Of a stretch of DNA of 64,000 bases, positions 1 to 64,000 are shown piece by piece. Position 1 is the first letter of the stretch, and each line of letters begins with the position of its first letter. Source of the stretch: Petrimonas mucosa (GTDB lineage Bacteria; Bacteroidota; Bacteroidia; Bacteroidales; Dysgonomonadaceae). The stretch spans positions 1,481,001 to 1,545,000 of the forward strand of contig NZ_LT608328.1 of assembly GCF_900095795.1 (NCBI RefSeq). The letters are read 5' to 3'. Both the position numbers and the translations under genes were made by a program. Below the pieces are notes generated by a model that worked only from the letters and a program-made list of their open reading frames with translations, was not told the origin of the DNA and did no database searches.

Positions 1-2430
1 ATGATCATTGGACTGTTGGCTGTTTATCGGAATCTGGTCAGGTTTTCCGAGACAAGGCTCAGAAACGAGGATCTGTCGGAGCTGCTAATCGTTGGAAACG
101 TGATCAACCAGCTCTATGAGGTTGAAAGTACGCAAAACCTGTATACGGCTGAAAATGCGGCAAACTATTACTCCCGTTACAGTTCGATAAGACCTGAAGT
201 TGATGCGAAGATCGATTCGCTCAAGCTGCTCTCGAAAGATAGCCTGCGGGTGGTGAAGCTCGACACTATCGGCGTGTTGCTGGATGAGAAGGAGGAGAAC
301 CTCATGGCCATTGCCGTTCTGCTCGATTCGCTCAGCAAGGCTCCGGAGGTTATCCGGCAAACGGTCAGCACAATAGTCCCTAGACAGGTGAACGATAAGC
401 TCAAACAGTATGTGGATCGTGTGCCCAACGTTGTTGAAACCGCTGCCGAAAGCGATACTGTGGTGGTGAAGGGCAAAAAGAAAGGGCTCTTGAAACGGAT
501 AGGGGATGCCGTAAAAGGCAAGCAGGACTCCACCCTGATCATAAAGAACCGTACCGTCACAGCCGATGCCGGCAGGGAGAATATCCGGCTGGCAATCGAT
601 ACGGTGGTCAACATTGTCCGGCACACCGAACGGTTGAATCTGGAAAACCAGCGGAAATTTCAGACTGCGCTGTTGATGAGGCAATCTTCAATGACACATA
701 CCAATCATCTGTTGACGGCACGGATCGACGATCTCTTAAAATCGATCGAGAAGGAGGAGATCGACAAGTCGATCAGGCTGATCGAGGAGAGGGAGGCTAC
801 GTTGAACCACTCCTCGAAGATAGTACTTGGTGTCTCCTTGCTGGCCTTCCTGATAGCGCTTGTTTTTGGAGTGCTGTTCCTGATGGATGTCAACCGTAGC
901 CAGAGATACAGGCGGCGTCTGGAAGAGTCCAACTTGCGGATCAACCAGTTGCTGCAGTCGCGTGAAAAGCTGATGATGTCCATATCTCACGATATCAAGG
1001 CACCGATGAGCTCCATCCTCGGTTATGTGGAACTGATGGAGTCGGGAACCGACGAAGATACCCGGAGGATCTACCTCTCCAACATGAAAAAATCGGGTAA
1101 TCATGTGTTGCAGCTGGTCACGAATCTGCTCGATTATCAGAAGATCGAATCGGGTACATGGATGCGCAAGGAGATGAACTTCAACCTCCACGATCTGGTT
1201 GAAGCGACACTGTTGAGCTTCAAGCCGCTTGCTGAGAAAAAGCAGCTGGAGTATGTCGCGACAAACAGGGTGCCCGAAGATCTCGATGTTTTTAGCGATC
1301 CGTTCATGCTGAGAGAGATCTGCTCCAACCTGATCTCCAACGCAATTAAATATACGGTAGAGGGAAGGGTGGAGGTAGTGGCCGGATCGCCATCAAGAGG
1401 CGACCGGAGAATCCTGGAGTTCTCGGTGAAGGATACCGGACCGGGAATCGATAAGGACTACCAGGAGTACATCTTTCAGGAATTCACGCAGATCAGGCCG
1501 GAGAGGATCGACCAGCATGTTGAGGGCAGCGGTCTCGGTCTGGCCATAACCAGGGGACTGGTAGAGGAGTTGGGAGGCGAGGTCAACCTGCAGTCGGAAA
1601 AGGGGGCAGGTTCGCAGTTTGACGTGATTATACCCCTCGAGCCTACCCGGATGAAGGAGCCGGTTCAGGATGAGGGTGATCCCGATGCGGAGAAGGAGGC
1701 TATTTCGGTGCTGGTAGTGGATGATGATCCGGTCCAGTTGACGATGATGTCTGGAATGCTCCGGTTGAAGAGGATCAATGTTGTTACCGAAGTCGATCCC
1801 TTCAGGGTGCTGGAGATCGTGAAGAGCCAGCTTTTCGATCTGATCTTTATGGATATCCAGATGCCCCATTTAAGTGGGTTCATGCTGGTGAAGAAGATCC
1901 GCGAGTCGGGAGTGGACCGGTTGAAGTCGGCTCCGATCATAGCGCTCTCTGCCCGGTCGGATCTCTCGTCTGCCGATTTCAGACAGTCCGGCTTCACCGA
2001 TTTCCTGAACAAGCCGTTTACCTCCGCTCAACTCTTCTCGGTAATCGACAGATACTTGAATGGCGAGTCTGCGAGCAGGAATATGAAAGGGGAGAAACCT
2101 GCAGGCATTGAGATGTTGTTCAAGGAGGTAAAGGATGATCCCGAGAGCCTCCTGCTGATACTCAGGACCTTTGTTGTCGACACCGGAAATAGCCTGGAAC
2201 AATTGAAAAGCTCCATCAGGAACAACGATCAGGATAGTGTGTCACATATCGCCCACAAGATTCTTCCGCTCTTTATGATAATTGGCGACGAGCTGTTGTC
2301 TGAACGATTGCGTCGACTGGAACGCAAGGAGCCGGTCGGCGACGAGGAGAAGTGGCGGGTGACCGAACGCATCGGCAGCTATATTGATGAGGCGAGGGAG
2401 ATGGTCAGAAAAATGGAGAACGGTAAGTGA
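1..2430 (+). CDS. Hybrid sensor histidine kinase (5' end outside window)
   Basis: Membrane-bound hybrid two-component kinase. The window opens inside the gene, so residue numbers count from the first base and the true N-terminus (rest of the first membrane helix) is probably upstream. A long extracytoplasmic sensor region runs to about residue 270, followed by a membrane helix at about 272-295. The HisKA box SHDIKAP has the phospho-accepting His330. The HATPase part shows the N box (SNLISNAIKYT), G1 (DTGPGID) and G2 (GSGLGLA). A receiver domain follows with the acidic DDD at 574-576 and phospho-acceptor Asp618 (FMDIQMP). A C-terminal HPt-like domain has His752 (AHKI). The chain therefore carries a complete internal His-Asp-His relay, with no DNA-binding output domain. 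The signal sensed is unknown. The stop overlaps the xerD start, so the two are probably co-transcribed. Confidence 0.93.
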   Translation: MIIGLLAVYRNLVRFSETRLRNEDLSELLIVGNVINQLYEVESTQNLYTAENAANYYSRYSSIRPEVDAKIDSLKLLSKDSLRVVKLDTIGVLLDEKEENLMAIAVLLDSLSKAPEVIRQTVSTIVPRQVNDKLKQYVDRVPNVVETAAESDTVVVKGKKKGLLKRIGDAVKGKQDSTLIIKNRTVTADAGRENIRLAIDTVVNIVRHTERLNLENQRKFQTALLMRQSSMTHTNHLLTARIDDLLKSIEKEEIDKSIRLIEEREATLNHSSKIVLGVSLLAFLIALVFGVLFLMDVNRSQRYRRRLEESNLRINQLLQSREKLMMSISHDIKAPMSSILGYVELMESGTDEDTRRIYLSNMKKSGNHVLQLVTNLLDYQKIESGTWMRKEMNFNLHDLVEATLLSFKPLAEKKQLEYVATNRVPEDLDVFSDPFMLREICSNLISNAIKYTVEGRVEVVAGSPSRGDRRILEFSVKDTGPGIDKDYQEYIFQEFTQIRPERIDQHVEGSGLGLAITRGLVEELGGEVNLQSEKGAGSQFDVIIPLEPTRMKEPVQDEGDPDAEKEAISVLVVDDDPVQLTMMSGMLRLKRINVVTEVDPFRVLEIVKSQLFDLIFMDIQMPHLSGFMLVKKIRESGVDRLKSAPIIALSARSDLSSADFRQSGFTDFLNKPFTSAQLFSVIDRYLNGESASRNMKGEKPAGIEMLFKEVKDDPESLLLILRTFVVDTGNSLEQLKSSIRNNDQDSVSHIAHKILPLFMIIGDELLSERLRRLERKEPVGDEEKWRVTERIGSYIDEAREMVRKMENGK

Positions 2431-3329
2431 TGCAGCGAAACTCACCTGTTGGAAAATACAAGCGTTACCTGCTTCTGGAGAAAGGGTTGTCTTCAAATAC
2501 CATCGATGCCTACATGGCCGACTTGCAGAAGCTGCTCGATTTTGCCGAAAGCCGGAATCTTTCCCTTTCCGAAATCAGCTTCCAACACCTGGAGGAGTTT
2601 CTGGCCGGGTTGTACGATACAGGTATAAAGGCCCGTTCTGTGGCCCGTATCCTGTCGGGTGTCAAATCATTTTTTCAGTTTTTGATGCTGGATGGTTATA
2701 TCGAGGAGGATCCTAGCCAATTACTGGAGAGTCCTAAGGTGGGATTGAAACTGCCGGTGGTGCTGTCGGTTGAAGAGATCGACGCCATCCTCTCCCAGAT
2801 CGATCTCTCTACTGCCGAAGGTACCCGCAATTATGCCATTATCGAGACACTCTACAGTTGTGGCCTGCGTGTGTCGGAGCTGACAAACCTGAGGTTTTCA
2901 GACCTCTTCTTCGATGAGGGATTTATTCGCGTGCAGGGGAAGGGGAGCAAGCAGCGGCTGGTCCCTATTTCTGAGACGGCCATCCTGAAAATCAACAACT
3001 ACCTGTTGCATCGCAGTCGGCAAACGGTGAAGAGGGGGTATGAGGATGTTCTCTTTTTAAGTTCAAGAGGAAGTGCGATCTCTCGCGTGACGGTCTTTTA
3101 CTACATCAGGCAGTATGCAGAGGCGGCCGGCATCAAGAAGGAGATCAGCCCGCACGTATTCCGACACTCGTTTGCCACCCATCTGCTGGAGAGGGGGGCC
3201 AATATCAGGGTAATCCAGGAGATGCTGGGACATGAAAAGATCACGACTACTGAGATATATACCCATATCGACCGGAACTTCCTCAGGCAGGAAATTATTG
3301 AGCACCACCCGCGCAACAGGAAAACATGA
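2427..3329 (+). CDS. xerD: Site-specific tyrosine recombinase XerD
   Basis: Chromosome dimer resolution recombinase (XerD type, 300 aa, normal length). The N-terminal SAM-like DNA-binding domain covers about 8-95 and the catalytic domain about 110-290. The full catalytic set is visible when numbered from the GTG at 2427: R148 (CGLRVSEL), K172 (GKGSKQR), H243 and R246 (HVFRHSFATHLL), H269 (LGH) and the nucleophile Y278 (EIYTH). Start choice is ambiguous. GTG at 2427 is followed directly by ATG at 2430, and both overlap the TGA of the kinase gene, which suggests translational coupling. It could be a XerC paralogue, but the ending and context fit the Bacteroidales XerD annotation better. Confidence 0.93.
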   Translation: MMQRNSPVGKYKRYLLLEKGLSSNTIDAYMADLQKLLDFAESRNLSLSEISFQHLEEFLAGLYDTGIKARSVARILSGVKSFFQFLMLDGYIEEDPSQLLESPKVGLKLPVVLSVEEIDAILSQIDLSTAEGTRNYAIIETLYSCGLRVSELTNLRFSDLFFDEGFIRVQGKGSKQRLVPISETAILKINNYLLHRSRQTVKRGYEDVLFLSSRGSAISRVTVFYYIRQYAEAAGIKKEISPHVFRHSFATHLLERGANIRVIQEMLGHEKITTTEIYTHIDRNFLRQEIIEHHPRNRKT

Positions 3330-3417
3330 CCGGTGGGGGGATTCTCTCCGTATCGATGCTTATCGACAAATCGAGGAAAATTTGCTCAGTCATGACTTTC
3401 CTGAACGGATAATTTTG

Positions 3418-3425
3418 TATATTTG
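3418..3425 (+). promoter_or_regulatory. Bacteroides-type -7 box upstream of dnaN
   Basis: TATATTTG matches the Bacteroidota -7 consensus TAnnTTTG exactly. It lies 46 bp before the dnaN start, in the 142-bp gap after xerD. A -33 TTG element at standard spacing is not convincing. Called from motif and position only. Confidence 0.5.
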
Positions 3426-3471
3426 CTAAATTATAAGAAGATCAAATTTTAAAAAAATAAAATCACTCCCT

Positions 3472-4596
3472 ATGAAATTTGTAGTATCAAGTGCCACACT
3501 GTTGAGCCATCTGCAAGCGATCAGCAGAGTTATCAATTCAAAAAATACATTGCCCATTTTGGATTGTTTTCTTCTGGAACTGGACGGGAATGTGTTGACC
3601 ATTACAGCTGCCGACAATGAGACCCGGTTGGAGACCAAGGTAGAAGTGAACAGTTCGGAGGGTGCAGGAAGCTTGGCCGTCAATTCCAAGAACCTGCTGG
3701 ATCCGTTGAGGGAACTCCCCGATCAGCCCCTCACGTTTGACGTGAACGACGAAACACTTGAGGTATTTATCTACTATCACAACGGAAAGTACAATTTTGT
3801 AGGGTTGAAAGGCGATGAATATCCCAAACCGAAAGAGTTGAAGGATTCGGCCATCGTACTCAATATCCCTGCCGAAACACTTTTCAACGGAATCAACAGA
3901 ACCGTATTCGCCACTGCCGATGATGAGCTCCGTCCGGTAATGAACGGTATCTATTTCGATATCACCGCCGATGACCTCACTTTCGTAGCATCGGACGGAC
4001 ACAAGCTTGTGCGTGTAATTCACAAGGATGTGAAAGGTGATGGCAGGTCATCCTTTATTCTGCCCAAGAAGCCGGCAAACCTGCTGAGAACCCTGCTGCC
4101 GAAAGAGAGCGGAACGGTTGAACTGAAGTTCGATGAAAACAACGCCTACATCACGATGTCGAATTTTGTGATGATCTGCCGTTTCGTTGAAGGACGGTAT
4201 CCCAACTACAACTCGGTTATCCCGCAGAACAACCCCAATCATGTTACACTCGACAGGCTTGCATTGCTGAACGCATTGAAGCGGGTAAGCGTCTTTTCAA
4301 ACCCGGCAAGCAGTCTGGTGAAACTGCAACTCTCGGAAGATAAGATTGTTGTCTCGGCACAAGATATCGATTTCCTGACCTCCGCCGAAGAGGTGATTCC
4401 ATGCCAGTACAACGGAAGCGTGATGAATATCGGATTCAAGGCGGTATTCCTGATCGACATGCTCAACAATATTCCGTCGGCCGACGTGAAAATCGAACTT
4501 TCCGACCCCTCCCGCGCCGGAATCATTCTTCCTGCCGAAAACGAGGAGAACGAAGATATGCTTACGCTGCTGATGCCGATGATGTTAAACGATTGA
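3472..4596 (+). CDS. dnaN: DNA polymerase III beta sliding clamp
   Basis: Ring-shaped processivity factor of the replicative polymerase (374 aa, the usual length). It begins MKFVVSSATLLSHL and shows the three repeated clamp folds, including the family motifs NTLPILD near residue 26 and SDGHKLVR near residue 179, and ends in LLMPMMLND, where LMPM resembles the conserved C-terminal motif of DnaN proteins. Its own -7 box lies upstream. The next gene, a DnaQ-like exonuclease, starts 3 bp after the stop, so the two replication or repair genes form an operon. Nothing unusual is seen. Confidence 0.97.
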   Translation: MKFVVSSATLLSHLQAISRVINSKNTLPILDCFLLELDGNVLTITAADNETRLETKVEVNSSEGAGSLAVNSKNLLDPLRELPDQPLTFDVNDETLEVFIYYHNGKYNFVGLKGDEYPKPKELKDSAIVLNIPAETLFNGINRTVFATADDELRPVMNGIYFDITADDLTFVASDGHKLVRVIHKDVKGDGRSSFILPKKPANLLRTLLPKESGTVELKFDENNAYITMSNFVMICRFVEGRYPNYNSVIPQNNPNHVTLDRLALLNALKRVSVFSNPASSLVKLQLSEDKIVVSAQDIDFLTSAEEVIPCQYNGSVMNIGFKAVFLIDMLNNIPSADVKIELSDPSRAGIILPAENEENEDMLTLLMPMMLND

Positions 4597-4599
4597 TAG

Positions 4600-5370
4600 A
4601 TGAAACTGAACCTCAAAAACCCACTGGTATTTTTCGATCTGGAGACCACAGGGATAAACATTACAAAAGACCGGATCGTGGAGATTTCACTGCTGAAGAT
4701 CCATCCTAACGGGAAAGAGGAGCTGAAATCGCGGCTAATCAATCCCGAGATGCCCATCCCTGCCCAGGCAACGGCTATTCACGGCATTACCGACGATGAC
4801 GTGAAGGACTGCCCCACATTCAGACAGGTGGCAAAATCGTTGGCAGAGATGCTGGAGGGTTGCGATCTGGCAGGTTACAACTCCAGCCGCTTCGATGTGC
4901 CGATGCTTGCCGAGGAGTTTCTCAGGGCGGGTATCGATTTCGATATGAGCAAGAGGAAATTCGTGGATGTTCAGATCATCTTTCATAAGAAGGAACAACG
5001 TACGCTGGAAGCGGCCTACAGGTTCTATTGCGATAAGGAGCTGGAGAATGCACACTCGGCGGAGGCCGATACCATTGCCACTTACGAAGTGTTGAAATCG
5101 CAGCTCGACCGGTATCCCGATTTGCAGAACGATATCGCCTTCTTGTCGAAAGAGTATTCCAGTTTTAACAACAATGTCGATTTTGCCGGCAGGATCATCT
5201 ATGATGAGAAGGGAGTGGAGGTGTTCAATTTTGGCAAGCACAAGGGCAAGCCGGTGGCACAGGTACTGCGCGATGAACCCAGTTATTACTCATGGATGAT
5301 GGAGGGGGACTTTCCGCTGAATACCAAGCAGGTGTTGACAAAAATCAGGCTTAGGGAGCTGAACGGATAG
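4600..5370 (+). CDS. DEDDh 3'-5' exonuclease (DnaQ / DNA polymerase III epsilon-like)
   Basis: Exonuclease of the DnaQ superfamily, 256 aa. Motif ExoI FFDLETTG gives the two metal-binding acids. ExoII is GYNSSRFDVPML, and ExoIII is HSAEADTIAT with the catalytic His and last Asp. After the nuclease domain (about 8-170) comes a C-terminal module around 215-250 (FGKHKGKPVAQVL), which resembles the tail found in ExoX-like enzymes and some Bacteroidota epsilon-like proteins. It starts 3 bp after dnaN and is probably co-translated. Whether it is the true proofreading subunit or a repair exonuclease cannot be decided, because Bacteroidota often carry proofreading elsewhere. Confidence 0.88.
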   Translation: MKLNLKNPLVFFDLETTGINITKDRIVEISLLKIHPNGKEELKSRLINPEMPIPAQATAIHGITDDDVKDCPTFRQVAKSLAEMLEGCDLAGYNSSRFDVPMLAEEFLRAGIDFDMSKRKFVDVQIIFHKKEQRTLEAAYRFYCDKELENAHSAEADTIATYEVLKSQLDRYPDLQNDIAFLSKEYSSFNNNVDFAGRIIYDEKGVEVFNFGKHKGKPVAQVLRDEPSYYSWMMEGDFPLNTKQVLTKIRLRELNG

Positions 5371-5380
5371 CGTGACGGGC

Positions 5381-6076
5381 ATGAGATCTTTCCGACGGGG
5401 AGTGTTGTTGTTATCTCTTTTCCTGATCGTCTGCTGTGGCAGGGACAAAACCAGCGGAAACGCCGAAGGGAGTGAACTGCCGAAAACTGCCCGGGGAATC
5501 CCCCTGGAGCGGAAGAGACGGTTTACTGGAAACTACAACAGGGAGTTCAACGATCTGCAGGATCTTCACCTGAAAGCAGCCTTGGCGGCAGGCATTTCGC
5601 CACTGGCCTCCCGAGACGACACATTGAAGCTGGCAAATGAGCTGGTTCGCCTGCCGAATGAGCTGGAACTCTACAAGATGTACGAGCTGACCCACTCTAT
5701 ACCCTTTCTGGTCCCCTCAGCCGCACAACTATTCATAGATATCGCCCAGAACTTCAGAGATTCGCTATACAGCAAGGAGCTGCCTCTATACAGGCTTTAC
5801 GTGAGCAGTCTCCTTCGTACCGACGAGGACCTCTCGAGGCTGACAAGAGGAAATATCAACGCCAGCGAGAATTCGGCACACCGTTATGGAACCACCTTCG
5901 ACATATCGTGGAAGCTCTTCAACCCGGTAATGCCCGATTCCACTCATCGGGTTCCGCCGGAGAGGCTGAAGCTGGTACTGGCACAGGTTCTTTTCGATCT
6001 GAAGGGTCAACAGCGCTGTTACGTGAAGCACGAGCGGAAGCAGGCCTGTTTCCACATCACGGTAAGAACGGAATGA
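5381..6076 (+). CDS. DUF5715-like lipoprotein with a peptidase M15-type fold
   Basis: Predicted exported lipoprotein of about 231 aa. A GTG start at 5372 is possible, but ATG at 5381 gives a cleaner signal peptide (RSFRRG then a leucine-rich core and a Cys pair, VCCG). The mature part contains SAHRYGTTFDI near the middle and CFHITV near the end. The His, Asp and His in these motifs are placed like the zinc ligands of M15 D-Ala-D-Ala peptidases (SxHxxGxAxD ... H). I recall this arrangement as DUF5715, but could not search. A role in trimming peptidoglycan is inference. It sits between the exonuclease and truA with gaps of about 10 bp, so it shares their operon. Confidence 0.7.
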   Translation: MRSFRRGVLLLSLFLIVCCGRDKTSGNAEGSELPKTARGIPLERKRRFTGNYNREFNDLQDLHLKAALAAGISPLASRDDTLKLANELVRLPNELELYKMYELTHSIPFLVPSAAQLFIDIAQNFRDSLYSKELPLYRLYVSSLLRTDEDLSRLTRGNINASENSAHRYGTTFDISWKLFNPVMPDSTHRVPPERLKLVLAQVLFDLKGQQRCYVKHERKQACFHITVRTE

Positions 6077-6085
6077 GATATTGGG

Positions 6086-6841
6086 ATGAAGCGCTATTTC
6101 ATTACACTTTCATACAACGGTAAGAATTACGTCGGCTGGCAAATACAGCCTAACGGACTGAGTGTGCAGGAGGCATTGCAACATGCCCTTTCGGTCATCC
6201 TGCGCGAACCGGTGGAAGTGGTGGGGGCGGGCAGGACCGATGCCGGAGTACATGCCCATAAGATGGTGGCTCATTTCGATCTTCCGGGAACCGACCTGGA
6301 TGCGACGAAGCTGGTGAGAAACCTCAACAGTTTTCTGCCCCGCGATATATCGGTGCAAGCAATCAGGGAGGTGAGACCCGATGCACATGCCCGTTTCTCG
6401 GCCATATCCCGTACGTACAAATATTATCTCACCACGGAAAAAGATCCCTTCCTGGCCGACCTCGCCCTTCGGCTCTTTTTCGAACCCGATATCGATGCCA
6501 TGAACAGACTGTGTGAAGTGTTGAAAGAGTACGAAGAGTTCACCAGTTTCAGCCGGCTCCATACCGATGTGAAGAGCAACATCTGCCATATCCGGGAGGC
6601 ATTCTGGGAGCAGTCGGGTTCACACTACACCTTTACCATCACGGCCAACCGCTTCCTGCGGAACATGGTGCGGGCCATCGTAGGGACACTGCTGTTGGCC
6701 GGACGCGGAAAGCTAGACGAGGCCGGCTTCAGGAAAATAATTGAAGCCAAGGATCGTCGGGCTGCCGGTGAATCTGCACCCGGACATGCGCTCTTCCTCC
6801 ACGACGTGGTATACCCCGAGGAGATCTGGATGGTTGAGTAA
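6086..6841 (+). CDS. truA: tRNA pseudouridine(38-40) synthase TruA
   Basis: Isomerises uridines 38-40 in the tRNA anticodon arm. The protein is 251 aa, normal for the family. It opens with RYFITLSYNGKNYVGWQ, and the catalytic aspartate lies in GAGRTDAGVHA near residue 54. Later family motifs are ARFSAISRTYKY and FLRNMVRAIVGTLL. The ATG is 9 bp after the DUF5715 stop. It is followed by an 80-bp gap that contains the promoter of trhO. Confidence 0.96.
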   Translation: MKRYFITLSYNGKNYVGWQIQPNGLSVQEALQHALSVILREPVEVVGAGRTDAGVHAHKMVAHFDLPGTDLDATKLVRNLNSFLPRDISVQAIREVRPDAHARFSAISRTYKYYLTTEKDPFLADLALRLFFEPDIDAMNRLCEVLKEYEEFTSFSRLHTDVKSNICHIREAFWEQSGSHYTFTITANRFLRNMVRAIVGTLLLAGRGKLDEAGFRKIIEAKDRRAAGESAPGHALFLHDVVYPEEIWMVE

Positions 6842-6867
6842 TTGCTGTAAAACCCGTTTTTTATCTG

Positions 6868-6913
6868 TACATTTGCAGCAACTATGTTTTACATGATAAA
6901 AATCAAAAGGAGG
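6868..6913 (+). promoter_or_regulatory. -7 box and strong Shine-Dalgarno of trhO
   Basis: TACATTTG at 6868-6875 matches the Bacteroidota -7 consensus TAnnTTTG. An AGGAGG core at 6908-6913 lies 7 nt before the ATG at 6921. Such a strong Shine-Dalgarno is uncommon in this phylum and fixes the start. Confidence 0.5.
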
Positions 6914-6920
6914 GTTCACC

Positions 6921-7928
6921 ATGCAACTGTTACACAACCGAATTTCCAAACGGGAACTGAAGGCCCGGCTGTTTGCAGAAACAGTGCCGCGCATCACCGT
7001 CTCCCTGTATAAATACTTCACAATAACAGATCCGAAAGCTTTCCGCGACGAGGTTTACCTGAAGTTCAGCGAGCTGAATGTTTTCGGGCGGATCTACATT
7101 GCCCATGAAGGGATCAATGCGCAGATTAGTGTGCCCGAGAATAATTTCGGCACATTCAAAGAGACGCTCTACGGGCTATCGCCCGAACTCAACGGCATCC
7201 GGCTCAATATCGCGATCGACGATGACGGCAAATCGTTTTGGGTGCTGAAGTGCAAGGTTAGGCCCAAGATCGTTGCGGACGGTATCACCGACCCCTCTTT
7301 CGATGCGTCGAACGTGGGGCAGTACCTGAAGGCCGACGAGGTGAACAGGATGATTGGCCGGGAGGATACTCTCTTTGTGGATATGCGCAACCATTACGAA
7401 TATGAGGTGGGCCATTTTGAAAATGCGTTGGAGATACCTTCCAACACGTTCCGCGAACAGCTGCCCATGGCTGCGGAGATGCTGAAGGAGCATAAGGATA
7501 AGAAGATCGTGATGTACTGCACCGGAGGCATCCGGTGTGAAAAGGCGTCGGCCTACCTGCGCCACAAAGGGTTTCCCAATCTCTTCCACGTGGAGGGTGG
7601 CGTGATTGAGTATGTCAGGAGAGCCAGGGAGCAGAATCTCCCCTTGAAGTTTGTGGGCAAGAATTTTGTATTCGATGGGCGCATGGGCGAGCGGATTACC
7701 GACGATGTGATTGCAAAATGCCATCAATGTGGAGCCCCATGCGATAACCACACCAACTGCAATAACGACGGGTGTCACCTGCTCTTTATCCAGTGTGACG
7801 GGTGCAGAAGCAAGTATGAGGGCTGCTGCAGCGACGCCTGTATGGAAGAGCACCATCTTCCCGCCGAAGAGCAGCAGGCCCGAAGGTCAGGAAGGATAGG
7901 CTTGGCAAGGAGTTATCGGGCCGAATAG
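6921..7928 (+). CDS. trhO: tRNA uridine(34) hydroxylase TrhO (rhodanese-like, YceA family)
   Basis: Oxygen-dependent tRNA U34 hydroxylase by family membership, 335 aa. The N-terminal ferredoxin-like part covers about 20-110. The rhodanese domain covers about 140-240, with the active-site loop [10 protein letters not shown]. The C-terminal region is rich in Cys ([21 protein letters not shown]), probably a zinc site as in other members. Its last 16 bp overlap the 3' end of the convergent ccsA gene, so there is no room for a conventional terminator between them. Confidence 0.92.
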
Positions 7929-8707
7929 GTGTGGACGCTTCTACCTTGTGCCGAGGGGAGGTAATTGACTCCGTACCAGCAGACCTGAAGCAGGATGAAT
8001 GTGCCGATAAGGATCAGCATCGAGGTGCTCTCTTTCGATCTTTTCCGGAGCCGGTAATGGATATAGAGCAGATAGCCCAGCCAGGTGGCCGCCGCCCATG
8101 TCTCCTTCGGATCCCAACTCCAGTAGTGTCCCCAAGCCTCTTTTGCCCAGATTGCCCCCATCAGCATGCCTATTGTTAGAAATGCGACGCCAACATACAC
8201 CAGGTTATCGGTTGTCTCCATGATGCGATCCCTCTCCTGCAGCTTCTCCCCCCTGAAAAGGTAGAAGAGAGCTATCAATGTTACGGCTCCAAGAATGGCG
8301 TAGGAAAAGATGTAGATAATCACGTGAGGCGCAAACCAAGGGCTTTGCAGGGCAGGCATCAACACTTTATTGTGGATCTCCGGCCGGGCGATGTTTACAA
8401 CGATAAAGAGTGCCGATAGGAGGGTGCTGAACGACAGTATCCACCGGTATCCCCACCGTTGATAAGTGATTAATCCTGCTAACGGCAGGAAAAAAGAGTA
8501 CCACAAACGGGTCTCTCCCATTGTCCGCAGGGGTGGCCGCTCGAGCGACAACCACAATCCGAGGATAAATGCGAAAAATATACCCAGTCCCAATACCATC
8601 AATCCGGTGGCTAACCACTTTTTATGGCTGCGCAATGCCACCCCCGATGCTATGCCCCAGGAGAGGATCGCCGGTGCAGCAAAAAATATGAAAAAATTCC
8701 ACGACAT
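7913..8707 (-). CDS. ccsA: Cytochrome c biogenesis protein CcsA/ResC type (haem handling)
   Basis: Integral membrane half of the system II cytochrome c synthase, 264 aa from the ATG at 8705-8707. A longer frame runs to 8965, but that extension is the antisense-like shadow of resB and lacks hydrophobic character, so the MSWNFF start just after the resB stop is preferred. Several membrane helices are visible. The tryptophan-rich haem-binding motif [13 protein letters not shown] lies near residue 200, with flanking histidines. It is the last gene of nrfH-nrfA-resB-ccsA and should attach haem to the two cytochromes encoded upstream. Its end overlaps trhO by 16 bp on the other strand. Confidence 0.9.
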
Positions 8708-8709
8708 GT

Positions 8710-9957
8710 TCAACTCTCGATTATCGGTTTTTTGGGGCCGGCAACAAACAGGAAGAGTGCCCCGGCCAACAGCATGAAGATACCGGTGTAGACCAACGGC
8801 AACCAGGGATCGCGGACCAGTTCGAAAACGCTTTGCCTGGAGTATTTGCCCATACTTTCGTCGTATCCGTACTGGTAGATGGTCCATCCCCCAATCGAAA
8901 GCGGCCTGTTTACTTCGATACCACCCTTTTTCTGTTCCCCGGCCTCCGTATAGACGGTTACCCATGAAGTGTACCGTTTCACTTCCTGCATGGGCATTGC
9001 CAGGCTGGTGGCTTCATCGATAGGCAGCGTCCGATAGGGAAACCGGTAGCTTCCGTTGCTCACCCAGCCCTCGACCGGCTTGCCGAGCGATGGATTGATT
9101 ACCCGTACCTTCAGCGCCGTGGCTGCTCCATCCATCTGCATGGGAACAAAGGTAACCGATGCCGGGTCGTCTACCGGGACTGCCTGAGGAAGGTACTCCA
9201 CTATTTCGATGCGGTTTCCGTTTAGCTCTGTCCACCTGCCGGTTGCTTCAAACATATAGGATTCGGGGCGGTCTACTGGCAGGATCTTCCCCGTACGGTT
9301 ATCGATGACAACCAGTCTGGGGGGATACTCCTCGATCTCGAATCTTTCCAGTTCGATGGCGAGGGGCAGGTCGCGCCACTCCACCTCGCCTTCGTTGACC
9401 TGAACGGTGAAACGCCGGATATCTCCGCTTCCCAGCAAACCGGCGAGTAGTGCCAGAAACAACCCCAGGTGATTGAGGTAGAAGCCGGCCAGTCGCCACG
9501 ATTGCACCTCACGGCTCTTCTTCAGCAGTGTCAGGCCCAGAATCGTCAGGATGTAAAAGCAGAGGAGTACAAATGCCCATGAGGTGGTCATCCGGTACCA
9601 TCCGATCCGGCTGAAAAGTGTGTCGGGCAGTTCTTCCCGGGGCAGCTCTCCGGAATACTGGGGCGTCAATCCCATCACCACCACAAATGTCAGCAGCATG
9701 AGCAACGCAGGCACGGTTGATGTTGTCCCCGAAAGCCATCGTATAACGTGGTTCGCTCTCAGCAGGAAGTGGCAGCAAAGAAGCCCTGCCACAAAGAGGA
9801 TCCCCACAATCAGGTTTACCGGAAAACTGTAGTCGGAGGGACCGAGATTACCAAACTGGAGCTGCAGCAGGATGCCTGCCAACGCAATACCGCCGGCCAC
9901 GATAAATCCTTCGGTGTAACCCCATGGCCGCTCCCATATTTTTCCGATGGGCTTCAT
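8710..9957 (-). CDS. resB: Cytochrome c biogenesis protein ResB/Ccs1 type
   Basis: Partner of CcsA in system II haem attachment, 415 aa. Four hydrophobic helices lie in the first 135 residues and a fifth at about 145-190 (AGFYLNHLGLFLALLAGLL). A large extracytoplasmic domain (about 190-380) follows, and one C-terminal helix (PLVYTGIFMLLAGALF) closes the chain. The ATG is immediately adjacent to the nrfA stop, and the stop is 2 bp from the ccsA start, so the genes are surely co-transcribed. Having dedicated ResB/CcsA genes beside nrfHA is a familiar Bacteroidota arrangement. Confidence 0.88.
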   Translation of the reverse strand: MKPIGKIWERPWGYTEGFIVAGGIALAGILLQLQFGNLGPSDYSFPVNLIVGILFVAGLLCCHFLLRANHVIRWLSGTTSTVPALLMLLTFVVVMGLTPQYSGELPREELPDTLFSRIGWYRMTTSWAFVLLCFYILTILGLTLLKKSREVQSWRLAGFYLNHLGLFLALLAGLLGSGDIRRFTVQVNEGEVEWRDLPLAIELERFEIEEYPPRLVVIDNRTGKILPVDRPESYMFEATGRWTELNGNRIEIVEYLPQAVPVDDPASVTFVPMQMDGAATALKVRVINPSLGKPVEGWVSNGSYRFPYRTLPIDEATSLAMPMQEVKRYTSWVTVYTEAGEQKKGGIEVNRPLSIGGWTIYQYGYDESMGKYSRQSVFELVRDPWLPLVYTGIFMLLAGALFLFVAGPKKPIIES

Positions 9958-11457
9958 TCAATAATTTCTGCTGACCAGGCGGTTGTTGGCTCTGGCTTTT
10001 TTCAGCCATTCGGGCACCACCGTTTCCACGAACTCCTTTTTTGCTTCCCGCTCCTGCGTCATCTCCAGTCCGATGTAGGCCTGTGCCTTCTCCTTGGTAG
10101 AGATGTCGGGCATGGGAACATCACCGGTATGCCCCAGTTGAGCCAATACTTTCGAAATGGCAAATCGGGCTTTATGCGCCCGGTCGAGACTCATGGCGAG
10201 AATCCGCTGGAACTCTACCGGCGAGTGGAACGATCCGCCGTGCGAAGCCACAGCGTAGTCCCAACGCCATTGAGATTGCCGGATAAGTTGCAACGCCTCC
10301 TCCATCTCTGCTTCGGTAGCCCCCCTCTCCCAGGCAAACTTGGCCTCGATATGGGCGGCCGCAAGTTCTTTCTCAACCAGGTTGCGGATTTCGTTGGCAC
10401 TGCGTTGGCGCTCGTAGACGGCATTGCGCAAGGTCTCCTCGCTTTCACGGTGACAGACCTGGCAGGTGCTGTTGATGCTTGCCAGCGGACTTCTTATCTG
10501 ATGGTTGGAGTACTTGACCCCTCCTTCCGATATGTACGGCATATGGCAATCGGCGCACGAAACGCCCCGCTGAGCGTGAATGCCGGTCTTATAGATCTCG
10601 TAATCGGGATGCTGTGCCTTGATGATGGGTGCCCGGCTGAGCTTGTGTGTATAGTCGGCAAACCGGATGCTGTCGTAATACCTTTCACTACCCTCGACGG
10701 TCAGCCCGTTGTGCCAGGGAAAGATCAGGTATTTGCCGTCGGGAGTGAAATAGTACTCCACGTGACATTGGGCGCAGGCCAGCGAACGCATCTCCTGCTG
10801 CGGGATGTTGTCGATGTTCCTGCCGCTGTTCTTCAGCCCTTCAATCAATCCCGGGCGACTGATTTTCAGGTTCATGTTCTCCGCTTCGTGACAATCGGCG
10901 CATCCGATGGGATTCACCACCTCATCTCCCAGCGAAGCCCATGTGCCCTTGTAAAATTCAGCTATTCCAAGAGAATCCATCAGACGGGGAACGTCCGGGC
11001 TTTTACAGGTCCAGCAGGTTGCCGGCTGCGGTCCTTCGTCCGGAGAGAGCGGTGCTCCCGTACGTAGCGTGTGGTGGATATCCTCGATGGCATGCATATG
11101 GCCCCGGGGTGTTCCGTAATCCTTCGAGAAGGCATATCCCGCCCATAGGATCACCATCTCGGGCCGTTGTTCCAGTACATCCGCCACACTGCTTCCATTG
11201 AATTCGCTCTGAAAGGTGGTGTCGGCGGTCCTGATCCACGATTCATACTCCCTCGGGTAATTCTGGGCGAAGATTTCGTTCCGCGATTCAATACCGGTGA
11301 TATTCACCTTCTTGTTGTTGAGGATCGATGCCACTTCGGCTCTTCGCTGGGTGATCGATGCGGCAAGCATACCCAGCAGGAAGACGATGCCAACTGTAAC
11401 GAAAAACAGAAGCCAGGCTACCCACGACTTCATCTTTCTGTTTTCATTGTTGCTCAT
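9958..11457 (-). CDS. nrfA: Ammonia-forming cytochrome c nitrite reductase NrfA
   Basis: Periplasmic pentahaem enzyme reducing nitrite to ammonium with six electrons. The protein is 499 aa with an N-terminal hydrophobic anchor or signal at 11-33. The diagnostic active-site haem motif CWTCK is at 148-152, where lysine replaces histidine. Four CxxCH motifs are at 186-190, 228-232, 301-305 and 332-336. Electrons should come from the menaquinol pool through NrfH, encoded 21 bp upstream. No nitrate reductase, NrfB, NrfC or NrfD genes are in the window. All haem ligands are intact, so the enzyme should be functional. Confidence 0.97.
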   Translation of the reverse strand: MSNNENRKMKSWVAWLLFFVTVGIVFLLGMLAASITQRRAEVASILNNKKVNITGIESRNEIFAQNYPREYESWIRTADTTFQSEFNGSSVADVLEQRPEMVILWAGYAFSKDYGTPRGHMHAIEDIHHTLRTGAPLSPDEGPQPATCWTCKSPDVPRLMDSLGIAEFYKGTWASLGDEVVNPIGCADCHEAENMNLKISRPGLIEGLKNSGRNIDNIPQQEMRSLACAQCHVEYYFTPDGKYLIFPWHNGLTVEGSERYYDSIRFADYTHKLSRAPIIKAQHPDYEIYKTGIHAQRGVSCADCHMPYISEGGVKYSNHQIRSPLASINSTCQVCHRESEETLRNAVYERQRSANEIRNLVEKELAAAHIEAKFAWERGATEAEMEEALQLIRQSQWRWDYAVASHGGSFHSPVEFQRILAMSLDRAHKARFAISKVLAQLGHTGDVPMPDISTKEKAQAYIGLEMTQEREAKKEFVETVVPEWLKKARANNRLVSRNY

Positions 11458-11478
11458 GGTGATAATATTTGGGGTTTG

Positions 11479-12084
11479 TTACTTCACTTGATGGTTGGTG
11501 ATTGCCGTGCTTAACCAGTCCGGTACCCGGGTATCGGGCATCGGTACATGCGAATGGGGTGTGGATACTTCCGAGCGGCTTCGGGTGTGGGGAACATCCC
11601 GGTGACAGTCCCAGCAGGCATTTCCGCCATTTGCTCTCGTCTCCCGGTAACCCATCCTTCCGGTCGTCACGAACTCCTGATTGAGCTGTGTATGGCACCG
11701 GATACAGTTCTCCATGATCACTTCTGAACTGGCCTCAATGGTTTGCAGGGCTGTTTTCTCACCCCGAAGGGTAAAAACGGCGGAGTGGCGGAGGCCATCC
11801 TTGGCTTTGAAGAGATACTTGTTCACCACATTGTTGTGCGGAACATGACAATCGTTGCAGGTGACATTCCGGGCGTGTGAACTGTGGGTCCAGGTGGCGT
11901 AGTAGGGACTCATCACGTGACAGTTGACGCAGGTTCGGGGATTGTCGGAAAGGTAGCTGTAGGCACGGGAGGCGAAAAAAGTATAGATGAAGAGCCCCAC
12001 AAATGCCCCGGAGATGATGATTGCCGGATATCTCCATCCCCCGCGGGGTTTTACCTCATTCCAGATTTGTGTCAGTTTTCCCAT
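11479..12084 (-). CDS. nrfH: Cytochrome c nitrite reductase small subunit NrfH
   Basis: NapC/NirT-type membrane quinol dehydrogenase that feeds electrons to NrfA, 201 aa. One N-terminal membrane helix covers about 19-38. Four haem motifs lie at 52-56 (CVNCH, followed by the family residues VMSP), 76-80, 127-131 and 157-161. It is the first gene of the nrf-ccs operon. The DNA just upstream has been displaced: an IS1595-family element begins 40 bp before the start codon. No TAnnTTTG box is visible on this strand in the remaining leader, so expression may depend on the IS. Confidence 0.95.
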   Translation of the reverse strand: MGKLTQIWNEVKPRGGWRYPAIIISGAFVGLFIYTFFASRAYSYLSDNPRTCVNCHVMSPYYATWTHSSHARNVTCNDCHVPHNNVVNKYLFKAKDGLRHSAVFTLRGEKTALQTIEASSEVIMENCIRCHTQLNQEFVTTGRMGYRETRANGGNACWDCHRDVPHTRSRSEVSTPHSHVPMPDTRVPDWLSTAITNHQVK

Positions 12085-12124
12085 GATAATTCAGTTTGAG
12101 ATTACCGCTCAGATAAAAAAGAAA

Positions 12125-13209
12125 AATGATTATCCGCAATAGTTCCTATTGTAAATTCTTGACTTGAAATCAGGAGCATACGTTACAGCGGCTATCAACA
12201 GTCTTTCAAACTGGTTTTCCCCGAAGTAACGCCTGTTGAATTTATAACAGAACTGGTTGAGGTAATATTGCAAGTATTCTGGTTTTATCTTGTAATACAC
12301 GCCCAGGAGCTGTCGTTTGGCATTGCTGATCGCGGTATGCACCCAGGGCAGCACCTTGGAAAGATCCTGGTGTGGAATAACAGATGCCGTATGTGAATGA
12401 ACATGCTCTTTCAATTTAGTGTAAGATGTTGAGTCATCGGTGGTCAGATCCGCCGTGCTTTCAACGTGCTCTTTGACATTCCTTGTAATTGTACCGGACT
12501 TCAAGTCACTGATCACTTTCATTTTCAGGTATCTAACCTTCTTGGGTTTCTTACCCGGCTTGGGGTTTTCAACCGTTTTGCTTTCAGCCATTACCAGCAC
12601 TTTGGTCTTTTTTTGGCTCCCGCGGCCGCGCTTCAACGGTTTGTCCCTCTCTTCAAGGGATATTTCGGTGGAAAAGAAGGCGTCGTCCAACTCGATGGCT
12701 CCCTCGAGGGTGTACTCATCATCGCGTTTGCCCATCACGTCACGCAGTTTATTGACCATTTCCCATATGGGCTGGTAACGCTTGTGCCCCAGCTGGCGCT
12801 GCAGCTCCGCCGCGGAAAAGGAGCCCTTGGTCGCCGTGAGCAGGTGCATGGCCACGAACCAGTAACGGTAAGGCAGGTTGGAGTGCTGCATGACGGTGCC
12901 TGAACGCAAGGTTTGGCGTGCGCGACAACGCTTGCATTCATAGGCCTGCTTGTTTTCCAGCCAATAATGTTCTTTACAATTACAATGACGACAGGTTACT
13001 CCCATTTGGTCTCTTTGTTCTTTGAATTTTTTCCGACAGGATTCCTCATCGGGGTAATTTATAGCAAAATCCAGGATATTCATAGTTTGAATCTTTATAT
13101 CGTTAGCGATGTAAATATAATGAATATCAGTGAATTGTGCAAGTGTTTTTGAAACTTATTTATAACTTTTTCCCGTTAAATTCTTTAGGAATAACTGCGG
13201 ATAATCATT
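12125..13209 (-). mobile_element. IS1595-family insertion sequence, complete (1085 bp)
   Basis: Terminal inverted repeats begin AATGATTATCCGCA at both ends and continue imperfectly. An 8-bp target duplication AAAAGAAA is present at 12117-12124 and 13210-13217, the size expected for this family. The single transposase gene is intact. The insertion lies in the leader of nrfH. Confidence 0.9.
12130..13083 (-). CDS. IS1595-family transposase
   Basis: Transposase of 317 aa filling the element. An N-terminal zinc ribbon (CRHC at about 31-34 and CKRC at about 53-56, then RQTLRSGTVM) precedes the DDE-like catalytic domain with ELDDAFF and TTDDSTSY as the acidic motifs. The last part (FCYKFNRRY) is typical of the family. 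The gene ends 5 bp inside the left inverted repeat. The frame is unbroken. Confidence 0.92.
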   Translation of the reverse strand: MNILDFAINYPDEESCRKKFKEQRDQMGVTCRHCNCKEHYWLENKQAYECKRCRARQTLRSGTVMQHSNLPYRYWFVAMHLLTATKGSFSAAELQRQLGHKRYQPIWEMVNKLRDVMGKRDDEYTLEGAIELDDAFFSTEISLEERDKPLKRGRGSQKKTKVLVMAESKTVENPKPGKKPKKVRYLKMKVISDLKSGTITRNVKEHVESTADLTTDDSTSYTKLKEHVHSHTASVIPHQDLSKVLPWVHTAISNAKRQLLGVYYKIKPEYLQYYLNQFCYKFNRRYFGENQFERLLIAAVTYAPDFKSRIYNRNYCG

Positions 13210-13216
13210 AAAAGAA

Positions 13217-13262
13217 ATCAGTATCAACCGACTAAAATCAAAATCAATCGGTCCTTATTTTT
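13217..13262 (+). repeat. 46-bp hairpin repeat, terminator-like (copy A)
   Basis: ACCGA at 13227-13231 pairs with TCGGT at 13248-13252, followed by a T-rich run up to 13262 where IS256 copy 1 begins. A near-identical sequence lies at 56578-56619, at the left edge of IS256 copy 2. On the + strand it looks like an intrinsic terminator, but no + strand gene precedes it here now. Confidence 0.6.
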
Positions 13263-13312
13263 GGTACCATCCAATATTTTGTGTAAACGTCAAACTACAG
13301 GATTTAAGAGTT

Positions 13313-14518
13313 TTATACTTGAATCCTGTTTTCAAATATAGTTATAAACTGGTTAAAAATCAACCCCCAGTTCCAAATTGGCTGTGTCCATTTTTTTTCT
13401 ATTTCAGAAACAGCCAAATATACAGCCTTTTTCAAAGCATCATCGTTTGGAAACGAAAGCTTGTTTTTGGTGTATTTTCTAATTTTCCCATTCAGATTTT
13501 CTATCAGATTGGTCGTGTAGATAATCTTTCTGATTTCAACAGGAAAGTCAAAAAAGGCCGTCAGTTCATCCCAATTTCTCCGCCATGAACGAATGGCATA
13601 AGGGTACTTTCCACCCCATTTCTGTTCAAAAGCATCCAGTTCCAGTGCAGCTGACTCTTTGGTGGGAGCGTTGTAAATATTCTTCAAATCAGATGAAAAC
13701 TCTTTTTTCTCTTTCCAGACAACGTACCTGCAAGAGTTGCGTATTTGATGTACAACACAGATTTGAGTGGTTGCATCAGGGAAAACCGCTTTTATTGAGT
13801 CTGTGAATCCGTTCAAATTATCAGTTACGGTAATCAGAATATCATTTACTCCACGAGCTTTCAAGTCGGTTAAAACACCTGTCCAATACGATGCACTTTC
13901 ATTCTTGCCAACCCACATGCCCAGCACTTCCTTGATGCCTTCCTTATTCAAGCCTACACATAAATAAACCGTTTTATTGACCACTTTACCCTGGTCTCTG
14001 ACTTTAAAGACAATGCCATCCATCCAGACTATAAGATACTGATTCTCCAGCGGGCGATTCTGCCATTCTATCGCTGCTTGAGTTACTTTATTGGTTATAA
14101 TGGATATGGCTGAAGTGGAAAGTGTTATGCCGTAAATCTCTTTCATCTCTTCTTCAATATCCGACACACTCATTCCTTTGGCGTAAAGGGATATGACCAG
14201 TTTCTCGATGGATAAACCTCGGCTCTGATGCTTGGGGACAACAGTTGGTTCAAACTCTCCCTGACGGTCACGAGGCACATCTATGACGGATTCGCCATAA
14301 TGTGTCTGTATTTTCTTGGGATACTTGCCGTTACGGGAATTGCCGCTGTTGTTGCCTTCCGGGGAATGTTTCTCGTAGCCTAAATAAGCTTCCATCTCGC
14401 CTTCCAGCATTTGTTCCAATACCCGAGTGTGCAAGTCGGTTAAAAACTTGCTCACGTCTTCTTCCGTCTTAAATTGAGACAGAAACTCTTTGTTTAATAA
14501 CTCTTTGGGAATGTCCAT
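13313..14518 (-). CDS. IS256-family transposase (mutator type)
   Basis: Complete 401-aa transposase. The catalytic acids are seen in VWMDGIVFKV (D), TVTDNLNGF (D) and TTNLIENLNGK (E), the DDE set of the mutator/IS256 group. Residues from position 41 to the end are identical to the transposase remnant at 61969-63036, so the two copies diverged very recently. The start MDIPKELLNKEF is preserved in pieces in copy 2. Confidence 0.96.
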   Translation of the reverse strand: MDIPKELLNKEFLSQFKTEEDVSKFLTDLHTRVLEQMLEGEMEAYLGYEKHSPEGNNSGNSRNGKYPKKIQTHYGESVIDVPRDRQGEFEPTVVPKHQSRGLSIEKLVISLYAKGMSVSDIEEEMKEIYGITLSTSAISIITNKVTQAAIEWQNRPLENQYLIVWMDGIVFKVRDQGKVVNKTVYLCVGLNKEGIKEVLGMWVGKNESASYWTGVLTDLKARGVNDILITVTDNLNGFTDSIKAVFPDATTQICVVHQIRNSCRYVVWKEKKEFSSDLKNIYNAPTKESAALELDAFEQKWGGKYPYAIRSWRRNWDELTAFFDFPVEIRKIIYTTNLIENLNGKIRKYTKNKLSFPNDDALKKAVYLAVSEIEKKWTQPIWNWGLIFNQFITIFENRIQV

Positions 14519-14585
14519 AAAATTAAATGTTTACAAAATTAATCGTTTTTATATTAATCGCTAATCTTGTTTTTTCTTTTCGAAT

Positions 14586-14650
14586 CCCCTCACACAAATT
14601 ATAGAGGGGTTGGAAAAGAAAAAACTACAAGAATGTCTTCCTGTAGTTTT
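14586..14650. terminator. Two hairpins in the IS256 leader (read-through barrier)
   Basis: CCCCTC (14586-14591) pairs with GAGGGG (14604-14609). AAAACTACA (14621-14629) pairs with TGTAGTTTT (14642-14650), with T or A runs either side. They lie between the IS end and the transposase start and are duplicated at 56647-56711. Such hairpins usually stop outside transcription entering an IS. Confidence 0.55.
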
Positions 14651-14679
14651 CATTTACACAATCTTATGGACAGTGTCCT

Positions 14680-15249
14680 GTCCTGCGAACCAATGCTTCA
14701 TACATTTTCTCAAACGTTGAGTTAGAAGATTTGTCGACTGAGGATAATCAATATCATTTTGAAATCGGAAACAGCAATATTGATCTTTCAGAATACTCGC
14801 TCTATCCTTCAGTGAGGTTCAACAACTGTGACAATATTGCATTGCGCAACAACGGGAATCTTGCAAATCTAATCTTCGATAACTGTACGGTTTCTAATTT
14901 TTATGGATCTGAAAAAAGACCTCTGTCCGGTAAAGTGATTTTCTCTGGTTGTGAGTTTCTGCCCATCATAAAAGGGGAACAGGGAGAAGTCTATTCTCCT
15001 TATGCAACTGTCGGCACATTTTTTTCAAATTCTGTGATTCATCCGCCCGTTTACAATGGTGAAGTGAGGGCAGATCTGCTTAATAAAATCGGTCTCCTCA
15101 AAATTAACGAATCTGTACGTTTCAATCATAGCAACACGGTATTGAGTAAAACAATTGTGGATCATTTCGAGGGAGCTATTGATGACTCATTTTTCGGGAA
15201 ACTGATGAACAGTTATCAACTTGCACCCGATTTCAACCAAAATAGATAG
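14680..15249 (+). pseudogene. C-terminal fragment of an unrecognised protein, cut by IS256
   Basis: An open frame continues without a start from the IS256 junction to a TAG at 15249, about 190 codons. A TTG at 14731 is the only start-like codon near its beginning. The sequence has short repeating units rich in Asn and hydrophobic residues (SVRFNNCDNIAL, NLIFDNCTVSNF, GKVIFSGCEFLP), the look of a right-handed beta-helix such as is found in polysaccharide lyases and related carbohydrate proteins. The N-terminal part is missing and was probably removed by an IS-adjacent deletion. Function not identified. Confidence 0.55.
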
Positions 15250-15342
15250 TTTTGATTGGTGATCTAATCATCACTATATTATATGTAACGTTTCACCGTT
15301 TATCAATCGAATATTCACTCTAAATACAATAACAATAACAAT

Positions 15343-15618
15343 ATGAGAAAGATAGTTTTTTTATTTGCTGTTTTATCAGTTTTTTTCTTGTGGGGTGTTG
15401 TCGGATGCAATGCGCTAAATATCAAACAGTCAGATTACGAGGTTAACAAACCATGGATGGAAGAGACACTTCGTAAGTCTGTCCAGCAATATAGAACGAT
15501 GATGGAAAATTTACCGGATGGGGTACAGCCCAACTCAATCAATAAAAATGGAGAATTGAAGACTGTAAAGCCAACAAGTTGGGTGGCCGGTTTCTATCCC
15601 GGAACACTCTTTTATTTA
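15343..15618 (+). pseudogene. N-terminal stub of a GH88-like unsaturated glucuronyl hydrolase
   Basis: The frame starts with a lipoprotein-like signal (hydrophobic core ending VVGCN) and continues WMEETLRKSVQQY ... SWVAGFYPGTLFYLS, which resembles the opening of GH88 enzymes that cleave unsaturated uronic acid from lyase products. After about 92 codons it runs into an IS1595-family element. The sequence beyond that element does not resume GH88, so the rest is lost. It is evidence that the ancestral locus handled uronic-acid-containing glycans. Confidence 0.6.
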
Positions 15619-15661
15619 TCGGTATAGGCGCTTAAGTCGCTGTTAATTTAGAAATAACTGC

Positions 15662-15669
15662 TACCTTTG
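15662..15669 (+). promoter_or_regulatory. -7 box of IS1595 transposase, nearly leaderless
   Basis: TACCTTTG matches TAnnTTTG and sits only 4 bp before the ATG at 15674, so a transcript would have almost no leader. The box lies in a perfect small palindrome (TGCTAC, loop CTTT, GTAGCA). Confidence 0.45.
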
Positions 15670-15673
15670 TAGC

Positions 15674-16600
15674 ATGGGATTTAGAGAAAAGTATACGGGG
15701 GTGAATTCAATAGAATTTAATAGGTATTTTCAGAGCGACGAAGATTGTTTTCGTTATTTGTCTGCAATAAAATGGTCATCTGAAAGTCCGTACAAATGCA
15801 AGAAATGCGGTCATCTGAAGTATGGAAAAGGCAAAAAGTCATATTCACGCCGTTGCGCCAATTGTAATTACGATGAAAGTCCAACGGCAGGAACGATGTT
15901 TGACAAGATAAAATTTCCATTACTAATAGCGTTTCACATATGCTTTAAGATCAGTACAAAAAAGAAAGGAATGTCTTCCATGGAATTGTCAGAAGAGTTT
16001 GGATTGCGGCAGAAAACAGTTTGGGAATTTAAGTGGAAAATCCAACAAGCAATGACGAGCAGCCGTAAAAACCAATTATGCGGCAAAGTTCAAGTGGATG
16101 AATTTCTGATTGGCGAATACGAGGAAGGGAAAGTGGGGCGTAGTGGCGAGAGCAAAAAGAAGTTAGTTATAGTTGCACTTGAAATTCTGGAAGATAAAGG
16201 TAGTGTTGGGCGTGCTTATGCACAAGTAATTGATCGTGCTTCAAGCAAAGAATTCAGACCGTTTTTTGAGACATATATTAGCAAAGAAGCGCACGTTATT
16301 ACTGACGTTTGGAAAGGATATTTGCCATTGAAAAAGGACTATCCAAACTTAGAACAAATACCTTCAGACAAGGGAAAGGGAATGCAGCAACTGCATATTC
16401 ACATAATGAACATCCAGGGATGGTTGCGAGGGATACACCACCATTGCTCAAAGCAGCGGCTGCAAGGTTATCTCGATGAGTACCATTTCAGGTATAACAG
16501 GAGGTCAATGATGGGGTCAATCTTCGATTTACTCCTTAGGAAGATGGTCTTCAGTGAACCTATAAGGTTAAATAGAAGTAATATAACTACAGCGGTCTAA
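15674..16600 (+). CDS. IS1595-family transposase (ISXO2-like)
   Basis: Intact 308-aa transposase. An N-terminal zinc ribbon has CKKCG and CANC with the family spacer, followed by a segment ending TAGTMFDK. Catalytic acids are seen in KVQVDEFLIGE and VITDVWKGY, and the C-terminal signature IQGWLRGIHHH ... YHFRYNRR is typical of the ISXO2-like DDE domain. It is clearly different from the other IS1595 transposase at 12130-13083, so the two arrived independently. Confidence 0.93.
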   Translation: MGFREKYTGVNSIEFNRYFQSDEDCFRYLSAIKWSSESPYKCKKCGHLKYGKGKKSYSRRCANCNYDESPTAGTMFDKIKFPLLIAFHICFKISTKKKGMSSMELSEEFGLRQKTVWEFKWKIQQAMTSSRKNQLCGKVQVDEFLIGEYEEGKVGRSGESKKKLVIVALEILEDKGSVGRAYAQVIDRASSKEFRPFFETYISKEAHVITDVWKGYLPLKKDYPNLEQIPSDKGKGMQQLHIHIMNIQGWLRGIHHHCSKQRLQGYLDEYHFRYNRRSMMGSIFDLLLRKMVFSEPIRLNRSNITTAV

Positions 16601-16613
16601 CCGCCTATACCGA

Positions 16614-16701
16614 CAAATTTATTTTCAACAAGAACAATCAAAACTGTCCGGCGAAATCGTTTTTTCAGCAATTTGAAAAAAAGGTTTTTCAGAGCGGACT
16701 C
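16614..16701 (+). other. Relic between two mobile elements
   Basis: About 88 bp between the IS1595 end and the IS982 remnant. It carries an open frame ending KSFFQQFEKKVFQSGLNR then TAA, which looks like the tail of a lost protein. I do not recognise it. Confidence 0.3.
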
Positions 16702-17014
16702 AACAGGTAATAATTCTTGAAATTATGAAAGGTTCCACAGTGGAAGCAGACCATCACGGCAATAATCTCGCTCTGGGACATTTGCGTTTTCCTGTTTCTC
16801 CTTTTCGTTATGTCACCTGCTTGAAGTTGGTGATTCCGGATTTCATTCTCATATTCTGCACAAAAATCGTCGGCAATACAAAATATTTCAATAACTTTGT
16901 CTGTTGTGATCATAGGGTTGATGTTTGTTATTTGTTTGATTATCAGCTATAAATATACAAATAATCTCCCTATATCACAACTTTTTTTATGATTTTCTTA
17001 TCCCGAACTCACGT
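16702..17014 (-). mobile_element. IS982 end fragment (about 313 bp)
   Basis: Nearly identical to the first 313 bp of the complete IS982 at 56803-57836, in reverse. It includes the terminal repeat ending in TCACGT and the first 70 or so codons of the transposase (16707-16913), with one Thr to Ile change, then breaks off at 16702. The catalytic region is missing, so it is inert. Confidence 0.85.
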
Positions 17015-17053
17015 TAGAGCGTAAATGAAAGTAAACGAATAACGTCAAATAGG

Positions 17054-17842
17054 TTATTCTATTATTACGTCAATTCCCATATCTCGATATTCTCTTAAAT
17101 GATGATCTGAAATATCTCGATTAGTAATGAGATGATCAATCTTTGAGAAGTCGGCAAATCGATAAAATGAGTTTTTCTCAATTTTTGAAGAATCACAAAG
17201 TAAAAAGACTTCACTTGAATTTTCTGCCATTTTCAGCGTTATGGAAGCTTCCATTTCATCATATGAACTAAGTCCATTTTTTAATGAAACGCCATCAGCA
17301 CCAATAAATGCTTTATCGGCATGATAAAGGTTAATATTCTTATTAGCAACCGGACCATAAATAGCTTTTCGAGAATGTTCAACCTCTCCACCTATAATAA
17401 TTAATTTGATATTTGGGAAATCAAGTAGTTCTGAAATGATTGGGAGTGATGTTGTAATAACTATTAAAGATTTAAACTTCTTTATATAATTTATCATGTG
17501 GAAAAGTGTCGTCCCACAGTCAATGAAAATTATATCATTCTCTTGGATATGGTTTGCCGCAATTCTGCAAATTTCCTCTTTTTTTATGATATTTTGATTC
17601 ACTTTTACGTTAAATGTAAAGAGGTTTTGACCATTTTTAGCAATTACTGCTCCCCCATGAGTTCTTTTAAGTTTTCCTTCTTGCTCTAAAAATAGAAAAT
17701 CACGACGAACTGTAATTTTAGAAACGTTACACCGTTTAGAAATTTCAGAAATCGTAATAATTTCTTTTTCGTTTAGAAGATCAATTATAATTTTCTTTCT
17801 TAATTCGTAATTCATACTGTTGTTATACATTTTCCTTTTCAA
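17054..17842 (-). CDS. DeoR/GlpR-family transcriptional regulator
   Basis: Sugar-phosphate-responsive repressor type, 262 aa from the ATG at 17842. An internal ATG at 17815 (MNYELRKK) is nearer the normal family start. The N-terminal winged helix-turn-helix (TISEISKRCNVSKITVRRDF) is followed by LKRTHGGAV. The C-terminal DeoRC sensor domain contains FIDCGTTLFHM, GPVANKNI and FIGADGVSLKNG, the loops that bind phosphorylated sugars in the family. It is AT-rich like the catabolic locus and lies upstream of and divergent from it, with an IS66 between. It is the best candidate regulator of the sugar-phosphate operon, although the IS may have separated it from its target. Confidence 0.9.
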   Translation of the reverse strand: MKRKMYNNSMNYELRKKIIIDLLNEKEIITISEISKRCNVSKITVRRDFLFLEQEGKLKRTHGGAVIAKNGQNLFTFNVKVNQNIIKKEEICRIAANHIQENDIIFIDCGTTLFHMINYIKKFKSLIVITTSLPIISELLDFPNIKLIIIGGEVEHSRKAIYGPVANKNINLYHADKAFIGADGVSLKNGLSSYDEMEASITLKMAENSSEVFLLCDSSKIEKNSFYRFADFSKIDHLITNRDISDHHLREYRDMGIDVIIE

Positions 17843-18146
17843 GCAAAATTAATCAAAAACAATCATCTAAAAAAGGAATTGGACATTATTTGTAACTACT
17901 TAGGTTCCCTTTTCCTGACCAATGATGAAGAATGCCGCAGGGTTGTCAACATCCTGTTGTAATTTTTTTGAATTTTTCCTCATGCCGCTGTCCCTGCATT
18001 GAAGTTGTTATATATCAGCTTATTGTGGGCTATTTGGAGGGCATTGCAGGCCCTCAAAAAATTTTGGAATGACCCTCCGAAAGAAGGGGTGCAGGTCTTG
18101 CCAAAATGTCTGGAAACATCCTTTAATCCGCTGGTGCACAAATCAT

Positions 18147-18154
18147 TAAATTTG
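18147..18154 (+). promoter_or_regulatory. -7 box of IS66 transposase
   Basis: TAAATTTG matches TAnnTTTG, 35 bp before the transposase ATG. No clear -33 element. Confidence 0.4.
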
Positions 18155-18189
18155 CACAGATCCATTATTTTCCCGATCTTTGTGGAGGT

Positions 18190-19767
18190 ATGAAAAAGAA
18201 CTTTAATACAGGACTTGGAAAGAGTGTCGAGGCAGACCGGGTAAAGCTCTCCCGGCGGCGCAGGCAGATCCTTCGGGAACTCGGCCTTTGCGAAGAGCTT
18301 GACTCCACAGAACTGGCAGAGCGGCTGCTGGTGCAGGCGAAGATCAACAGGGCTCTTGTCAAAACCCTTGAGGAGAAGGACAGGGAACTTGCGCGGATGG
18401 ATCTTATTCTTTCTGTCCGTGACAGTGAAATAAAAGTTAAAGAGGCTCGTATTGCCGAGTTTGCATCCCATGTTGCCGAACTCGGGAGTGGCAGGAAACC
18501 CGTCATAAAGAATAGCACGAACAGTAGCGTCCCGCCCTCCGGGAATCCAATTGGCATCCGGCATACACAGTCCCAGCGCAAGCCTTCCGGCAGGAAGTCC
18601 GGTGGGCAGAAAGGCCATTCGGGGAGCACCCTGCTCCAATCCGAAAATGTAACGGAAACCCAACAGTGGTACCCCGTCTCCGTGTGTCCGGAATGTGGAA
18701 AGCCGTTGGAGATGGACGCTGCGATCGTCAGCGCCACACGCCAGGTGGTGGACATTCCGCTTCCGATTGCGGCCACGGTTGTCAACCACATGACGATGCA
18801 GGTCAAGTGCTCCTGCGGGCATTGCAGCAAGGGGCAGTTTCCGGAAGAGGTGAATGCTCCCGTATCCTTCGGCCCCAACATCATGGCGATGACATCCTAC
18901 CTCAGCACTTACCAAAATGTTCCGTTCAAGCGACTCACCCATCTGTACGAGACCATCTTCGGACTCCACATCAGTGAAGGCTCCGTATCGAACATGCTGA
19001 AGGCCATGCGGAAATTCTCCAAAACGCCCTACGAAATGATCCGTCAGAAAGTTGCAGAAGGAAAGGTTGCCGGGGCGGACGAAACCGGAATCAACGTGAA
19101 CGGGAAAAATAACTGGCTCTGGGCTTTCCAGAATGCCGTAGCCACCTTCCTCGCCTTTGACAGCAGCAGAAGCCACCATGTGATCAACAAGCACTTTACC
19201 GGGGAAGAGCAAGGTAATATGGTATGGGTCACTGACCGACTTCCGGCCTACTTCATGGGAGACGTGGGGATGGAGGATCACCAGATATGCATTGCCCATC
19301 TGTTGCGGAACCTTACCTACACGATGCAGGCCTTTCCGGATGATCCATGGAGCCTTGACATGCTCGACCTGCTGCGGGACTCCGTCCATCATCGCAATGA
19401 AAATGACATTGGAGAAGCGGTCAGGAAAGATATGGAAGAAAGACTGGACAAGCTGCTCGAAAGACCTTCGGTTTACACGAAAGAAGACGGGGAGAATAAT
19501 GAACTTGATAAACTCAAAAAAGGCATTACCAAACACCGGGACTATATCTTTACCTTCCTCACCAATCCCGCTGTTCCTCCCACGAATAATGACTCCGAGA
19601 AGGCATTGAGACCGGCCAAGACCAAATTGAAAGTCAGCGGGTGCTTCCGCTCCGAGGAAGGAGCCGGGAACTATGCTACCGTTGCCTCCGTCATCCAAAC
19701 AGCGGTCAAGAACGGACAGAACCCCTTTGAGGTCCTTCGGGTTATTGCATCCCTTGCTAAAGCGTAG
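18190..19767 (+). CDS. IS66-family transposase (single-ORF subgroup)
   Basis: Intact transposase of 525 aa. An N-terminal coiled-coil-like charged region covers about 20-100. A Pro/Ser/Lys-rich basic segment (SSVPPSGNP, GGQKGHSG) and a zinc-binding motif follow (CPECGKPL, then CSCGHC). The DDE domain has GADETGINVNGK, VTDRLPAYF and, near the end, PPTNNDSEKALRPAK, the last acidic motif of the family. It differs strongly from the TnpC at 59522-61039, so the two IS66 elements are unrelated in origin. Confidence 0.93.
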   Translation: MKKNFNTGLGKSVEADRVKLSRRRRQILRELGLCEELDSTELAERLLVQAKINRALVKTLEEKDRELARMDLILSVRDSEIKVKEARIAEFASHVAELGSGRKPVIKNSTNSSVPPSGNPIGIRHTQSQRKPSGRKSGGQKGHSGSTLLQSENVTETQQWYPVSVCPECGKPLEMDAAIVSATRQVVDIPLPIAATVVNHMTMQVKCSCGHCSKGQFPEEVNAPVSFGPNIMAMTSYLSTYQNVPFKRLTHLYETIFGLHISEGSVSNMLKAMRKFSKTPYEMIRQKVAEGKVAGADETGINVNGKNNWLWAFQNAVATFLAFDSSRSHHVINKHFTGEEQGNMVWVTDRLPAYFMGDVGMEDHQICIAHLLRNLTYTMQAFPDDPWSLDMLDLLRDSVHHRNENDIGEAVRKDMEERLDKLLERPSVYTKEDGENNELDKLKKGITKHRDYIFTFLTNPAVPPTNNDSEKALRPAKTKLKVSGCFRSEEGAGNYATVASVIQTAVKNGQNPFEVLRVIASLAKA

Positions 19768-19881
19768 TTTCGAGTATAGCATAGTTATTGACGAGTAGTC
19801 AGGACTCTCTGTCTATGACAGGGGGTACCTGAGTAGTTACAAAATTTTGAACTCTTGAAAAAATTAAAGCATTCAATAGTG

Positions 19882-19905
19882 ATTACATATGAATCATTAT
19901 GTAAT
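19882..19905. promoter_or_regulatory. Perfect inverted repeat upstream of susC (candidate operator)
   Basis: ATTACATA and TATGTAAT are separated by 8 bp, in the AT-rich 373-bp gap between the IS66 end and susC. The symmetry and spacing suit a dimeric repressor, but no regulator is proven. The rest of this gap has no gene that I can see and no exact TAnnTTTG box (the nearest is TAAATTTC, near 20133). Confidence 0.4.
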
Positions 19906-20041
19906 ATATTGAACGTTTTAAATAGCTGAAAATCAATTTAAAATGATAATAAAATTTATAATTAACCATTATTAACTATTATTTAACTACTGTTCTTGAT
20001 CGTATATGAATTATTATAATTATAATTGCACTATAATTACG

Positions 20042-20066
20042 AAAGGAGGTTAAAATGGATCCGTGA
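20042..20066 (+). other. Perfect Shine-Dalgarno followed by a 3-codon ORF
   Basis: AAAGGAGGT at 20042-20050 is fully complementary to the 16S anti-SD. It is 4 nt before ATG-GAT-CCG-TGA (20055-20066), about 150 bp upstream of susC. Such a site is unusual in this phylum. It could be a leader mini-ORF, a broken gene start or chance. Confidence 0.3.
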
Positions 20067-23040
20067 ATTGAATTTAGCGTAAGAAGAAATTGTTCAAGTG
20101 GGATAATCACCTGCCTCATTCTGCTAATAAATGCAATAAATTTCACACATAACATTTTATTATGCTTTTGCTTCTTTAAACAACCATACATAAAAACACA
20201 ACATTTTATTAACATGAAAAGGAAAATGAATCTGCTAAAAAAATTAATTTTTCTAATTTTTTTATTCATGCAATTGCTAAATTGCCTACATCTTAAAGCA
20301 AATAGAAGATACGGCGAAATTAACACAAAATACCATAATATTATCCAGCAAAATAAAGTTATTAAAGGAAAAGTTGTAGACGGTGCTGGAATTCCACTCC
20401 CTGGGGTAACAATAACAATTATCGGTTCATCCAAAGGAGTAATAACAGATTTGGATGGCCTATACTCAATTGAAGCCAAATCGACAGATAAACTATTATT
20501 TTCATTTGTAGGACTAGAATCGAAAATAATTGAAATTAAGGATCAATCAGTAATAGATGTGGTACTAGAGGAAAAGGTAGATGAACTGGATGAGGTACTT
20601 GTTGTTGCGTTTGGTAAGCAGAAGAAAACAGATGTGATAGGCTCTGTTAGTACCATTACTCCGAAAGATCTTAAAATTCCATCCAGCAATTTAACCACCT
20701 CATTAGCAGGAAGATTGGCGGGAATTATATCATATCAGAGAAGTGGTGAGCCTGGGCGGGATAATGCAGAGTTTTTTATTAGAGGTGTCACTACATTTGG
20801 TTATAAAAAGGATCCGTTGATTCTTATTGATGGGATAGAATTAAATTCAACAGAATTGGCAAGACTTCAGCCGGATGATATTTTAAGTTTTTCGATTATG
20901 AAGGATGCTACCGCTACCGCGTTGTATGGTGCACGAGGTGCGAATGGCGTAATTCTGGTAACCACAAAAGAGGGAAAAGAAGGATCCATAAAAGTGAATT
21001 TACGTTATGAGAGTTCACTTTCATCACCAACTAGAAATCTTCAGTTAGCGGATCCTATAACTTATATGCGATTGGAAAATGAAGCAGTTGTAACCCGCGA
21101 TCCACTTGGTTTTCAACCCAATTCAGATAGTAAAATTGACAATACCATTGCCGGGACAAATCCATTGGTCTATCCTGCTACAGACTGGCGAAAAGAGGTT
21201 TTTAAAGACAATGCACTCAATCATCGCTTGAATTTCAATTTATCAGGTGGAGGGAAAATTGCCCGCTATTATATTGCAGGTACATTCAATCAAGATAACG
21301 GCATACTAAAGGTAGACAGCAGAAATAATTTTAATAGCAATATTGACTTAAAGAGCTATGCATTGCGTTCAAACATAAATATTAATCCAACTGAGACCAC
21401 TGAAATTGGTGTGAGATTGTATGGGACATTCGATGATTATAAGGGGCCTATATATAGTGGATCTCAAATGTATGAAAGAGTAATGCGAAGCAATCCTGTG
21501 AAGTTCCCGGCTTTTTTTCCTGTAGATGAAGATCATCTGCATGTTGGGCATATAATGTTTGGAGGAAGCTCCATGGGTAGTTATATTAATCCATATGCGG
21601 ATTTAATTAAAGGGTATAAAGAATACTCAAAATCGCTAATGCTGGCTCAGTTTGAATTAAAGCAAGATTTGTCATTCCTAACAGAAGGTTTAGCTCTGAG
21701 AGGTTTATTTAACACGAACAGAGAGTCCTATTTTGATGTTTCAAGAAGTTATGTGCCTTTTTTATACGAGGTGAGTACCTATGATAAATATTCTGATTCC
21801 TATAAGCTATCACTTATTAATCCTAACACAGGTACAGAGTATCTGGGATATAGCGAGGGTGACAAGATTGTTAAATCTACGACCTATTTGGAATCAGCAT
21901 TAAATTATGTCAAGGTGATTGACCGGAAACATAATTTTAACGGAATGCTTGTATTTATCATGCGTAATTATCTTGAGGGCAATGCCTCCTCCTTGGTAAA
22001 ATCACTGCCCTATAGAAATATAGGTTTGTCCGGTAGAGGTACCTACTCTTATGATAACCGTTATTTCTTGGAATATAATTTTGGGTATAATGGATCTGAA
22101 CGCTTTTACAAAGATAAAAGATTCGGTTTCTTCCCCTCTGCAGGTGCTGCCTGGACGATATCAAATGAAGAGTTTTGGAAGCCAATGGAACCATATATTA
22201 ATAAACTGAAGTTAAGAGCAACATACGGACTTGTTGGAAATGATGCTATTGGAACTGCTGAAGATAGATTTTTTTATTTGTCATCTGTCTCAATGAACGA
22301 TGCTTCACATGGGGCTAAATTTGGAAGAGATTATGCATATGGGCAAAATGGTATTTTCGTCACAAGATATGATAATAGAGATATTACATGGGAAACATCC
22401 AAAAAAACAAATTTGGCATTAGAGTTAGGGTTGTTCAATCAATTTGATATTCAGATGGAATATTTCAATGAATACCGAGAAAATATATTAATGACCAGAG
22501 CAAATATTCCAACAACAATGGGTCTTTCCGCTCCAATGAGGGCAAATGTTGGAGAAGCATCATCAAGTGGCGTTGATCTCTCTCTCGATTATTCATATAT
22601 GTTTAATAAGGATGCCTGGATAACAGGAAGATGCAATTTTACATATGCTACAAGTAAATATGAAAAGATTGAGGAACCGGAATATGATGAAAAAAATCTT
22701 TCTAAAATTGGATTCTCATTGTCACAAGAATGGGGATATATTGCCGAACGCTTGTTCATAGACGAAAGTGATGTGGCTAATTCGCCGGTCCAGAATTTTG
22801 GAATATATGGTCCGGGTGATATTAAATACAGAGATGTAAACGGTGATGGACAAATAACCACACTTGATAGAGTCCCAATCGGGTATCCGACACAACCAGA
22901 AATTATTTATGGATTTGGGGTATCAACAGGTATTCGAAATCTTGACTTCTCATTCTTCTTTCAAGGATCGGCCTTGTCATCATTTTGGATTAATTATAAT
23001 AGTTCTACCGCGCCATTTGTAAATGGAAATCAAGTAATTA

Positions 23041-24663
23041 GGGTTTGCTGAATAATTGGCATTTGTGTTGTATATCAGTAAATTAGTTGGTAAAAAATTT
23101 GCATAACTGCAAGAAATTGAGTATTTTTACTTCATAAACCTTGCATTTTATGATACGATACAAGAGCTCCAGGCAGCTTTCAATTTCAGAGTTCAAGATG
23201 CCCTTTGAGGCAAAACTGGATGAGAATAACCGGTGGGTTATTCTTTCAAAAATAGTTCCCTGGGAAGAGTTCGCCCGGCTTTATTACAAGAACTTCAAAA
23301 GCAACCGGGGTGCCCCCACCAAAGATGCCAGGCTTGTGCTGGGAGTAATCATCATCAAGCACATCATGAAGAGTGACGACCGTGGAGTAATAGAGATGAT
23401 ACAGGAGAACCCCTACATGCAGTATTTTCTTGGTCTCGAAGCTTTCACCTATGAACAGGTGATGACACCGTCACTGCTGGTCTCCATCAGAAAGCGAATC
23501 GACCTTGATGTCTTTGAATCATTGACGGACGACTTGATAAGAAAAGGGTTGAAGCTAAAAGCCGGGGCAAATCAAGAAGTGGTTGACAAGGATGCGAAGG
23601 ATGAAGAAGATGATAATGATGACGATCCCGATCCGCATCCCGGGAACAAGGGGAAGCTCCAAATGGATGCAACGGTCTGTGATGCGGATATCAAGTATCC
23701 CACCGATCTGGATCTGCTGAACGAGAGCCGCCAGAAGGCAGAAGAGCTGATCGATGAGTTGTGTTTGAAACTGGGTATTAAAGATAAACCCCGTACATAC
23801 AGAAGGGTTGCACGCAAGGATTTTTTGAATGTGTCGAAAATGAAGAGAAAACCAGCCAACGTGTTACGAAAAGCGATACGCAAGCAGATCAACTACCTGA
23901 AACGGGATGTGCGGACTATCAACGGGATACTGGACACCATAAAGGATAAACCGATTCCCCTCGACCGGCGGCAACTAAAGTATTTTTTTGTCATCCAGCA
24001 TCTGCTGGAACAACAGGAGACGATGTATAAGAAGAAGAGCCATCAAGTAGAAGATCGCATAGTGAACATTCATCAGCCACATGTTCGCCCCATCGTCCGT
24101 GGTAAAGCCAAGGCCAAGACGGAGTTTGGCGCCAAGATCAACATCAGCCTGCTGGATGGATATGCCAGGGTGGATCATTTTGACTGGGATGCCTTCAACG
24201 AGGGGCAGGATCTTCAGTCACAGGTTGAACGCTTCAGGAAGTTGACTGGGAAATATCCGGAGCTGGTTCAGGTGGATAAGATATATCTTACCCGGGAGAA
24301 CAGGCGGTTTTTGAAAGAGAAAGGAATCCGCTTCACCGGGGAGCCACTGGGACGAAAGCCGGCAAAAGAGATCAAGAGCAGATACCAAAAACGTAAAGAG
24401 CGACGAGAGACGGCGGAACGCAACCAGGTTGAAGGGAAGTTTGGACAGGGCAAGCGTGGATATGGTTTAAATGATATCCGGGCCAGACTCTCCTCGACGT
24501 CAAGGAGTTGGATAGGGGCTATCATTTTTGTGATGAATCTGATCCGGCATATGAGGGATATTCCCTTACCTTATTTTGTCTCGTTACTACAGAAGTTAAT
24601 GATAGTGAGAAATATAAACATTTATCCACTCGGGCCACAAATGAAATTGTGTGCCTGATTGGG
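23041..24663 (+). mobile_element. IS5/IS1182-type insertion sequence within susC (1623 bp)
   Basis: A 5-bp duplication AATTA flanks the element, and removing one copy with the insert restores the susC frame. The terminal inverted repeats are weak: both ends share CATTTGTG about 20-30 bp in. The single transposase gene is intact. The family was judged from the protein. Confidence 0.85.
23141..24658 (+). CDS. Transposase, IS5/IS1182 type (DUF772 plus DDE)
   Basis: Transposase of 505 aa, with M5 (MIRYKSS) a possible alternative start. The N-terminal DUF772-like domain contains RGAPTKDARLVLGVIIIKHI and PYMQYFLGLEAF. A central acidic linker (DEEDDNDDDPDPHPGNKG) precedes LQMDATVCDADIKYPTD with the first catalytic Asp. 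Later come VQVDKIYLTRENRRFL and RNQVEGKFGQGKRGYGL with the last Glu. It is a distant relative of the interrupted transposase at 58056-61954 but not a copy of it. The gene ends 5 bp from the right end of the element. Confidence 0.92.
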   Translation: MHFMIRYKSSRQLSISEFKMPFEAKLDENNRWVILSKIVPWEEFARLYYKNFKSNRGAPTKDARLVLGVIIIKHIMKSDDRGVIEMIQENPYMQYFLGLEAFTYEQVMTPSLLVSIRKRIDLDVFESLTDDLIRKGLKLKAGANQEVVDKDAKDEEDDNDDDPDPHPGNKGKLQMDATVCDADIKYPTDLDLLNESRQKAEELIDELCLKLGIKDKPRTYRRVARKDFLNVSKMKRKPANVLRKAIRKQINYLKRDVRTINGILDTIKDKPIPLDRRQLKYFFVIQHLLEQQETMYKKKSHQVEDRIVNIHQPHVRPIVRGKAKAKTEFGAKINISLLDGYARVDHFDWDAFNEGQDLQSQVERFRKLTGKYPELVQVDKIYLTRENRRFLKEKGIRFTGEPLGRKPAKEIKSRYQKRKERRETAERNQVEGKFGQGKRGYGLNDIRARLSSTSRSWIGAIIFVMNLIRHMRDIPLPYFVSLLQKLMIVRNINIYPLGPQMKLCA

Positions 24664-25032
24664 AATTAATAAGCAGACCCTAATTAAAGCTTATGCTGAC
24701 AGTTATTGGTCTGAGGAGAATAGAAATATATATGCAATATGGCCAAGATTGAGCACAATAGCGAATTCCAATAATGAGCAAAGGAGTACATGGTTTATGA
24801 GGGATGGGAGTTTTCTTAGATTGAAATCCGTTGAAATCGGTTATACCATACCAAATAGAATAACAAACAAATTAGATATTGAAAATTTTAGACTCTATGT
24901 AAGTGGTTCTAATCTTCTCACATTCAGTAAATTTAAGCTCTGGGATGTTGAAATGGGTAGCAATGGGTTGAATTACCCAATACAGAAGGTAATGAATTTT
25001 GGGGCACAAGTTACTTTTTAAATTAAAAATTT

Positions 25033-26919
25033 ATGAAAAATAAACTAATATCTGTTATATTAATGCTCGTATTTATATCTTGCGAGAATTTTCTTGATGT
25101 AGTTCCCGATAATATTGCAACAATAGAAAATGCATTCACAATGCGAAATACAGCTGAGAAATACCTCTTTACATGTTATTCTTATATTCCAAAAAATGGT
25201 GATTATATATATGATCCAGCATTTATGTGTGCCGATGAAGTATGGGGATTGCAGCAATCATGGCAGGCTCCCCAAATAGTGAGAGGTTTTCAGAATGTTG
25301 TTAATCCATTATTCAATCCATGGTCAGGATTAACAGCATCACCAGCTTTGTATATGGCAATAAGAGATTGCAATATATTTCTTGAAAATATTGCCAAAGT
25401 TCCAGATTTAGAGGAGTATGAACGTGATAGGTGGATCGCAGAAGTGAAGTTCCTGAAAGCCTATTATCATTTTTATTTAATGAGAATGTATGGACCTATT
25501 CCCATTGTAAGAGATAATCTGCCAATATCCGTCAGTATTGAAGGTGCAAAAGTAAAACGTGATCATTTTGATGACTGTATTAATTATGTTGTTGAGTTAC
25601 TAGATGAAGCAGTTGTTAATCTACCACCAAGAATTGAAGCGGAAGCAACAGAATTAGGAAGAATAACTCAACCCATTGCTTTAGCGCTCAAAGCAAGAGT
25701 ACTCATAATGGCTGCGAGTCCTCTTTTTAATGGTAATGCCGATTATTTGAACTTCAAGAATAAGGATGGATCTCCATTATTTAGTGCTACTTATGAGGCA
25801 GAGAAATGGAAGATTGCAGCTGAAGCTGCTATGGCTGCTATAAATGCTGCTCATGAAAGTGGTCATAAGCTATATTTCTTTAAAGAATACAATCCTTTGG
25901 GAAAGTCATTGTCTGATCAAACAAATTATAAATTGAATCTTAGATATGCAATAACTTCCAAATGGAATCCTGAGATTATCTGGGGAAACCCTAATAATTT
26001 AACAAATGAGAATCAAAAACAGGCACAAGCCAGACTGGATGGTAGTACGATAGGTTTAGCCTCAACGGGATCCACGTTGGCTCCAACTTTAAAACTTGCT
26101 GAAACTTTTTACACCAAGAATGGTGTACCGATTGATGAAGATATAACATGGGATTATGCGGGACGTTATACACTTAAAAAAGCTACTGCCAATGATAAAT
26201 ACTATATTAAGGAAGGTTACGAGACCGTTCAGTTGCATTTTGACAGGGAGTCAAGATTTTATGCCAGTTTAGGTTTTGATGGTTCTATCTGGTACGGACA
26301 AGGTAAACTGTCAGAAGATGATAGTTGGCATGTAGAAGCTAAATTGGGACAATATTCAGGTCGTATTCAATCTGGTCAATACAGTCAAACAGGTTACTGG
26401 GCTAAAAAGCTTGTGAATCCCGACAATGTATATTCATCAACAGTAAACTATAGTATTGTTAGTTATCCCTTTCCTGAGATTAGATTGGCTGATTTGTACC
26501 TGCTATACGCCGAAGCAATGAATGAATATTACGGCCCCAGTAATGAGGTGTATGATTATATCAATCTTGTACGAGAGAGGGCAGGTCTAGGTTCAGTACA
26601 AGATTCCTGGGAATTATTTTCGGTTAATAGCAAAAAATACACTACGAAAGAAGGACTTAGAGAGATTATTCATCAGGAAAGAGGTATTGAACTAGCCTTT
26701 GAAGGTCAAAGATATTGGGATTTGATGAGATGGAAAAAGGGAATTAGTGAATTAAATTACATAGTTCAAGGTTGGAGCATTACTGAATCTGACGCCGTAA
26801 ATTATTACAAGGTAAATAATTTGTTTAAAAGGACATTCAAACTGAAAGATTATTTATGGCCAATTAGAGAATTAGATTTAATTGTGAATAAAAATCTGGT
26901 ACAAAATCCAGGATGGTAA
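25033..26919 (+). CDS. susD: SusD/RagB-like surface glycan-binding lipoprotein
   Basis: Outer-membrane lipoprotein that acts as the lid of the SusC importer, 628 aa. The signal ends in a lipobox (FISC, Cys at about 17). N-terminal family residues are NFLDVVPDN. Helical tetratricopeptide-like repeats hold AEVKFLKAYYHFYLMRMYGPIPI, and the C-terminal SusD motifs are RLADLYLLYAEAMNEY, YINLVRERAG and ERGIELAFEGQRYWDLMRW. The gene is intact, but its SusC partner is broken by an IS, so uptake by this pair is doubtful in this strain. Confidence 0.95.
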   Translation: MKNKLISVILMLVFISCENFLDVVPDNIATIENAFTMRNTAEKYLFTCYSYIPKNGDYIYDPAFMCADEVWGLQQSWQAPQIVRGFQNVVNPLFNPWSGLTASPALYMAIRDCNIFLENIAKVPDLEEYERDRWIAEVKFLKAYYHFYLMRMYGPIPIVRDNLPISVSIEGAKVKRDHFDDCINYVVELLDEAVVNLPPRIEAEATELGRITQPIALALKARVLIMAASPLFNGNADYLNFKNKDGSPLFSATYEAEKWKIAAEAAMAAINAAHESGHKLYFFKEYNPLGKSLSDQTNYKLNLRYAITSKWNPEIIWGNPNNLTNENQKQAQARLDGSTIGLASTGSTLAPTLKLAETFYTKNGVPIDEDITWDYAGRYTLKKATANDKYYIKEGYETVQLHFDRESRFYASLGFDGSIWYGQGKLSEDDSWHVEAKLGQYSGRIQSGQYSQTGYWAKKLVNPDNVYSSTVNYSIVSYPFPEIRLADLYLLYAEAMNEYYGPSNEVYDYINLVRERAGLGSVQDSWELFSVNSKKYTTKEGLREIIHQERGIELAFEGQRYWDLMRWKKGISELNYIVQGWSITESDAVNYYKVNNLFKRTFKLKDYLWPIRELDLIVNKNLVQNPGW

Positions 26920-26954
26920 AAATGCAGGTGTGAATAAGTTTAAAAAGTTAAATT

Positions 26955-28133
26955 ATGAAACCAAAAATATTATTATTTCTCCTTGTTATATTTTCTCTTA
27001 TATTTACTGGATGTAAAGAAGAATATCCCGGTCCGCTTTATGAAGACGAATCAATTCCGTCTCCGGTTGAAAATGTACAAGTAAAGAATATACCCGGGGG
27101 GGCAAGATTAAAATATACCCTTCCTGAAAGTGAAAATATTTTATATGTGAAGGCAGTTTATGAGTATCCTGAAGGCAACATACGAAATGTAATATCCTCC
27201 GCGTATACGGATACTCTTCTGATTAATGGGATTGGAGATACAAAAGAAATTGAAATAGAATTGTATTGTGTCAATCGAAGTGAGCAAGAATCTGAACCTG
27301 TCAAAGTAAAGATAAATCCATTAACACCTCCTGTAAAATTAATTAGGGAGTCGTTTGTAATGCAGGAAACTTTTGGAGGTGTAATGGTATCTTTCACCAA
27401 TCCTACAAGAGCTGACGTGGTACTTACCATAATGATAAATAATGATAATGAATGGCAACCCCTGGAAACACTATATACGAATAAGGATCAAGGTGCTTTT
27501 GCTGCGAGAGGACAAGATTCTGTTTTAGCAGAGTTTGGTGTATTTGTAAAGGACAGGTGGAACAATAGATCGGATACTTTAATAATGTATTTAAAACCAT
27601 TATTCGAGACTCAAATTCCACCTCCAACACCTATATATTCACTATTCAATGATTATAATAAGTTTTATAATAATTATACATACAGTTATCTTTTTGATGG
27701 AATTTATGGGGATCCAGCAGCAACAAACTACGCAGGCACATTATTAAATTCTCCAGCATCAAAATTACCACAATCTTTTACGTTTGACTTTGGGAAACCT
27801 ACTGAAATAAGTCGTTATAAATATTGGATGAGAACAAATAGTTATTTCAATTTTGGGTCTCCTGAGATTTGGGAGATTTGGGGAGCCAATGAATTGGACG
27901 CTGACTGGAGTAAATGGACATTCATATCAGAATTTAAGGCTGTTAAACCATCGGGGCTACCTGTTGGCACTTTAAGCGCAGAGGATCGTGCAACAGCAGA
28001 AGCTGGTCTCGACTTTGAGTTTCCTGTCGGAACTCCCAGATATCGTTATCTTAGGTGGAAAACTACTAAGAATTTTGGCAGTGTAGATTATGTACAATTC
28101 ACTGAACTAATTTTTTGGGGTAATCAGAATTAA
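26955..28133 (+). CDS. Surface lipoprotein, DUF4959/DUF5126/DUF5000-type
   Basis: Predicted surface lipoprotein of 392 aa (signal ending FTGCKEE). The layout is typical of accessory proteins in these loci. A first fibronectin-like module (about 30-120; VENVQVKNIPGGARLKYTLP) and a second one (about 125-215; GGVMVSFTNPTRADVVLTIM) precede a C-terminal F5/8-type discoidin-like domain (about 225-392; SFTFDFGKPTEISRYKYW, RYRYLRWKTTKNFG). The last domain suggests carbohydrate binding. It starts 35 bp after susD, so the genes are probably co-transcribed. Domain names are from memory of the family; the ligand is unknown. Confidence 0.8.
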   Translation: MKPKILLFLLVIFSLIFTGCKEEYPGPLYEDESIPSPVENVQVKNIPGGARLKYTLPESENILYVKAVYEYPEGNIRNVISSAYTDTLLINGIGDTKEIEIELYCVNRSEQESEPVKVKINPLTPPVKLIRESFVMQETFGGVMVSFTNPTRADVVLTIMINNDNEWQPLETLYTNKDQGAFAARGQDSVLAEFGVFVKDRWNNRSDTLIMYLKPLFETQIPPPTPIYSLFNDYNKFYNNYTYSYLFDGIYGDPAATNYAGTLLNSPASKLPQSFTFDFGKPTEISRYKYWMRTNSYFNFGSPEIWEIWGANELDADWSKWTFISEFKAVKPSGLPVGTLSAEDRATAEAGLDFEFPVGTPRYRYLRWKTTKNFGSVDYVQFTELIFWGNQN

Positions 28134-28144
28134 ATTGAAAAATT

Positions 28145-29335
28145 ATGAGAAATATTGAATATTATATTATCGCATTTTTATCTGTCATTACATTTTTGCG
28201 TTGCAAAGATATGAATTCTACTTACTTGGAGTATCTTGAAGGTGGCGAAATAATTTATGTAAGTAAAGCTGATTCTCTTGTGGCTCGTTCCGGATTAAAT
28301 AGTGTAACACTTTCGTGGATACCTGGGGTTGACAATAAAGCGGTATACGCTAAGATCTATTGGAATAATCGAGAAGATTCGATGGAATACAATATCCCAC
28401 CAAATCTCGATCGTATAAATGTTTCCATTGCTCTTCCCGAAGGTGCATACTCTTTCGAAGTATTTACTTTTGATGCATTAGGTAATAAGTCGATCGCGGC
28501 AACAGCAGAGGGCTCATCTTATGGTGATTACTACATGTCAACTTTAACTGACAGAGTAATCGAACGTTCCTCTTATAGGGTTATACATTGGGGTGAGCCT
28601 TATAATAATATGGCTGGAGTAGAGGTAGTATATAAAGATTTTGATGGTAAACTGAAAAAATTGTTCGTGAAGAATACCGAAAGTTATACGATTATTCCTG
28701 ATTATAAATATTATTCGGAAATTCAATACAGAACTTTCTACTTTCCTGATGAAAATTCGGTTGATACATTTTTCACAGATTTTAAAACCGTAACACTTGA
28801 CAGTATTGTCGATAGTAGTTGGTTTTTAAGATGGAATAACGAATTCTTTCCCTATAAACAGTTCGGTACTTATCCAATTGAACGAATGTGGGACGGTAAT
28901 ACAAATGCTGATTTCGGATATGTTTGGGAGGATGCGGTACTTCCAGCAAGTATTACTTTCGATATTGGTCAATTAGCTATATTGAAGAAAATGAGATTAT
29001 TTTCCCATTATAATCCGTCTTTTCTGTACAAATATGGACATCTTAAACATTTTCAAGTATGGGGATCTCAAAATCCTAATGCATCATCGGCATTTGAAGA
29101 TTGGATTTTTCTTGGTGAATTCAACTCACACAGGCCATCCGGTTTAGCTGATAATATTGCCCCAACACCCGAAGATCTGGCTTATGCCTCTCAAGGTGAG
29201 TATTTCAATTTAAATCAGACAAACACGGAGATACGATATATTCGTATAGTAGTGTTGTCAGTTTATAGTGGCTCAACAGCATACTTCCCTAGAATTAATA
29301 TAACTGAACTTACGTTCTGGGGAGATGTAAGATGA
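28145..29335 (+). CDS. Surface protein with DUF4998-like and discoidin-like domains
   Basis: Protein of 396 aa with a hydrophobic signal ending in LRCKDM, a plausible lipobox. The first domain (about 30-130; SGLNSVTLSWIPG, KAVYAKIYWNN) looks like DUF4998. A middle part follows, then a C-terminal discoidin-like beta sandwich (about 240-396; ASITFDIGQLAILKKMRL, EIRYIRIVVLS). It ends in FWGD as its neighbour ends in FWGN, and the two proteins share the same C-terminal layout, so they are probably a pair binding related parts of the glycan. Spacing of 11 bp to the preceding gene supports one operon. Confidence 0.75.
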   Translation: MRNIEYYIIAFLSVITFLRCKDMNSTYLEYLEGGEIIYVSKADSLVARSGLNSVTLSWIPGVDNKAVYAKIYWNNREDSMEYNIPPNLDRINVSIALPEGAYSFEVFTFDALGNKSIAATAEGSSYGDYYMSTLTDRVIERSSYRVIHWGEPYNNMAGVEVVYKDFDGKLKKLFVKNTESYTIIPDYKYYSEIQYRTFYFPDENSVDTFFTDFKTVTLDSIVDSSWFLRWNNEFFPYKQFGTYPIERMWDGNTNADFGYVWEDAVLPASITFDIGQLAILKKMRLFSHYNPSFLYKYGHLKHFQVWGSQNPNASSAFEDWIFLGEFNSHRPSGLADNIAPTPEDLAYASQGEYFNLNQTNTEIRYIRIVVLSVYSGSTAYFPRINITELTFWGDVR

Positions 29336-29379
29336 CACAATTTTAAAGTATATTATTTAATTATTAAACAAATAAAGTA

Positions 29380-30582
29380 ATGAACAGACGTAAATTTATG
29401 CAATCTGCAGTAATAGGTGCCACAGCGATGACTGTGGCACCGAGACTTGCTTTTTCCCAAAGTAAATTGACAAAAAACAAGGTAAGAATTGGAATTATTG
29501 GTGGTCGATTCGGTGCTGGATTTCACTTTCATGATCATCCTGATTGTATTGTAGAAGCAGTTTCAGATCTTATTCCGGAGAGGCTACAGAAATTGAAGAC
29601 TGTATATAAGTGTGATAAAAGTTATCCAAGTCTCGAAAAACTCATTAAAGATCCAAAAATTGATGCCGTTTTCATTGCTACAGGTGCACCCGATCATGCA
29701 AGACATGTGATTGCTTCCTTAAAAGCGGGCAAACATGTATTATGCGCTGTGCCTGCTGCAATGACGCTTGAGGAATGTGATGATATACTGAATGAGGTTA
29801 AAAGAACAGGGTTAACATACATGATGGCAGAGACAAGTGTATGGAGACAAAGTATGATTTCCGTGAAAAAATTCTATAAGGAAGGTGCTTTTGGGAATAT
29901 TATGAGTTATGCTGCTCAATATAATCATCCAGGACTCGAATCATTGTATATTGAGAATGGCAAAAAAACCTGGCGTTATGGATTGCCGCCAATGTTATAT
30001 CCTACACACTGCACTGGTTTTGTTGTGGGTCTTACAAAAGAACGACTAACCGAGGTTACTTGTATTGGTTGGGGAGATAATGATCCTGTTCTGAGAGATA
30101 ACCAATATAATAATCCGTTCTGGAATGAGTCAGCACTATTCAAAACGAATAAAGGACTGTCTTTTCATATGGAGGTAAATTGGAAAGGAGCTTTAAGAAG
30201 TGCGGAGCGTGGAGAATGGCATGGTGATGCGATGAGTGTTGTAATGTCTCATGGAGCAGGATCCAATACAGTATTGGTAAAGGCTGGTGAGAAGATCGTT
30301 AAAGATGAAGGCGGCTTTAATGTGAAAGCTAATACAGTGGAGCAGTTTACAATTCCTAAGTGGTGGGAAACAGATATGTTGCCTGAATCATTGCGTTACA
30401 ACAGCGGACATGAAGGCTCACATACTTTTATCACGCATGAGTTTATTGATTCAATTATTAATGACAGAACGCCAGAAGTGGATATATATCAGGCTCTTGC
30501 AATGACTGCTCCTGGAATTGTGGCACATCAATCTGCTATTAAAGGTGGTGAACTGTTAAAAATACCTTCTTTTGATAAATAA
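29380..30582 (+). CDS. Gfo/Idh/MocA-fold protein with Tat signal, GH109-like
   Basis: NAD-binding protein of 400 aa with a twin-arginine signal (NRRKFMQ at 2-8, then a hydrophobic stretch), so it is exported folded with cofactor. The Rossmann part begins VRIGIIGGRFGAGF. In typical dehydrogenases of this fold GKHVLCEKP supplies a catalytic lysine. Here the loop is KHVLCAVPAA (119-127), so the lysine is absent. To my recollection GH109 glycosidases, which use NAD to cleave N-acetylgalactosaminides, also carry a VP loop in this place. The C-terminal part has YPTHCTG and THEFIDSIINDR. A redox role on a sugar is the alternative. A shorter paralogue without the signal lies at 48502-49644. Confidence 0.75.
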   Translation: MNRRKFMQSAVIGATAMTVAPRLAFSQSKLTKNKVRIGIIGGRFGAGFHFHDHPDCIVEAVSDLIPERLQKLKTVYKCDKSYPSLEKLIKDPKIDAVFIATGAPDHARHVIASLKAGKHVLCAVPAAMTLEECDDILNEVKRTGLTYMMAETSVWRQSMISVKKFYKEGAFGNIMSYAAQYNHPGLESLYIENGKKTWRYGLPPMLYPTHCTGFVVGLTKERLTEVTCIGWGDNDPVLRDNQYNNPFWNESALFKTNKGLSFHMEVNWKGALRSAERGEWHGDAMSVVMSHGAGSNTVLVKAGEKIVKDEGGFNVKANTVEQFTIPKWWETDMLPESLRYNSGHEGSHTFITHEFIDSIINDRTPEVDIYQALAMTAPGIVAHQSAIKGGELLKIPSFDK

Positions 30583-30636
30583 TTCATGAATGTGAAATTA
30601 CAAAAAAAGAAAAATAAATTTACCCAAATTGACGTT

Positions 30637-32325
30637 ATGATTAGATCATCAATATATATCTTAATTTATATTATATCATTTTCTCTTTGCTCTTGTAAAA
30701 TGCAAAGTAGTGCATTACATGTTGCGTCAAAAAAGAAGATTCCAGTAATATATTCTTCAGTTGAAGGAATTGAAATTGAAAGAGGAAAGAAATTATTGAG
30801 TTCTTTTTTTATGGATAGAGAGTTGGAGAGTGATTTAATTGAATTGAATGCTTTATCATCTTTTGAGAAGAATAAAGCTTATATTATTCTTGAGACACTT
30901 GATAATCACCCCCTTTCTGATATTTTTGGATTGGATTTAATGGGATTGAGCAATTCTCATTCGGAATCACACATGATAAAAGCATTCTCATCTCACAATG
31001 GTGGGGATTTTATTTTTGTTGTTGGTAAAGATGCGGATGGTGTTGAATCTGGGATTCATTATTTATTTAGTAAATTGAATTGTAACCTTACTGGAAATAA
31101 TTGGAGAATATATTGTCCTGTATTTGAAGAAATAAGGAAGCCATTTTTTTCGATACGTGAGGCTACGCTCTGTCCTACGGGGAGAGCCATCCCTGATAAT
31201 CCAATGATTAATTATGAAAATTGGAACTCGGAACGTTTATCACGTTATCCATCATTTTTAAGATCTTGTGGATTTAACTCCTTACAATTAATGGAATTAA
31301 TCACATATAATGCTTCAACCGGTGAATGGCAAGGAGGATATCGTGGTGGATTACCGAAAGATAAAACAATTGATGATATTGAAAACGTATTAAAAACGCT
31401 AATTGACGAAGCACATAATGAGGGGATGAGAGTTAGCCAGTATATTTGGGGATCGCCAGCAGATGGCAACAAATGGGACGATATTAGAACGAGACCTAAA
31501 AGACAAGAATTTTACAAAGAACTGGCTAAACGTTACGGGGAAAAAGTAGATCACATAATCACTCACTGGGTAGATGAAGGGACAGAAGGAGGTTATGAGA
31601 CGCCATTAACGGCAACCATGTTTATCTGGAATGAATATAAAAAATACAATCCAAATGTTCAGGTTACTTGTGATGCATGGTTTAACAAAGATTTGTATAA
31701 CGGAATTTCATCTGAAAAGTATGCTAGTAAAGATGTAGCAATAGCTATTGAAAGGTGGTATAATAAAGAGCGGGCTGAACAGATTCAAAATTCTGGCCGT
31801 AAAGTAGGTATCTGGGGATGGTATTTAAGTGATTTTGAGATGACTTATGGGCCGAATATTTATACTAAAACATTAGATAAATATTATACAGACTTACCCG
31901 AAGAAGCAAGTGTTCAAGTTGACTGGATTTCTTCAGAACTATGTTTTCACGGTTTACCATCTAGGATAAACATGTATGTAGTGGGACGTAAAATGTGGAA
32001 TCCAAAAACACCATTGGAAAATATTTTATATGATTATTGTAAGGCAATGTATGGAGAACCAAACGCTGATAACATGAAATTTATTTATGAAACAGTTGAG
32101 GAAGGTCAAAAAGAAGTACGTTACGGGATGGTTGAAAAAGATCGTTATGCTAATGTTTTAGAAACACTTGAATTTCAAGAAAAAGTTGATCTGGCTTTAA
32201 AAAAAATTGATGAAGTTCGAATTTCACCACATTGGATATCGAATTTCTCTGACATAGCTTCGGTCCATGATGATATTATCAATCTTAAAACGTGGTTGAT
32301 AGAATTTAAACAACAAATACAGTAA
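30637..32325 (+). CDS. TIM-barrel glycosidase-like lipoprotein, family not recognised
   Basis: Lipoprotein of 562 aa. ATG at 30637 is preferred over 30586 because MIRSSIYILIYII leads straight to a lipobox (SLCSCK). An N-terminal alpha/beta domain (about 40-180; FIFVVGKDADGVESGIHYLFSKL) resembles the accessory domain before GH20, GH67 and GH84 barrels. The barrel part (about 185-500) has FNSLQLMELI, GMRVSQYIWG and IITHWVDEGTEGG with candidate catalytic acids (D, E), then VTCDAWF and VGIWGWYLSDFEM. The sequence does not match any one family that I know. It follows the GH109-like gene closely, and the two may act on the same linkage. Confidence 0.6.
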   Translation: MIRSSIYILIYIISFSLCSCKMQSSALHVASKKKIPVIYSSVEGIEIERGKKLLSSFFMDRELESDLIELNALSSFEKNKAYIILETLDNHPLSDIFGLDLMGLSNSHSESHMIKAFSSHNGGDFIFVVGKDADGVESGIHYLFSKLNCNLTGNNWRIYCPVFEEIRKPFFSIREATLCPTGRAIPDNPMINYENWNSERLSRYPSFLRSCGFNSLQLMELITYNASTGEWQGGYRGGLPKDKTIDDIENVLKTLIDEAHNEGMRVSQYIWGSPADGNKWDDIRTRPKRQEFYKELAKRYGEKVDHIITHWVDEGTEGGYETPLTATMFIWNEYKKYNPNVQVTCDAWFNKDLYNGISSEKYASKDVAIAIERWYNKERAEQIQNSGRKVGIWGWYLSDFEMTYGPNIYTKTLDKYYTDLPEEASVQVDWISSELCFHGLPSRINMYVVGRKMWNPKTPLENILYDYCKAMYGEPNADNMKFIYETVEEGQKEVRYGMVEKDRYANVLETLEFQEKVDLALKKIDEVRISPHWISNFSDIASVHDDIINLKTWLIEFKQQIQ

Positions 32326-32555
32326 CATTACTGACATTGTAGTTAAACATGTCTGTTTAGAGGATTAGTTGCACCCTGATTTAACCAGAAAATTGTAGGT
32401 GAAATAAGTAAGATCAAACTACCTATCATATACAAAAAATAATGATATGAATATTAAAATAATCTATAAGTAGAAGAATATCAGTTATATATGTGGTAAA
32501 TATAATAGGATGCTTTAAACACCTATACCTAAGTGTTTAATTGCATATAAATCAT

Positions 32556-34556
32556 ATGGAAATCAACAAAAATACAACTATTATACTACAAGGAAAAAGA
32601 ATATACCTGTGCCTGGCTTTTCTAGTCTCCCTATTTATGGTGACACTACACGGTTGTGGGGATGAGAAAATTCCTGAGACTGAAAAAACCGAGTTTCGCA
32701 TCACAGGAATCTCACTCCCTACTAGCCTGGAAATCAGGAAAAATGGGGAGATCACCCTTACAGGGAAAGGATTTGAAGTAGGAGACCTGATAAATTTTGT
32801 TGTTTTTAATGATGAAAACAGCAAATTCTCGACGAAGGTGCTTTCAGTAACGAGTCAATCGGCACTCTTCAAGCTGCCGGTTAACCTATCGTCAGGTACA
32901 TATAGTCTTTCGGTCACCAGGGATAGCCAAACACTCACACTAGGTACTATCCAGATCATTATTATAGCTGATAATGACATCCCCGACAATGCCATTCCCG
33001 ATATACAGGGGATGACGGTAAAGGGGGTGGTCTATTGTGATGATGAGGGTATTCCCGGGGTAGTGGTTTCTGATGGGTACGAGGTCACCATAACCGACGA
33101 GAACGGTATTTACTACCTTCCTTCTGACAAACAGAGCGGGTATATCTTCATCTCTGTACCCGGTAACTATGAGGTCCCTAACAATAAAAATCTACCACAA
33201 TTTTATCAGCGGCTTGCAGGAGGAAGTAAGGTGGAACAGATAGATTTCTCCCTGATCAAGGTAGACAATTCAAACCACGTAGTACTGGCTATGGCTGATT
33301 GGCACCTGGCAAACCGGACAAATGACTTGGAACAGTTCACCAGCGGCTTTCTAGTTGACGTAAACAACATTATCCGGGATTACCAATCGAAAGGGGTGAA
33401 AGTTTACGGGTTGACACTCGGGGACATGAGCTGGGATCGATACTGGTATGATAATTCTTTCGCATTGCCTGAATATCTCACCATGATGAACAAGATTAAC
33501 TGCCCCATATTCAACGTGATGGGCAATCACGACAATGATCCTTACATCTCAGGGGACTGGGCATCAGAACAGACTTTCAAAGACATTGTGGGACCTACAT
33601 ATTACGCATTCAACCTGGGAAAGATACACTATATTGTCTTAGACAACATCGAATACATAAATTTGGGTGGTGCTCAGGGGGTCGTGGGACAGCGAAATTA
33701 CAACAAAACTATTGTACAGCGACAAAGGGTGTGGTTGAAAAGGCACCTTGCTACGATTGAGGACAAGGACACACCGATCGTGATCGGTATGCATGCTCCC
33801 TTGCACGGACGTGTGAAAGTGGACAACAATGGTAGTTACCAGCCAAAAATCACAATGGAGAATGGAGATCTCCTGGTATCAGACCTTTCGGGATTTTCCA
33901 ATGTACATCTTCTTACTGGTCACTCCCATATCAATTATGCCGTAAATGCATCCTCCACATTGATGGAACACAACATCGGTGCAGTATGTGCCACCTGGTG
34001 GTGGACCGGATCGAACGGTTATGCCGGCAATCATATCTGTAAAGATGGTAGTCCCGGTGGTTACAGTGTATGGGAATTGAATAATAGGGAGATCGAATGG
34101 TATTACAAAAGCATCGGGTATGATAGAACCTATCAGTTCAGGGCATATGACCTGAACACGGTACATATCACTGCCGCAACACATGCACCGAACTCTAGTG
34201 ACGTGTTGCTGGCTCCCTATGCGAAAGAGTATGCCACTCCCGGAAACCTAAACGAGGTATTGATCAATGTGTTCGGATACGATGATGAGTGGGAGGTAGA
34301 GGTGAAAGAGAACGAGAACATGCTTGAGGTGAAACGGGTGAAAACTCATGACCCTCTGCACATCATTTCCTACACGGCGCTTAGACTTAATGACGGAGCC
34401 GAACCAAACTTTGCCACCCATAATACCTCTCACATGTTTAAAGCGAAAGCAGCCAGCGCCACCTCTTCACTTCAAATAACAGTAAAAGACCGCTTTGGAA
34501 ATATCTATTCCGAAATAATGGAGCGACCCAAAGCTTTTACTTATTCCATGAAATAA
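32556..34556 (+). CDS. Calcineurin-like phosphoesterase lipoprotein
   Basis: Secreted metallophosphoesterase of about 666 aa from ATG 32556; an upstream TTG at 32541 is less likely. Signal and lipobox end in LHGCGDE. An Ig or IPT-like module covers about 45-135, then a MetallophosN-like beta domain (VKGVVYCDDEGIPGVVV), the metal-binding core and a C-terminal beta domain. Core motifs are MADWHLA (D, H), LTLGDMSWD, VMGNHDND, IGMHAPLHG and LTGHSHIN. The substrate is unknown; removal of phosphate from a glycan is possible. Base composition is visibly less AT-rich than in the genes before it, and a 230-bp gap precedes it, so it may start a new transcription unit or be a separate acquisition. Confidence 0.88.
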   Translation: MEINKNTTIILQGKRIYLCLAFLVSLFMVTLHGCGDEKIPETEKTEFRITGISLPTSLEIRKNGEITLTGKGFEVGDLINFVVFNDENSKFSTKVLSVTSQSALFKLPVNLSSGTYSLSVTRDSQTLTLGTIQIIIIADNDIPDNAIPDIQGMTVKGVVYCDDEGIPGVVVSDGYEVTITDENGIYYLPSDKQSGYIFISVPGNYEVPNNKNLPQFYQRLAGGSKVEQIDFSLIKVDNSNHVVLAMADWHLANRTNDLEQFTSGFLVDVNNIIRDYQSKGVKVYGLTLGDMSWDRYWYDNSFALPEYLTMMNKINCPIFNVMGNHDNDPYISGDWASEQTFKDIVGPTYYAFNLGKIHYIVLDNIEYINLGGAQGVVGQRNYNKTIVQRQRVWLKRHLATIEDKDTPIVIGMHAPLHGRVKVDNNGSYQPKITMENGDLLVSDLSGFSNVHLLTGHSHINYAVNASSTLMEHNIGAVCATWWWTGSNGYAGNHICKDGSPGGYSVWELNNREIEWYYKSIGYDRTYQFRAYDLNTVHITAATHAPNSSDVLLAPYAKEYATPGNLNEVLINVFGYDDEWEVEVKENENMLEVKRVKTHDPLHIISYTALRLNDGAEPNFATHNTSHMFKAKAASATSSLQITVKDRFGNIYSEIMERPKAFTYSMK

Positions 34557-34567
34557 ATAAACTACAT

Positions 34568-35956
34568 ATGAATTGTTTTGTTGGTATAGATATTGGAACG
34601 AGTGTTACAAAATGTATTTTGATTTCGCAGAGTGGTAAGATATTATCTCACATAAAGAAGTCTAATATCTATATATATGGTAGTTCAAATCGAGTAGAAT
34701 TCAGTGTCGATGAGAGGTACGAGAGTATTTGTTCATTGCTTAGAACTTTATTATTGAAAAAGCCCGAAGGAGCGAGCGTATTGGCGATCTGCATTAGTGG
34801 TGCAAGCGGGAATGCTTTGCTACTGGATGGATCCAGAAAACCATTAACGAACGCAGTAAGCTGGCTTGATGAGAGAGCGAATTCCTCATTCGAAACTCTT
34901 TTAACTCCATTTTCCTCTCACTATATATACGCTATCACCGGGTGGCCCAGAATATCATCCTTTCCATTAGTCTATTTTTCCTGGATGAAAGAGAATGAAC
35001 CGGAAGTTTATCATTCAGCAACCTATCGGGTTACAGACTTCGTTTATTACAATTACAGATTGACTAACAATTGGTTTATTGATACCTCTACAGCAACAAA
35101 TAGCTATCTCCTGGATCAAAAAAAGATGCAATATCATCAACCCTTCCTTGATTATCTGGATATTAAAAAAGAGAGCTTGCCCGAGATCGTCAAGAGTGGG
35201 ACACCCATCGGTTTTGTCACAAAACAGGCCGCAGACGAAACACACTTACCGGCTGGGACCCCTGTAATTGCGGGGTCGTTTGACCACCCGTCTGCAGCCA
35301 GAGGAACAGGCATGACACAAGTTGGAGATTTACTTCTATCATGTGGAACATCCTGGGTGGGGTTTTGTCCGGTTGATAACCGCGATAAAGCGCTGAAAGA
35401 AGATTTACTTGTTGATCCCTTTTTATTTCCCGATGGTCCCTGGGGAGCAATGTTTTCTTATGCAGGCCTGGGAAACATTATAAATGAATATCTCGATATC
35501 TTGTCGAAAAGAACGAAGTTTGGATTGTCAAAATTTGACGAAGAGATCAAGTCTTGGAATCTTAGAGAAAATAAATGCCTTTTCAATATCCTGCAAAAGG
35601 ATATTTTTCCAGAAGCATATATTGACTATCTGATGGAAAGTTTCAATGTAAAGGAAATATACAAATCAATGATCGGATCTGTTTGTGCGATCATGGAGGA
35701 TAAAATATCTCATTTTCAACATTCCAGCAACAGAGTAAATCAAATAACCATGGTAGGTGGATATTCAAAAAGCAAGTTTTGGCCCCAGGTTTTATCCAAT
35801 TACCTCGATATGCCAATTTCTTTAAATAATTGTGAATTTGCAGGTTGCATAGGAGCAGTGATGTTAGCCGGAATGGGTGTTGGTCTATTCGAAAATGAAT
35901 CTGACGCTTACAGGAAATTGCATATTACATCCACACAACTAACACCAAACTCTTGA
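34568..35956 (+). CDS. FGGY-family carbohydrate kinase
   Basis: ATP-dependent kinase for a ketose, polyol or related sugar, 462 aa. The N-terminal phosphate-binding loop is VGIDIGTSVTKC, and a second motif is ICISGASGNALLLD. The presumed catalytic base lies in AGSFDHPSAARGTG near residue 238, and LLLSCGTSWVGF is nearby. The ribonuclease H-like C-terminal domain has MVGGYSKSKFWPQVLS. It is slightly shorter than xylulokinase (about 490). It starts 11 bp after the phosphoesterase and ends 4 bp before the symporter, within one tight operon. Substrate cannot be read from sequence; the adjacent FucI-like isomerase suggests a ketose. Confidence 0.9.
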   Translation: MNCFVGIDIGTSVTKCILISQSGKILSHIKKSNIYIYGSSNRVEFSVDERYESICSLLRTLLLKKPEGASVLAICISGASGNALLLDGSRKPLTNAVSWLDERANSSFETLLTPFSSHYIYAITGWPRISSFPLVYFSWMKENEPEVYHSATYRVTDFVYYNYRLTNNWFIDTSTATNSYLLDQKKMQYHQPFLDYLDIKKESLPEIVKSGTPIGFVTKQAADETHLPAGTPVIAGSFDHPSAARGTGMTQVGDLLLSCGTSWVGFCPVDNRDKALKEDLLVDPFLFPDGPWGAMFSYAGLGNIINEYLDILSKRTKFGLSKFDEEIKSWNLRENKCLFNILQKDIFPEAYIDYLMESFNVKEIYKSMIGSVCAIMEDKISHFQHSSNRVNQITMVGGYSKSKFWPQVLSNYLDMPISLNNCEFAGCIGAVMLAGMGVGLFENESDAYRKLHITSTQLTPNS

Positions 35957-35960
35957 TGAT

Positions 35961-37682
35961 ATGGAAAAGCTATCACATTTCAATCTGGTTTTCTTTGATT
36001 ATCTATCATTTGCATTATACATCTTGCTGCTTTCCTTAATTGGTTACTATTTCGGGAAGAAAAAAAAGCAAGATTCTTCCGATTATTTCCTTGCTGGTCG
36101 GACATTGCCATGGTACGTTGTTGGAAGTTCCTATATTGCATCAAACATCAGCACCGAACATTTTATCGGTATGGTTGGTGCTGCATTTGTATATGGTATC
36201 TGCGTTGCAATGTCTGAGTGGGCAAATGTAGCTTCCTTCTCACTCTTGATATGGGTGTTCATCCCATTTCTGATGTCTGCAAAAGTGTTCAGTACACCTG
36301 AATTTCTGGAGAAAAGATTCAATTTGTCTGTGCGCCAGTTTTTTGCAGTTGTTACAATTGTGAGCAATATTATCGCCTTTCTTGCAGCCGTACTTTATGG
36401 TGGTGGTATTGTAATTCAGCAATTGTTTAATATCAACTTGTGGACTTCAATCATTATTATTGGCCTGATTGCGGGAGTATGGTCAATCTATGGTGGTCTT
36501 AAGTCGATAGCCTGGATGGATGTCTTTACCGTTGTTGTGATGGTTGTAGGTGGGTTATTGGTGACAATTCTCGGCCTGTATATGCTCTCCGGTGAAGATC
36601 ACTCCCTGGTAAGCGGTTTTAAGGTTATGCTTGAAAGAAATAGTGCTCAGACAGGTATCTGGAAAGAGGTTGTTGAAAAAAACATCCACAATATGGTTGG
36701 CACAGATCACTATTCCAGGTTATCTCTAATCCAGCCGGTCTCACATCAAGTTTCTCCGTGGCCAAATCTTATTTTGGGGGTTTTTACAATTAGTATCTGG
36801 TACAACGCATTGAATCAATTTATGATTCAAAGAGTGTTGGCAGCTAAAAGCAGTTATCACGCGCGGATGGGTATCGTTTTTGCCGGTTACCTGAAAGTAT
36901 TGTTACCGGTTATTGTGGTATTGCCGGGTTTGATCCTGTTTGCCCGATATCCTGATGTCCTGAATCTTCCATGGCCTGAAATCAGACCTGAGGCGGACAA
37001 AGGATATATCGTGTTGCTTCAGACATTGGTGCCCGCAGGTCTTCGTGGATTATTTATTGCATCCTTATTTGGTGCCGTGCAATCCACGGTGAGTGCCGTA
37101 CTGAATTCTACCTCGACCGTATTTACACTGGATGTGTACAAACGAATGTTCAGAAAGAACGAACTTGATTCGCATTATGTAAGAATTGGGAGATGGTCCT
37201 CTTTTGTTATCATCATAGTGGCGATTGTGCTGGCTGGCTTCATAGGAAAATTAGGTGGCAGTTTGTTTGTGTACATCCAGACATTGTATGCGTTTTTCGC
37301 ACCCCCTTTTGCTGCAATCTTTGTTTTGGGAATACTTTTTAGGAGGATCAACGGAAAGGGGGCTATTGTGTCCATCACTGTAGGATTCATCTTCAGCATA
37401 CTGTTGAAAATCTATATTCAGTACGATGCCGCTGCACCCTCATGGTTAACTCCTTTCCAGATGCAAGCTATTGTAAGCTGGCTGTTGTGTGTGATTGTTT
37501 GTGTAGTGGTGAGCTTGCTGACAGAAAAGCCGAGAGCAGAGCAGGTGACTGATGATTTGACAATCAATTGGAAGAAGATAAATATTTTCGAGGATCTGGG
37601 CAATAAATGGTACAAGAGCGTCATTTTATGGTGGCTGATTTTTGTCCTTCTGGTAGCATGTTTGGTGATAATATTCTTTTAA
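35961..37682 (+). CDS. Sodium/solute symporter (SSS family)
   Basis: Inner-membrane Na+-coupled importer, 573 aa, with about 13-14 hydrophobic helices. The family signature is near the start: SSDYFLAGRTLPWYVVGSSY followed by ASNISTEHFIGMVG. Mid-protein GLRGLFIASLFGAVQSTVSAVLNS is the other typical SSS stretch. A soluble insertion of about 40 residues lies around 210-250. Given its place between the kinase and the isomerase, it most likely brings the free sugar released in the periplasm into the cell. Confidence 0.93.
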   Translation: MEKLSHFNLVFFDYLSFALYILLLSLIGYYFGKKKKQDSSDYFLAGRTLPWYVVGSSYIASNISTEHFIGMVGAAFVYGICVAMSEWANVASFSLLIWVFIPFLMSAKVFSTPEFLEKRFNLSVRQFFAVVTIVSNIIAFLAAVLYGGGIVIQQLFNINLWTSIIIIGLIAGVWSIYGGLKSIAWMDVFTVVVMVVGGLLVTILGLYMLSGEDHSLVSGFKVMLERNSAQTGIWKEVVEKNIHNMVGTDHYSRLSLIQPVSHQVSPWPNLILGVFTISIWYNALNQFMIQRVLAAKSSYHARMGIVFAGYLKVLLPVIVVLPGLILFARYPDVLNLPWPEIRPEADKGYIVLLQTLVPAGLRGLFIASLFGAVQSTVSAVLNSTSTVFTLDVYKRMFRKNELDSHYVRIGRWSSFVIIIVAIVLAGFIGKLGGSLFVYIQTLYAFFAPPFAAIFVLGILFRRINGKGAIVSITVGFIFSILLKIYIQYDAAAPSWLTPFQMQAIVSWLLCVIVCVVVSLLTEKPRAEQVTDDLTINWKKINIFEDLGNKWYKSVILWWLIFVLLVACLVIIFF

Positions 37683-37698
37683 CGAATTGAAATTTATT

Positions 37699-39099
37699 AT
37701 GTATTCACAAGATAAAATGAAACTTAAGGTTGGTTTATTGCCGCTCTATTTAAATATGTACGATGAGATAATCCCGGAAGTGAAAATTGAACTGAACTTA
37801 TTTCTCAAGAGAGTTACTGATCTACTTACTCAACGCGGAATCGATGTGGTATCAGTAGATATCTGCGGGGTTTCTCGTGAATTTGAAACAGCTATTAATC
37901 AGTTTGAAAATGAAAATGTTGACTCTATCGTGACATTGCATTTGGCATATTCCCCATCCCTGGAGTGCATAGATTCTCTCTGTAAGACAGAATTACCAAT
38001 TGTTGTGATGGATACGACAAGGGACAAGAAATTCGATTCCATTTCGCTTTTAATGTACAATCACGGGATTCATGGGGTTCAGGATATGTGCAATTTGCTC
38101 CTGCAAAGGGGGAAGACTTTTTTTCTTGAAGCTGGACATATTGATTCATCAGATGTTGTAATTAGAATTATTCAACACGTTAAAGGGGCCAGAATCGCCA
38201 AAGAGTTCAAGTCTTCCCGGGTCGGGCAGATCGGAGAAAGCTTCGAGGGAATGGGAGACTTTGTCGTTGAACCCAAAAGGTTAGCGTCTGACTATGGAAT
38301 CCAAATAATAAAAACATCTCCTTTGCAGTTAGAGAGTTATTATTCAACTGTAAATAAACACGATATCTTTGAGGAGATGCAGAATAACATAAAAGAATAC
38401 GATTTGACTCAGGTATGCGATGAATCTCATTATTTGTCTACTCAAATAGGACAAGTGCTCAAGAGATGGATCAGTAATTACGGGTTAACCGGATTTACAA
38501 TTAATTTCAAAGCCGTCAGGAAAAATAGCGGTTTACCAATGATGCCTTTTTTTGAGATTTGCAAATTAATGAAAAACGGAAAAATCGGCTATGCTGGAGA
38601 AGGTGATATTTTAACTGCAGCATTAACAGGAGCATTGTCAAGAGTCTTAAATGAATGTTCTTTTGCGGAGATGTTTTGTCCTGATTGGGAAAACGATACA
38701 ATTTTTCTTAGTCATATGGGTGAAATTAATTTTGAGATTATTGAAGATAAAGCCAAACTAATAGAAATGGAATGGCTTTTCACAGATGCCGATCGTTATT
38801 TATCTCCCTCAGCCTGTTTTAAAAGTGGAGAAGCAACACTCGTATGTTTAGCACCCAAATCGGGTGGCAATTTTTCTTTGATAACAGCTCCTGTTGTCAT
38901 GTTAGATGACTACTATGGTGAATCTTTTGGCGATGGTATAAGGGGATGGATGAAACCTTCGATTCCTGTTCCTGAATTTTTGAAAAAATATAGTGAAGCT
39001 GGCGGTATTCATCATATGGCCATCGTTTATGGAACACACCTGATGACCTTAAAGACATTTGGGGAAATTATGAACTGGGATGTAATTGAAATAATTTAA
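37699..39099 (+). CDS. L-fucose/L-arabinose isomerase-like protein
   Basis: Member of the FucI/AraA-type aldose-ketose isomerase superfamily, 466 aa from ATG 37699 (TTG at 37687 is the longer alternative). The N-terminal half is Rossmann-like (VGLLPLYLNMYDE, VDSIVTLHLAYSPS), and the central part has GEGDILTAALTGAL, the metal and active-site region in this superfamily. The C-terminal barrel ends IHHMAIVYGTHL. It is divergent from true FucI (about 590 aa) and closer to the shorter, poorly studied group. It lies between the symporter and the amidohydrolase with gaps under 20 bp. Likely converts the imported aldose to a ketose for the FGGY kinase. Confidence 0.75.
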   Translation: MYSQDKMKLKVGLLPLYLNMYDEIIPEVKIELNLFLKRVTDLLTQRGIDVVSVDICGVSREFETAINQFENENVDSIVTLHLAYSPSLECIDSLCKTELPIVVMDTTRDKKFDSISLLMYNHGIHGVQDMCNLLLQRGKTFFLEAGHIDSSDVVIRIIQHVKGARIAKEFKSSRVGQIGESFEGMGDFVVEPKRLASDYGIQIIKTSPLQLESYYSTVNKHDIFEEMQNNIKEYDLTQVCDESHYLSTQIGQVLKRWISNYGLTGFTINFKAVRKNSGLPMMPFFEICKLMKNGKIGYAGEGDILTAALTGALSRVLNECSFAEMFCPDWENDTIFLSHMGEINFEIIEDKAKLIEMEWLFTDADRYLSPSACFKSGEATLVCLAPKSGGNFSLITAPVVMLDDYYGESFGDGIRGWMKPSIPVPEFLKKYSEAGGIHHMAIVYGTHLMTLKTFGEIMNWDVIEII

Positions 39100-39105
39100 A
39101 AGAAT

Positions 39106-40149
39106 ATGAAGAAGGTAATAGAAATCAAAAACGTGGATATCAACTTATATCACTCCATCATCAAAAACTTTCTGCCTGAGGATATAATCGATATACATAC
39201 ACATGTCTTTATTAAAGAACATCACCTTATCAACCAAGAGAATAATGCCAGGTTGGCCCGGTGGCCGGAGCGTGTGGCTGAAGAAAATCCGATTGAAGAT
39301 TTAATAGAAACATACCAATTGATGTTCCCGGGTAAAAAAGTATCTCCATTGATATTTGCTTATCCCATGAATCTGAAATATATTGAATTAGCAAATAAAT
39401 ATATTGAAAACTGCTGCAGGAACAATTCACAATGCTACGGGTTGCTTTTAACAAAACCTGAATGGGATGAGTTTTTTTTAGAAGAACAACTGCTTAGTGG
39501 TGGCTTTTATGGAACAAAAGTGTATTTAAACTTCGCACCACAAGGAATTCCGAAAAATGAGATCTCAATTTTTGATTTTCTACCTCATCATCAATTGACC
39601 CTGCTGAATAAACGCGGGATGATTGTTATGCTACATATTCCCAGGGATAACAGATTGAAAGATCCAATCAATTTGATGCAGATAATTGAAATTGAGAAAA
39701 AGTATCCTGATATCAAACTGATTATCGCCCATGTAGGTCGTGCTTATTGTCGCGAAGATATTGGTAATGCATTTGAGGTTTTATCTGTGACCAATAATGT
39801 GTTGTTTGATTTCAGTGCAAATACAAACCAGTCTGTCTTTGAACATTTGATAAAGTCAGTTGGGGTGAAGAGAATACTTTTTGGGAGTGATTTGCCTATC
39901 ACTCGTATGCGTATGAAGAGGATATGCGAGAGTGGAACTTATATCAATATCATACCAAAGGGTTTGTATGGCGATATCTCAGATGATAAACATATGAGGG
40001 AAGTGGAAGGAGAAGAGGCCGGGCAGTTGTCTTTCTTTTTGTTTGAAGAGATCATGGCTTTCCAGAAAGCAGCCGTCGCGACTCATTTGAAAGATAATGA
40101 TATTGAAGATATTTTCTTTAATAACGCCAGAAGAATATTATCCATATAA
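39106..40149 (+). CDS. Amidohydrolase-superfamily metal-dependent hydrolase
   Basis: TIM-barrel hydrolase of 347 aa. Metal-binding motif DIIDIHTHVF lies near residue 25, then a histidine strand (VMLHIPRDN), LIIAHVGRAYC near 205 and the last Asp in RILFGSDLPITR. This is the pattern of the amidohydrolase_2 group, which includes lactonases such as 2-pyrone-4,6-dicarboxylate lactonase and several decarboxylases. In a sugar operon a lactonase role after oxidation of a sugar by a Gfo/Idh enzyme would be plausible, but this is inference. It begins 6 bp after the isomerase gene. Confidence 0.8.
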   Translation: MKKVIEIKNVDINLYHSIIKNFLPEDIIDIHTHVFIKEHHLINQENNARLARWPERVAEENPIEDLIETYQLMFPGKKVSPLIFAYPMNLKYIELANKYIENCCRNNSQCYGLLLTKPEWDEFFLEEQLLSGGFYGTKVYLNFAPQGIPKNEISIFDFLPHHQLTLLNKRGMIVMLHIPRDNRLKDPINLMQIIEIEKKYPDIKLIIAHVGRAYCREDIGNAFEVLSVTNNVLFDFSANTNQSVFEHLIKSVGVKRILFGSDLPITRMRMKRICESGTYINIIPKGLYGDISDDKHMREVEGEEAGQLSFFLFEEIMAFQKAAVATHLKDNDIEDIFFNNARRILSI

Positions 40150-40184
40150 TTATATTATACAATTCACAAATAAAAATTAAAACT

Positions 40185-41000
40185 ATGAACGGGAAACAGC
40201 TCAGAATTGAGAAATTATTTAACAAAAGCGAGAATGCAGTTATTGTTGCAATAGATCACGGAATGTTTGATGGCCCTATCCCTGGGATGATCAATATGAA
40301 AGAAACGGGTGAGAAAATAGATTCATCAATAGATGGAGTTCTATTAAGTCCGGGGATGTTGAAACATCTTCGGCCCGTATTTAATTACAAGGGAGCCCCC
40401 ATGCCTATTGTGAGATTGAACTGGAGTTCGGTCTATTGTTTCCACTGGGATTACAACAATGCTTACACGACAATCGCTCAAATGGCGGATGATGCAGTTG
40501 CAAATGGCGCTGAAATTGTTTTGGTTTCACTCACCTTACAAACTGGAAGTGAGAAGAATGACACTGATAATGTAAAGATATACAGTCATTTGGTCAATGC
40601 TGCTGATAAACTGGGTATTCCTGTAATTGGAGAATATTTCCCAACCCACTCAAGTGAGTTGACTAACGAGCAAATGCATGAACAGGTCTTCACAAGTTGC
40701 AGAATACTTAGTGAATTAGGATGTGACATGATTAAAACATTTTACACACACAAATTCAAAGAGGTCACAGAAAGTTGCCCTGTTCCTGTATTCGGACTTG
40801 GTGCAGAAAAAAAACCAACCCAGCTTGAAGCACTTCAACTGGCTTCAGATGAAATCAGAGACGGGGCAAAGGGTGTGGTCTTTGGAAGAAATGCTATTCA
40901 GGTTGCCAATCCTATAGCTTTTCAAAGAGCTTTATGTGATGTAGTAAAGAATAATCTTGATCCAATAAAAGCAATTGCTAAATACAACATCAAAGATTAG
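40185..41000 (+). CDS. Class I aldolase of the DeoC/DhnA/LsrF type
   Basis: Schiff-base aldolase of 271 aa. Strand 1 has VIVAIDHGMFDGPIPG with the conserved Asp-His. Lys184 in DMIKTFYTHKF is in the position of the Schiff-base lysine of the DhnA-type aldolases. The C-terminal phosphate-binding part is GAKGVVFGRNAIQ. Family members cleave fructose 1,6-bisphosphate or related 1-phosphates, or act as LsrF thiolase on phosphorylated AI-2. It is expected to split the ketose phosphate made upstream into dihydroxyacetone phosphate and an aldehyde or acyl unit. Confidence 0.85.
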   Translation: MNGKQLRIEKLFNKSENAVIVAIDHGMFDGPIPGMINMKETGEKIDSSIDGVLLSPGMLKHLRPVFNYKGAPMPIVRLNWSSVYCFHWDYNNAYTTIAQMADDAVANGAEIVLVSLTLQTGSEKNDTDNVKIYSHLVNAADKLGIPVIGEYFPTHSSELTNEQMHEQVFTSCRILSELGCDMIKTFYTHKFKEVTESCPVPVFGLGAEKKPTQLEALQLASDEIRDGAKGVVFGRNAIQVANPIAFQRALCDVVKNNLDPIKAIAKYNIKD

Positions 41001-41038
41001 ATAATTAATATTTAAATGTTTATTGATTCAATATATAA

Positions 41039-41644
41039 ATGCATAATTCAACAAAATCGGAGATCATTAGTAAGGCAAAAGAATCTCTCCGTATTGAAAG
41101 TAAAGCCATAGCTGATATTATTGATTATCTGGACCAGGATCGCTTCTATGACGCAGTAGAAATATTGAGCAACTGTCCCAAGATAATTACCTGTGCAAGT
41201 GGTTCATCAGGAATTGCCGCAAAGAAATTTGCGCACTCCCTGTGTTGCATTGAACGAAATGCGCAGTTTCTCTCTCCTGCGGAAGCCATCCATGGTGGGA
41301 TGGGCTGCATGAAGAAAGGGGATGCTGTTGTGATGGTCTCACGTGGTGGAAAGACGGCTGAGTTGCTTCCCATCATCGATGTTTGCAACAAAAAAGAGGT
41401 GATATTGATTGGGATCACGGAAAATATGAACTCACCACTGGCAAGGCAGTCACAAATCGTGATCCCAATGAAAATCGAACGTGAGAGTGACCCGCTAAAC
41501 GTAATGGCAACCTCAAGCTTTGTGGTAACCATAGCCATCTTCGACGCTATGTTGGTTGCGGTGATGGAGACAACGGGATATCGGCTGGAGCAATTCGCAC
41601 TCATTCACCCGGGCGGAGCTGTCGGAAACAGGTTAAACAAGTAA
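41039..41644 (+). CDS. SIS-domain sugar-phosphate isomerase (KpsF/GutQ-like)
   Basis: Single SIS domain protein, 201 aa, without the CBS pair of full-length KdsD/KpsF enzymes. The phosphosugar-binding loop is CASGSSGIAAKKFAHSL, the second motif is VVMVSRGGKTAELLP, and HPGGAVGNRL is the C-terminal signature of arabinose-5-phosphate isomerases. Members interconvert aldose and ketose phosphates. With a FucI-like isomerase already present, this second isomerase argues for an additional phosphorylated intermediate. It starts 38 bp after the aldolase. Confidence 0.85.
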   Translation: MHNSTKSEIISKAKESLRIESKAIADIIDYLDQDRFYDAVEILSNCPKIITCASGSSGIAAKKFAHSLCCIERNAQFLSPAEAIHGGMGCMKKGDAVVMVSRGGKTAELLPIIDVCNKKEVILIGITENMNSPLARQSQIVIPMKIERESDPLNVMATSSFVVTIAIFDAMLVAVMETTGYRLEQFALIHPGGAVGNRLNK

Positions 41645-41657
41645 CAATAAATGAAAT

Positions 41658-42356
41658 ATGTATAAAGGAATAACCATCAAACCCCCATTCTTTGAAATTG
41701 GGCCCAAAGCATTTATGTACGGTGAACGAATGTTGCAGCTGGCAAAAGCGGCTGATGAGGCATCGGCTAAGTATGACGTGCGAATCATACTAACACCTCA
41801 ACCGTCGGATATTTACCTGTTGGCAAAGGAAACCAGCCATCTGCTCATCTTCGCGCAACATATGGATCCGATTACTGTAGGAAGAGGACTTGGGTCCATA
41901 TTGCCTGAAGCTGTAAAAGCAGCCGGAGCAGTAGGCGTAATGCTGAACCATGCAGAAAAACCAATGACCACAGCCGATTTGTATAAAGCGATTAAGAGAG
42001 CCCATGAAACAGGCCTGGCCACTATTGTCTGTGCCGATTCCATCAAAGAAGCAGAAGCAATTGCTCATTTATCGCCTAACATCATTGTGGTTGAACCAAC
42101 CGAACTCATCGGCACGGGTGTAACCAGTGATAAGGAATATGTAATCGCTACCACATCTGCTATCAAAAGAATAAATTCTGAAATACAAGTACTGCAGGCA
42201 GCCGGCATAAAAAATGAACAAGATGTATACAACGTAATGAAAGCCGGTGCTGACGCTACCGGAACTACAAGCGGTATTATGAAAGCGGAAAATCCGGAAG
42301 AAATGCTGGAGAAGATGATACGGGCCGTTCGAATTGCATGGGATGAATTACATTAA
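41658..42356 (+). CDS. Triose-phosphate isomerase-like protein (short, divergent type)
   Basis: Protein of 232 aa with the catalytic pair of triose-phosphate isomerase: His68 in FAQHMDP and Glu146 in VVEPTELIGTG. Phosphate loop GADATGTTSGI also resembles short archaeal-type TIMs. The N-terminal NxK of standard TIM is replaced by ITIKPPFFEIGPK. Bacteroidota normally carry a housekeeping tpiA of about 250 aa elsewhere, so this is presumably a pathway paralogue. It may convert dihydroxyacetone phosphate from the aldolase or, like the erythrulose-phosphate isomerases related to TIM, a four-carbon phosphate. Spacing to the SIS gene is 13 bp. Confidence 0.85.
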   Translation: MYKGITIKPPFFEIGPKAFMYGERMLQLAKAADEASAKYDVRIILTPQPSDIYLLAKETSHLLIFAQHMDPITVGRGLGSILPEAVKAAGAVGVMLNHAEKPMTTADLYKAIKRAHETGLATIVCADSIKEAEAIAHLSPNIIVVEPTELIGTGVTSDKEYVIATTSAIKRINSEIQVLQAAGIKNEQDVYNVMKAGADATGTTSGIMKAENPEEMLEKMIRAVRIAWDELH

Positions 42357-42390
42357 CAAAACGCATTTATAAATTAAAAAAAAGAAGAAA

Positions 42391-42891
42391 ATGAAACTTT
42401 ACAGAGGAACAATTGAATTGCAGTCTAAGGATCACAGACCCGATTTTCACAATGTAACAGAGGGTGTGAAAAAAATCGTGGAAGAATCAGGTGTAAAAAA
42501 TGGAATATGTGTTGTTTATTCACCCCACACAACCTGTTCCGTGATCACCCAGGAATGCTCTCACGATTTGAACTTTTTTGGCAGGGAATACCTGCAACAG
42601 GATTTGAACAACATCATGGAAAAATTGGTGCCAACTTGCAGGACCGAAGGTCAGTACCTGCATCCCGGGCCCAAACACATCGAATTTGCCCTTACTTTCC
42701 CTGACGAGGAACCCAAGGGAAGCCTAAATACAGATGCGCACCTACGCTCGGTATTTTTTGGACGTTCAGAAACTATTCCATTGGTTGATGGTAATCTCTC
42801 GTTGGGCGACTTTGGTTTTATCTATTTCATCGACTGGGATCAGATACGTGAACGAAAAAGAGTTTGTGAGGTGCAGATTATTGGTGAATAG
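42391..42891 (+). CDS. YjbQ/UPF0047 family protein
   Basis: Small enzyme of 166 aa of the YjbQ family, which has been reported to show weak thiamine-phosphate synthase activity and is otherwise uncharacterised. Motifs are SPHTTCSVITQEC with the conserved His, TDAHLRSVFFGRSETIPLVDG and LSLGDFGFIYF. The His and other polar residues form a metal or phosphate site in solved structures. Its place as last gene of the sugar-phosphate operon, before a terminator, suggests a role in that pathway rather than thiamine supply. Confidence 0.87.
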   Translation: MKLYRGTIELQSKDHRPDFHNVTEGVKKIVEESGVKNGICVVYSPHTTCSVITQECSHDLNFFGREYLQQDLNNIMEKLVPTCRTEGQYLHPGPKHIEFALTFPDEEPKGSLNTDAHLRSVFFGRSETIPLVDGNLSLGDFGFIYFIDWDQIRERKRVCEVQIIGE

Positions 42892-42916
42892 TGAAATTTA
42901 TTTCACCATTTTAGCT

Positions 42917-42950
42917 TACACCTGATTTTCTCAAGTCAGGTGTAGTTTTT
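42917..42950 (+). terminator. Intrinsic terminator ending the sugar-phosphate operon
   Basis: ACACCTGA (42918-42925) pairs perfectly with TCAGGTGT (42936-42943), extended by one T-A pair, and is followed by TTTTT at 42946-42950. It lies 25 bp after the YjbQ stop and separates the operon from the E2 gene. Confidence 0.8.
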
Positions 42951-42975
42951 AATTGGTTTAACTTACAAAGAATAA

Positions 42976-44331
42976 ATGGCAGATGTAGTAATCATGCCCA
43001 AACAGGGGCAGTCGGTGGAGAGTTGTATCATCACGGAGCTGAAAAAGAGAAAAGGGGACAGTGTGAAGAAGGGAGACGTTCTGTTCACCTATGAAACAGA
43101 CAAAGCCTCCTTCGAGGAAGAATCGCCTGCTGAGGGCGTTGTGCTGGCATGTTTTTATGAAGAGGGTGATGAAGTACCCGTATTGGAGAACATGATGGTC
43201 ATCGGACAGCCTGGAGAGGATTACTCATCGAAGGTAAGCGGAAGCCACCCGGCGGATCAAAAAGCTGACCCCGCCGGTCAGGACGAAGCAAAAGGTAAGG
43301 ACAAAACGGGGGAGGTCAACCCCACAGGAGATAACAGTCCTGCACGGGCAGTATATACTTCCGTGTCATCAGAACTGTTCGTGTCCCCCCGTGCCAGGAA
43401 ATTAGCAGAAAAGGAGGCAGTGGATGTCTCCCAGCTCACCGGTACAGGGCCGAAGGGGCGGATCACCGAGCATGATGTCCGGGCCTTCCTGATCAATCGT
43501 CCCAGGATGACGCCCCTGGCCAAAAAGCTTGCCGCCGAGCAGGGCACACAACCGTATGCCCCGGGTAGCGGATTGGCAGGAACCGCCAGAGCTGCCGATC
43601 TGGCGGTACCCGTGAACACCATCTATGGTATTGATTATGAAGATAAAAAAATATCCAATATCCGCAAGCTGATAGCCCGGTCGATGCATGCCTCGCTACA
43701 GAACTCCGCACAGCTAACCCATCATCTGGGCGCTGATGCGAGACGCATCCTCGAACTACGAAAAAAAGCCAAAGCCGCGCTTGAAGAAGGAAAGCTCACC
43801 GTCAATATCACGCTGAACGATATGGTCTGTTTTGCAGTTATCAAGGCGTTGAAAAAATACCCCGGTGTGAATACCCATTTTCTGGGCGACAGCAAGCGCT
43901 ATTTTCACAAGGTACATCTGGGCCTGGCCGTGGATACAGACCGCGGCTTGATGGTTCCGGTGGTACGCAATGCCGATGATCTCTCCATCTCGGGTCTGGC
44001 CACACAATTCAAGGAGATGGCGGCCGCCTGCAGAAACGGCAGTATCAATCCCGATATTCTCTCTCCGGAAGCAGGAACGTTTACCGTGTCGAACCTGGGA
44101 AATTACGGTGTTGAAATGTTTACACCGGTGATCAACCTTCCTCAATCGGCCATTCTGGGGGTCAATACCATCGTTCCCCGGCCCAAGGACCTGGGTGACG
44201 GCGTGTATGCATTTGTCCCTTTTATCGGCCTGAGTCTGACCTACGATCACCGGTCACTGGATGGTGGCGAAGCTACCCGTTTCCTGAAACAGATTGCTAC
44301 AGAAATTGAGACTTTGGAGATGGAGTGGTGA
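42976..44331 (+). CDS. Dihydrolipoamide acyltransferase (E2) of a 2-oxoacid dehydrogenase complex
   Basis: E2 core of 451 aa. The lipoyl domain at 1-77 has the lipoylated lysine in ETDKASFEEE. A Pro/Ala/Asp linker leads to a peripheral subunit-binding domain at about 135-175 (SPRARKLAEKEAVDVSQL, GPKGRITEHDV). A second, degenerate copy of that module follows at about 177-208 (MTPLAKKLAAEQG, then SGLAGTARAADL). The catalytic domain covers about 215-451 and ends with DHRSLDGGEATRF, whose His is the acyltransferase base. GC is higher than in the preceding operon. The three genes E2, E3 and E1 form a unit; the substrate could be a branched-chain oxoacid, acetoin or pyruvate. Confidence 0.93.
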   Translation: MADVVIMPKQGQSVESCIITELKKRKGDSVKKGDVLFTYETDKASFEEESPAEGVVLACFYEEGDEVPVLENMMVIGQPGEDYSSKVSGSHPADQKADPAGQDEAKGKDKTGEVNPTGDNSPARAVYTSVSSELFVSPRARKLAEKEAVDVSQLTGTGPKGRITEHDVRAFLINRPRMTPLAKKLAAEQGTQPYAPGSGLAGTARAADLAVPVNTIYGIDYEDKKISNIRKLIARSMHASLQNSAQLTHHLGADARRILELRKKAKAALEEGKLTVNITLNDMVCFAVIKALKKYPGVNTHFLGDSKRYFHKVHLGLAVDTDRGLMVPVVRNADDLSISGLATQFKEMAAACRNGSINPDILSPEAGTFTVSNLGNYGVEMFTPVINLPQSAILGVNTIVPRPKDLGDGVYAFVPFIGLSLTYDHRSLDGGEATRFLKQIATEIETLEMEW

Positions 44332-44386
44332 TAGGACAATAAAATTATAAGTTAAGCATTAATCATTAATCGCTGACTGCTGATCA

Positions 44387-44432
44387 CTGAAAGCTGAAAG
44401 CTGGAAACTGACAACTGACCGCTAATCGCTAG
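44387..44432 (+). repeat. Degenerate CTGAAAG heptad repeat, left arm flanking lpdA
   Basis: Runs of ACTGAAAGCTGAAAGCTG then AACTGACAACTGACCGCTAA. The reverse complement of nearly the same sequence lies at 45824-45853, just after the lpdA stop, so the pair forms inverted repeats around the gene. The rest of the 138-bp gap is also built of similar short words (TTAATCATTAATCGCTGACTG). Confidence 0.6.
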
Positions 44433-44469
44433 AAATTAATCATTTGACAACAAAAAAATATTTACAATT

Positions 44470-45826
44470 ATGATAGACTTACTGATCATAGGAGGCGGCC
44501 CCGCAGGTTATGTTGCCGCGGAAAGAGCCGGTCATGCAGGGCTGAACGTGGTACTTTTCGAGAAAAAAGCAATGGGGGGGTGTATGTCTGAACGAAGGAT
44601 GCATCCCTACTAAAACATTGCTTTACAGTGCCAAGATGTACGAAAATGCCTTGCACGGTGAGAAATATGGCGTTTATGGAGATCATATCCGTTTCGACTA
44701 CGAAAAAATGCTTTCCCGCAAGAAGAAAGTAGTGCGTAAGCTGGTTTCAGGCGTAGAAAGCAAGATGAAATCAAACCATGTCACCGTGGTGAAAGGGGAT
44801 GCATATATCAACGGCCGTTCAGCGGAAGGGATAGAGGTATCCTGCAACAACGAAAAATATATCGGGAAAAACCTGCTTGTCTGCACCGGTTCCGAGGCTT
44901 CTGTACCACCCATCCCCGGTTTGAAGGAAGCGGGAGATGTCATCCTTACCAACCGGGAGATCCTGGAGATGGAAACACTGCCTGCATCGCTCGTCGTGAT
45001 TGGTGGCGGAGTGATCGGGATGGAATTTGCCAGCTTTTTCAACAGTTTGGGATCAAAGGTGACGGTCGTGGAAATGCTCCCGGAAATTCTGGGCGGTCTC
45101 GATTTCGAGATCTCTGCCATGTTGCGGGATATCTACACGAAGAAAGGCATTGCGTTCAACCTGAATGCGAAAGTGGTGCAGGTGGAAGGTAACAAGGTAG
45201 TGTTCGAGAAAGAGGGTAATACCCACACTGTGGAGGGTGATAAGATTCTGCTCAGCGTCGGTCGCCGCCCGGTCACCCAGGGCTTTGGACTGGAGAACCT
45301 TCAGGTGGAGTTACTGCGTAACGGCATCAAGGTGGATGAGAAGATGCGTACCAATGTGCCGGGTGTCTTCGCTGCCGGCGATGTGACCGGTTTTTCTCTC
45401 CTGGCACATACGGCAAGCCGTGAAGGTGAGGTGGTGGTGAACAACCTCACCGGACGAAATGATCTCATGCGTTACAACGCTATCCCCGGTGTGGTCTACA
45501 CCAATCCCGAGGTAGCCGGTGTAGGTGAAACGGAAGAGTCGGCCAAAGCAAAGCATATAGCTTACAAGGTATCCAAGCTGCCGATGGCTTTTGCGGGCCG
45601 TTTCGTTGCCGAGAATGAGGGAGGCAGCGGCATGTGTAAAGTGCTTACGGGCGAGAAGCATGGTGAGATCATCGGTGTGCACTTGCTGGGTAATCCGTCC
45701 AGCGAAATTATCTACGGTGCCTGTATGGCCATTGAACAGGAGCTGACACTCAAGGAGCTACAGGAGGTCGTGTTCCCGCATCCCACCGTAAGTGAGATCT
45801 TCAAAGAAGTTGTTTTTAGTTTTTAG
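44470..45826 (+). CDS. lpdA: Dihydrolipoamide dehydrogenase (E3), interrupted by a +1 frameshift
   Basis: FAD-dependent E3 that reoxidises lipoyl groups. The true start is ATG 44470 ([21 protein letters not shown], the FAD-binding loop). At codon 35 a run of seven G (44574-44580) shifts the frame: frame 0 stops at a TAA after CATCCCTAC. If the run had six G the protein would read [14 protein letters not shown], the normal redox disulphide site, and continue to 45826 as about 451 aa. The downstream frame keeps the NAD-binding loop ([12 protein letters not shown]), [15 protein letters not shown] and the C-terminal [10 protein letters not shown]. Either the gene is dead or phase-variable here, or the read has a homopolymer error. 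Translation from the TTG at 44618 would give a protein without the disulphide. Confidence 0.88.
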
Positions 45827-45853
45827 CGGTCAGCTTTCAGCTTTCAGTTTTTT
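45824..45853 (-). repeat. CTGAAAG heptad repeat, right arm flanking lpdA
   Basis: On the minus strand it reads AAAACTGAAAGCTGAAAG followed by CTGACCGCTAA, matching the left arm at 44387-44432. It begins at the lpdA stop codon. Confidence 0.55.
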
Positions 45854-45941
45854 TGGGAATAAACTTTGCTCATCCAGCGGAATGGAAGTTAGTAATCTAA
45901 CAAACAATCAATAAATCTAACAATCAAACAATCAATATCAA

Positions 45942-48401
<2,460 letters not shown>

Positions 48402-48501
48402 TATAAGCGAAGTACTAACCTTTATTTTATGTGTGCTCAGATTCAATAAAGAAATCCAATTTTTATTGAATTGAAAGTGTATGATAATAATAATTATAAT
48501 G

Positions 48502-49644
48502 AAAATGTCTCATATCTTAAAAAATAAAATAAGAATTGGAATTGTCGGTGCGCAGTTTGGAGCTGGTTTTCAGTTTCATATTCATCCGAATTCCGTTGTA
48601 CAAGCTGTTAGTGATTTAAGTGCTTATGGAAGAATGCATTTACAGAAAGTATATAATTGTCATCGTGCATACGAATCATTAGAAGAATTGCTGAAAGATA
48701 AAGAAATAGATGCGGTGTTTATTGCAACGCCACCTCATATGCATGCAAACCATGTTATAAAGGCATTAAAAGCTGGAAAGCATGTTCTTTCTGCTGTACC
48801 ACTTGCTTTAAAACTAGAGGATTGCATTGAGGTACTATCTATGGTTGAAAAAACGGGATTGAAATATATGCTAGCTGAAACAAGTTTCTATCGACAGATT
48901 ACTATAACGGCAAGAAAATTTTATAATCAAAAATTATTTGGTAAAATATTCAGCACTACAGCTGAATATAGTCATCCAGGGATGGAAGAGTTTTTTTTTG
49001 AAAATGGTAAACCAACATGGAGACACGGCTTGCCGCCAATGTATTACCCCACACATTGTATATCTTTTCTAACAGGTGTAACTGGTGAGCGTTTAGTTAG
49101 TGTAAGTTGTTTGGGTTGGGGAGATGATAGTGTCAAATTAAAGAATAATAGCTACAATAATCCTTTTTGGAATGAGAAAGCTTTATTCAGAACAAATAAC
49201 GATACAAATCTTACAGTAACTATCAATTGGAAAGGAGCGCTAAAAAATGTTGAAACTGCTTGTTGGGAAGGTGATAAAATGAGTTTATACTTTGAAGATT
49301 CAGAAAACAAAATGACAATTATTAAAAATTCAAATGAGATTGGATTAGATGATGGAGGTTTTAAAAACTACAAAAATATTGTTGAAAAGCAGGATCAAAT
49401 CCTATGGTGGAAAACGGAAATGCTACCAGAAAATCTCAGAATGGACAGTGGTCATGGAGGATCTCATTGTTTTATTACCCATGAATTTATAGATTCGATT
49501 CTAAATGATAGAGAACCTAAAATAGATATTTATGAAGCATTAGCATGTACTGTACCAGGTATTATTGCACATGAGTCAGCTATAAAAGGTGGAGAAACGT
49601 TAAAAATACCTCTTTTTAATGAAAAGAATGTGAGTTCGGAATAA
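48502..49644 (+). CDS. Gfo/Idh/MocA-fold protein, cytoplasmic paralogue
   Basis: Protein of about 380 aa from ATG 48502. An upstream ATG at 48481 followed by ATA repeats would only add IIIII and is not a signal peptide. It is clearly homologous along its length to the Tat-exported protein at 29380-30582: RIGIVGAQFGAGFQFH, IDAVFIATPPHMHANHV, KHVLSAVPLALKLEDC, YPTHCISF and THEFIDSILNDREPK. It shares the loss of the catalytic lysine (AVP in place of EKP). With no export signal it should act in the cytoplasm. The two probably handle the same sugar in different compartments. Confidence 0.8.
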   Translation, partial: KMSHILKNKIRIGIVGAQFGAGFQFHIHPNSVVQAVSDLSAYGRMHLQKVYNCHRAYESLEELLKDKEIDAVFIATPPHMHANHVIKALKAGKHVLSAVPLALKLEDCIEVLSMVEKTGLKYMLAETSFYRQITITARKFYNQKLFGKIFSTTAEYSHPGMEEFFFENGKPTWRHGLPPMYYPTHCISFLTGVTGERLVSVSCLGWGDDSVKLKNNSYNNPFWNEKALFRTNNDTNLTVTINWKGALKNVETACWEGDKMSLYFEDSENKMTIIKNSNEIGLDDGGFKNYKNIVEKQDQILWWKTEMLPENLRMDSGHGGSHCFITHEFIDSILNDREPKIDIYEALACTVPGIIAHESAIKGGETLKIPLFNEKNVSSE

Positions 49645-49792
49645 TGAAAGAGACTATTATAACAATTTATATTAAAGGTAATCAAATTGATGTAATATAT
49701 ATCCGATGATTAAAAAACTTCGAAGTGCTTCACTTTCTGACTGAATCGGGAGGTACAGCCAAGAGTTAAAGATTGAACATACAAAAACAGAT

Positions 49793-51142
49793 ATGAAATC
49801 AAAAATGCAATTTATGAACCTCCAAAAGCAATTTATACTGACAATCGCACTTTTGCTGCTTTTGTTCCCCACCTACGCACAACGGTGGAACGTAAACTAC
49901 GATGAAGCGGCCGTAGGTCCTTACTCGCTACCATCTTTACTGAGAACCCACGGGGGAACGACGGTCAACAACGTGGAAGATTGGGAGATCTTCAGAAAAC
50001 CGGAAATTCTGGCCAGTTGCACCCATCATCTGTATGGCAGGGTACCCGGTGAGTTGGACACCATGTTTGTAACGGTAAAAGAAAAAAAAGGAACAGCACT
50101 CAACGGCAAGGCCAAAAGGAAGCAGGTCACCCTCACTTTAGTGAAAGGGAAGAAAGAACTCAGCGCTGACCTACTGATATACCTGCCTGTCGGCAAAAAA
50201 AAATCGGCCATTTTCCTTGGATATAATTTCTGGGGGAACCATACCATCACGGATGACCCAAATGTGATCATTCCCACCTCATGGATGCCGATCAATAAAG
50301 ACCTTCACATATTGACAAATCGCGCTGATGAACAATCACGCGGCTCCATGAAGAGAAGATGGCCGTTGGAGCAGATTATCGGGGCAGGTTACGGAGTGGT
50401 AACATTATACAGGGGGGATATTGATCCCGATAGGGATGATTTCAGTGACGGTATTCATCCGCTGTTCTATTCCAAGGGGCAGGAACGGCCCTGTAACGAC
50501 GAATGGGGAACCATCGCTGCCTGGAGCTGGGGATTGTCGCGTGTGATGGATTACCTGGAAACAGAAGCAGAGATCGACAATCAGAAAGTGATCCTGGTGG
50601 GTCACTCTCGGCTGGGAAAAGTGACCCTTTGGACAGCAGCAACTGACCAGCGATTTGCCGCTGCCATCTCCAACAATTCCGGAGCCATGGGATCTACTCT
50701 CTCCAGAAGGAATTTCGGTGAAACGGTTGAGGTGATCAACACCGCTTTTCCTCATTGGTTTTGCGGGAATTTCAAAAAATATTCCAACAGGGAGGATATG
50801 TTACCTGTGGATCAGCATATGGTATTGTCGCTGATCGCTCCACGCCCTCTCTATATAGCCAGTGCCACAGAAGATCTCTGGGCAGATCCTAAAGGTGAAT
50901 TTCTATCGGCCAAAGAGGCATCGGTGGTTTATAACCTCTACGGTATACAGGGACTCTCGGCAGCCTCTATGCCTCAACCCGACACACCACTTATTGATAT
51001 AGTGAGTTACCATATCAGAACAGGCAAGCATGATATCATCGCCTATGATTGGGAACAATACATCAAGTTTGCTAAACAGAATAATATTCAAACTAGTAAG
51101 AATAATTTTATTAATAACAAAGAAAATAATGATAAAGATTGA
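49793..51142 (+). CDS. CE15-like glucuronoyl esterase (secreted alpha/beta hydrolase)
   Basis: Exported esterase of 449 aa with a signal peptide ending FPTYAQ. The alpha/beta hydrolase nucleophile motif is GHSRLGK, characteristic of carbohydrate esterase family 15, which cleaves methyl or lignin esters of glucuronic acid. RWPLEQIIGAGYGVVTLYRGDIDPD precedes it, and the C-terminal part has QHMVLSLIAPRPLYIASATEDLWADP with an Asp or Glu candidate, then GKHDIIAYDW with the catalytic His. It ends 4 bp before the GH20 start, so they are co-transcribed. It fits a glycan with uronic acid esters. Confidence 0.85.
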   Translation: MKSKMQFMNLQKQFILTIALLLLLFPTYAQRWNVNYDEAAVGPYSLPSLLRTHGGTTVNNVEDWEIFRKPEILASCTHHLYGRVPGELDTMFVTVKEKKGTALNGKAKRKQVTLTLVKGKKELSADLLIYLPVGKKKSAIFLGYNFWGNHTITDDPNVIIPTSWMPINKDLHILTNRADEQSRGSMKRRWPLEQIIGAGYGVVTLYRGDIDPDRDDFSDGIHPLFYSKGQERPCNDEWGTIAAWSWGLSRVMDYLETEAEIDNQKVILVGHSRLGKVTLWTAATDQRFAAAISNNSGAMGSTLSRRNFGETVEVINTAFPHWFCGNFKKYSNREDMLPVDQHMVLSLIAPRPLYIASATEDLWADPKGEFLSAKEASVVYNLYGIQGLSAASMPQPDTPLIDIVSYHIRTGKHDIIAYDWEQYIKFAKQNNIQTSKNNFINNKENNDKD

Positions 51143-51146
51143 ATTT

Positions 51147-52745
51147 ATGAAGAAAATAATTTTATTGCTTTTTCTGTCCTTAATTTTTGTTGGTGCTGTT
51201 GCACAAATCCCTTTGATTCCGAGTCCACAGAGATATGAGACTATCCCTGCGCAATTTAGCTTGTCAAAGGCAACTATTATTATACACGATATGGAGTTGG
51301 ATGAAGTCGCATACTATTTGCAAAAGGAATTACTGAGACATGAAAACCTCCCTTTGACGCTTACAAGTGACTATGAACAGGCACCTGCATCTGCCATCAG
51401 CTTGCGCTTGAACCAACTGAATTCCAAACAGCCTGTAGCCAATGAAAAGGAATCCTACTCCATCAGTATGGATGCCGGTCTGATAGTAGTAGAGGCCAGC
51501 CATAAAAAGGGAATCTTTAACGGGATAATCACGCTTTTACAACTTATTCGGTTCACGGAGCCTATTAATGGCACATGGCAACTCCAGTGCTATAACATAG
51601 AAGACGCACCGGCATATGAATGGCGTGGACTAATGCTCGATGAATCACGCCATTTCTTCGGAAAAGAAAAAGTAAAGCAGTTAATCGATTGGATGGCGCT
51701 ATACAAATTGAATAAATTTCATTGGCATTTAACTGATTCTCCCGGTTGGAGAATAGAGATATTGCAATACCCAAAACTAGCCTACGTTGGAGGTATTGGG
51801 AATCATACCAATCCACATACTCCAGCAAAATATTATTCTCAGGAGGAAATAAAAGAAATTGTGAAGTATGCTTCGGAAAGACAGATTGATATAATTCCCG
51901 AGATCGATATGCCAGGACACGCATCAGCAGCAAACAGGGCTTATCCTGAGTACAGTGGAGGCGGTTCTCAAAAACATCCTGACTTCACATTTCACCCAGG
52001 CAAGGAAGAAGTTTACTCCTACTTAACTAATATTCTAAAAGAAGTGGACGCCTTGTTTCCCTCGCAGATTATACATCTGGGGGGAGATGAAGTGCACTTT
52101 GGGAATGCTAAATGGCATACTGATGAGACAATACTGGCACTAATGAAAAGGGAAAAGCTTAAAGAGATGTCAGAAGTAGAGAATTATTTTTTCCAACGCA
52201 TGTCCGACACTCTATTCAAAATGAATAACAGATTAGCCGCATGGGACGAAATAGCAGAATTTAACCTTAATCCTGATAAGACGATTGTTTATTTTTGGCG
52301 ACAAGACAAATTACAACAATTACAAACATCATTAAATAAAGGATATCCGATCGTGATGACTCCCCGACTTCCAATGTATTTAGATTACGCTCAAGACAGC
52401 CTTCATGTTCACGGTGTTCCTGCAAATAGATCCCGTGTAAATTCCTATGATAAAATTTACAACTTCGATCCCTATGGTTATGATGTTAATTACCCTCTCA
52501 ATAGCAATATCCTGGGCATGCAGGTAAATGTGTGGACAGAACGTATTGCAACTGAAAATCGACTTGATTACATGATATTTCCCAGAATAGCAGCATTAGC
52601 AGAAGCTACCTGGACTCGTGACAATAAAAAAAATATTAGTGATTTTAACGACCGCTTAAAAAAACATCTTGTTTTATATGAAAAAGATGACATATATTAT
52701 TATAACCCCTTTGAACCTTTTAAGACAGCAGAACCAGCTAAATAA
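51147..52745 (+). CDS. Glycoside hydrolase family 20 beta-N-acetylhexosaminidase
   Basis: Secreted hexosaminidase of 532 aa. ATG 51147 (MKKIILLLFLSLIFVGAVAQ) is chosen because it gives a signal peptide; an upstream in-frame start at 51030 lies inside the esterase gene. An N-terminal GH20b domain covers about 25-140. The barrel has the catalytic pair Asp314-Glu315 in HLGGDEVHFG and earlier WRGLMLDESRHFFG, FHWHLTDSPGW and IDIIPEIDMPGHA. It should remove terminal N-acetylglucosamine or N-acetylgalactosamine by substrate-assisted catalysis. It is shorter at its C-terminus than large chitobiases. Confidence 0.94.
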   Translation: MKKIILLLFLSLIFVGAVAQIPLIPSPQRYETIPAQFSLSKATIIIHDMELDEVAYYLQKELLRHENLPLTLTSDYEQAPASAISLRLNQLNSKQPVANEKESYSISMDAGLIVVEASHKKGIFNGIITLLQLIRFTEPINGTWQLQCYNIEDAPAYEWRGLMLDESRHFFGKEKVKQLIDWMALYKLNKFHWHLTDSPGWRIEILQYPKLAYVGGIGNHTNPHTPAKYYSQEEIKEIVKYASERQIDIIPEIDMPGHASAANRAYPEYSGGGSQKHPDFTFHPGKEEVYSYLTNILKEVDALFPSQIIHLGGDEVHFGNAKWHTDETILALMKREKLKEMSEVENYFFQRMSDTLFKMNNRLAAWDEIAEFNLNPDKTIVYFWRQDKLQQLQTSLNKGYPIVMTPRLPMYLDYAQDSLHVHGVPANRSRVNSYDKIYNFDPYGYDVNYPLNSNILGMQVNVWTERIATENRLDYMIFPRIAALAEATWTRDNKKNISDFNDRLKKHLVLYEKDDIYYYNPFEPFKTAEPAK

Positions 52746-52975
52746 AAAATTCTAATGTCACGCCACTATGCAACTACGGAATGGTGTGTTATGCTTCGCA
52801 ATATATACCGATACGTGAATTATCTTATAAACCAAATTTAAATATCTCGTCTGATAAGGGACAACTCGATCTGTTTAGAGATCTCCTATTTTAACGGGGC
52901 AGCAGTGAACAAAAATATGAAACATCCATGTTGAGAATTTAAAACATCCAAGGGAATGAAAATGGAGGATTTCCG

Positions 52976-52983
52976 TACATTTG
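52976..52983 (+). promoter_or_regulatory. -7 box of IS110 transposase
   Basis: TACATTTG matches TAnnTTTG, 25 bp before the transposase ATG. Confidence 0.45.
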
Positions 52984-53008
52984 CCGTACTCATTGAACGG
53001 AATAATTT

Positions 53009-54271
53009 ATGGAATCACAAGTGTCATTCAACCAGGTCGTCTCCCGGGGATGCGGGATTGATGTCCACAAGAAGATGTTAGTGGCCACCATAAGTGGCGA
53101 AGGACTTAATACGGAAACCCGTGAATTCGGGACCGTGACGCGCTCTTTGACAGAATTGAAAGACTGGTTATTGGAAAACAGGGTAACCCACGTTGTAATG
53201 GAGAGTACGGGAGTCTACTGGAAGCCTGTCTATCATGTCCTCGAGCCCTCGGGATTGACGGTCTGGATAGTCAATGCCCGCCACGTGAAGAACGTCCCGG
53301 GGCATAAGACGGACAAGCAGGACAGCAGGTGGCTGTGCAAGTTATTGCTTGCCGGCTTGCTAAAACCCAGTTATATTCCCCCTCGTGAACAACGGGAGTT
53401 ACGGGATTTGACGCGTTACCGGAGCAAACTGGTACAGGATATCTCCTCGAACAAGAACCGTATCATCCGCATCCTGGAAGACTGCAATGTGAAACTTTCG
53501 AGCGTGTTAAGCGATACCTCGGGAGTAACGGCAACCAGACTGATCGACAAGTTGTGTCAGGGGAAAGAAGTTACCATGGGCGATATTGAAGAGGTATACC
53601 ACAAAAAGATAGAAGCCACCAAAGAGGAGCTTTTTGAAGCCTGTAACGGTTACATCACCGACCACCACATCTACCTGCTGGGCACTATCCGGGGGGACAA
53701 CCACCACCTGGAGTCTCTCATACGGGATTTGGATGAAAAGATCAAACATGCCCTTGCCCCTTATGAGAATGCCCTGGAACGACTGCGGGAGATCCCGGGA
53801 TTGAACCGCAAGAGCGTGGAGGATCTTATCGCCGAGATCGGGCTGGATATGGATGTCTTCCCCAATGAGAATCATCTAAGCAGTTGGGTGGGCGTTTCAC
53901 CGGGTAACAACGAGAGTGCCGGTAAAAAAAAAAACGGACGCACCACCCACGGGAACAAGCAGGCCAAATCCATCCTGAGCCAATCGGCATGGGCGGCGTC
54001 GCGGACAAAAGGCACGTTCTACCACGCCCGGTACCATCGCCTGGCAGCCCGACGCGGCAAGAAAAGGGCCATTGTGGCTGTTGCACACTCCATCCTCAAA
54101 TCGGTGTATCATGTCTTGAAAGACGAGGTCCCTTACGATGAACTGGGAGCCGATTATTTGAACAGCCGGGTGGAAGCAAGGCGCAAAAGGTATCTGAAGG
54201 CAGAGCTGGAAAAGATGGGATATTGCGTCGAGCTTGTCCCGCACAATCCCGTCAGCCCCTCCGGCAGTTGA
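53009..54271 (+). CDS. IS110-family transposase (recombinase with DEDD domain)
   Basis: Intact 420-aa enzyme. The N-terminal RuvC-like DEDD domain shows CGIDVHKKMLVA (D), VVMESTGVYW (E) and HKTDKQDSRWL (D, D). The C-terminal Transposase_20 domain has REIPGLNRKSVEDLIAEIG and SSWVGVSPGNNESAGKK with the serine assigned as nucleophile in the family. In this family a bridge RNA encoded at the element edge specifies target and donor. It is the only member here and lies between the GH20 gene and the last glycosidase gene. Confidence 0.95.
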   Translation: MESQVSFNQVVSRGCGIDVHKKMLVATISGEGLNTETREFGTVTRSLTELKDWLLENRVTHVVMESTGVYWKPVYHVLEPSGLTVWIVNARHVKNVPGHKTDKQDSRWLCKLLLAGLLKPSYIPPREQRELRDLTRYRSKLVQDISSNKNRIIRILEDCNVKLSSVLSDTSGVTATRLIDKLCQGKEVTMGDIEEVYHKKIEATKEELFEACNGYITDHHIYLLGTIRGDNHHLESLIRDLDEKIKHALAPYENALERLREIPGLNRKSVEDLIAEIGLDMDVFPNENHLSSWVGVSPGNNESAGKKKNGRTTHGNKQAKSILSQSAWAASRTKGTFYHARYHRLAARRGKKRAIVAVAHSILKSVYHVLKDEVPYDELGADYLNSRVEARRKRYLKAELEKMGYCVELVPHNPVSPSGS

Positions 54272-54574
54272 AAGCTACCGCCCCTGACATAAACGGGAAA
54301 CAAGAGCCAAAGGTCGATTTTTACTGGCGCACGGCGCGACAAAGCGTCCAAGTCGAATATGAAACTGACCTCAACAGGTAAGCACCCAAGGTTGTTGCCC
54401 AAGAGCACGCATATGAAATTTTAAACCCTTCTTGCCTGTTTGTCTTTCCGATAACCGATGCATTTATCCTAAAGATGAGTGCTGTCTTTTGTTTTGTCAA
54501 AATGGAGAAATACAAAATGTTGAAATGATTTAAATCGTTTATTAATAGATATTTATATAACAACTAATTTACAT
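54272..54574. other. Noncoding gap, IS110 right end then AT-rich leader
   Basis: The first about 145 bp is GC-rich and belongs to the IS110 element, with stretches able to fold (GGCGCACGGCGCG near 54325). From about 54420 the sequence turns AT-rich and forms the leader of the next gene. No gene seen, and no exact TAnnTTTG box. Confidence 0.5.
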
Positions 54575-56563
54575 ATGAAAAATATATCGACAAGGTTAAT
54601 CGCCATTCTTATTATTAGTCTTATATCTTATACTTCATTTGCTCAAGATGGAGATGTCTGCACACTTAATTTTGGTGATAATATACTTACAAATGGGGGA
54701 TTTGAGTTAGATGAAGTAGAATGGAATATTCCTCCTAAATACGCTTCTTTAAGTTCGTCTGAAGTCTATAAGGGCAATAGAAGTATTTATTATTACAATC
54801 CAAATAGAAACACATATGCACCGTTTATTACTCAGAAATTTGAAGTTGAACCAGGTCAAACCTACAGTTTCGGCGGATGGGTTAAAGCTGAAAACCTTGA
54901 TGCTAAAGATGCTGAGCAAGATTATTACGGTGCGATGCTATTTTTGCAAACTTTCGATGAAAATGAAAAATTTGTAACCGGTTCTTATATAATAACTAAA
55001 GATATTGGAGGTTTTAATTGGAAGAAGTATAGCGCTATTTACACAGTACCATCGAACGCAAAAAAAATGGTTTTAGGTTTGGGATTGAGAAAAGGAGTTA
55101 CTGGAAAAGTTTGGTTCGATGAGGTCGAGTTACGTCTAGAGAAACGCCCCGTAATAGAATCTTTTTTAACTTATCCAAATTATAGAGGTTTACTCCCGGA
55201 TGGTGCTAATGTATCGTTCTCATCATTCGTCCGCATCAATAACCCTGTAGAAACTATCTATAAAGCTGCTTATACATTGAGTACTCTCCAAGGCAAAGTT
55301 TTATATAACAAGACATATAAATTAACTAGTTTAACCGGTGAACATAAATTACAATTCACATATCCAAAACATTTAAAAATTGGAAAATATGTTTTGCATA
55401 TGAACTATTATAATGATTCAAACGAAATTATACTAAATCAAACCCACAACATAGAGGTTGTAGAGAAAATGCCGTCAGTCTATATTGACAAAGAGGGTTA
55501 CACAATAAAAAATAACGAAAAAATATTTCCTTTAGGCTTTTATATTAAAGGTGGAAATGAGGAGGATATGAAACGTATTAAAGAAGCTGGATACAACACG
55601 ATCTTGTCTTACGATTATGGCTATAGTTTAAATGCTGCCGAATATTTGGATACCGCATACAAACATGGTCTAAATGTGATTTATTCATTAAAAGACATGT
55701 ATGAAGGAAAAACACAATATATTAAAGAACCAAATAGCGCAGCAAGTAAATTTATTAACGATTTAAAAAATAAGCCGGCCTTACTTGCCTGGTACACTGT
55801 CGATGAACTTAAGCCTGAATGGTTACCAAAAATAAATGTCCTATACGATATAATTAAGCAGGATGATCAAAATCACCCTGCTTTTCAAGTACATGATTAT
55901 GATGGCTTTTCACTATTAGAAAAATACTATTACTCAACAGATATAATTGCAACTGATCCTTATCCGGTTGGGCGTGCTAATTTACTTTTAACCTCTATTC
56001 GAACGGAGGCTTCTGAAAAGGCCATGCATAATTCGAGAGGCGTATGGTCAGTATTACAAACAATGGATTGGGCAGTGTATTACAGCGATAGGGAATCACA
56101 TTTCCCTTCATTGGATGAAATAAGGAATCAGGTTTTCCAGGCACTTATAGCTGGTGCGAAAGGGATTCTGTTTTATTCATATTATGACCTATTTTATGAA
56201 AGTTATCCTCGTGATAAAAAGAATTTAGGATTATTTCATAGAAGATGGGATGAAGTAAAGAAACTTCCAAATGAAATTCTACCATTAACGGAAGTAATAC
56301 TAAATGGGAAAAGATACAATCAGCTTGATTACATTGAAAATGATAGTATTAAAATTTGTGGATTTGAATACAATGATGATTTGATATTATTATTTGCAAA
56401 TCCATATTACTCAGAAAATGAAATTGAAATAACATTACCCAAAGGATATACCATTCATGACAGAATCCAAGGACAAATAAATGCATCGGTAGTTAACAAT
56501 AAGGTAATTTTTAGATTACCTTCTATTGGAAGCGGTATGTTTATTTTGAGAAAACAATTATGA
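54575..56563 (+). CDS. Secreted CBM plus GH-A-like TIM-barrel glycosidase, family unassigned
   Basis: Exported protein of 662 aa with a signal peptide ending SFAQ. A carbohydrate-binding beta sandwich of CBM4/9 look covers about 28-190 (NILTNGGFELDEVEW, GQTYSFGGWVKAENL). An Ig-like linker domain covers about 195-305. A TIM barrel covers about 315-590, with FPLGFYIKGGNEEDMKRIKEAGYN, then LLAWYTVDELKPEW, where the Asp/Glu could be the acid/base as in clan GH-A, and GAKGILFYSYYDLF. A small C-terminal beta domain ends the chain. It resembles GH2/GH42/GH5-like barrels but I cannot place it. A terminator-like hairpin follows, which IS256 copy 2 has invaded. Confidence 0.72.
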   Translation: MKNISTRLIAILIISLISYTSFAQDGDVCTLNFGDNILTNGGFELDEVEWNIPPKYASLSSSEVYKGNRSIYYYNPNRNTYAPFITQKFEVEPGQTYSFGGWVKAENLDAKDAEQDYYGAMLFLQTFDENEKFVTGSYIITKDIGGFNWKKYSAIYTVPSNAKKMVLGLGLRKGVTGKVWFDEVELRLEKRPVIESFLTYPNYRGLLPDGANVSFSSFVRINNPVETIYKAAYTLSTLQGKVLYNKTYKLTSLTGEHKLQFTYPKHLKIGKYVLHMNYYNDSNEIILNQTHNIEVVEKMPSVYIDKEGYTIKNNEKIFPLGFYIKGGNEEDMKRIKEAGYNTILSYDYGYSLNAAEYLDTAYKHGLNVIYSLKDMYEGKTQYIKEPNSAASKFINDLKNKPALLAWYTVDELKPEWLPKINVLYDIIKQDDQNHPAFQVHDYDGFSLLEKYYYSTDIIATDPYPVGRANLLLTSIRTEASEKAMHNSRGVWSVLQTMDWAVYYSDRESHFPSLDEIRNQVFQALIAGAKGILFYSYYDLFYESYPRDKKNLGLFHRRWDEVKKLPNEILPLTEVILNGKRYNQLDYIENDSIKICGFEYNDDLILLFANPYYSENEIEITLPKGYTIHDRIQGQINASVVNNKVIFRLPSIGSGMFILRKQL

Positions 56564-56577
56564 GAAAACAATAAGTT

Positions 56578-56619
56578 ATCAGTATCAACCGACTAATATC
56601 AAAATCAATCGGTTCTTAT
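56578..56619 (+). repeat. Hairpin repeat, terminator-like (copy B), cut by IS256 copy 2
   Basis: AACCGA (56587-56592) pairs with TCGGTT (56609-56614). The following T-rich tract is split: its first part is the IS256 duplication GTTCTTAT (56612-56619), and the rest resumes after the element at 63087. It closely matches 13217-13262. It lies 15 bp after the glycosidase stop and was probably its terminator. Confidence 0.65.
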
Positions 56620-56802
56620 GACACTGTCCATAAGATTGTGTAAATGAAAACTACAGGAAGACATTCTTGTAGTTTTTTCTTTTCCAACCCCTCTATAATT
56701 TGTGTGAGGGGATTCGAAAAGAAAAAACAAGATTAGCGATTAATATAAAAACGATTAATTTTGTAAACATTTAATTTTATGGACATTCCCAAAGAGTTAT
56801 TA

Positions 56803-57836
56803 ACGTGAGTTCGGGATAAGAAAAGCATAAAAAAAGTTGTGATATAGGGAGATTATTTGTATATTTATAGCTGTTAATCAAACAAATAACAAACATCAGC
56901 CCTATGATCACAACAGACAAAGTTATTGAAATATTTTGTATTGCCGACGATTTTTGTGCAGAATATGAGAATGAAATCCGGAATCACCAACTTCAAGCAG
57001 GTGACACAACGAAAAGGAGAAACAGGAAAACGCAAATGTCCCAGAGCGAGATTATTGCCGTGATGGTCTGCTTCCACTGTGGAACCTTTCATAATTTCAA
57101 GAATTATTACCTGTTTTATATTTGCAAGCACATGAAGAGCTATTTTCCAAATGCCGTTTCCTACAACCGTTTTGTCGAGTTGCAACCCAGGGTGATTGTA
57201 CCTTTCATGCTGTTGCTCAAACTCTTTGGATTTGGTGAATGCACAGGCATTACATATGTGGATAGCACTCCAATCAAAGTATGTCATAACAAGCGTATCC
57301 ACTCGAATAAAGTATTCAGGGATCTGGCACAAAGAGGGAAAAGTACGATGGGCTGGTTTTTTGGATTCAAGCTTCATCTGGTCTGTAATGAAAAGGGTGA
57401 ATTGCTGAATTTCTCTCTCACAAAAGGCAATGTCGACGATAGAAACCCTGACGTAATCAATGTTCTTACCAAAGATCTTTTCGGTAAACTATATGCAGAC
57501 AAGGGTTACATCAGCACAAAGCTCTTCGAGATGCTGTTTGACCAGGGAGTTCATTTAGTGACCGGTATACGCTCAAATATGAAAAATTCCCTGATGTCAT
57601 TCCGCGACAAGATTCTCTTACGCAAAAGATCTGTAATTGAGTCCATCAATGATGAACTGAAGAATATCTGCCAGATAGAACATTCAAGGCATCGTTCCAC
57701 ACATAATTTCATCATGAACATAATTGCTGCATTGGTGGCATATTGTTTCTTTCCCAAAAAGCCTTCAATCAAATTTGAAGTGGAAAAGTCAAGTCAATTA
57801 ACCATTTGGGGATAATATGTTATCCCGAACTCACGT
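56803..57836 (+). mobile_element. IS982-family element, complete (1034 bp)
   Basis: Inverted ends ACGTGAGTTCGGGATAA. Flanking duplication TATTA at 56798-56802 and 57837-57841; it reads as 7 bp, TTATTAA, if the end is placed one base further in. It is inserted in codon 8 of the IS256 transposase. A 313-bp end fragment of the same element lies at 16702-17014. Confidence 0.93.
56904..57815 (+). CDS. IS982-family transposase
   Basis: Intact 303-aa transposase. The N-terminal part is MITTDKVIEIFCIADDFC. Catalytic acids lie in ITYVDSTPIKVCHNKRI (D), KLYADKGYIS (D) and SVIESINDELKNICQIEHSRH (E), the DDE pattern of IS982. All motifs are present, so the element may be active, which would account for the nearly identical remnant 40 kb away. 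Confidence 0.95.
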   Translation: MITTDKVIEIFCIADDFCAEYENEIRNHQLQAGDTTKRRNRKTQMSQSEIIAVMVCFHCGTFHNFKNYYLFYICKHMKSYFPNAVSYNRFVELQPRVIVPFMLLLKLFGFGECTGITYVDSTPIKVCHNKRIHSNKVFRDLAQRGKSTMGWFFGFKLHLVCNEKGELLNFSLTKGNVDDRNPDVINVLTKDLFGKLYADKGYISTKLFEMLFDQGVHLVTGIRSNMKNSLMSFRDKILLRKRSVIESINDELKNICQIEHSRHRSTHNFIMNIIAALVAYCFFPKKPSIKFEVEKSSQLTIWG

Positions 57837-58013
57837 TATTAAACAAAGAGTTTCTGTCTCAATTTAAGACGGAAGAAGACGTGAGCAAGTTTTTAACCGA
57901 CTTGCACACTCGGGTATTGGAACAAATGCTGGAAGGCGAGATGGAAGCTTATTTAGTCAGCCCTTAAAAAGTATTCAATCGTCTATGATACAGTAAAATA
58001 ATAGATATTTTCC

Positions 58014-58044
58014 TTGGTTATATCTGCAAGTTTTCGTAAATTTG
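58014..58044 (+). promoter_or_regulatory. Bacteroides-type promoter of the IS5-family transposase
   Basis: -33 element TTGG at 58014-58017 and -7 box TAAATTTG at 58037-58044, spaced by 19 bp, the best full -33/-7 pair in the window. The transposase frame opens 11 bp downstream. Confidence 0.6.
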
Positions 58045-58745
58045 AGATATAAATCTTGCAGAAAATCATGCTGGCAAAACAACAAGACCGTTCACAACAC
58101 TCATTGTTCTTTTCACTGGAAAGCACATTGAATCATAAGCACCCGCTATTCATTCTGGCCAATAAAATTGATTGGGAGATGTTTGAAAGAGAGTTCTCAC
58201 CCCTGTATTGTCCCGATAACGGACGTCCGGCGAAGCCCATTCGCCTGATGGTGGGATTATTGATCCTGAAACACATCCGAGATCTCTCGGATGAAAGCGT
58301 GGTGGAACAATGGAGTGAAAACAATTACTACCAGTATTTTTGTGGTGAACAGGAATTCCAACCTCGTGTTCCTTGTGAAGCGTCTGAGTTGGTTCATTTC
58401 CGTCACCGCATCGGCAAAGAGGGTATTGAGCTGATCTTAAGGGAGAGCATCCGTATCAATGGTAAAGACTCGAACGACAAGGACGTTTACATCGACACCA
58501 CTGTCCAGGAGAAAAATATCATCTTCCCCACGGATGACAAACTGGCAAAGAAGATTATCAAGAGGTGCTGGAAGATAGCAGACAGGAACAGTTTGGATTT
58601 GCGCCAGAGTTACAGGCGAATCCTGAAAGATCTTTCCTACGATCAGCGCTTCCGAAATCACCCACGAAACAAGGGTAAAGCGTAAGCCGTCGGTCATAGG
58701 CGTATTGGATTGCTTCGATTAAACCGTGATCTTTGTCAAAAAAAG

Positions 58746-59096
58746 ATGAACACTAACAAAATGAATCGTCGTTTTACTCAACACGAAGCGTTTTCCCTGA
58801 TCGAAGAGTACTTTCAAAGTGGTCAGCGGGCCACGGATTTTTACCGGTCCAAAAACATGAGTGAATGGCAGTTTTACAAATGGAGAAAATTGTATCTTGA
58901 AGTCCATCCGGAACATGAAGCCTCAAAAACACCCCCTGCAAAGGAGCCATCCCTCTTGCAGCCGGTAACTGTTATCGGCAAGCCGTCCTCCCGGCGGATG
59001 CCCCGGTTCGAGATCGCCTATCCCGGCGGGGTAACTCTTCGCGTGGACGAGGGGGTAACCGACATCACGCTACTCGGGGAACTGCTCACTTTTTAA
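58746..59096 (+). CDS. tnpA: IS66 TnpA-like accessory protein
   Basis: Small basic protein of about 116 aa from ATG 58746; ATG 58761 is possible, and a TTG at 58710 gives a longer frame. The helix-turn-helix-like N-terminal part is FTQHEAFSLIEEYFQSGQRATDFYRSKNMS split by a WQFYKWRK motif, typical of IS66 orf1 products. The C-terminal half (FEIAYPGGVTLRVDEGV) is also typical. Followed by tnpB after 11 bp. DNA-binding helper for transposition; the exact role is unknown. Confidence 0.85.
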   Translation: MNTNKMNRRFTQHEAFSLIEEYFQSGQRATDFYRSKNMSEWQFYKWRKLYLEVHPEHEASKTPPAKEPSLLQPVTVIGKPSSRRMPRFEIAYPGGVTLRVDEGVTDITLLGELLTF

Positions 59097-59107
59097 TTTC
59101 CCGGACG

Positions 59108-59470
59108 ATGTTCTCACTTAACGAATCCCAGCGTTTTTACCTCTGCCTCTCACCCACCGACCTGCGTAAAGGATTTGACAGTTTATGCGGGCTTGTCTCA
59201 TCGGAATTGGGACGCGACCCGTTAGGCGGGGAAGTGTTCATCTTTGTCAACAGGTCCAGGACGACCATCAAGCTGCTCCATTGGGAACGGGGCGGGCTCG
59301 TGCTGTACCACAAGCGCCTGGAAAGCGGCCGCTTTTCCCTTCCCCGCGTCCATTCTTCCGGCAAGGGATGCAGTATTCTTTGGCGCGATTTGGTCATGAT
59401 GGTCGAGGGTATTTCCATGGAAAAAACCACCCGCCGGAAAAGATTCAATATTGCTCCAAAAACCGCGTGA
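59108..59470 (+). CDS. tnpB: IS66 TnpB (Orf2) protein
   Basis: Small conserved IS66 protein of 120 aa. Motifs are YLCLSPTDLRKGFDSLCGLV, then VFIFVNRSRTTIKLLHWERGGLVLYHKRLE, given here in two stretches of the known family signature (DLRKGFD and KLLHW). Required for IS66 transposition by family knowledge, with unknown biochemistry. Lies between tnpA and tnpC. Confidence 0.93.
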   Translation: MFSLNESQRFYLCLSPTDLRKGFDSLCGLVSSELGRDPLGGEVFIFVNRSRTTIKLLHWERGGLVLYHKRLESGRFSLPRVHSSGKGCSILWRDLVMMVEGISMEKTTRRKRFNIAPKTA

Positions 59471-59521
59471 ATAAAGACTTTCGTGCTTGTTCATCTCATT
59501 GATAAGTTGTATCTTTACACC

Positions 59522-61039
59522 ATGAAAACAAGCAATACGGAATTGAATGACCAGGTTGTTATTTCCCGCGGGGAATATAACGAATTGCTGTCCATCAAGT
59601 CCGATTGCGAATACCTGAGGTTTCAACTCTCCGAGCTAAAACGGATGCTTTACGGTGTGAGAAGTGAACGCTTCAGGTCGGAAAAAACCGATGACGGGCA
59701 ATTGGACCTCTTTGCCGGCACGCGGGATTCACTTCGCGATATTCAGCCAAAAGCGGAAGCGAACAAGGAAACCATCACTTACGAACGCGAAAAGACACGC
59801 GAAAAGCCTGTCCGGAGCCGTCTTCCCGAGCACCTGCGACGGGAAGAGGAGGTGATTGAACCTGACCTTATCCCCGATGGAGCCGTCAAGATAGGGGAGT
59901 CTGTCACCGAGCTGCTGGAGTACAAGCCCGCCGACGTTTACGTGCGGGTTATTATCCGTCCCAAGTACGTGGTGCCGGGCACGGAAGGTGAAGGCTGCGT
60001 TACTGTAGCCCCCATGCCCTCGTTGCCCATCGTGAAAGGAAATGCCGGGGCGGGCATTCTCTCCCATATCTGCGCGAGCAAATTCATCGACCACCTCCCG
60101 TTCTATCGCCAGGCCGAGATATTCAAGCGGCAAAAGATACCGGTTGCCGAGTCGACGCTCAAGGGCTGGTACGCCGCCGTCTGCCGCTTGCTTGAGCCGT
60201 TACACGATACACTGATCCATGAAATAATGAAACGCGACTACCTTCAGGTGGACGAGTCCCCGATACCTGTTCTTACCTCGGATAAGCCCGGTGCCACGCA
60301 CAAGGGGTACATGTGGGTGTTTCATGCCCCCGTGGAAGGCATGGCGTGCTTCAGGTACGGAAAATCCCGCTCGGGGGATGTCGCCGCCGGATTTCTTGAC
60401 GGGTACCGCGGCGCGCTCCAAACTGACGCGTACGCGGGGTATGACCAGTATAAGGACGCGGAGCACATCACACTTTTGGCATGCATGGCCCATAGCCGGC
60501 GAAAATTTGAACACGCCAAGGAGAACTCGCCATCGAGATCGCGTCAAGCCCTTGACTTGTTCGCGAAACTCTACCGGGTAGAGAAACGGGCACGCGAAGA
60601 AAAGATGCCATTCGAGGAACGGCACCGGCTGCGCGAACAACAATCAATACCGGTGATGGAAGAGCTGAAACGATGGCTGGAAGACCAGCGGGGGCAAGTC
60701 TTGCCTAAATCTCCCATAGGAATCGCGGTTGCCTACACTCTGAAAATTTGGGACAGGTTGGAAAGGACGATGACGGACGGCAAATTCGAGATAGACAATA
60801 ACGAGATTGAAAATAAAATCCGGAAACTTGCCCTGGGACGCCGTAACTATTTATTCTGCGGGAGCCACGAGGGAGCCGAGCGTAACGCGATGATGTATTC
60901 TTTCTTCGCCTGTTGTCGCGAAGCCGGCGTGAATCCAACGCGATGGATGACTGATGTCCTCAACAGAATACCCGATTATCACGCGAATAAACTGGAAGAG
61001 CTGCTCCCACACAATTGGAAAGAGAATATCCTTGGATAA
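59522..61039 (+). CDS. tnpC: IS66-family transposase TnpC
   Basis: DDE transposase of 505 aa from ATG 59522 (MKTSNTELN); the upstream start at 59483 is less likely because a TATCTTTA promoter-like word overlaps it. The coiled-coil N-terminus (LSELKRMLYGVRSERF) is typical. The catalytic acids lie in YLQVDESPIPVL (D), LQTDAYAGYDQY (D) and FEIDNNEIENKIRKLALGRR (E). C-terminal IS66 motif NYLFCGSHEGAERNAM follows. Intact, so the element could be mobile. Confidence 0.95.
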   Translation: MKTSNTELNDQVVISRGEYNELLSIKSDCEYLRFQLSELKRMLYGVRSERFRSEKTDDGQLDLFAGTRDSLRDIQPKAEANKETITYEREKTREKPVRSRLPEHLRREEEVIEPDLIPDGAVKIGESVTELLEYKPADVYVRVIIRPKYVVPGTEGEGCVTVAPMPSLPIVKGNAGAGILSHICASKFIDHLPFYRQAEIFKRQKIPVAESTLKGWYAAVCRLLEPLHDTLIHEIMKRDYLQVDESPIPVLTSDKPGATHKGYMWVFHAPVEGMACFRYGKSRSGDVAAGFLDGYRGALQTDAYAGYDQYKDAEHITLLACMAHSRRKFEHAKENSPSRSRQALDLFAKLYRVEKRAREEKMPFEERHRLREQQSIPVMEELKRWLEDQRGQVLPKSPIGIAVAYTLKIWDRLERTMTDGKFEIDNNEIENKIRKLALGRRNYLFCGSHEGAERNAMMYSFFACCREAGVNPTRWMTDVLNRIPDYHANKLEELLPHNWKENILG

Positions 61040-63161
61040 GACGGATCCTTACATGCACGATACCCCCGATCAACGATCGAATACAATATTGTCATACCGC
61101 CATTGATTCAATGTGCCGGTTGAAACAGAGAATAACCATAGGAGGTGGACCGGAGAGGGATATGCTAATTTTTACCCATTCCTGCAACACGCTCATAGCC
61201 GACGGGATACGGTAAAGCCAGGAAAGCGGATAAGAAAGTGAGAACCATAGCCGGACGGCTGGTACGCGATGTGGAAAGGAAGCTGGGTACCATGGTTGAT
61301 GGTTACCGGAATGAACTGGACCTGTACAAGCGGGTACTGGCCCAGAAGAAGAAAGACAAGAACAAGGTTTATTCACTGCACGAGGTGGATGTGCAATGCA
61401 TCAGCAAGGGGAAAGAGCATAAACTGTACGAGTTTGGAAACAAGGTATCCATCACACGAACCGGTAGCGGTGTAATTGTTGGAGCACTGAGTTTTAGAAA
61501 TGAATTTGACGGGCACACGCTAGACAAGGCTATCGAGCAAGTGGAGAAGTTGACGGAAAGAAAACCCCGAAACGGTATCTGCGACAGGGGGTACCGGGGA
61601 AGAAGTAAAGTCAGGGATACACTCATCCACATCCCCAAATCCTTTTCAAAGGCTCTAAGCACCTATAGGAAGAATAAAGAGAGAAAGTACTTCCGCAAGC
61701 GGGCAGGTATTGAGCCTGTAATCGGACACCTGAAAGAAGATCACCGTCTCTCCTGCAATTACTACAAGGGAATCACCGGGGATGAGATCAATGTTATGCT
61801 CGCAGCTGCCGGATTCAACTTCAAAAGGATGATGAACAAGTGGAAGTCATCTTTTTGGCTCTTCCTTGAAAAGATAATTGTGTTCCTGAACAGGCAACTT
61901 CACCCCATCAGGGGAGGTGAAATTTTACAAACCAGAGAAAAATGGGCTTTTTAAGGCTCGACTATTTAGGCTACGAGAAACATTCCCCGGAAGGCAACAA
62001 CAGCGGCAATTCCCGTAACGGCAAGTATCCCAAGAAAATACAGACACATTATGGCGAATCCGTCATAGATGTGCCTCGTGACCGTCAGGGAGAGTTTGAA
62101 CCAACTGTTGTCCCCAAGCATCAGAGCCGAGGTTTATCCATCGAGAAACTGGTCATATCCCTTTACGCCAAAGGAATGAGTGTGTCGGATATTGAAGAAG
62201 AGATGAAAGAGATTTACGGCATAACACTTTCCACTTCAGCCATATCCATTATAACCAATAAAGTAACTCAAGCAGCGATAGAATGGCAGAATCGCCCGCT
62301 GGAGAATCAGTATCTTATAGTCTGGATGGATGGCATTGTCTTTAAAGTCAGAGACCAGGGTAAAGTGGTCAATAAAACGGTTTATTTATGTGTAGGCTTG
62401 AATAAGGAAGGCATCAAGGAAGTGCTGGGCATGTGGGTTGGCAAGAATGAAAGTGCATCGTATTGGACAGGTGTTTTAACCGACTTGAAAGCTCGTGGAG
62501 TAAATGATATTCTGATTACCGTAACTGATAATTTGAACGGATTCACAGACTCAATAAAAGCGGTTTTCCCTGATGCAACCACTCAAATCTGTGTTGTACA
62601 TCAAATACGCAACTCTTGCAGGTACGTTGTCTGGAAAGAGAAAAAAGAGTTTTCATCTGATTTGAAGAATATTTACAACGCTCCCACCAAAGAGTCAGCT
62701 GCACTGGAACTGGATGCTTTTGAACAGAAATGGGGTGGAAAGTACCCTTATGCCATTCGTTCATGGCGGAGAAATTGGGATGAACTGACGGCCTTTTTTG
62801 ACTTTCCTGTTGAAATCAGAAAGATTATCTACACGACCAATCTGATAGAAAATCTGAATGGGAAAATTAGAAAATACACCAAAAACAAGCTTTCGTTTCC
62901 AAACGATGATGCTTTGAAAAAGGCTGTATATTTGGCTGTTTCTGAAATAGAAAAAAAATGGACACAGCCAATTTGGAACTGGGGGTTGATTTTTAACCAG
63001 TTTATAACTATATTTGAAAACAGGATTCAAGTATAAAACTCTTAAATCCTGTAGTTTGACGTTTACACAAAATATTGGATGGTACCGTTCTTATTTTTAA
63101 ATACCTGACAAGTAAACCATTAAAGATCCTGTCTTTCATTTCCAAAAAGTGCCCCCCCCCC

Positions 63162-64000
63162 TCAAAACAGTGATAATTGGGCGGCCGTGGGACTTTTATT
63201 GCGACTTTTCAGTCGTCTGGGATAAGTGCGCCTGCCTTCGGTCACCACCCACGTCAAATCCAGATGGCTTATCAAATGCATCCTCAACAACGCGGCTATG
63301 GTTGAAAACGCCTTTTCGCTTTCCGACTTGGTCTGAATCACCTGTAAAAGCAAATACGCGATCAGGGTACACCATACTTGGGTCTTTATCCCGTTTTCAG
63401 TGTCGGAATAAAAATAGGTGAGTTGGAAGTTTTGCTTCAATTTTTTGAATCCCGTTTCGATAGACCACCTATTTTTATAAATCAAGGCAACTTCCTCGTC
63501 TGTTATTTCCCAATTATTGGTGATGAACTTGTATTTACGCCCCTGTTCATCCCTGTACCAAACTAAACGAAGGCATAATGTCCTCGTCTGTCTGACTTTC
63601 TTCCTTTTTTTCTTGCCTTCGGTCCCCGTCTCGACCTTCTCGATATATTGAACGTGGATATGTTCCACCTTGTAAACGGCATGTTCCCCTTTTTCCAGCT
63701 TCTTCTCGTGAAGGACTTCCTGAACCTCGTACCTTGCATTGTCTTTCAGCCGACAAACGAAATTCACGCCTTGTCGCGTCCATTTGGCGAACTGCAGGTA
63801 GTAATTGTATGCCTTGTCGAAGACCACCATGCTGCCTTCACTTAAATTCAGGTATTGCAAGAAGTTCTTGTCGTGCATTTTCGCCTCGCTTATCTTCACG
63901 AATCGCGGCGTGTCAGCATGGACGTCGGTCAGCATGTGGACTTTCAGGCCGCCTTTCTTTTTCCCGTCGCCTTTAGGGTTCCGGCCCACGCCTTTCATCA
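63162..64000 (-). CDS. IS4-family transposase, truncated by the window edge
   Basis: Catalytic C-terminal part of an IS4-type transposase; at least 278 aa lie in the window and the frame continues past the edge, although an in-frame ATG is present at 63996-63998. Motifs: KVHMLTDVHADTPRF, VVFDKAYNYYLQF with the second Asp, and YKNRWSIETGFKKLK, which matches the Y-x2-R-x3-E-x6-K signature of the family. A run of ten C (63152-63161) directly follows the stop codon. The right end of this element and its target duplication cannot be seen. Confidence 0.9.
   Translation of the reverse strand, partial: MKGVGRNPKGDGKKKGGLKVHMLTDVHADTPRFVKISEAKMHDKNFLQYLNLSEGSMVVFDKAYNYYLQFAKWTRQGVNFVCRLKDNARYEVQEVLHEKKLEKGEHAVYKVEHIHVQYIEKVETGTEGKKKRKKVRQTRTLCLRLVWYRDEQGRKYKFITNNWEITDEEVALIYKNRWSIETGFKKLKQNFQLTYFYSDTENGIKTQVWCTLIAYLLLQVIQTKSESEKAFSTIAALLRMHLISHLDLTWVVTEGRRTYPRRLKSRNKSPTAAQLSLF

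Follow-up and report, generated by a model that had tools for sequence, protein, structure and literature searches.

Eight genes at positions 34,568–42,891 of a 64,000-nt stretch of the Petrimonas mucosa genome (contig NZ_LT608328.1; hereafter the window) belong to a real and recurring operon for sugar catabolism that is apparently undescribed. In the reading that we favor, at a probability of roughly 45%, they make up the cytoplasmic part of an operon of the SusCD type for the utilization of a glycan or glycoside, in which a phosphorylated ketose would leave by either of two exits, cleavage by an aldolase or a relay formed by a TIM-like protein, a YjbQ protein and a SIS-domain protein.

All eight genes lie on the plus strand, with intergenic gaps, from the kinase through the YjbQ gene, of 4, 4, 6, 35, 38, 13 and 34 nt, and their products match over cut-off, in gene order, the Pfam families FGGY_N/C, SSF, AraA_central plus Arabinose_Iso_C, Amidohydro_2, DeoC/LacD, SIS, TIM and UPF0047; the coordinates, tight spacing and family calls of the preliminary description thus all hold. 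The closing terminator stands in part. A stem of 13 pairs with a T-rich tail is present at 42,916–42,945 (plus strand) and has more pairs than any other of the 14 terminator-like sites. Only four of its pairs are G-C, however, and 14 sites against a shuffle mean of 11.2 (sd 2.9) is not a clear excess. The upstream limit had been misplaced: the kinase gene starts 11 nt past the end of a calcineurin-like metallophosphoesterase gene (32,541–34,556; MetallophosN/C), downstream of SusC, SusD, DUF4959, DUF4998 and Gfo/Idh genes, so that 34,568 is not the operon start and the operon is larger than eight genes.

This uptake locus, also on the plus strand, begins with a SusC-like TonB-dependent receptor (20,214–23,051; Pfam Plug and CarboxypepD_reg), followed by a SusD-like lipoprotein (25,033–26,919; SusD_RagB, 201.7 bits), a DUF4959/DUF5126/DUF5000 protein in the SusE position (26,955–28,133; Pfam), a DUF4998/DUF5000 protein (28,145–29,335; Pfam), a Gfo/Idh/MocA oxidoreductase (29,380–30,582; Pfam) with a twin-arginine-like N-terminal signal, and a probable secreted protein of 579 aa with a lipoprotein-like N-terminus (30,586–32,325), which had no Pfam, NCBIfam or PDB sequence match and one distant homologue outside the host among 296 genomes. 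A SusCD-type polysaccharide utilization locus is defined by neighbouring homologues of SusC and SusD in linkage with catabolic genes, and the window has such a locus. A transposase ORF sits between SusC and SusD in the window, whereas the two are adjacent in locus L139, where the DUF4959/DUF5126/DUF5000 domains also come after SusD; locus L003 has the DUF4998–DUF5000 pairing and a Gfo/Idh/MocA homologue (36% identity) preceding the symporter. Labels for SusC, SusD, the SusE position, class II aldolases and PTS permeases were first assigned by eye and held on a profile scan; those for the L175 and L176 aldolases (starts near-identical to that of L174), PTS IIA/EI, DeoR/GntR regulators, Tat and lipoprotein signals and MFS transporters are by eye.

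The sodium:solute symporter (35,961–37,682; SSF, 219.7 bits), 68% identical to its counterpart in L003, would bring in the released compound. The aldose-ketose isomerase (37,687–39,099; PF24856/PF11762; TTG start), which would convert an aldose to the ketose, had been called FucI-like; since Fucose_iso_C matches only below its cut-off while AraA_central and Arabinose_Iso_C match above theirs, AraA-like is the better term. Its residues E305, E328, H343 and H442, invariant in 25 sequences, align with AraA chains and presumably correspond to the Glu/Glu/His/His metal-site ligands. The isomerase scored 61.2 bits against the AraA equivalog NF002795 (cut-off 622) and 24.6 bits against SftI NF048012 (cut-off 700), and no FucI or RhaA model was among the NCBIfam matches listed for it. 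The FGGY kinase (34,568–35,956; FGGY_N, 151 bits), in which 29 residues including D239 are invariant across 24 sequences (the window's among them), reached 181.7 bits for XylB (cut-off 380.25), 110.3 for FucK (470.9) and 65.8 for RhaB (527.95), and is not AraB by the curated cut-offs. With all scores below the cut-offs, assignment to a known sugar by NCBIfam was ruled out, and the preliminary expectation that isomerase and kinase are not a known orthologous pair was borne out. The window's kinase would phosphorylate the ketose most likely at C1; it counts against this that XylB is the best-scoring kinase model, as xylulokinase phosphorylates C5, not C1.

The amidohydrolase-superfamily enzyme (39,106–40,149; Amidohydro_2) may catalyze a metal-dependent step leaving an aldose. 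Residues H31, H33, H177, H209, D262, K138, R183 and R212 are invariant in 31 sequences, and the invariant Lys and Arg hint at a possibly anionic substrate. For its predicted structure (pLDDT 94), the 50 nearest PDB chains listed comprise gamma-resorcylate/dihydroxybenzoate decarboxylases, LigJ hydratase, PDC hydrolase and others, all at 10–18% identity, which is too distant to name the reaction. Among 80 isomerase loci, the best of 174 by isomerase peptide patterns and not a random sample, 59 had an amidohydrolase homologue at most 8 kb from the isomerase (47 of these within 300 bp), 46 a kinase homologue and 38 both. Loci that combine homologues of isomerase, amidohydrolase and kinase (the trio) come from several phyla and bear the labels Paenibacillus, Clostridia, Spirochaetales, Chlamydiota, Armatimonadetes, Acidobacteria and Chlorobiota; this spread suggests that the sugar is common though unrecognized. 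D-apiose, for which an isomerase is reportedly named in one paper, was considered as a candidate.

The Bacteroidales MAG G465 appears to hold all eight families and the same SusCD genes in a different order, in agreement with the expectation that they co-occur elsewhere. One contig reads SIS–TIM–YjbQ–kinase–SusC–SusD–DUF4959–DUF4998–Gfo–SSS–isomerase–amidohydrolase and a second amidohydrolase–aldolase–OCD–DeoR (DeoR labelled by eye), the two sharing an exact 127-base end overlap inside the amidohydrolase gene. This MAG has three SIS–TIM–YjbQ sets, each behind a different kinase; the FGGY kinases of the two further sets are 22–23% identical to that of the window. A clostridial locus (L075) is ordered amidohydrolase–isomerase–TIM–YjbQ–kinase–SIS–YjbQ. 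The 38 of 80 loci with both trio partners and the return of the eight families in the MAG indicate that the grouping is not due to chance. The claim of a conserved sugar-phosphate catabolic unit is supported, and the amidohydrolase, SIS protein and YjbQ, noted earlier as extra members, are genuine recurring partners.

The DhnA/LsrF-type class I aldolase (40,185–41,000; DeoC/LacD) retains K184, conserved to at least 95% in 16 sequences, which we take to be the Schiff-base lysine of such aldolases, and lies under the equivalog cut-offs for LsrF (130.1 versus 297 bits), ADH synthase (138.6 versus 299.45) and archaeal FBA (96.6 versus 430). The TIM-like isomerase (41,658–42,356), which exceeds the PRK04302 cut-off with 201.8 bits, resembles the short TIMs of archaea. 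Alignment with 1hg3 and homologues indicates that it keeps K17, H98 and E146, presumably the catalytic Lys, His and Glu of TIM; Gly replaces the active-site Asn of the N-x-K motif, so it is not a canonical TIM. The Gly type makes up 25 of 33 TIM-like proteins (the window's and 24 homologues); the other eight keep Asn and adjoin class II aldolases in PTS clusters (L150, L157–L163).

The preliminary description had assembled the genes into one linear chain, in which the isomerase and kinase supply a ketose-1-phosphate, the aldolase cleaves it to dihydroxyacetone phosphate and an aldehyde, the TIM gene product converts dihydroxyacetone phosphate to glyceraldehyde-3-phosphate, and SIS and YjbQ are accessories. 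Every enzyme for this is present with its catalytic residues kept, and the Asn-type proteins beside class II aldolases indicate that the TIM-like family can work next to aldolases. However, the window's protein is of the Gly type, the host has a separate canonical TIM (motif GNWKMN), and the chain leaves the constant YjbQ link described below unexplained. Moreover, among the best 80 of 174 isomerase loci a DhnA aldolase occurred in 12 and TIM/YjbQ in 15, but never both (no DhnA aldolase of at least 50% identity in the fetched DNA of the 15), an exclusion confounded by phylogeny and short contigs; the window and G465 carry both. A single chain is therefore unlikely, and the aldolase and the TIM–YjbQ–SIS set, as a two-module architecture, look like two exits.

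In the two-exit pathway, the aldolase would split the ketose phosphate into dihydroxyacetone phosphate and an aldehyde, while TIM-like protein, YjbQ and SIS protein, acting in series and in parallel to this cleavage, would shift the carbonyl along the ketose phosphate and feed the chain, still uncleaved, into the glycolytic or pentose-phosphate pool. Since class II aldolases are paired with TIM–YjbQ, and no SIS gene was seen, in eight PTS-type loci (L166, L173–L178, L191), the relay does not end in SIS everywhere.

The substrate might instead be an amine-bearing sugar or amino-polyol, from which a class III aminotransferase, with an alanine dehydrogenase, would make the aldose and the amidohydrolase would remove an acyl-like group before the isomerase and kinase act. 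In 31 of the best 80 of 174 loci a class III aminotransferase is encoded no more than 8 kb from the isomerase; three Paenibacillus loci contain alanine dehydrogenase, the G465 operon contains an OCD/mu-crystallin enzyme, and in L140, L141 and L072 the trio has NagA- and NagB-like neighbors. The Nag labels, however, are partly by eye: the NagB-like protein of L140 reaches 47 bits where the cut-off is 237, and the only families matched by the NagA-like proteins of L140 and L072 are Amidohydro_1/3. The operon of the window showed no gene for an aminotransferase, a deaminase or OCD, and none of the 80 loci combines an aminotransferase with TIM/YjbQ. On this reading, which we judge improbable, the window would be a variant supplied with the deaminated sugar from elsewhere.

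The SIS-domain sugar-phosphate isomerase (41,039–41,644; Pfam SIS, NCBIfam) is KpsF/GutQ-like, scoring 127.6 bits against TIGR00393 (cut-off 203.7) and 38.6 bits against HxlB TIGR03127 (cut-off 160). KpsF/GutQ arabinose-5-phosphate isomerases carry a CBS pair at the C-terminus; the window's protein consists of the SIS domain only. Its nearest PDB sequence and closest solved relative is 3fxa (E 9.9e-50, 201 aa), deposited as "SIS domain protein" without a function in its name; a possible lead from 3fxa to pentitol genes yielded nothing of use. The long-type YjbQ protein (42,391–42,891; UPF0047) matches TIGR00149 (86.6 bits, cut-off 67.75), where "secondary thiamine-phosphate synthase" is a name only. 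It has the YjbQ fold (2p6c, Foldseek E 4e-17); 14 of the 17 chains at E ≤ 0.001 came from entries also matching by sequence and three from 2cu5, a conserved hypothetical protein, so that the fold gives no clue to the chemistry.

All 39 distinct long YjbQ copies (tblastn over 110 bits), part of them reached via the isomerase or TIM, have a TIM-like (34) or SIS (6) gene no more than 500 bp away; genomes found through YjbQ alone gave 13 copies in 13 genomes, with TIM gaps of 15–70 bp. A TIM-like or SIS match was found in none of 29 short YjbQ loci (2.0–3.4 kb), a control from the host's own phylum, while the long copies are mostly from other phyla. The three genes are a portable module, recurring behind other sugar kinases and transporters. 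Titles and abstract openings of the literature searched, with few subscription journals, contained no tie between YjbQ and sugar isomerases, and a 2021 paper, in the portion available, counts YjbQ as function-unknown (PMC7954711). That count, the 39 of 39 adjacencies, the scarcity of E1/E2/E3 genes within 10 kb of long YjbQ (window aside, only in L177, which equals L162, and L169, many loci being short) and the position of the window's E2–E3–E1 pyruvate-dehydrogenase genes (42,976–48,401) behind the terminator-like stem, with 53% GC in E2 against 43.1% in the YjbQ gene, make it very improbable that YjbQ is a thiamine-phosphate synthase serving this TPP enzyme and adjoins TIM incidentally, despite the TIGR00149 match, the proximity of those genes and the presence of E1/E2-like genes near TIM–YjbQ in L177 and, at a distance of 8.4 kb, of an E1-like gene in L169.

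As to the chemistry of the relay, one rather doubtful proposal is a "carbonyl walk", in which long-type YjbQ would be a sugar-phosphate keto-isomerase. A kinase or PTS would supply a ketose-1-phosphate; the TIM-like protein, made roomier by the Asn-to-Gly exchange, would treat it as TIM treats dihydroxyacetone phosphate and move the C2 carbonyl to C3; and YjbQ would shift it one carbon more, giving a pentose 2-ketose-5-phosphate or, numbered from the other end, a hexose 3-ketose-6-phosphate. SIS would end the pentose route, HxlB plus Rpe the hexose route.

L-Fucose, L-rhamnose and L-arabinose are degraded via FucI–FucK–FucA, RhaA–RhaB–RhaD and AraA–AraB–AraD, respectively. These routes share with the window an isomerase of the AraA/FucI kind, an FGGY kinase and an aldolase or epimerase acting on a phosphorylated ketose; the window differs in the low scores of its isomerase and kinase, its class I DhnA-type aldolase and the extra amidohydrolase, SIS, TIM-like and YjbQ genes. 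SftI of the sulfoquinovose (sulfo-TAL) pathway is distantly related to the isomerase, and L142 recalls that pathway in having, next to the trio, a TAL_FSA protein and a protein that matches Fucose_iso_C weakly. TIM–YjbQ pairs also adjoin genes for HxlB, the 6-phospho-3-hexuloisomerase of the RuMP pathway (over cut-off in L170, L172 and L167 at 207.7, 205.1 and 196.5 bits), and Rpe (over cut-off in L170 and L167), whereas the window has the KpsF-like SIS protein; no HxlA over cut-off was found in the six genomes tested, so 3-hexulose phosphate would need another source. The Brucella erythritol route starts with EryA, a kinase of FGGY type. Like the window, this route (EryA, the dehydrogenase EryB, EryC, EryH = TpiA2, EryI = RpiB) has a kinase followed by isomerases including a TIM homologue; EryH, described in the text available as D-3-tetrulose-4-phosphate isomerase, acts on a ketotetrose phosphate and so sets a precedent for a TIM homologue with such a substrate, and the route ends in D-erythrose-4-phosphate (PMC5992420). 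It differs in having RpiB in place of SIS, no named YjbQ, no aldose isomerase and a C4 substrate, and the likeness of the window's short archaeal-type protein, with Gly for Asn, to EryH is by description.

The three-gene set gives YjbQ a testable role: since every long copy examined has a TIM-like or SIS neighbor, and kinase or PTS genes are often close by as well, its activity could be assayed directly on a small set of substrates. If the relay exists, unusual ketose phosphates would enter central metabolism without aldol cleavage; if the carbonyl walk also holds, any ketose-1-phosphate could enter uncleaved, and the UPF0047 family would gain a natural reaction.

An ORF listing confirmed, coordinates included, all eight plus-strand reading frames claimed in the preliminary description. 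From the kinase gene to the yjbQ-like gene they are separated by 4, 4, 6, 35, 38, 13 and 34 nt, and a terminator-like stem follows at 42916–42945. Pfam assigned their products to the FGGY kinases (KIN), sodium:solute symporters (SSS), the L-arabinose-isomerase kind (ISO), Amidohydro_2 (AMH), DeoC/LacD of the DhnA type (ALD), SIS, TIM, and UPF0047/YjbQ (YJB); the earlier family calls were thus borne out as to class, except that the isomerase had been described as FucI-like. In an NCBIfam profile search, none of KIN, ISO, AMH, ALD and SIS exceeded any cut-off, and SSS did so for a superfamily model only. TIM scored over the cut-off of the archaeal-type subfamily PRK04302 (201.8 vs 132) and under that of the tim equivalog, and YJB over that of TIGR00149.

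The operon is larger than the eight genes to which it had been confined. A metallophosphoesterase gene ends 11 nt before the KIN start, and further 5' on the same strand are genes for SusC (20214–23051), SusD (25033–26919), two SusE-position proteins, a Gfo/Idh/MocA oxidoreductase, and a lipoprotein-like protein of 579 aa without family assignment (30586–32325). A DDE transposase ORF between susC and susD (23141–24658) may separate their transcription. The 579-aa protein has one distant homologue outside the host among 296 genomes, which adjoins a Gfo/Idh gene 62% identical to that of the window. The GC content is 37.1% in the upstream genes, 36.3–41.5% from KIN to ALD, 43.1–45.9% in SIS, TIM and YJB, and 53% in a downstream E2 gene, suggesting, as far as base composition can tell, a division into blocks. 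Transposases of the Mutator, IS110, IS982 and IS66 types surround the locus at 13313–14518, 53009–54271, 56904–57815 and 59483–61039. Genes for pyruvate-dehydrogenase-type E2, E3 and fused E1 proteins lie 3' of the stem (42976–48401). The beginning of the E3 gene looks shifted in frame: its conserved N-terminal part is open 5' of the listed TTG start (44470–44618) in the ORF's own frame, and a plausible ATG at 44470 is in a different frame.

The isomerase and kinase are not a known sugar pair, in agreement with the preliminary description. ISO scored far below the cut-offs for AraA (61 vs 622) and SftI (24.6 vs 700), as did KIN for XylB (181.7 vs 380), FucK (110 vs 471) and RhaB (66 vs 528). 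Since ISO retains four residues aligned with the metal site of AraA, it is expected to be catalytically competent in aldose-ketose isomerisation. Among 61 genomes (the host and 60 relatives), 28 including the host had some hit to ISO with E ≤ 0.001. Of the hits in the relatives, the strongest shares 24% identity with ISO (E 2e-37), while weaker, partial ones reach 29%; on these sequence matches the locus is sporadic within the host lineage.

The best explanation of the gene set is that ISO and KIN would form a ketose phosphate with two exits, namely cleavage by ALD, or isomerisation by the TIM-like protein, YJB and SIS. The association of the upper module was examined at the best 80 of 174 ISO relatives from a genome-contig scan (38–51% identity). 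AMH homologues lay no more than 8 kb from ISO at 59 of these 80 loci (47 of them within 300 bp), KIN homologues at 46, and both together at 38; this co-occurrence, and the presence of all eight families in a second genome, supports the grouping of the families that had been proposed. The other partners were rarer in the same 80 loci: TIM and YJB at 15 each, ALD (at least 50% identity) at 12, SIS at 5 and SSS at 4. Four loci had no partner within 8 kb, many contigs being short. Class III aminotransferases occurred at 31 of the 80 loci; a divergent form of about 519 aa was found at 20 (L004, L008, L015, L042 and L073 are among the loci with aminotransferases), and a second form of 456 aa at 13. 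No locus of the 80 combined TIM/YJB with ALD, nor TIM/YJB with an aminotransferase, exclusions which may follow phylogeny. Alanine dehydrogenase was encoded at three Paenibacillus loci.

The second genome with all eight families is G465, a Bacteroidales MAG. One contig carries SIS-TIM-YJB-KIN-SusC-SusD-DUF4959-DUF4998-Gfo-SSS-ISO-AMH and another AMH-ALD-OCD-DeoR. Because the contig ends share an identical 127-base stretch inside AMH, the genes of all eight families, together with SusCD, seem to make up a single operon, reordered relative to the window. Identities to the window proteins are 92% (YJB), 80% (TIM), 78% (SIS), 76% (ALD), 68% (SSS), 51% (ISO), 47% (KIN), and 47% and 62% for the N and C parts of AMH.

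SIS-TIM-YJB forms a portable module, present three times in G465. The two extra trios (L140, L141) lie 3' of FGGY kinases 22–23% identical to KIN, in near-parallel clusters that also encode a DHDPS-family lyase, an MFS transporter, NagA-/NagB-like and ceramidase-like proteins (family scans were run on L140); they perhaps serve N-acyl sugar catabolism. Taken with the OCD gene and the Nag-like genes, the aminotransferase and alanine dehydrogenase genes near ISO or the trio may point to sugars that carry an amine in other bacteria.

In a whole-genome scan, YjbQ of some kind was found in 173 of 395 genomes of the host's phylum, the host YJB being the only one above 48.3 bits. Long-type YjbQ (E ≤ 1e-25) occurred in 3 of 296 and 12 of 398 genomes of the phyla of a Spirochaete and a Firmicute locus, respectively. 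All 39 distinct long sequences (>110 bits) had a TIM-like (34) or SIS (6) gene within 500 bp, in a biased sample partly reached via ISO or TIM. Scans with YJB only, leaving out two centre genomes, yielded 13 copies, each from a different genome and each 15–70 bp from TIM; among 29 control loci of ordinary YjbQ (2.0–3.4 kb, host's phylum) there was no TIM-like or SIS gene.

The host's canonical TIM is encoded apart from the cluster (324 bits, against 70 for the cluster protein). K17, H98 and E146 are retained in 33 TIM-like sequences including that of the window; in the alignment with 1hg3, the Asn and Lys of the N-x-K motif correspond to G15 and K17, respectively. The first of these positions is Gly in 25 of the 33 sequences and Asn in eight. 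Since the eight Asn types (L150, L157–L163) coincide with eight PTS/class II aldolase clusters, the split fits two kinds of work, with Asn types doing real TIM-type work beside aldolases and Gly types acting on a larger substrate in kinase/SIS/HxlB clusters. L165 weakens this division, as its Gly-type TIM has a class II aldolase nearby (SIS, SftI-like protein, kinase, YJB, TIM, class II aldolase).

Other contexts of TIM-YJB include PTS clusters of the galactitol or glucitol type that encode a class II aldolase (L166, L173–L178, L191), the glucitol-type cluster of L191 also encoding a DRL-type oxidoreductase (PF21135; L191:4701–6023). L169 combines kinase, zinc dehydrogenase, TIM, YJB and SIS. 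TIM-YJB has E1/E2-like genes in its vicinity in L177, and L169 likewise contains an E1-like gene. A fructose-type PTS accompanies TIM-YJB-HxlB-Rpe in L170 and L172; L167 reads TIM|YJB-HxlB-Rpe-SIS-DeoR-ISO, and the short L171 contains EI-like, TIM, YJB and Rpe-like genes plus one for a SIS protein matching HxlB in length. HxlB exceeded its cut-off of 160 in L170, L172 and L167 (207.7, 205.1 and 196.5), and Rpe its cut-off of 212.6 in L170 and L167 (230.8 and 239.4). HxlA was over the cut-off in none of six genomes tested (of unstated completeness), all with weak matches (best 139 of 200 bits, G455), which suggests a separate source of 3-hexulose-6-phosphate in the HxlB genomes.

A precedent for a TIM homologue in sugar-phosphate isomerisation, resembling the TIM-like step proposed here, is EryH, named D-3-tetrulose-4-phosphate isomerase and followed by the RpiB-type EryI (PMC5992420). 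A stepwise carbonyl walk, in which YjbQ shifts the keto group one carbon past the product of TIM, would be a specific but rather unlikely form of the isomerisation exit; it would account for a single step (YjbQ) in a pentose route, and for two (YjbQ, then HxlB) in a hexose route, between TIM and the usual pool. The walk leaves unaccounted for the two long YjbQ copies per locus in L070, L071, L072, L075 and L144, one adjoining TIM and the other SIS in all of these except L070.

The structure model of AMH (pLDDT 94) has decarboxylases and hydratases as nearest folds, at 10–18% identity. In the portions available of the open-access literature matches listed, neither this gene set nor a sugar role for YjbQ is mentioned. 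The operon is best classed with the ketose-phosphate catabolic type, a known kind of system, and includes a candidate new enzyme function.
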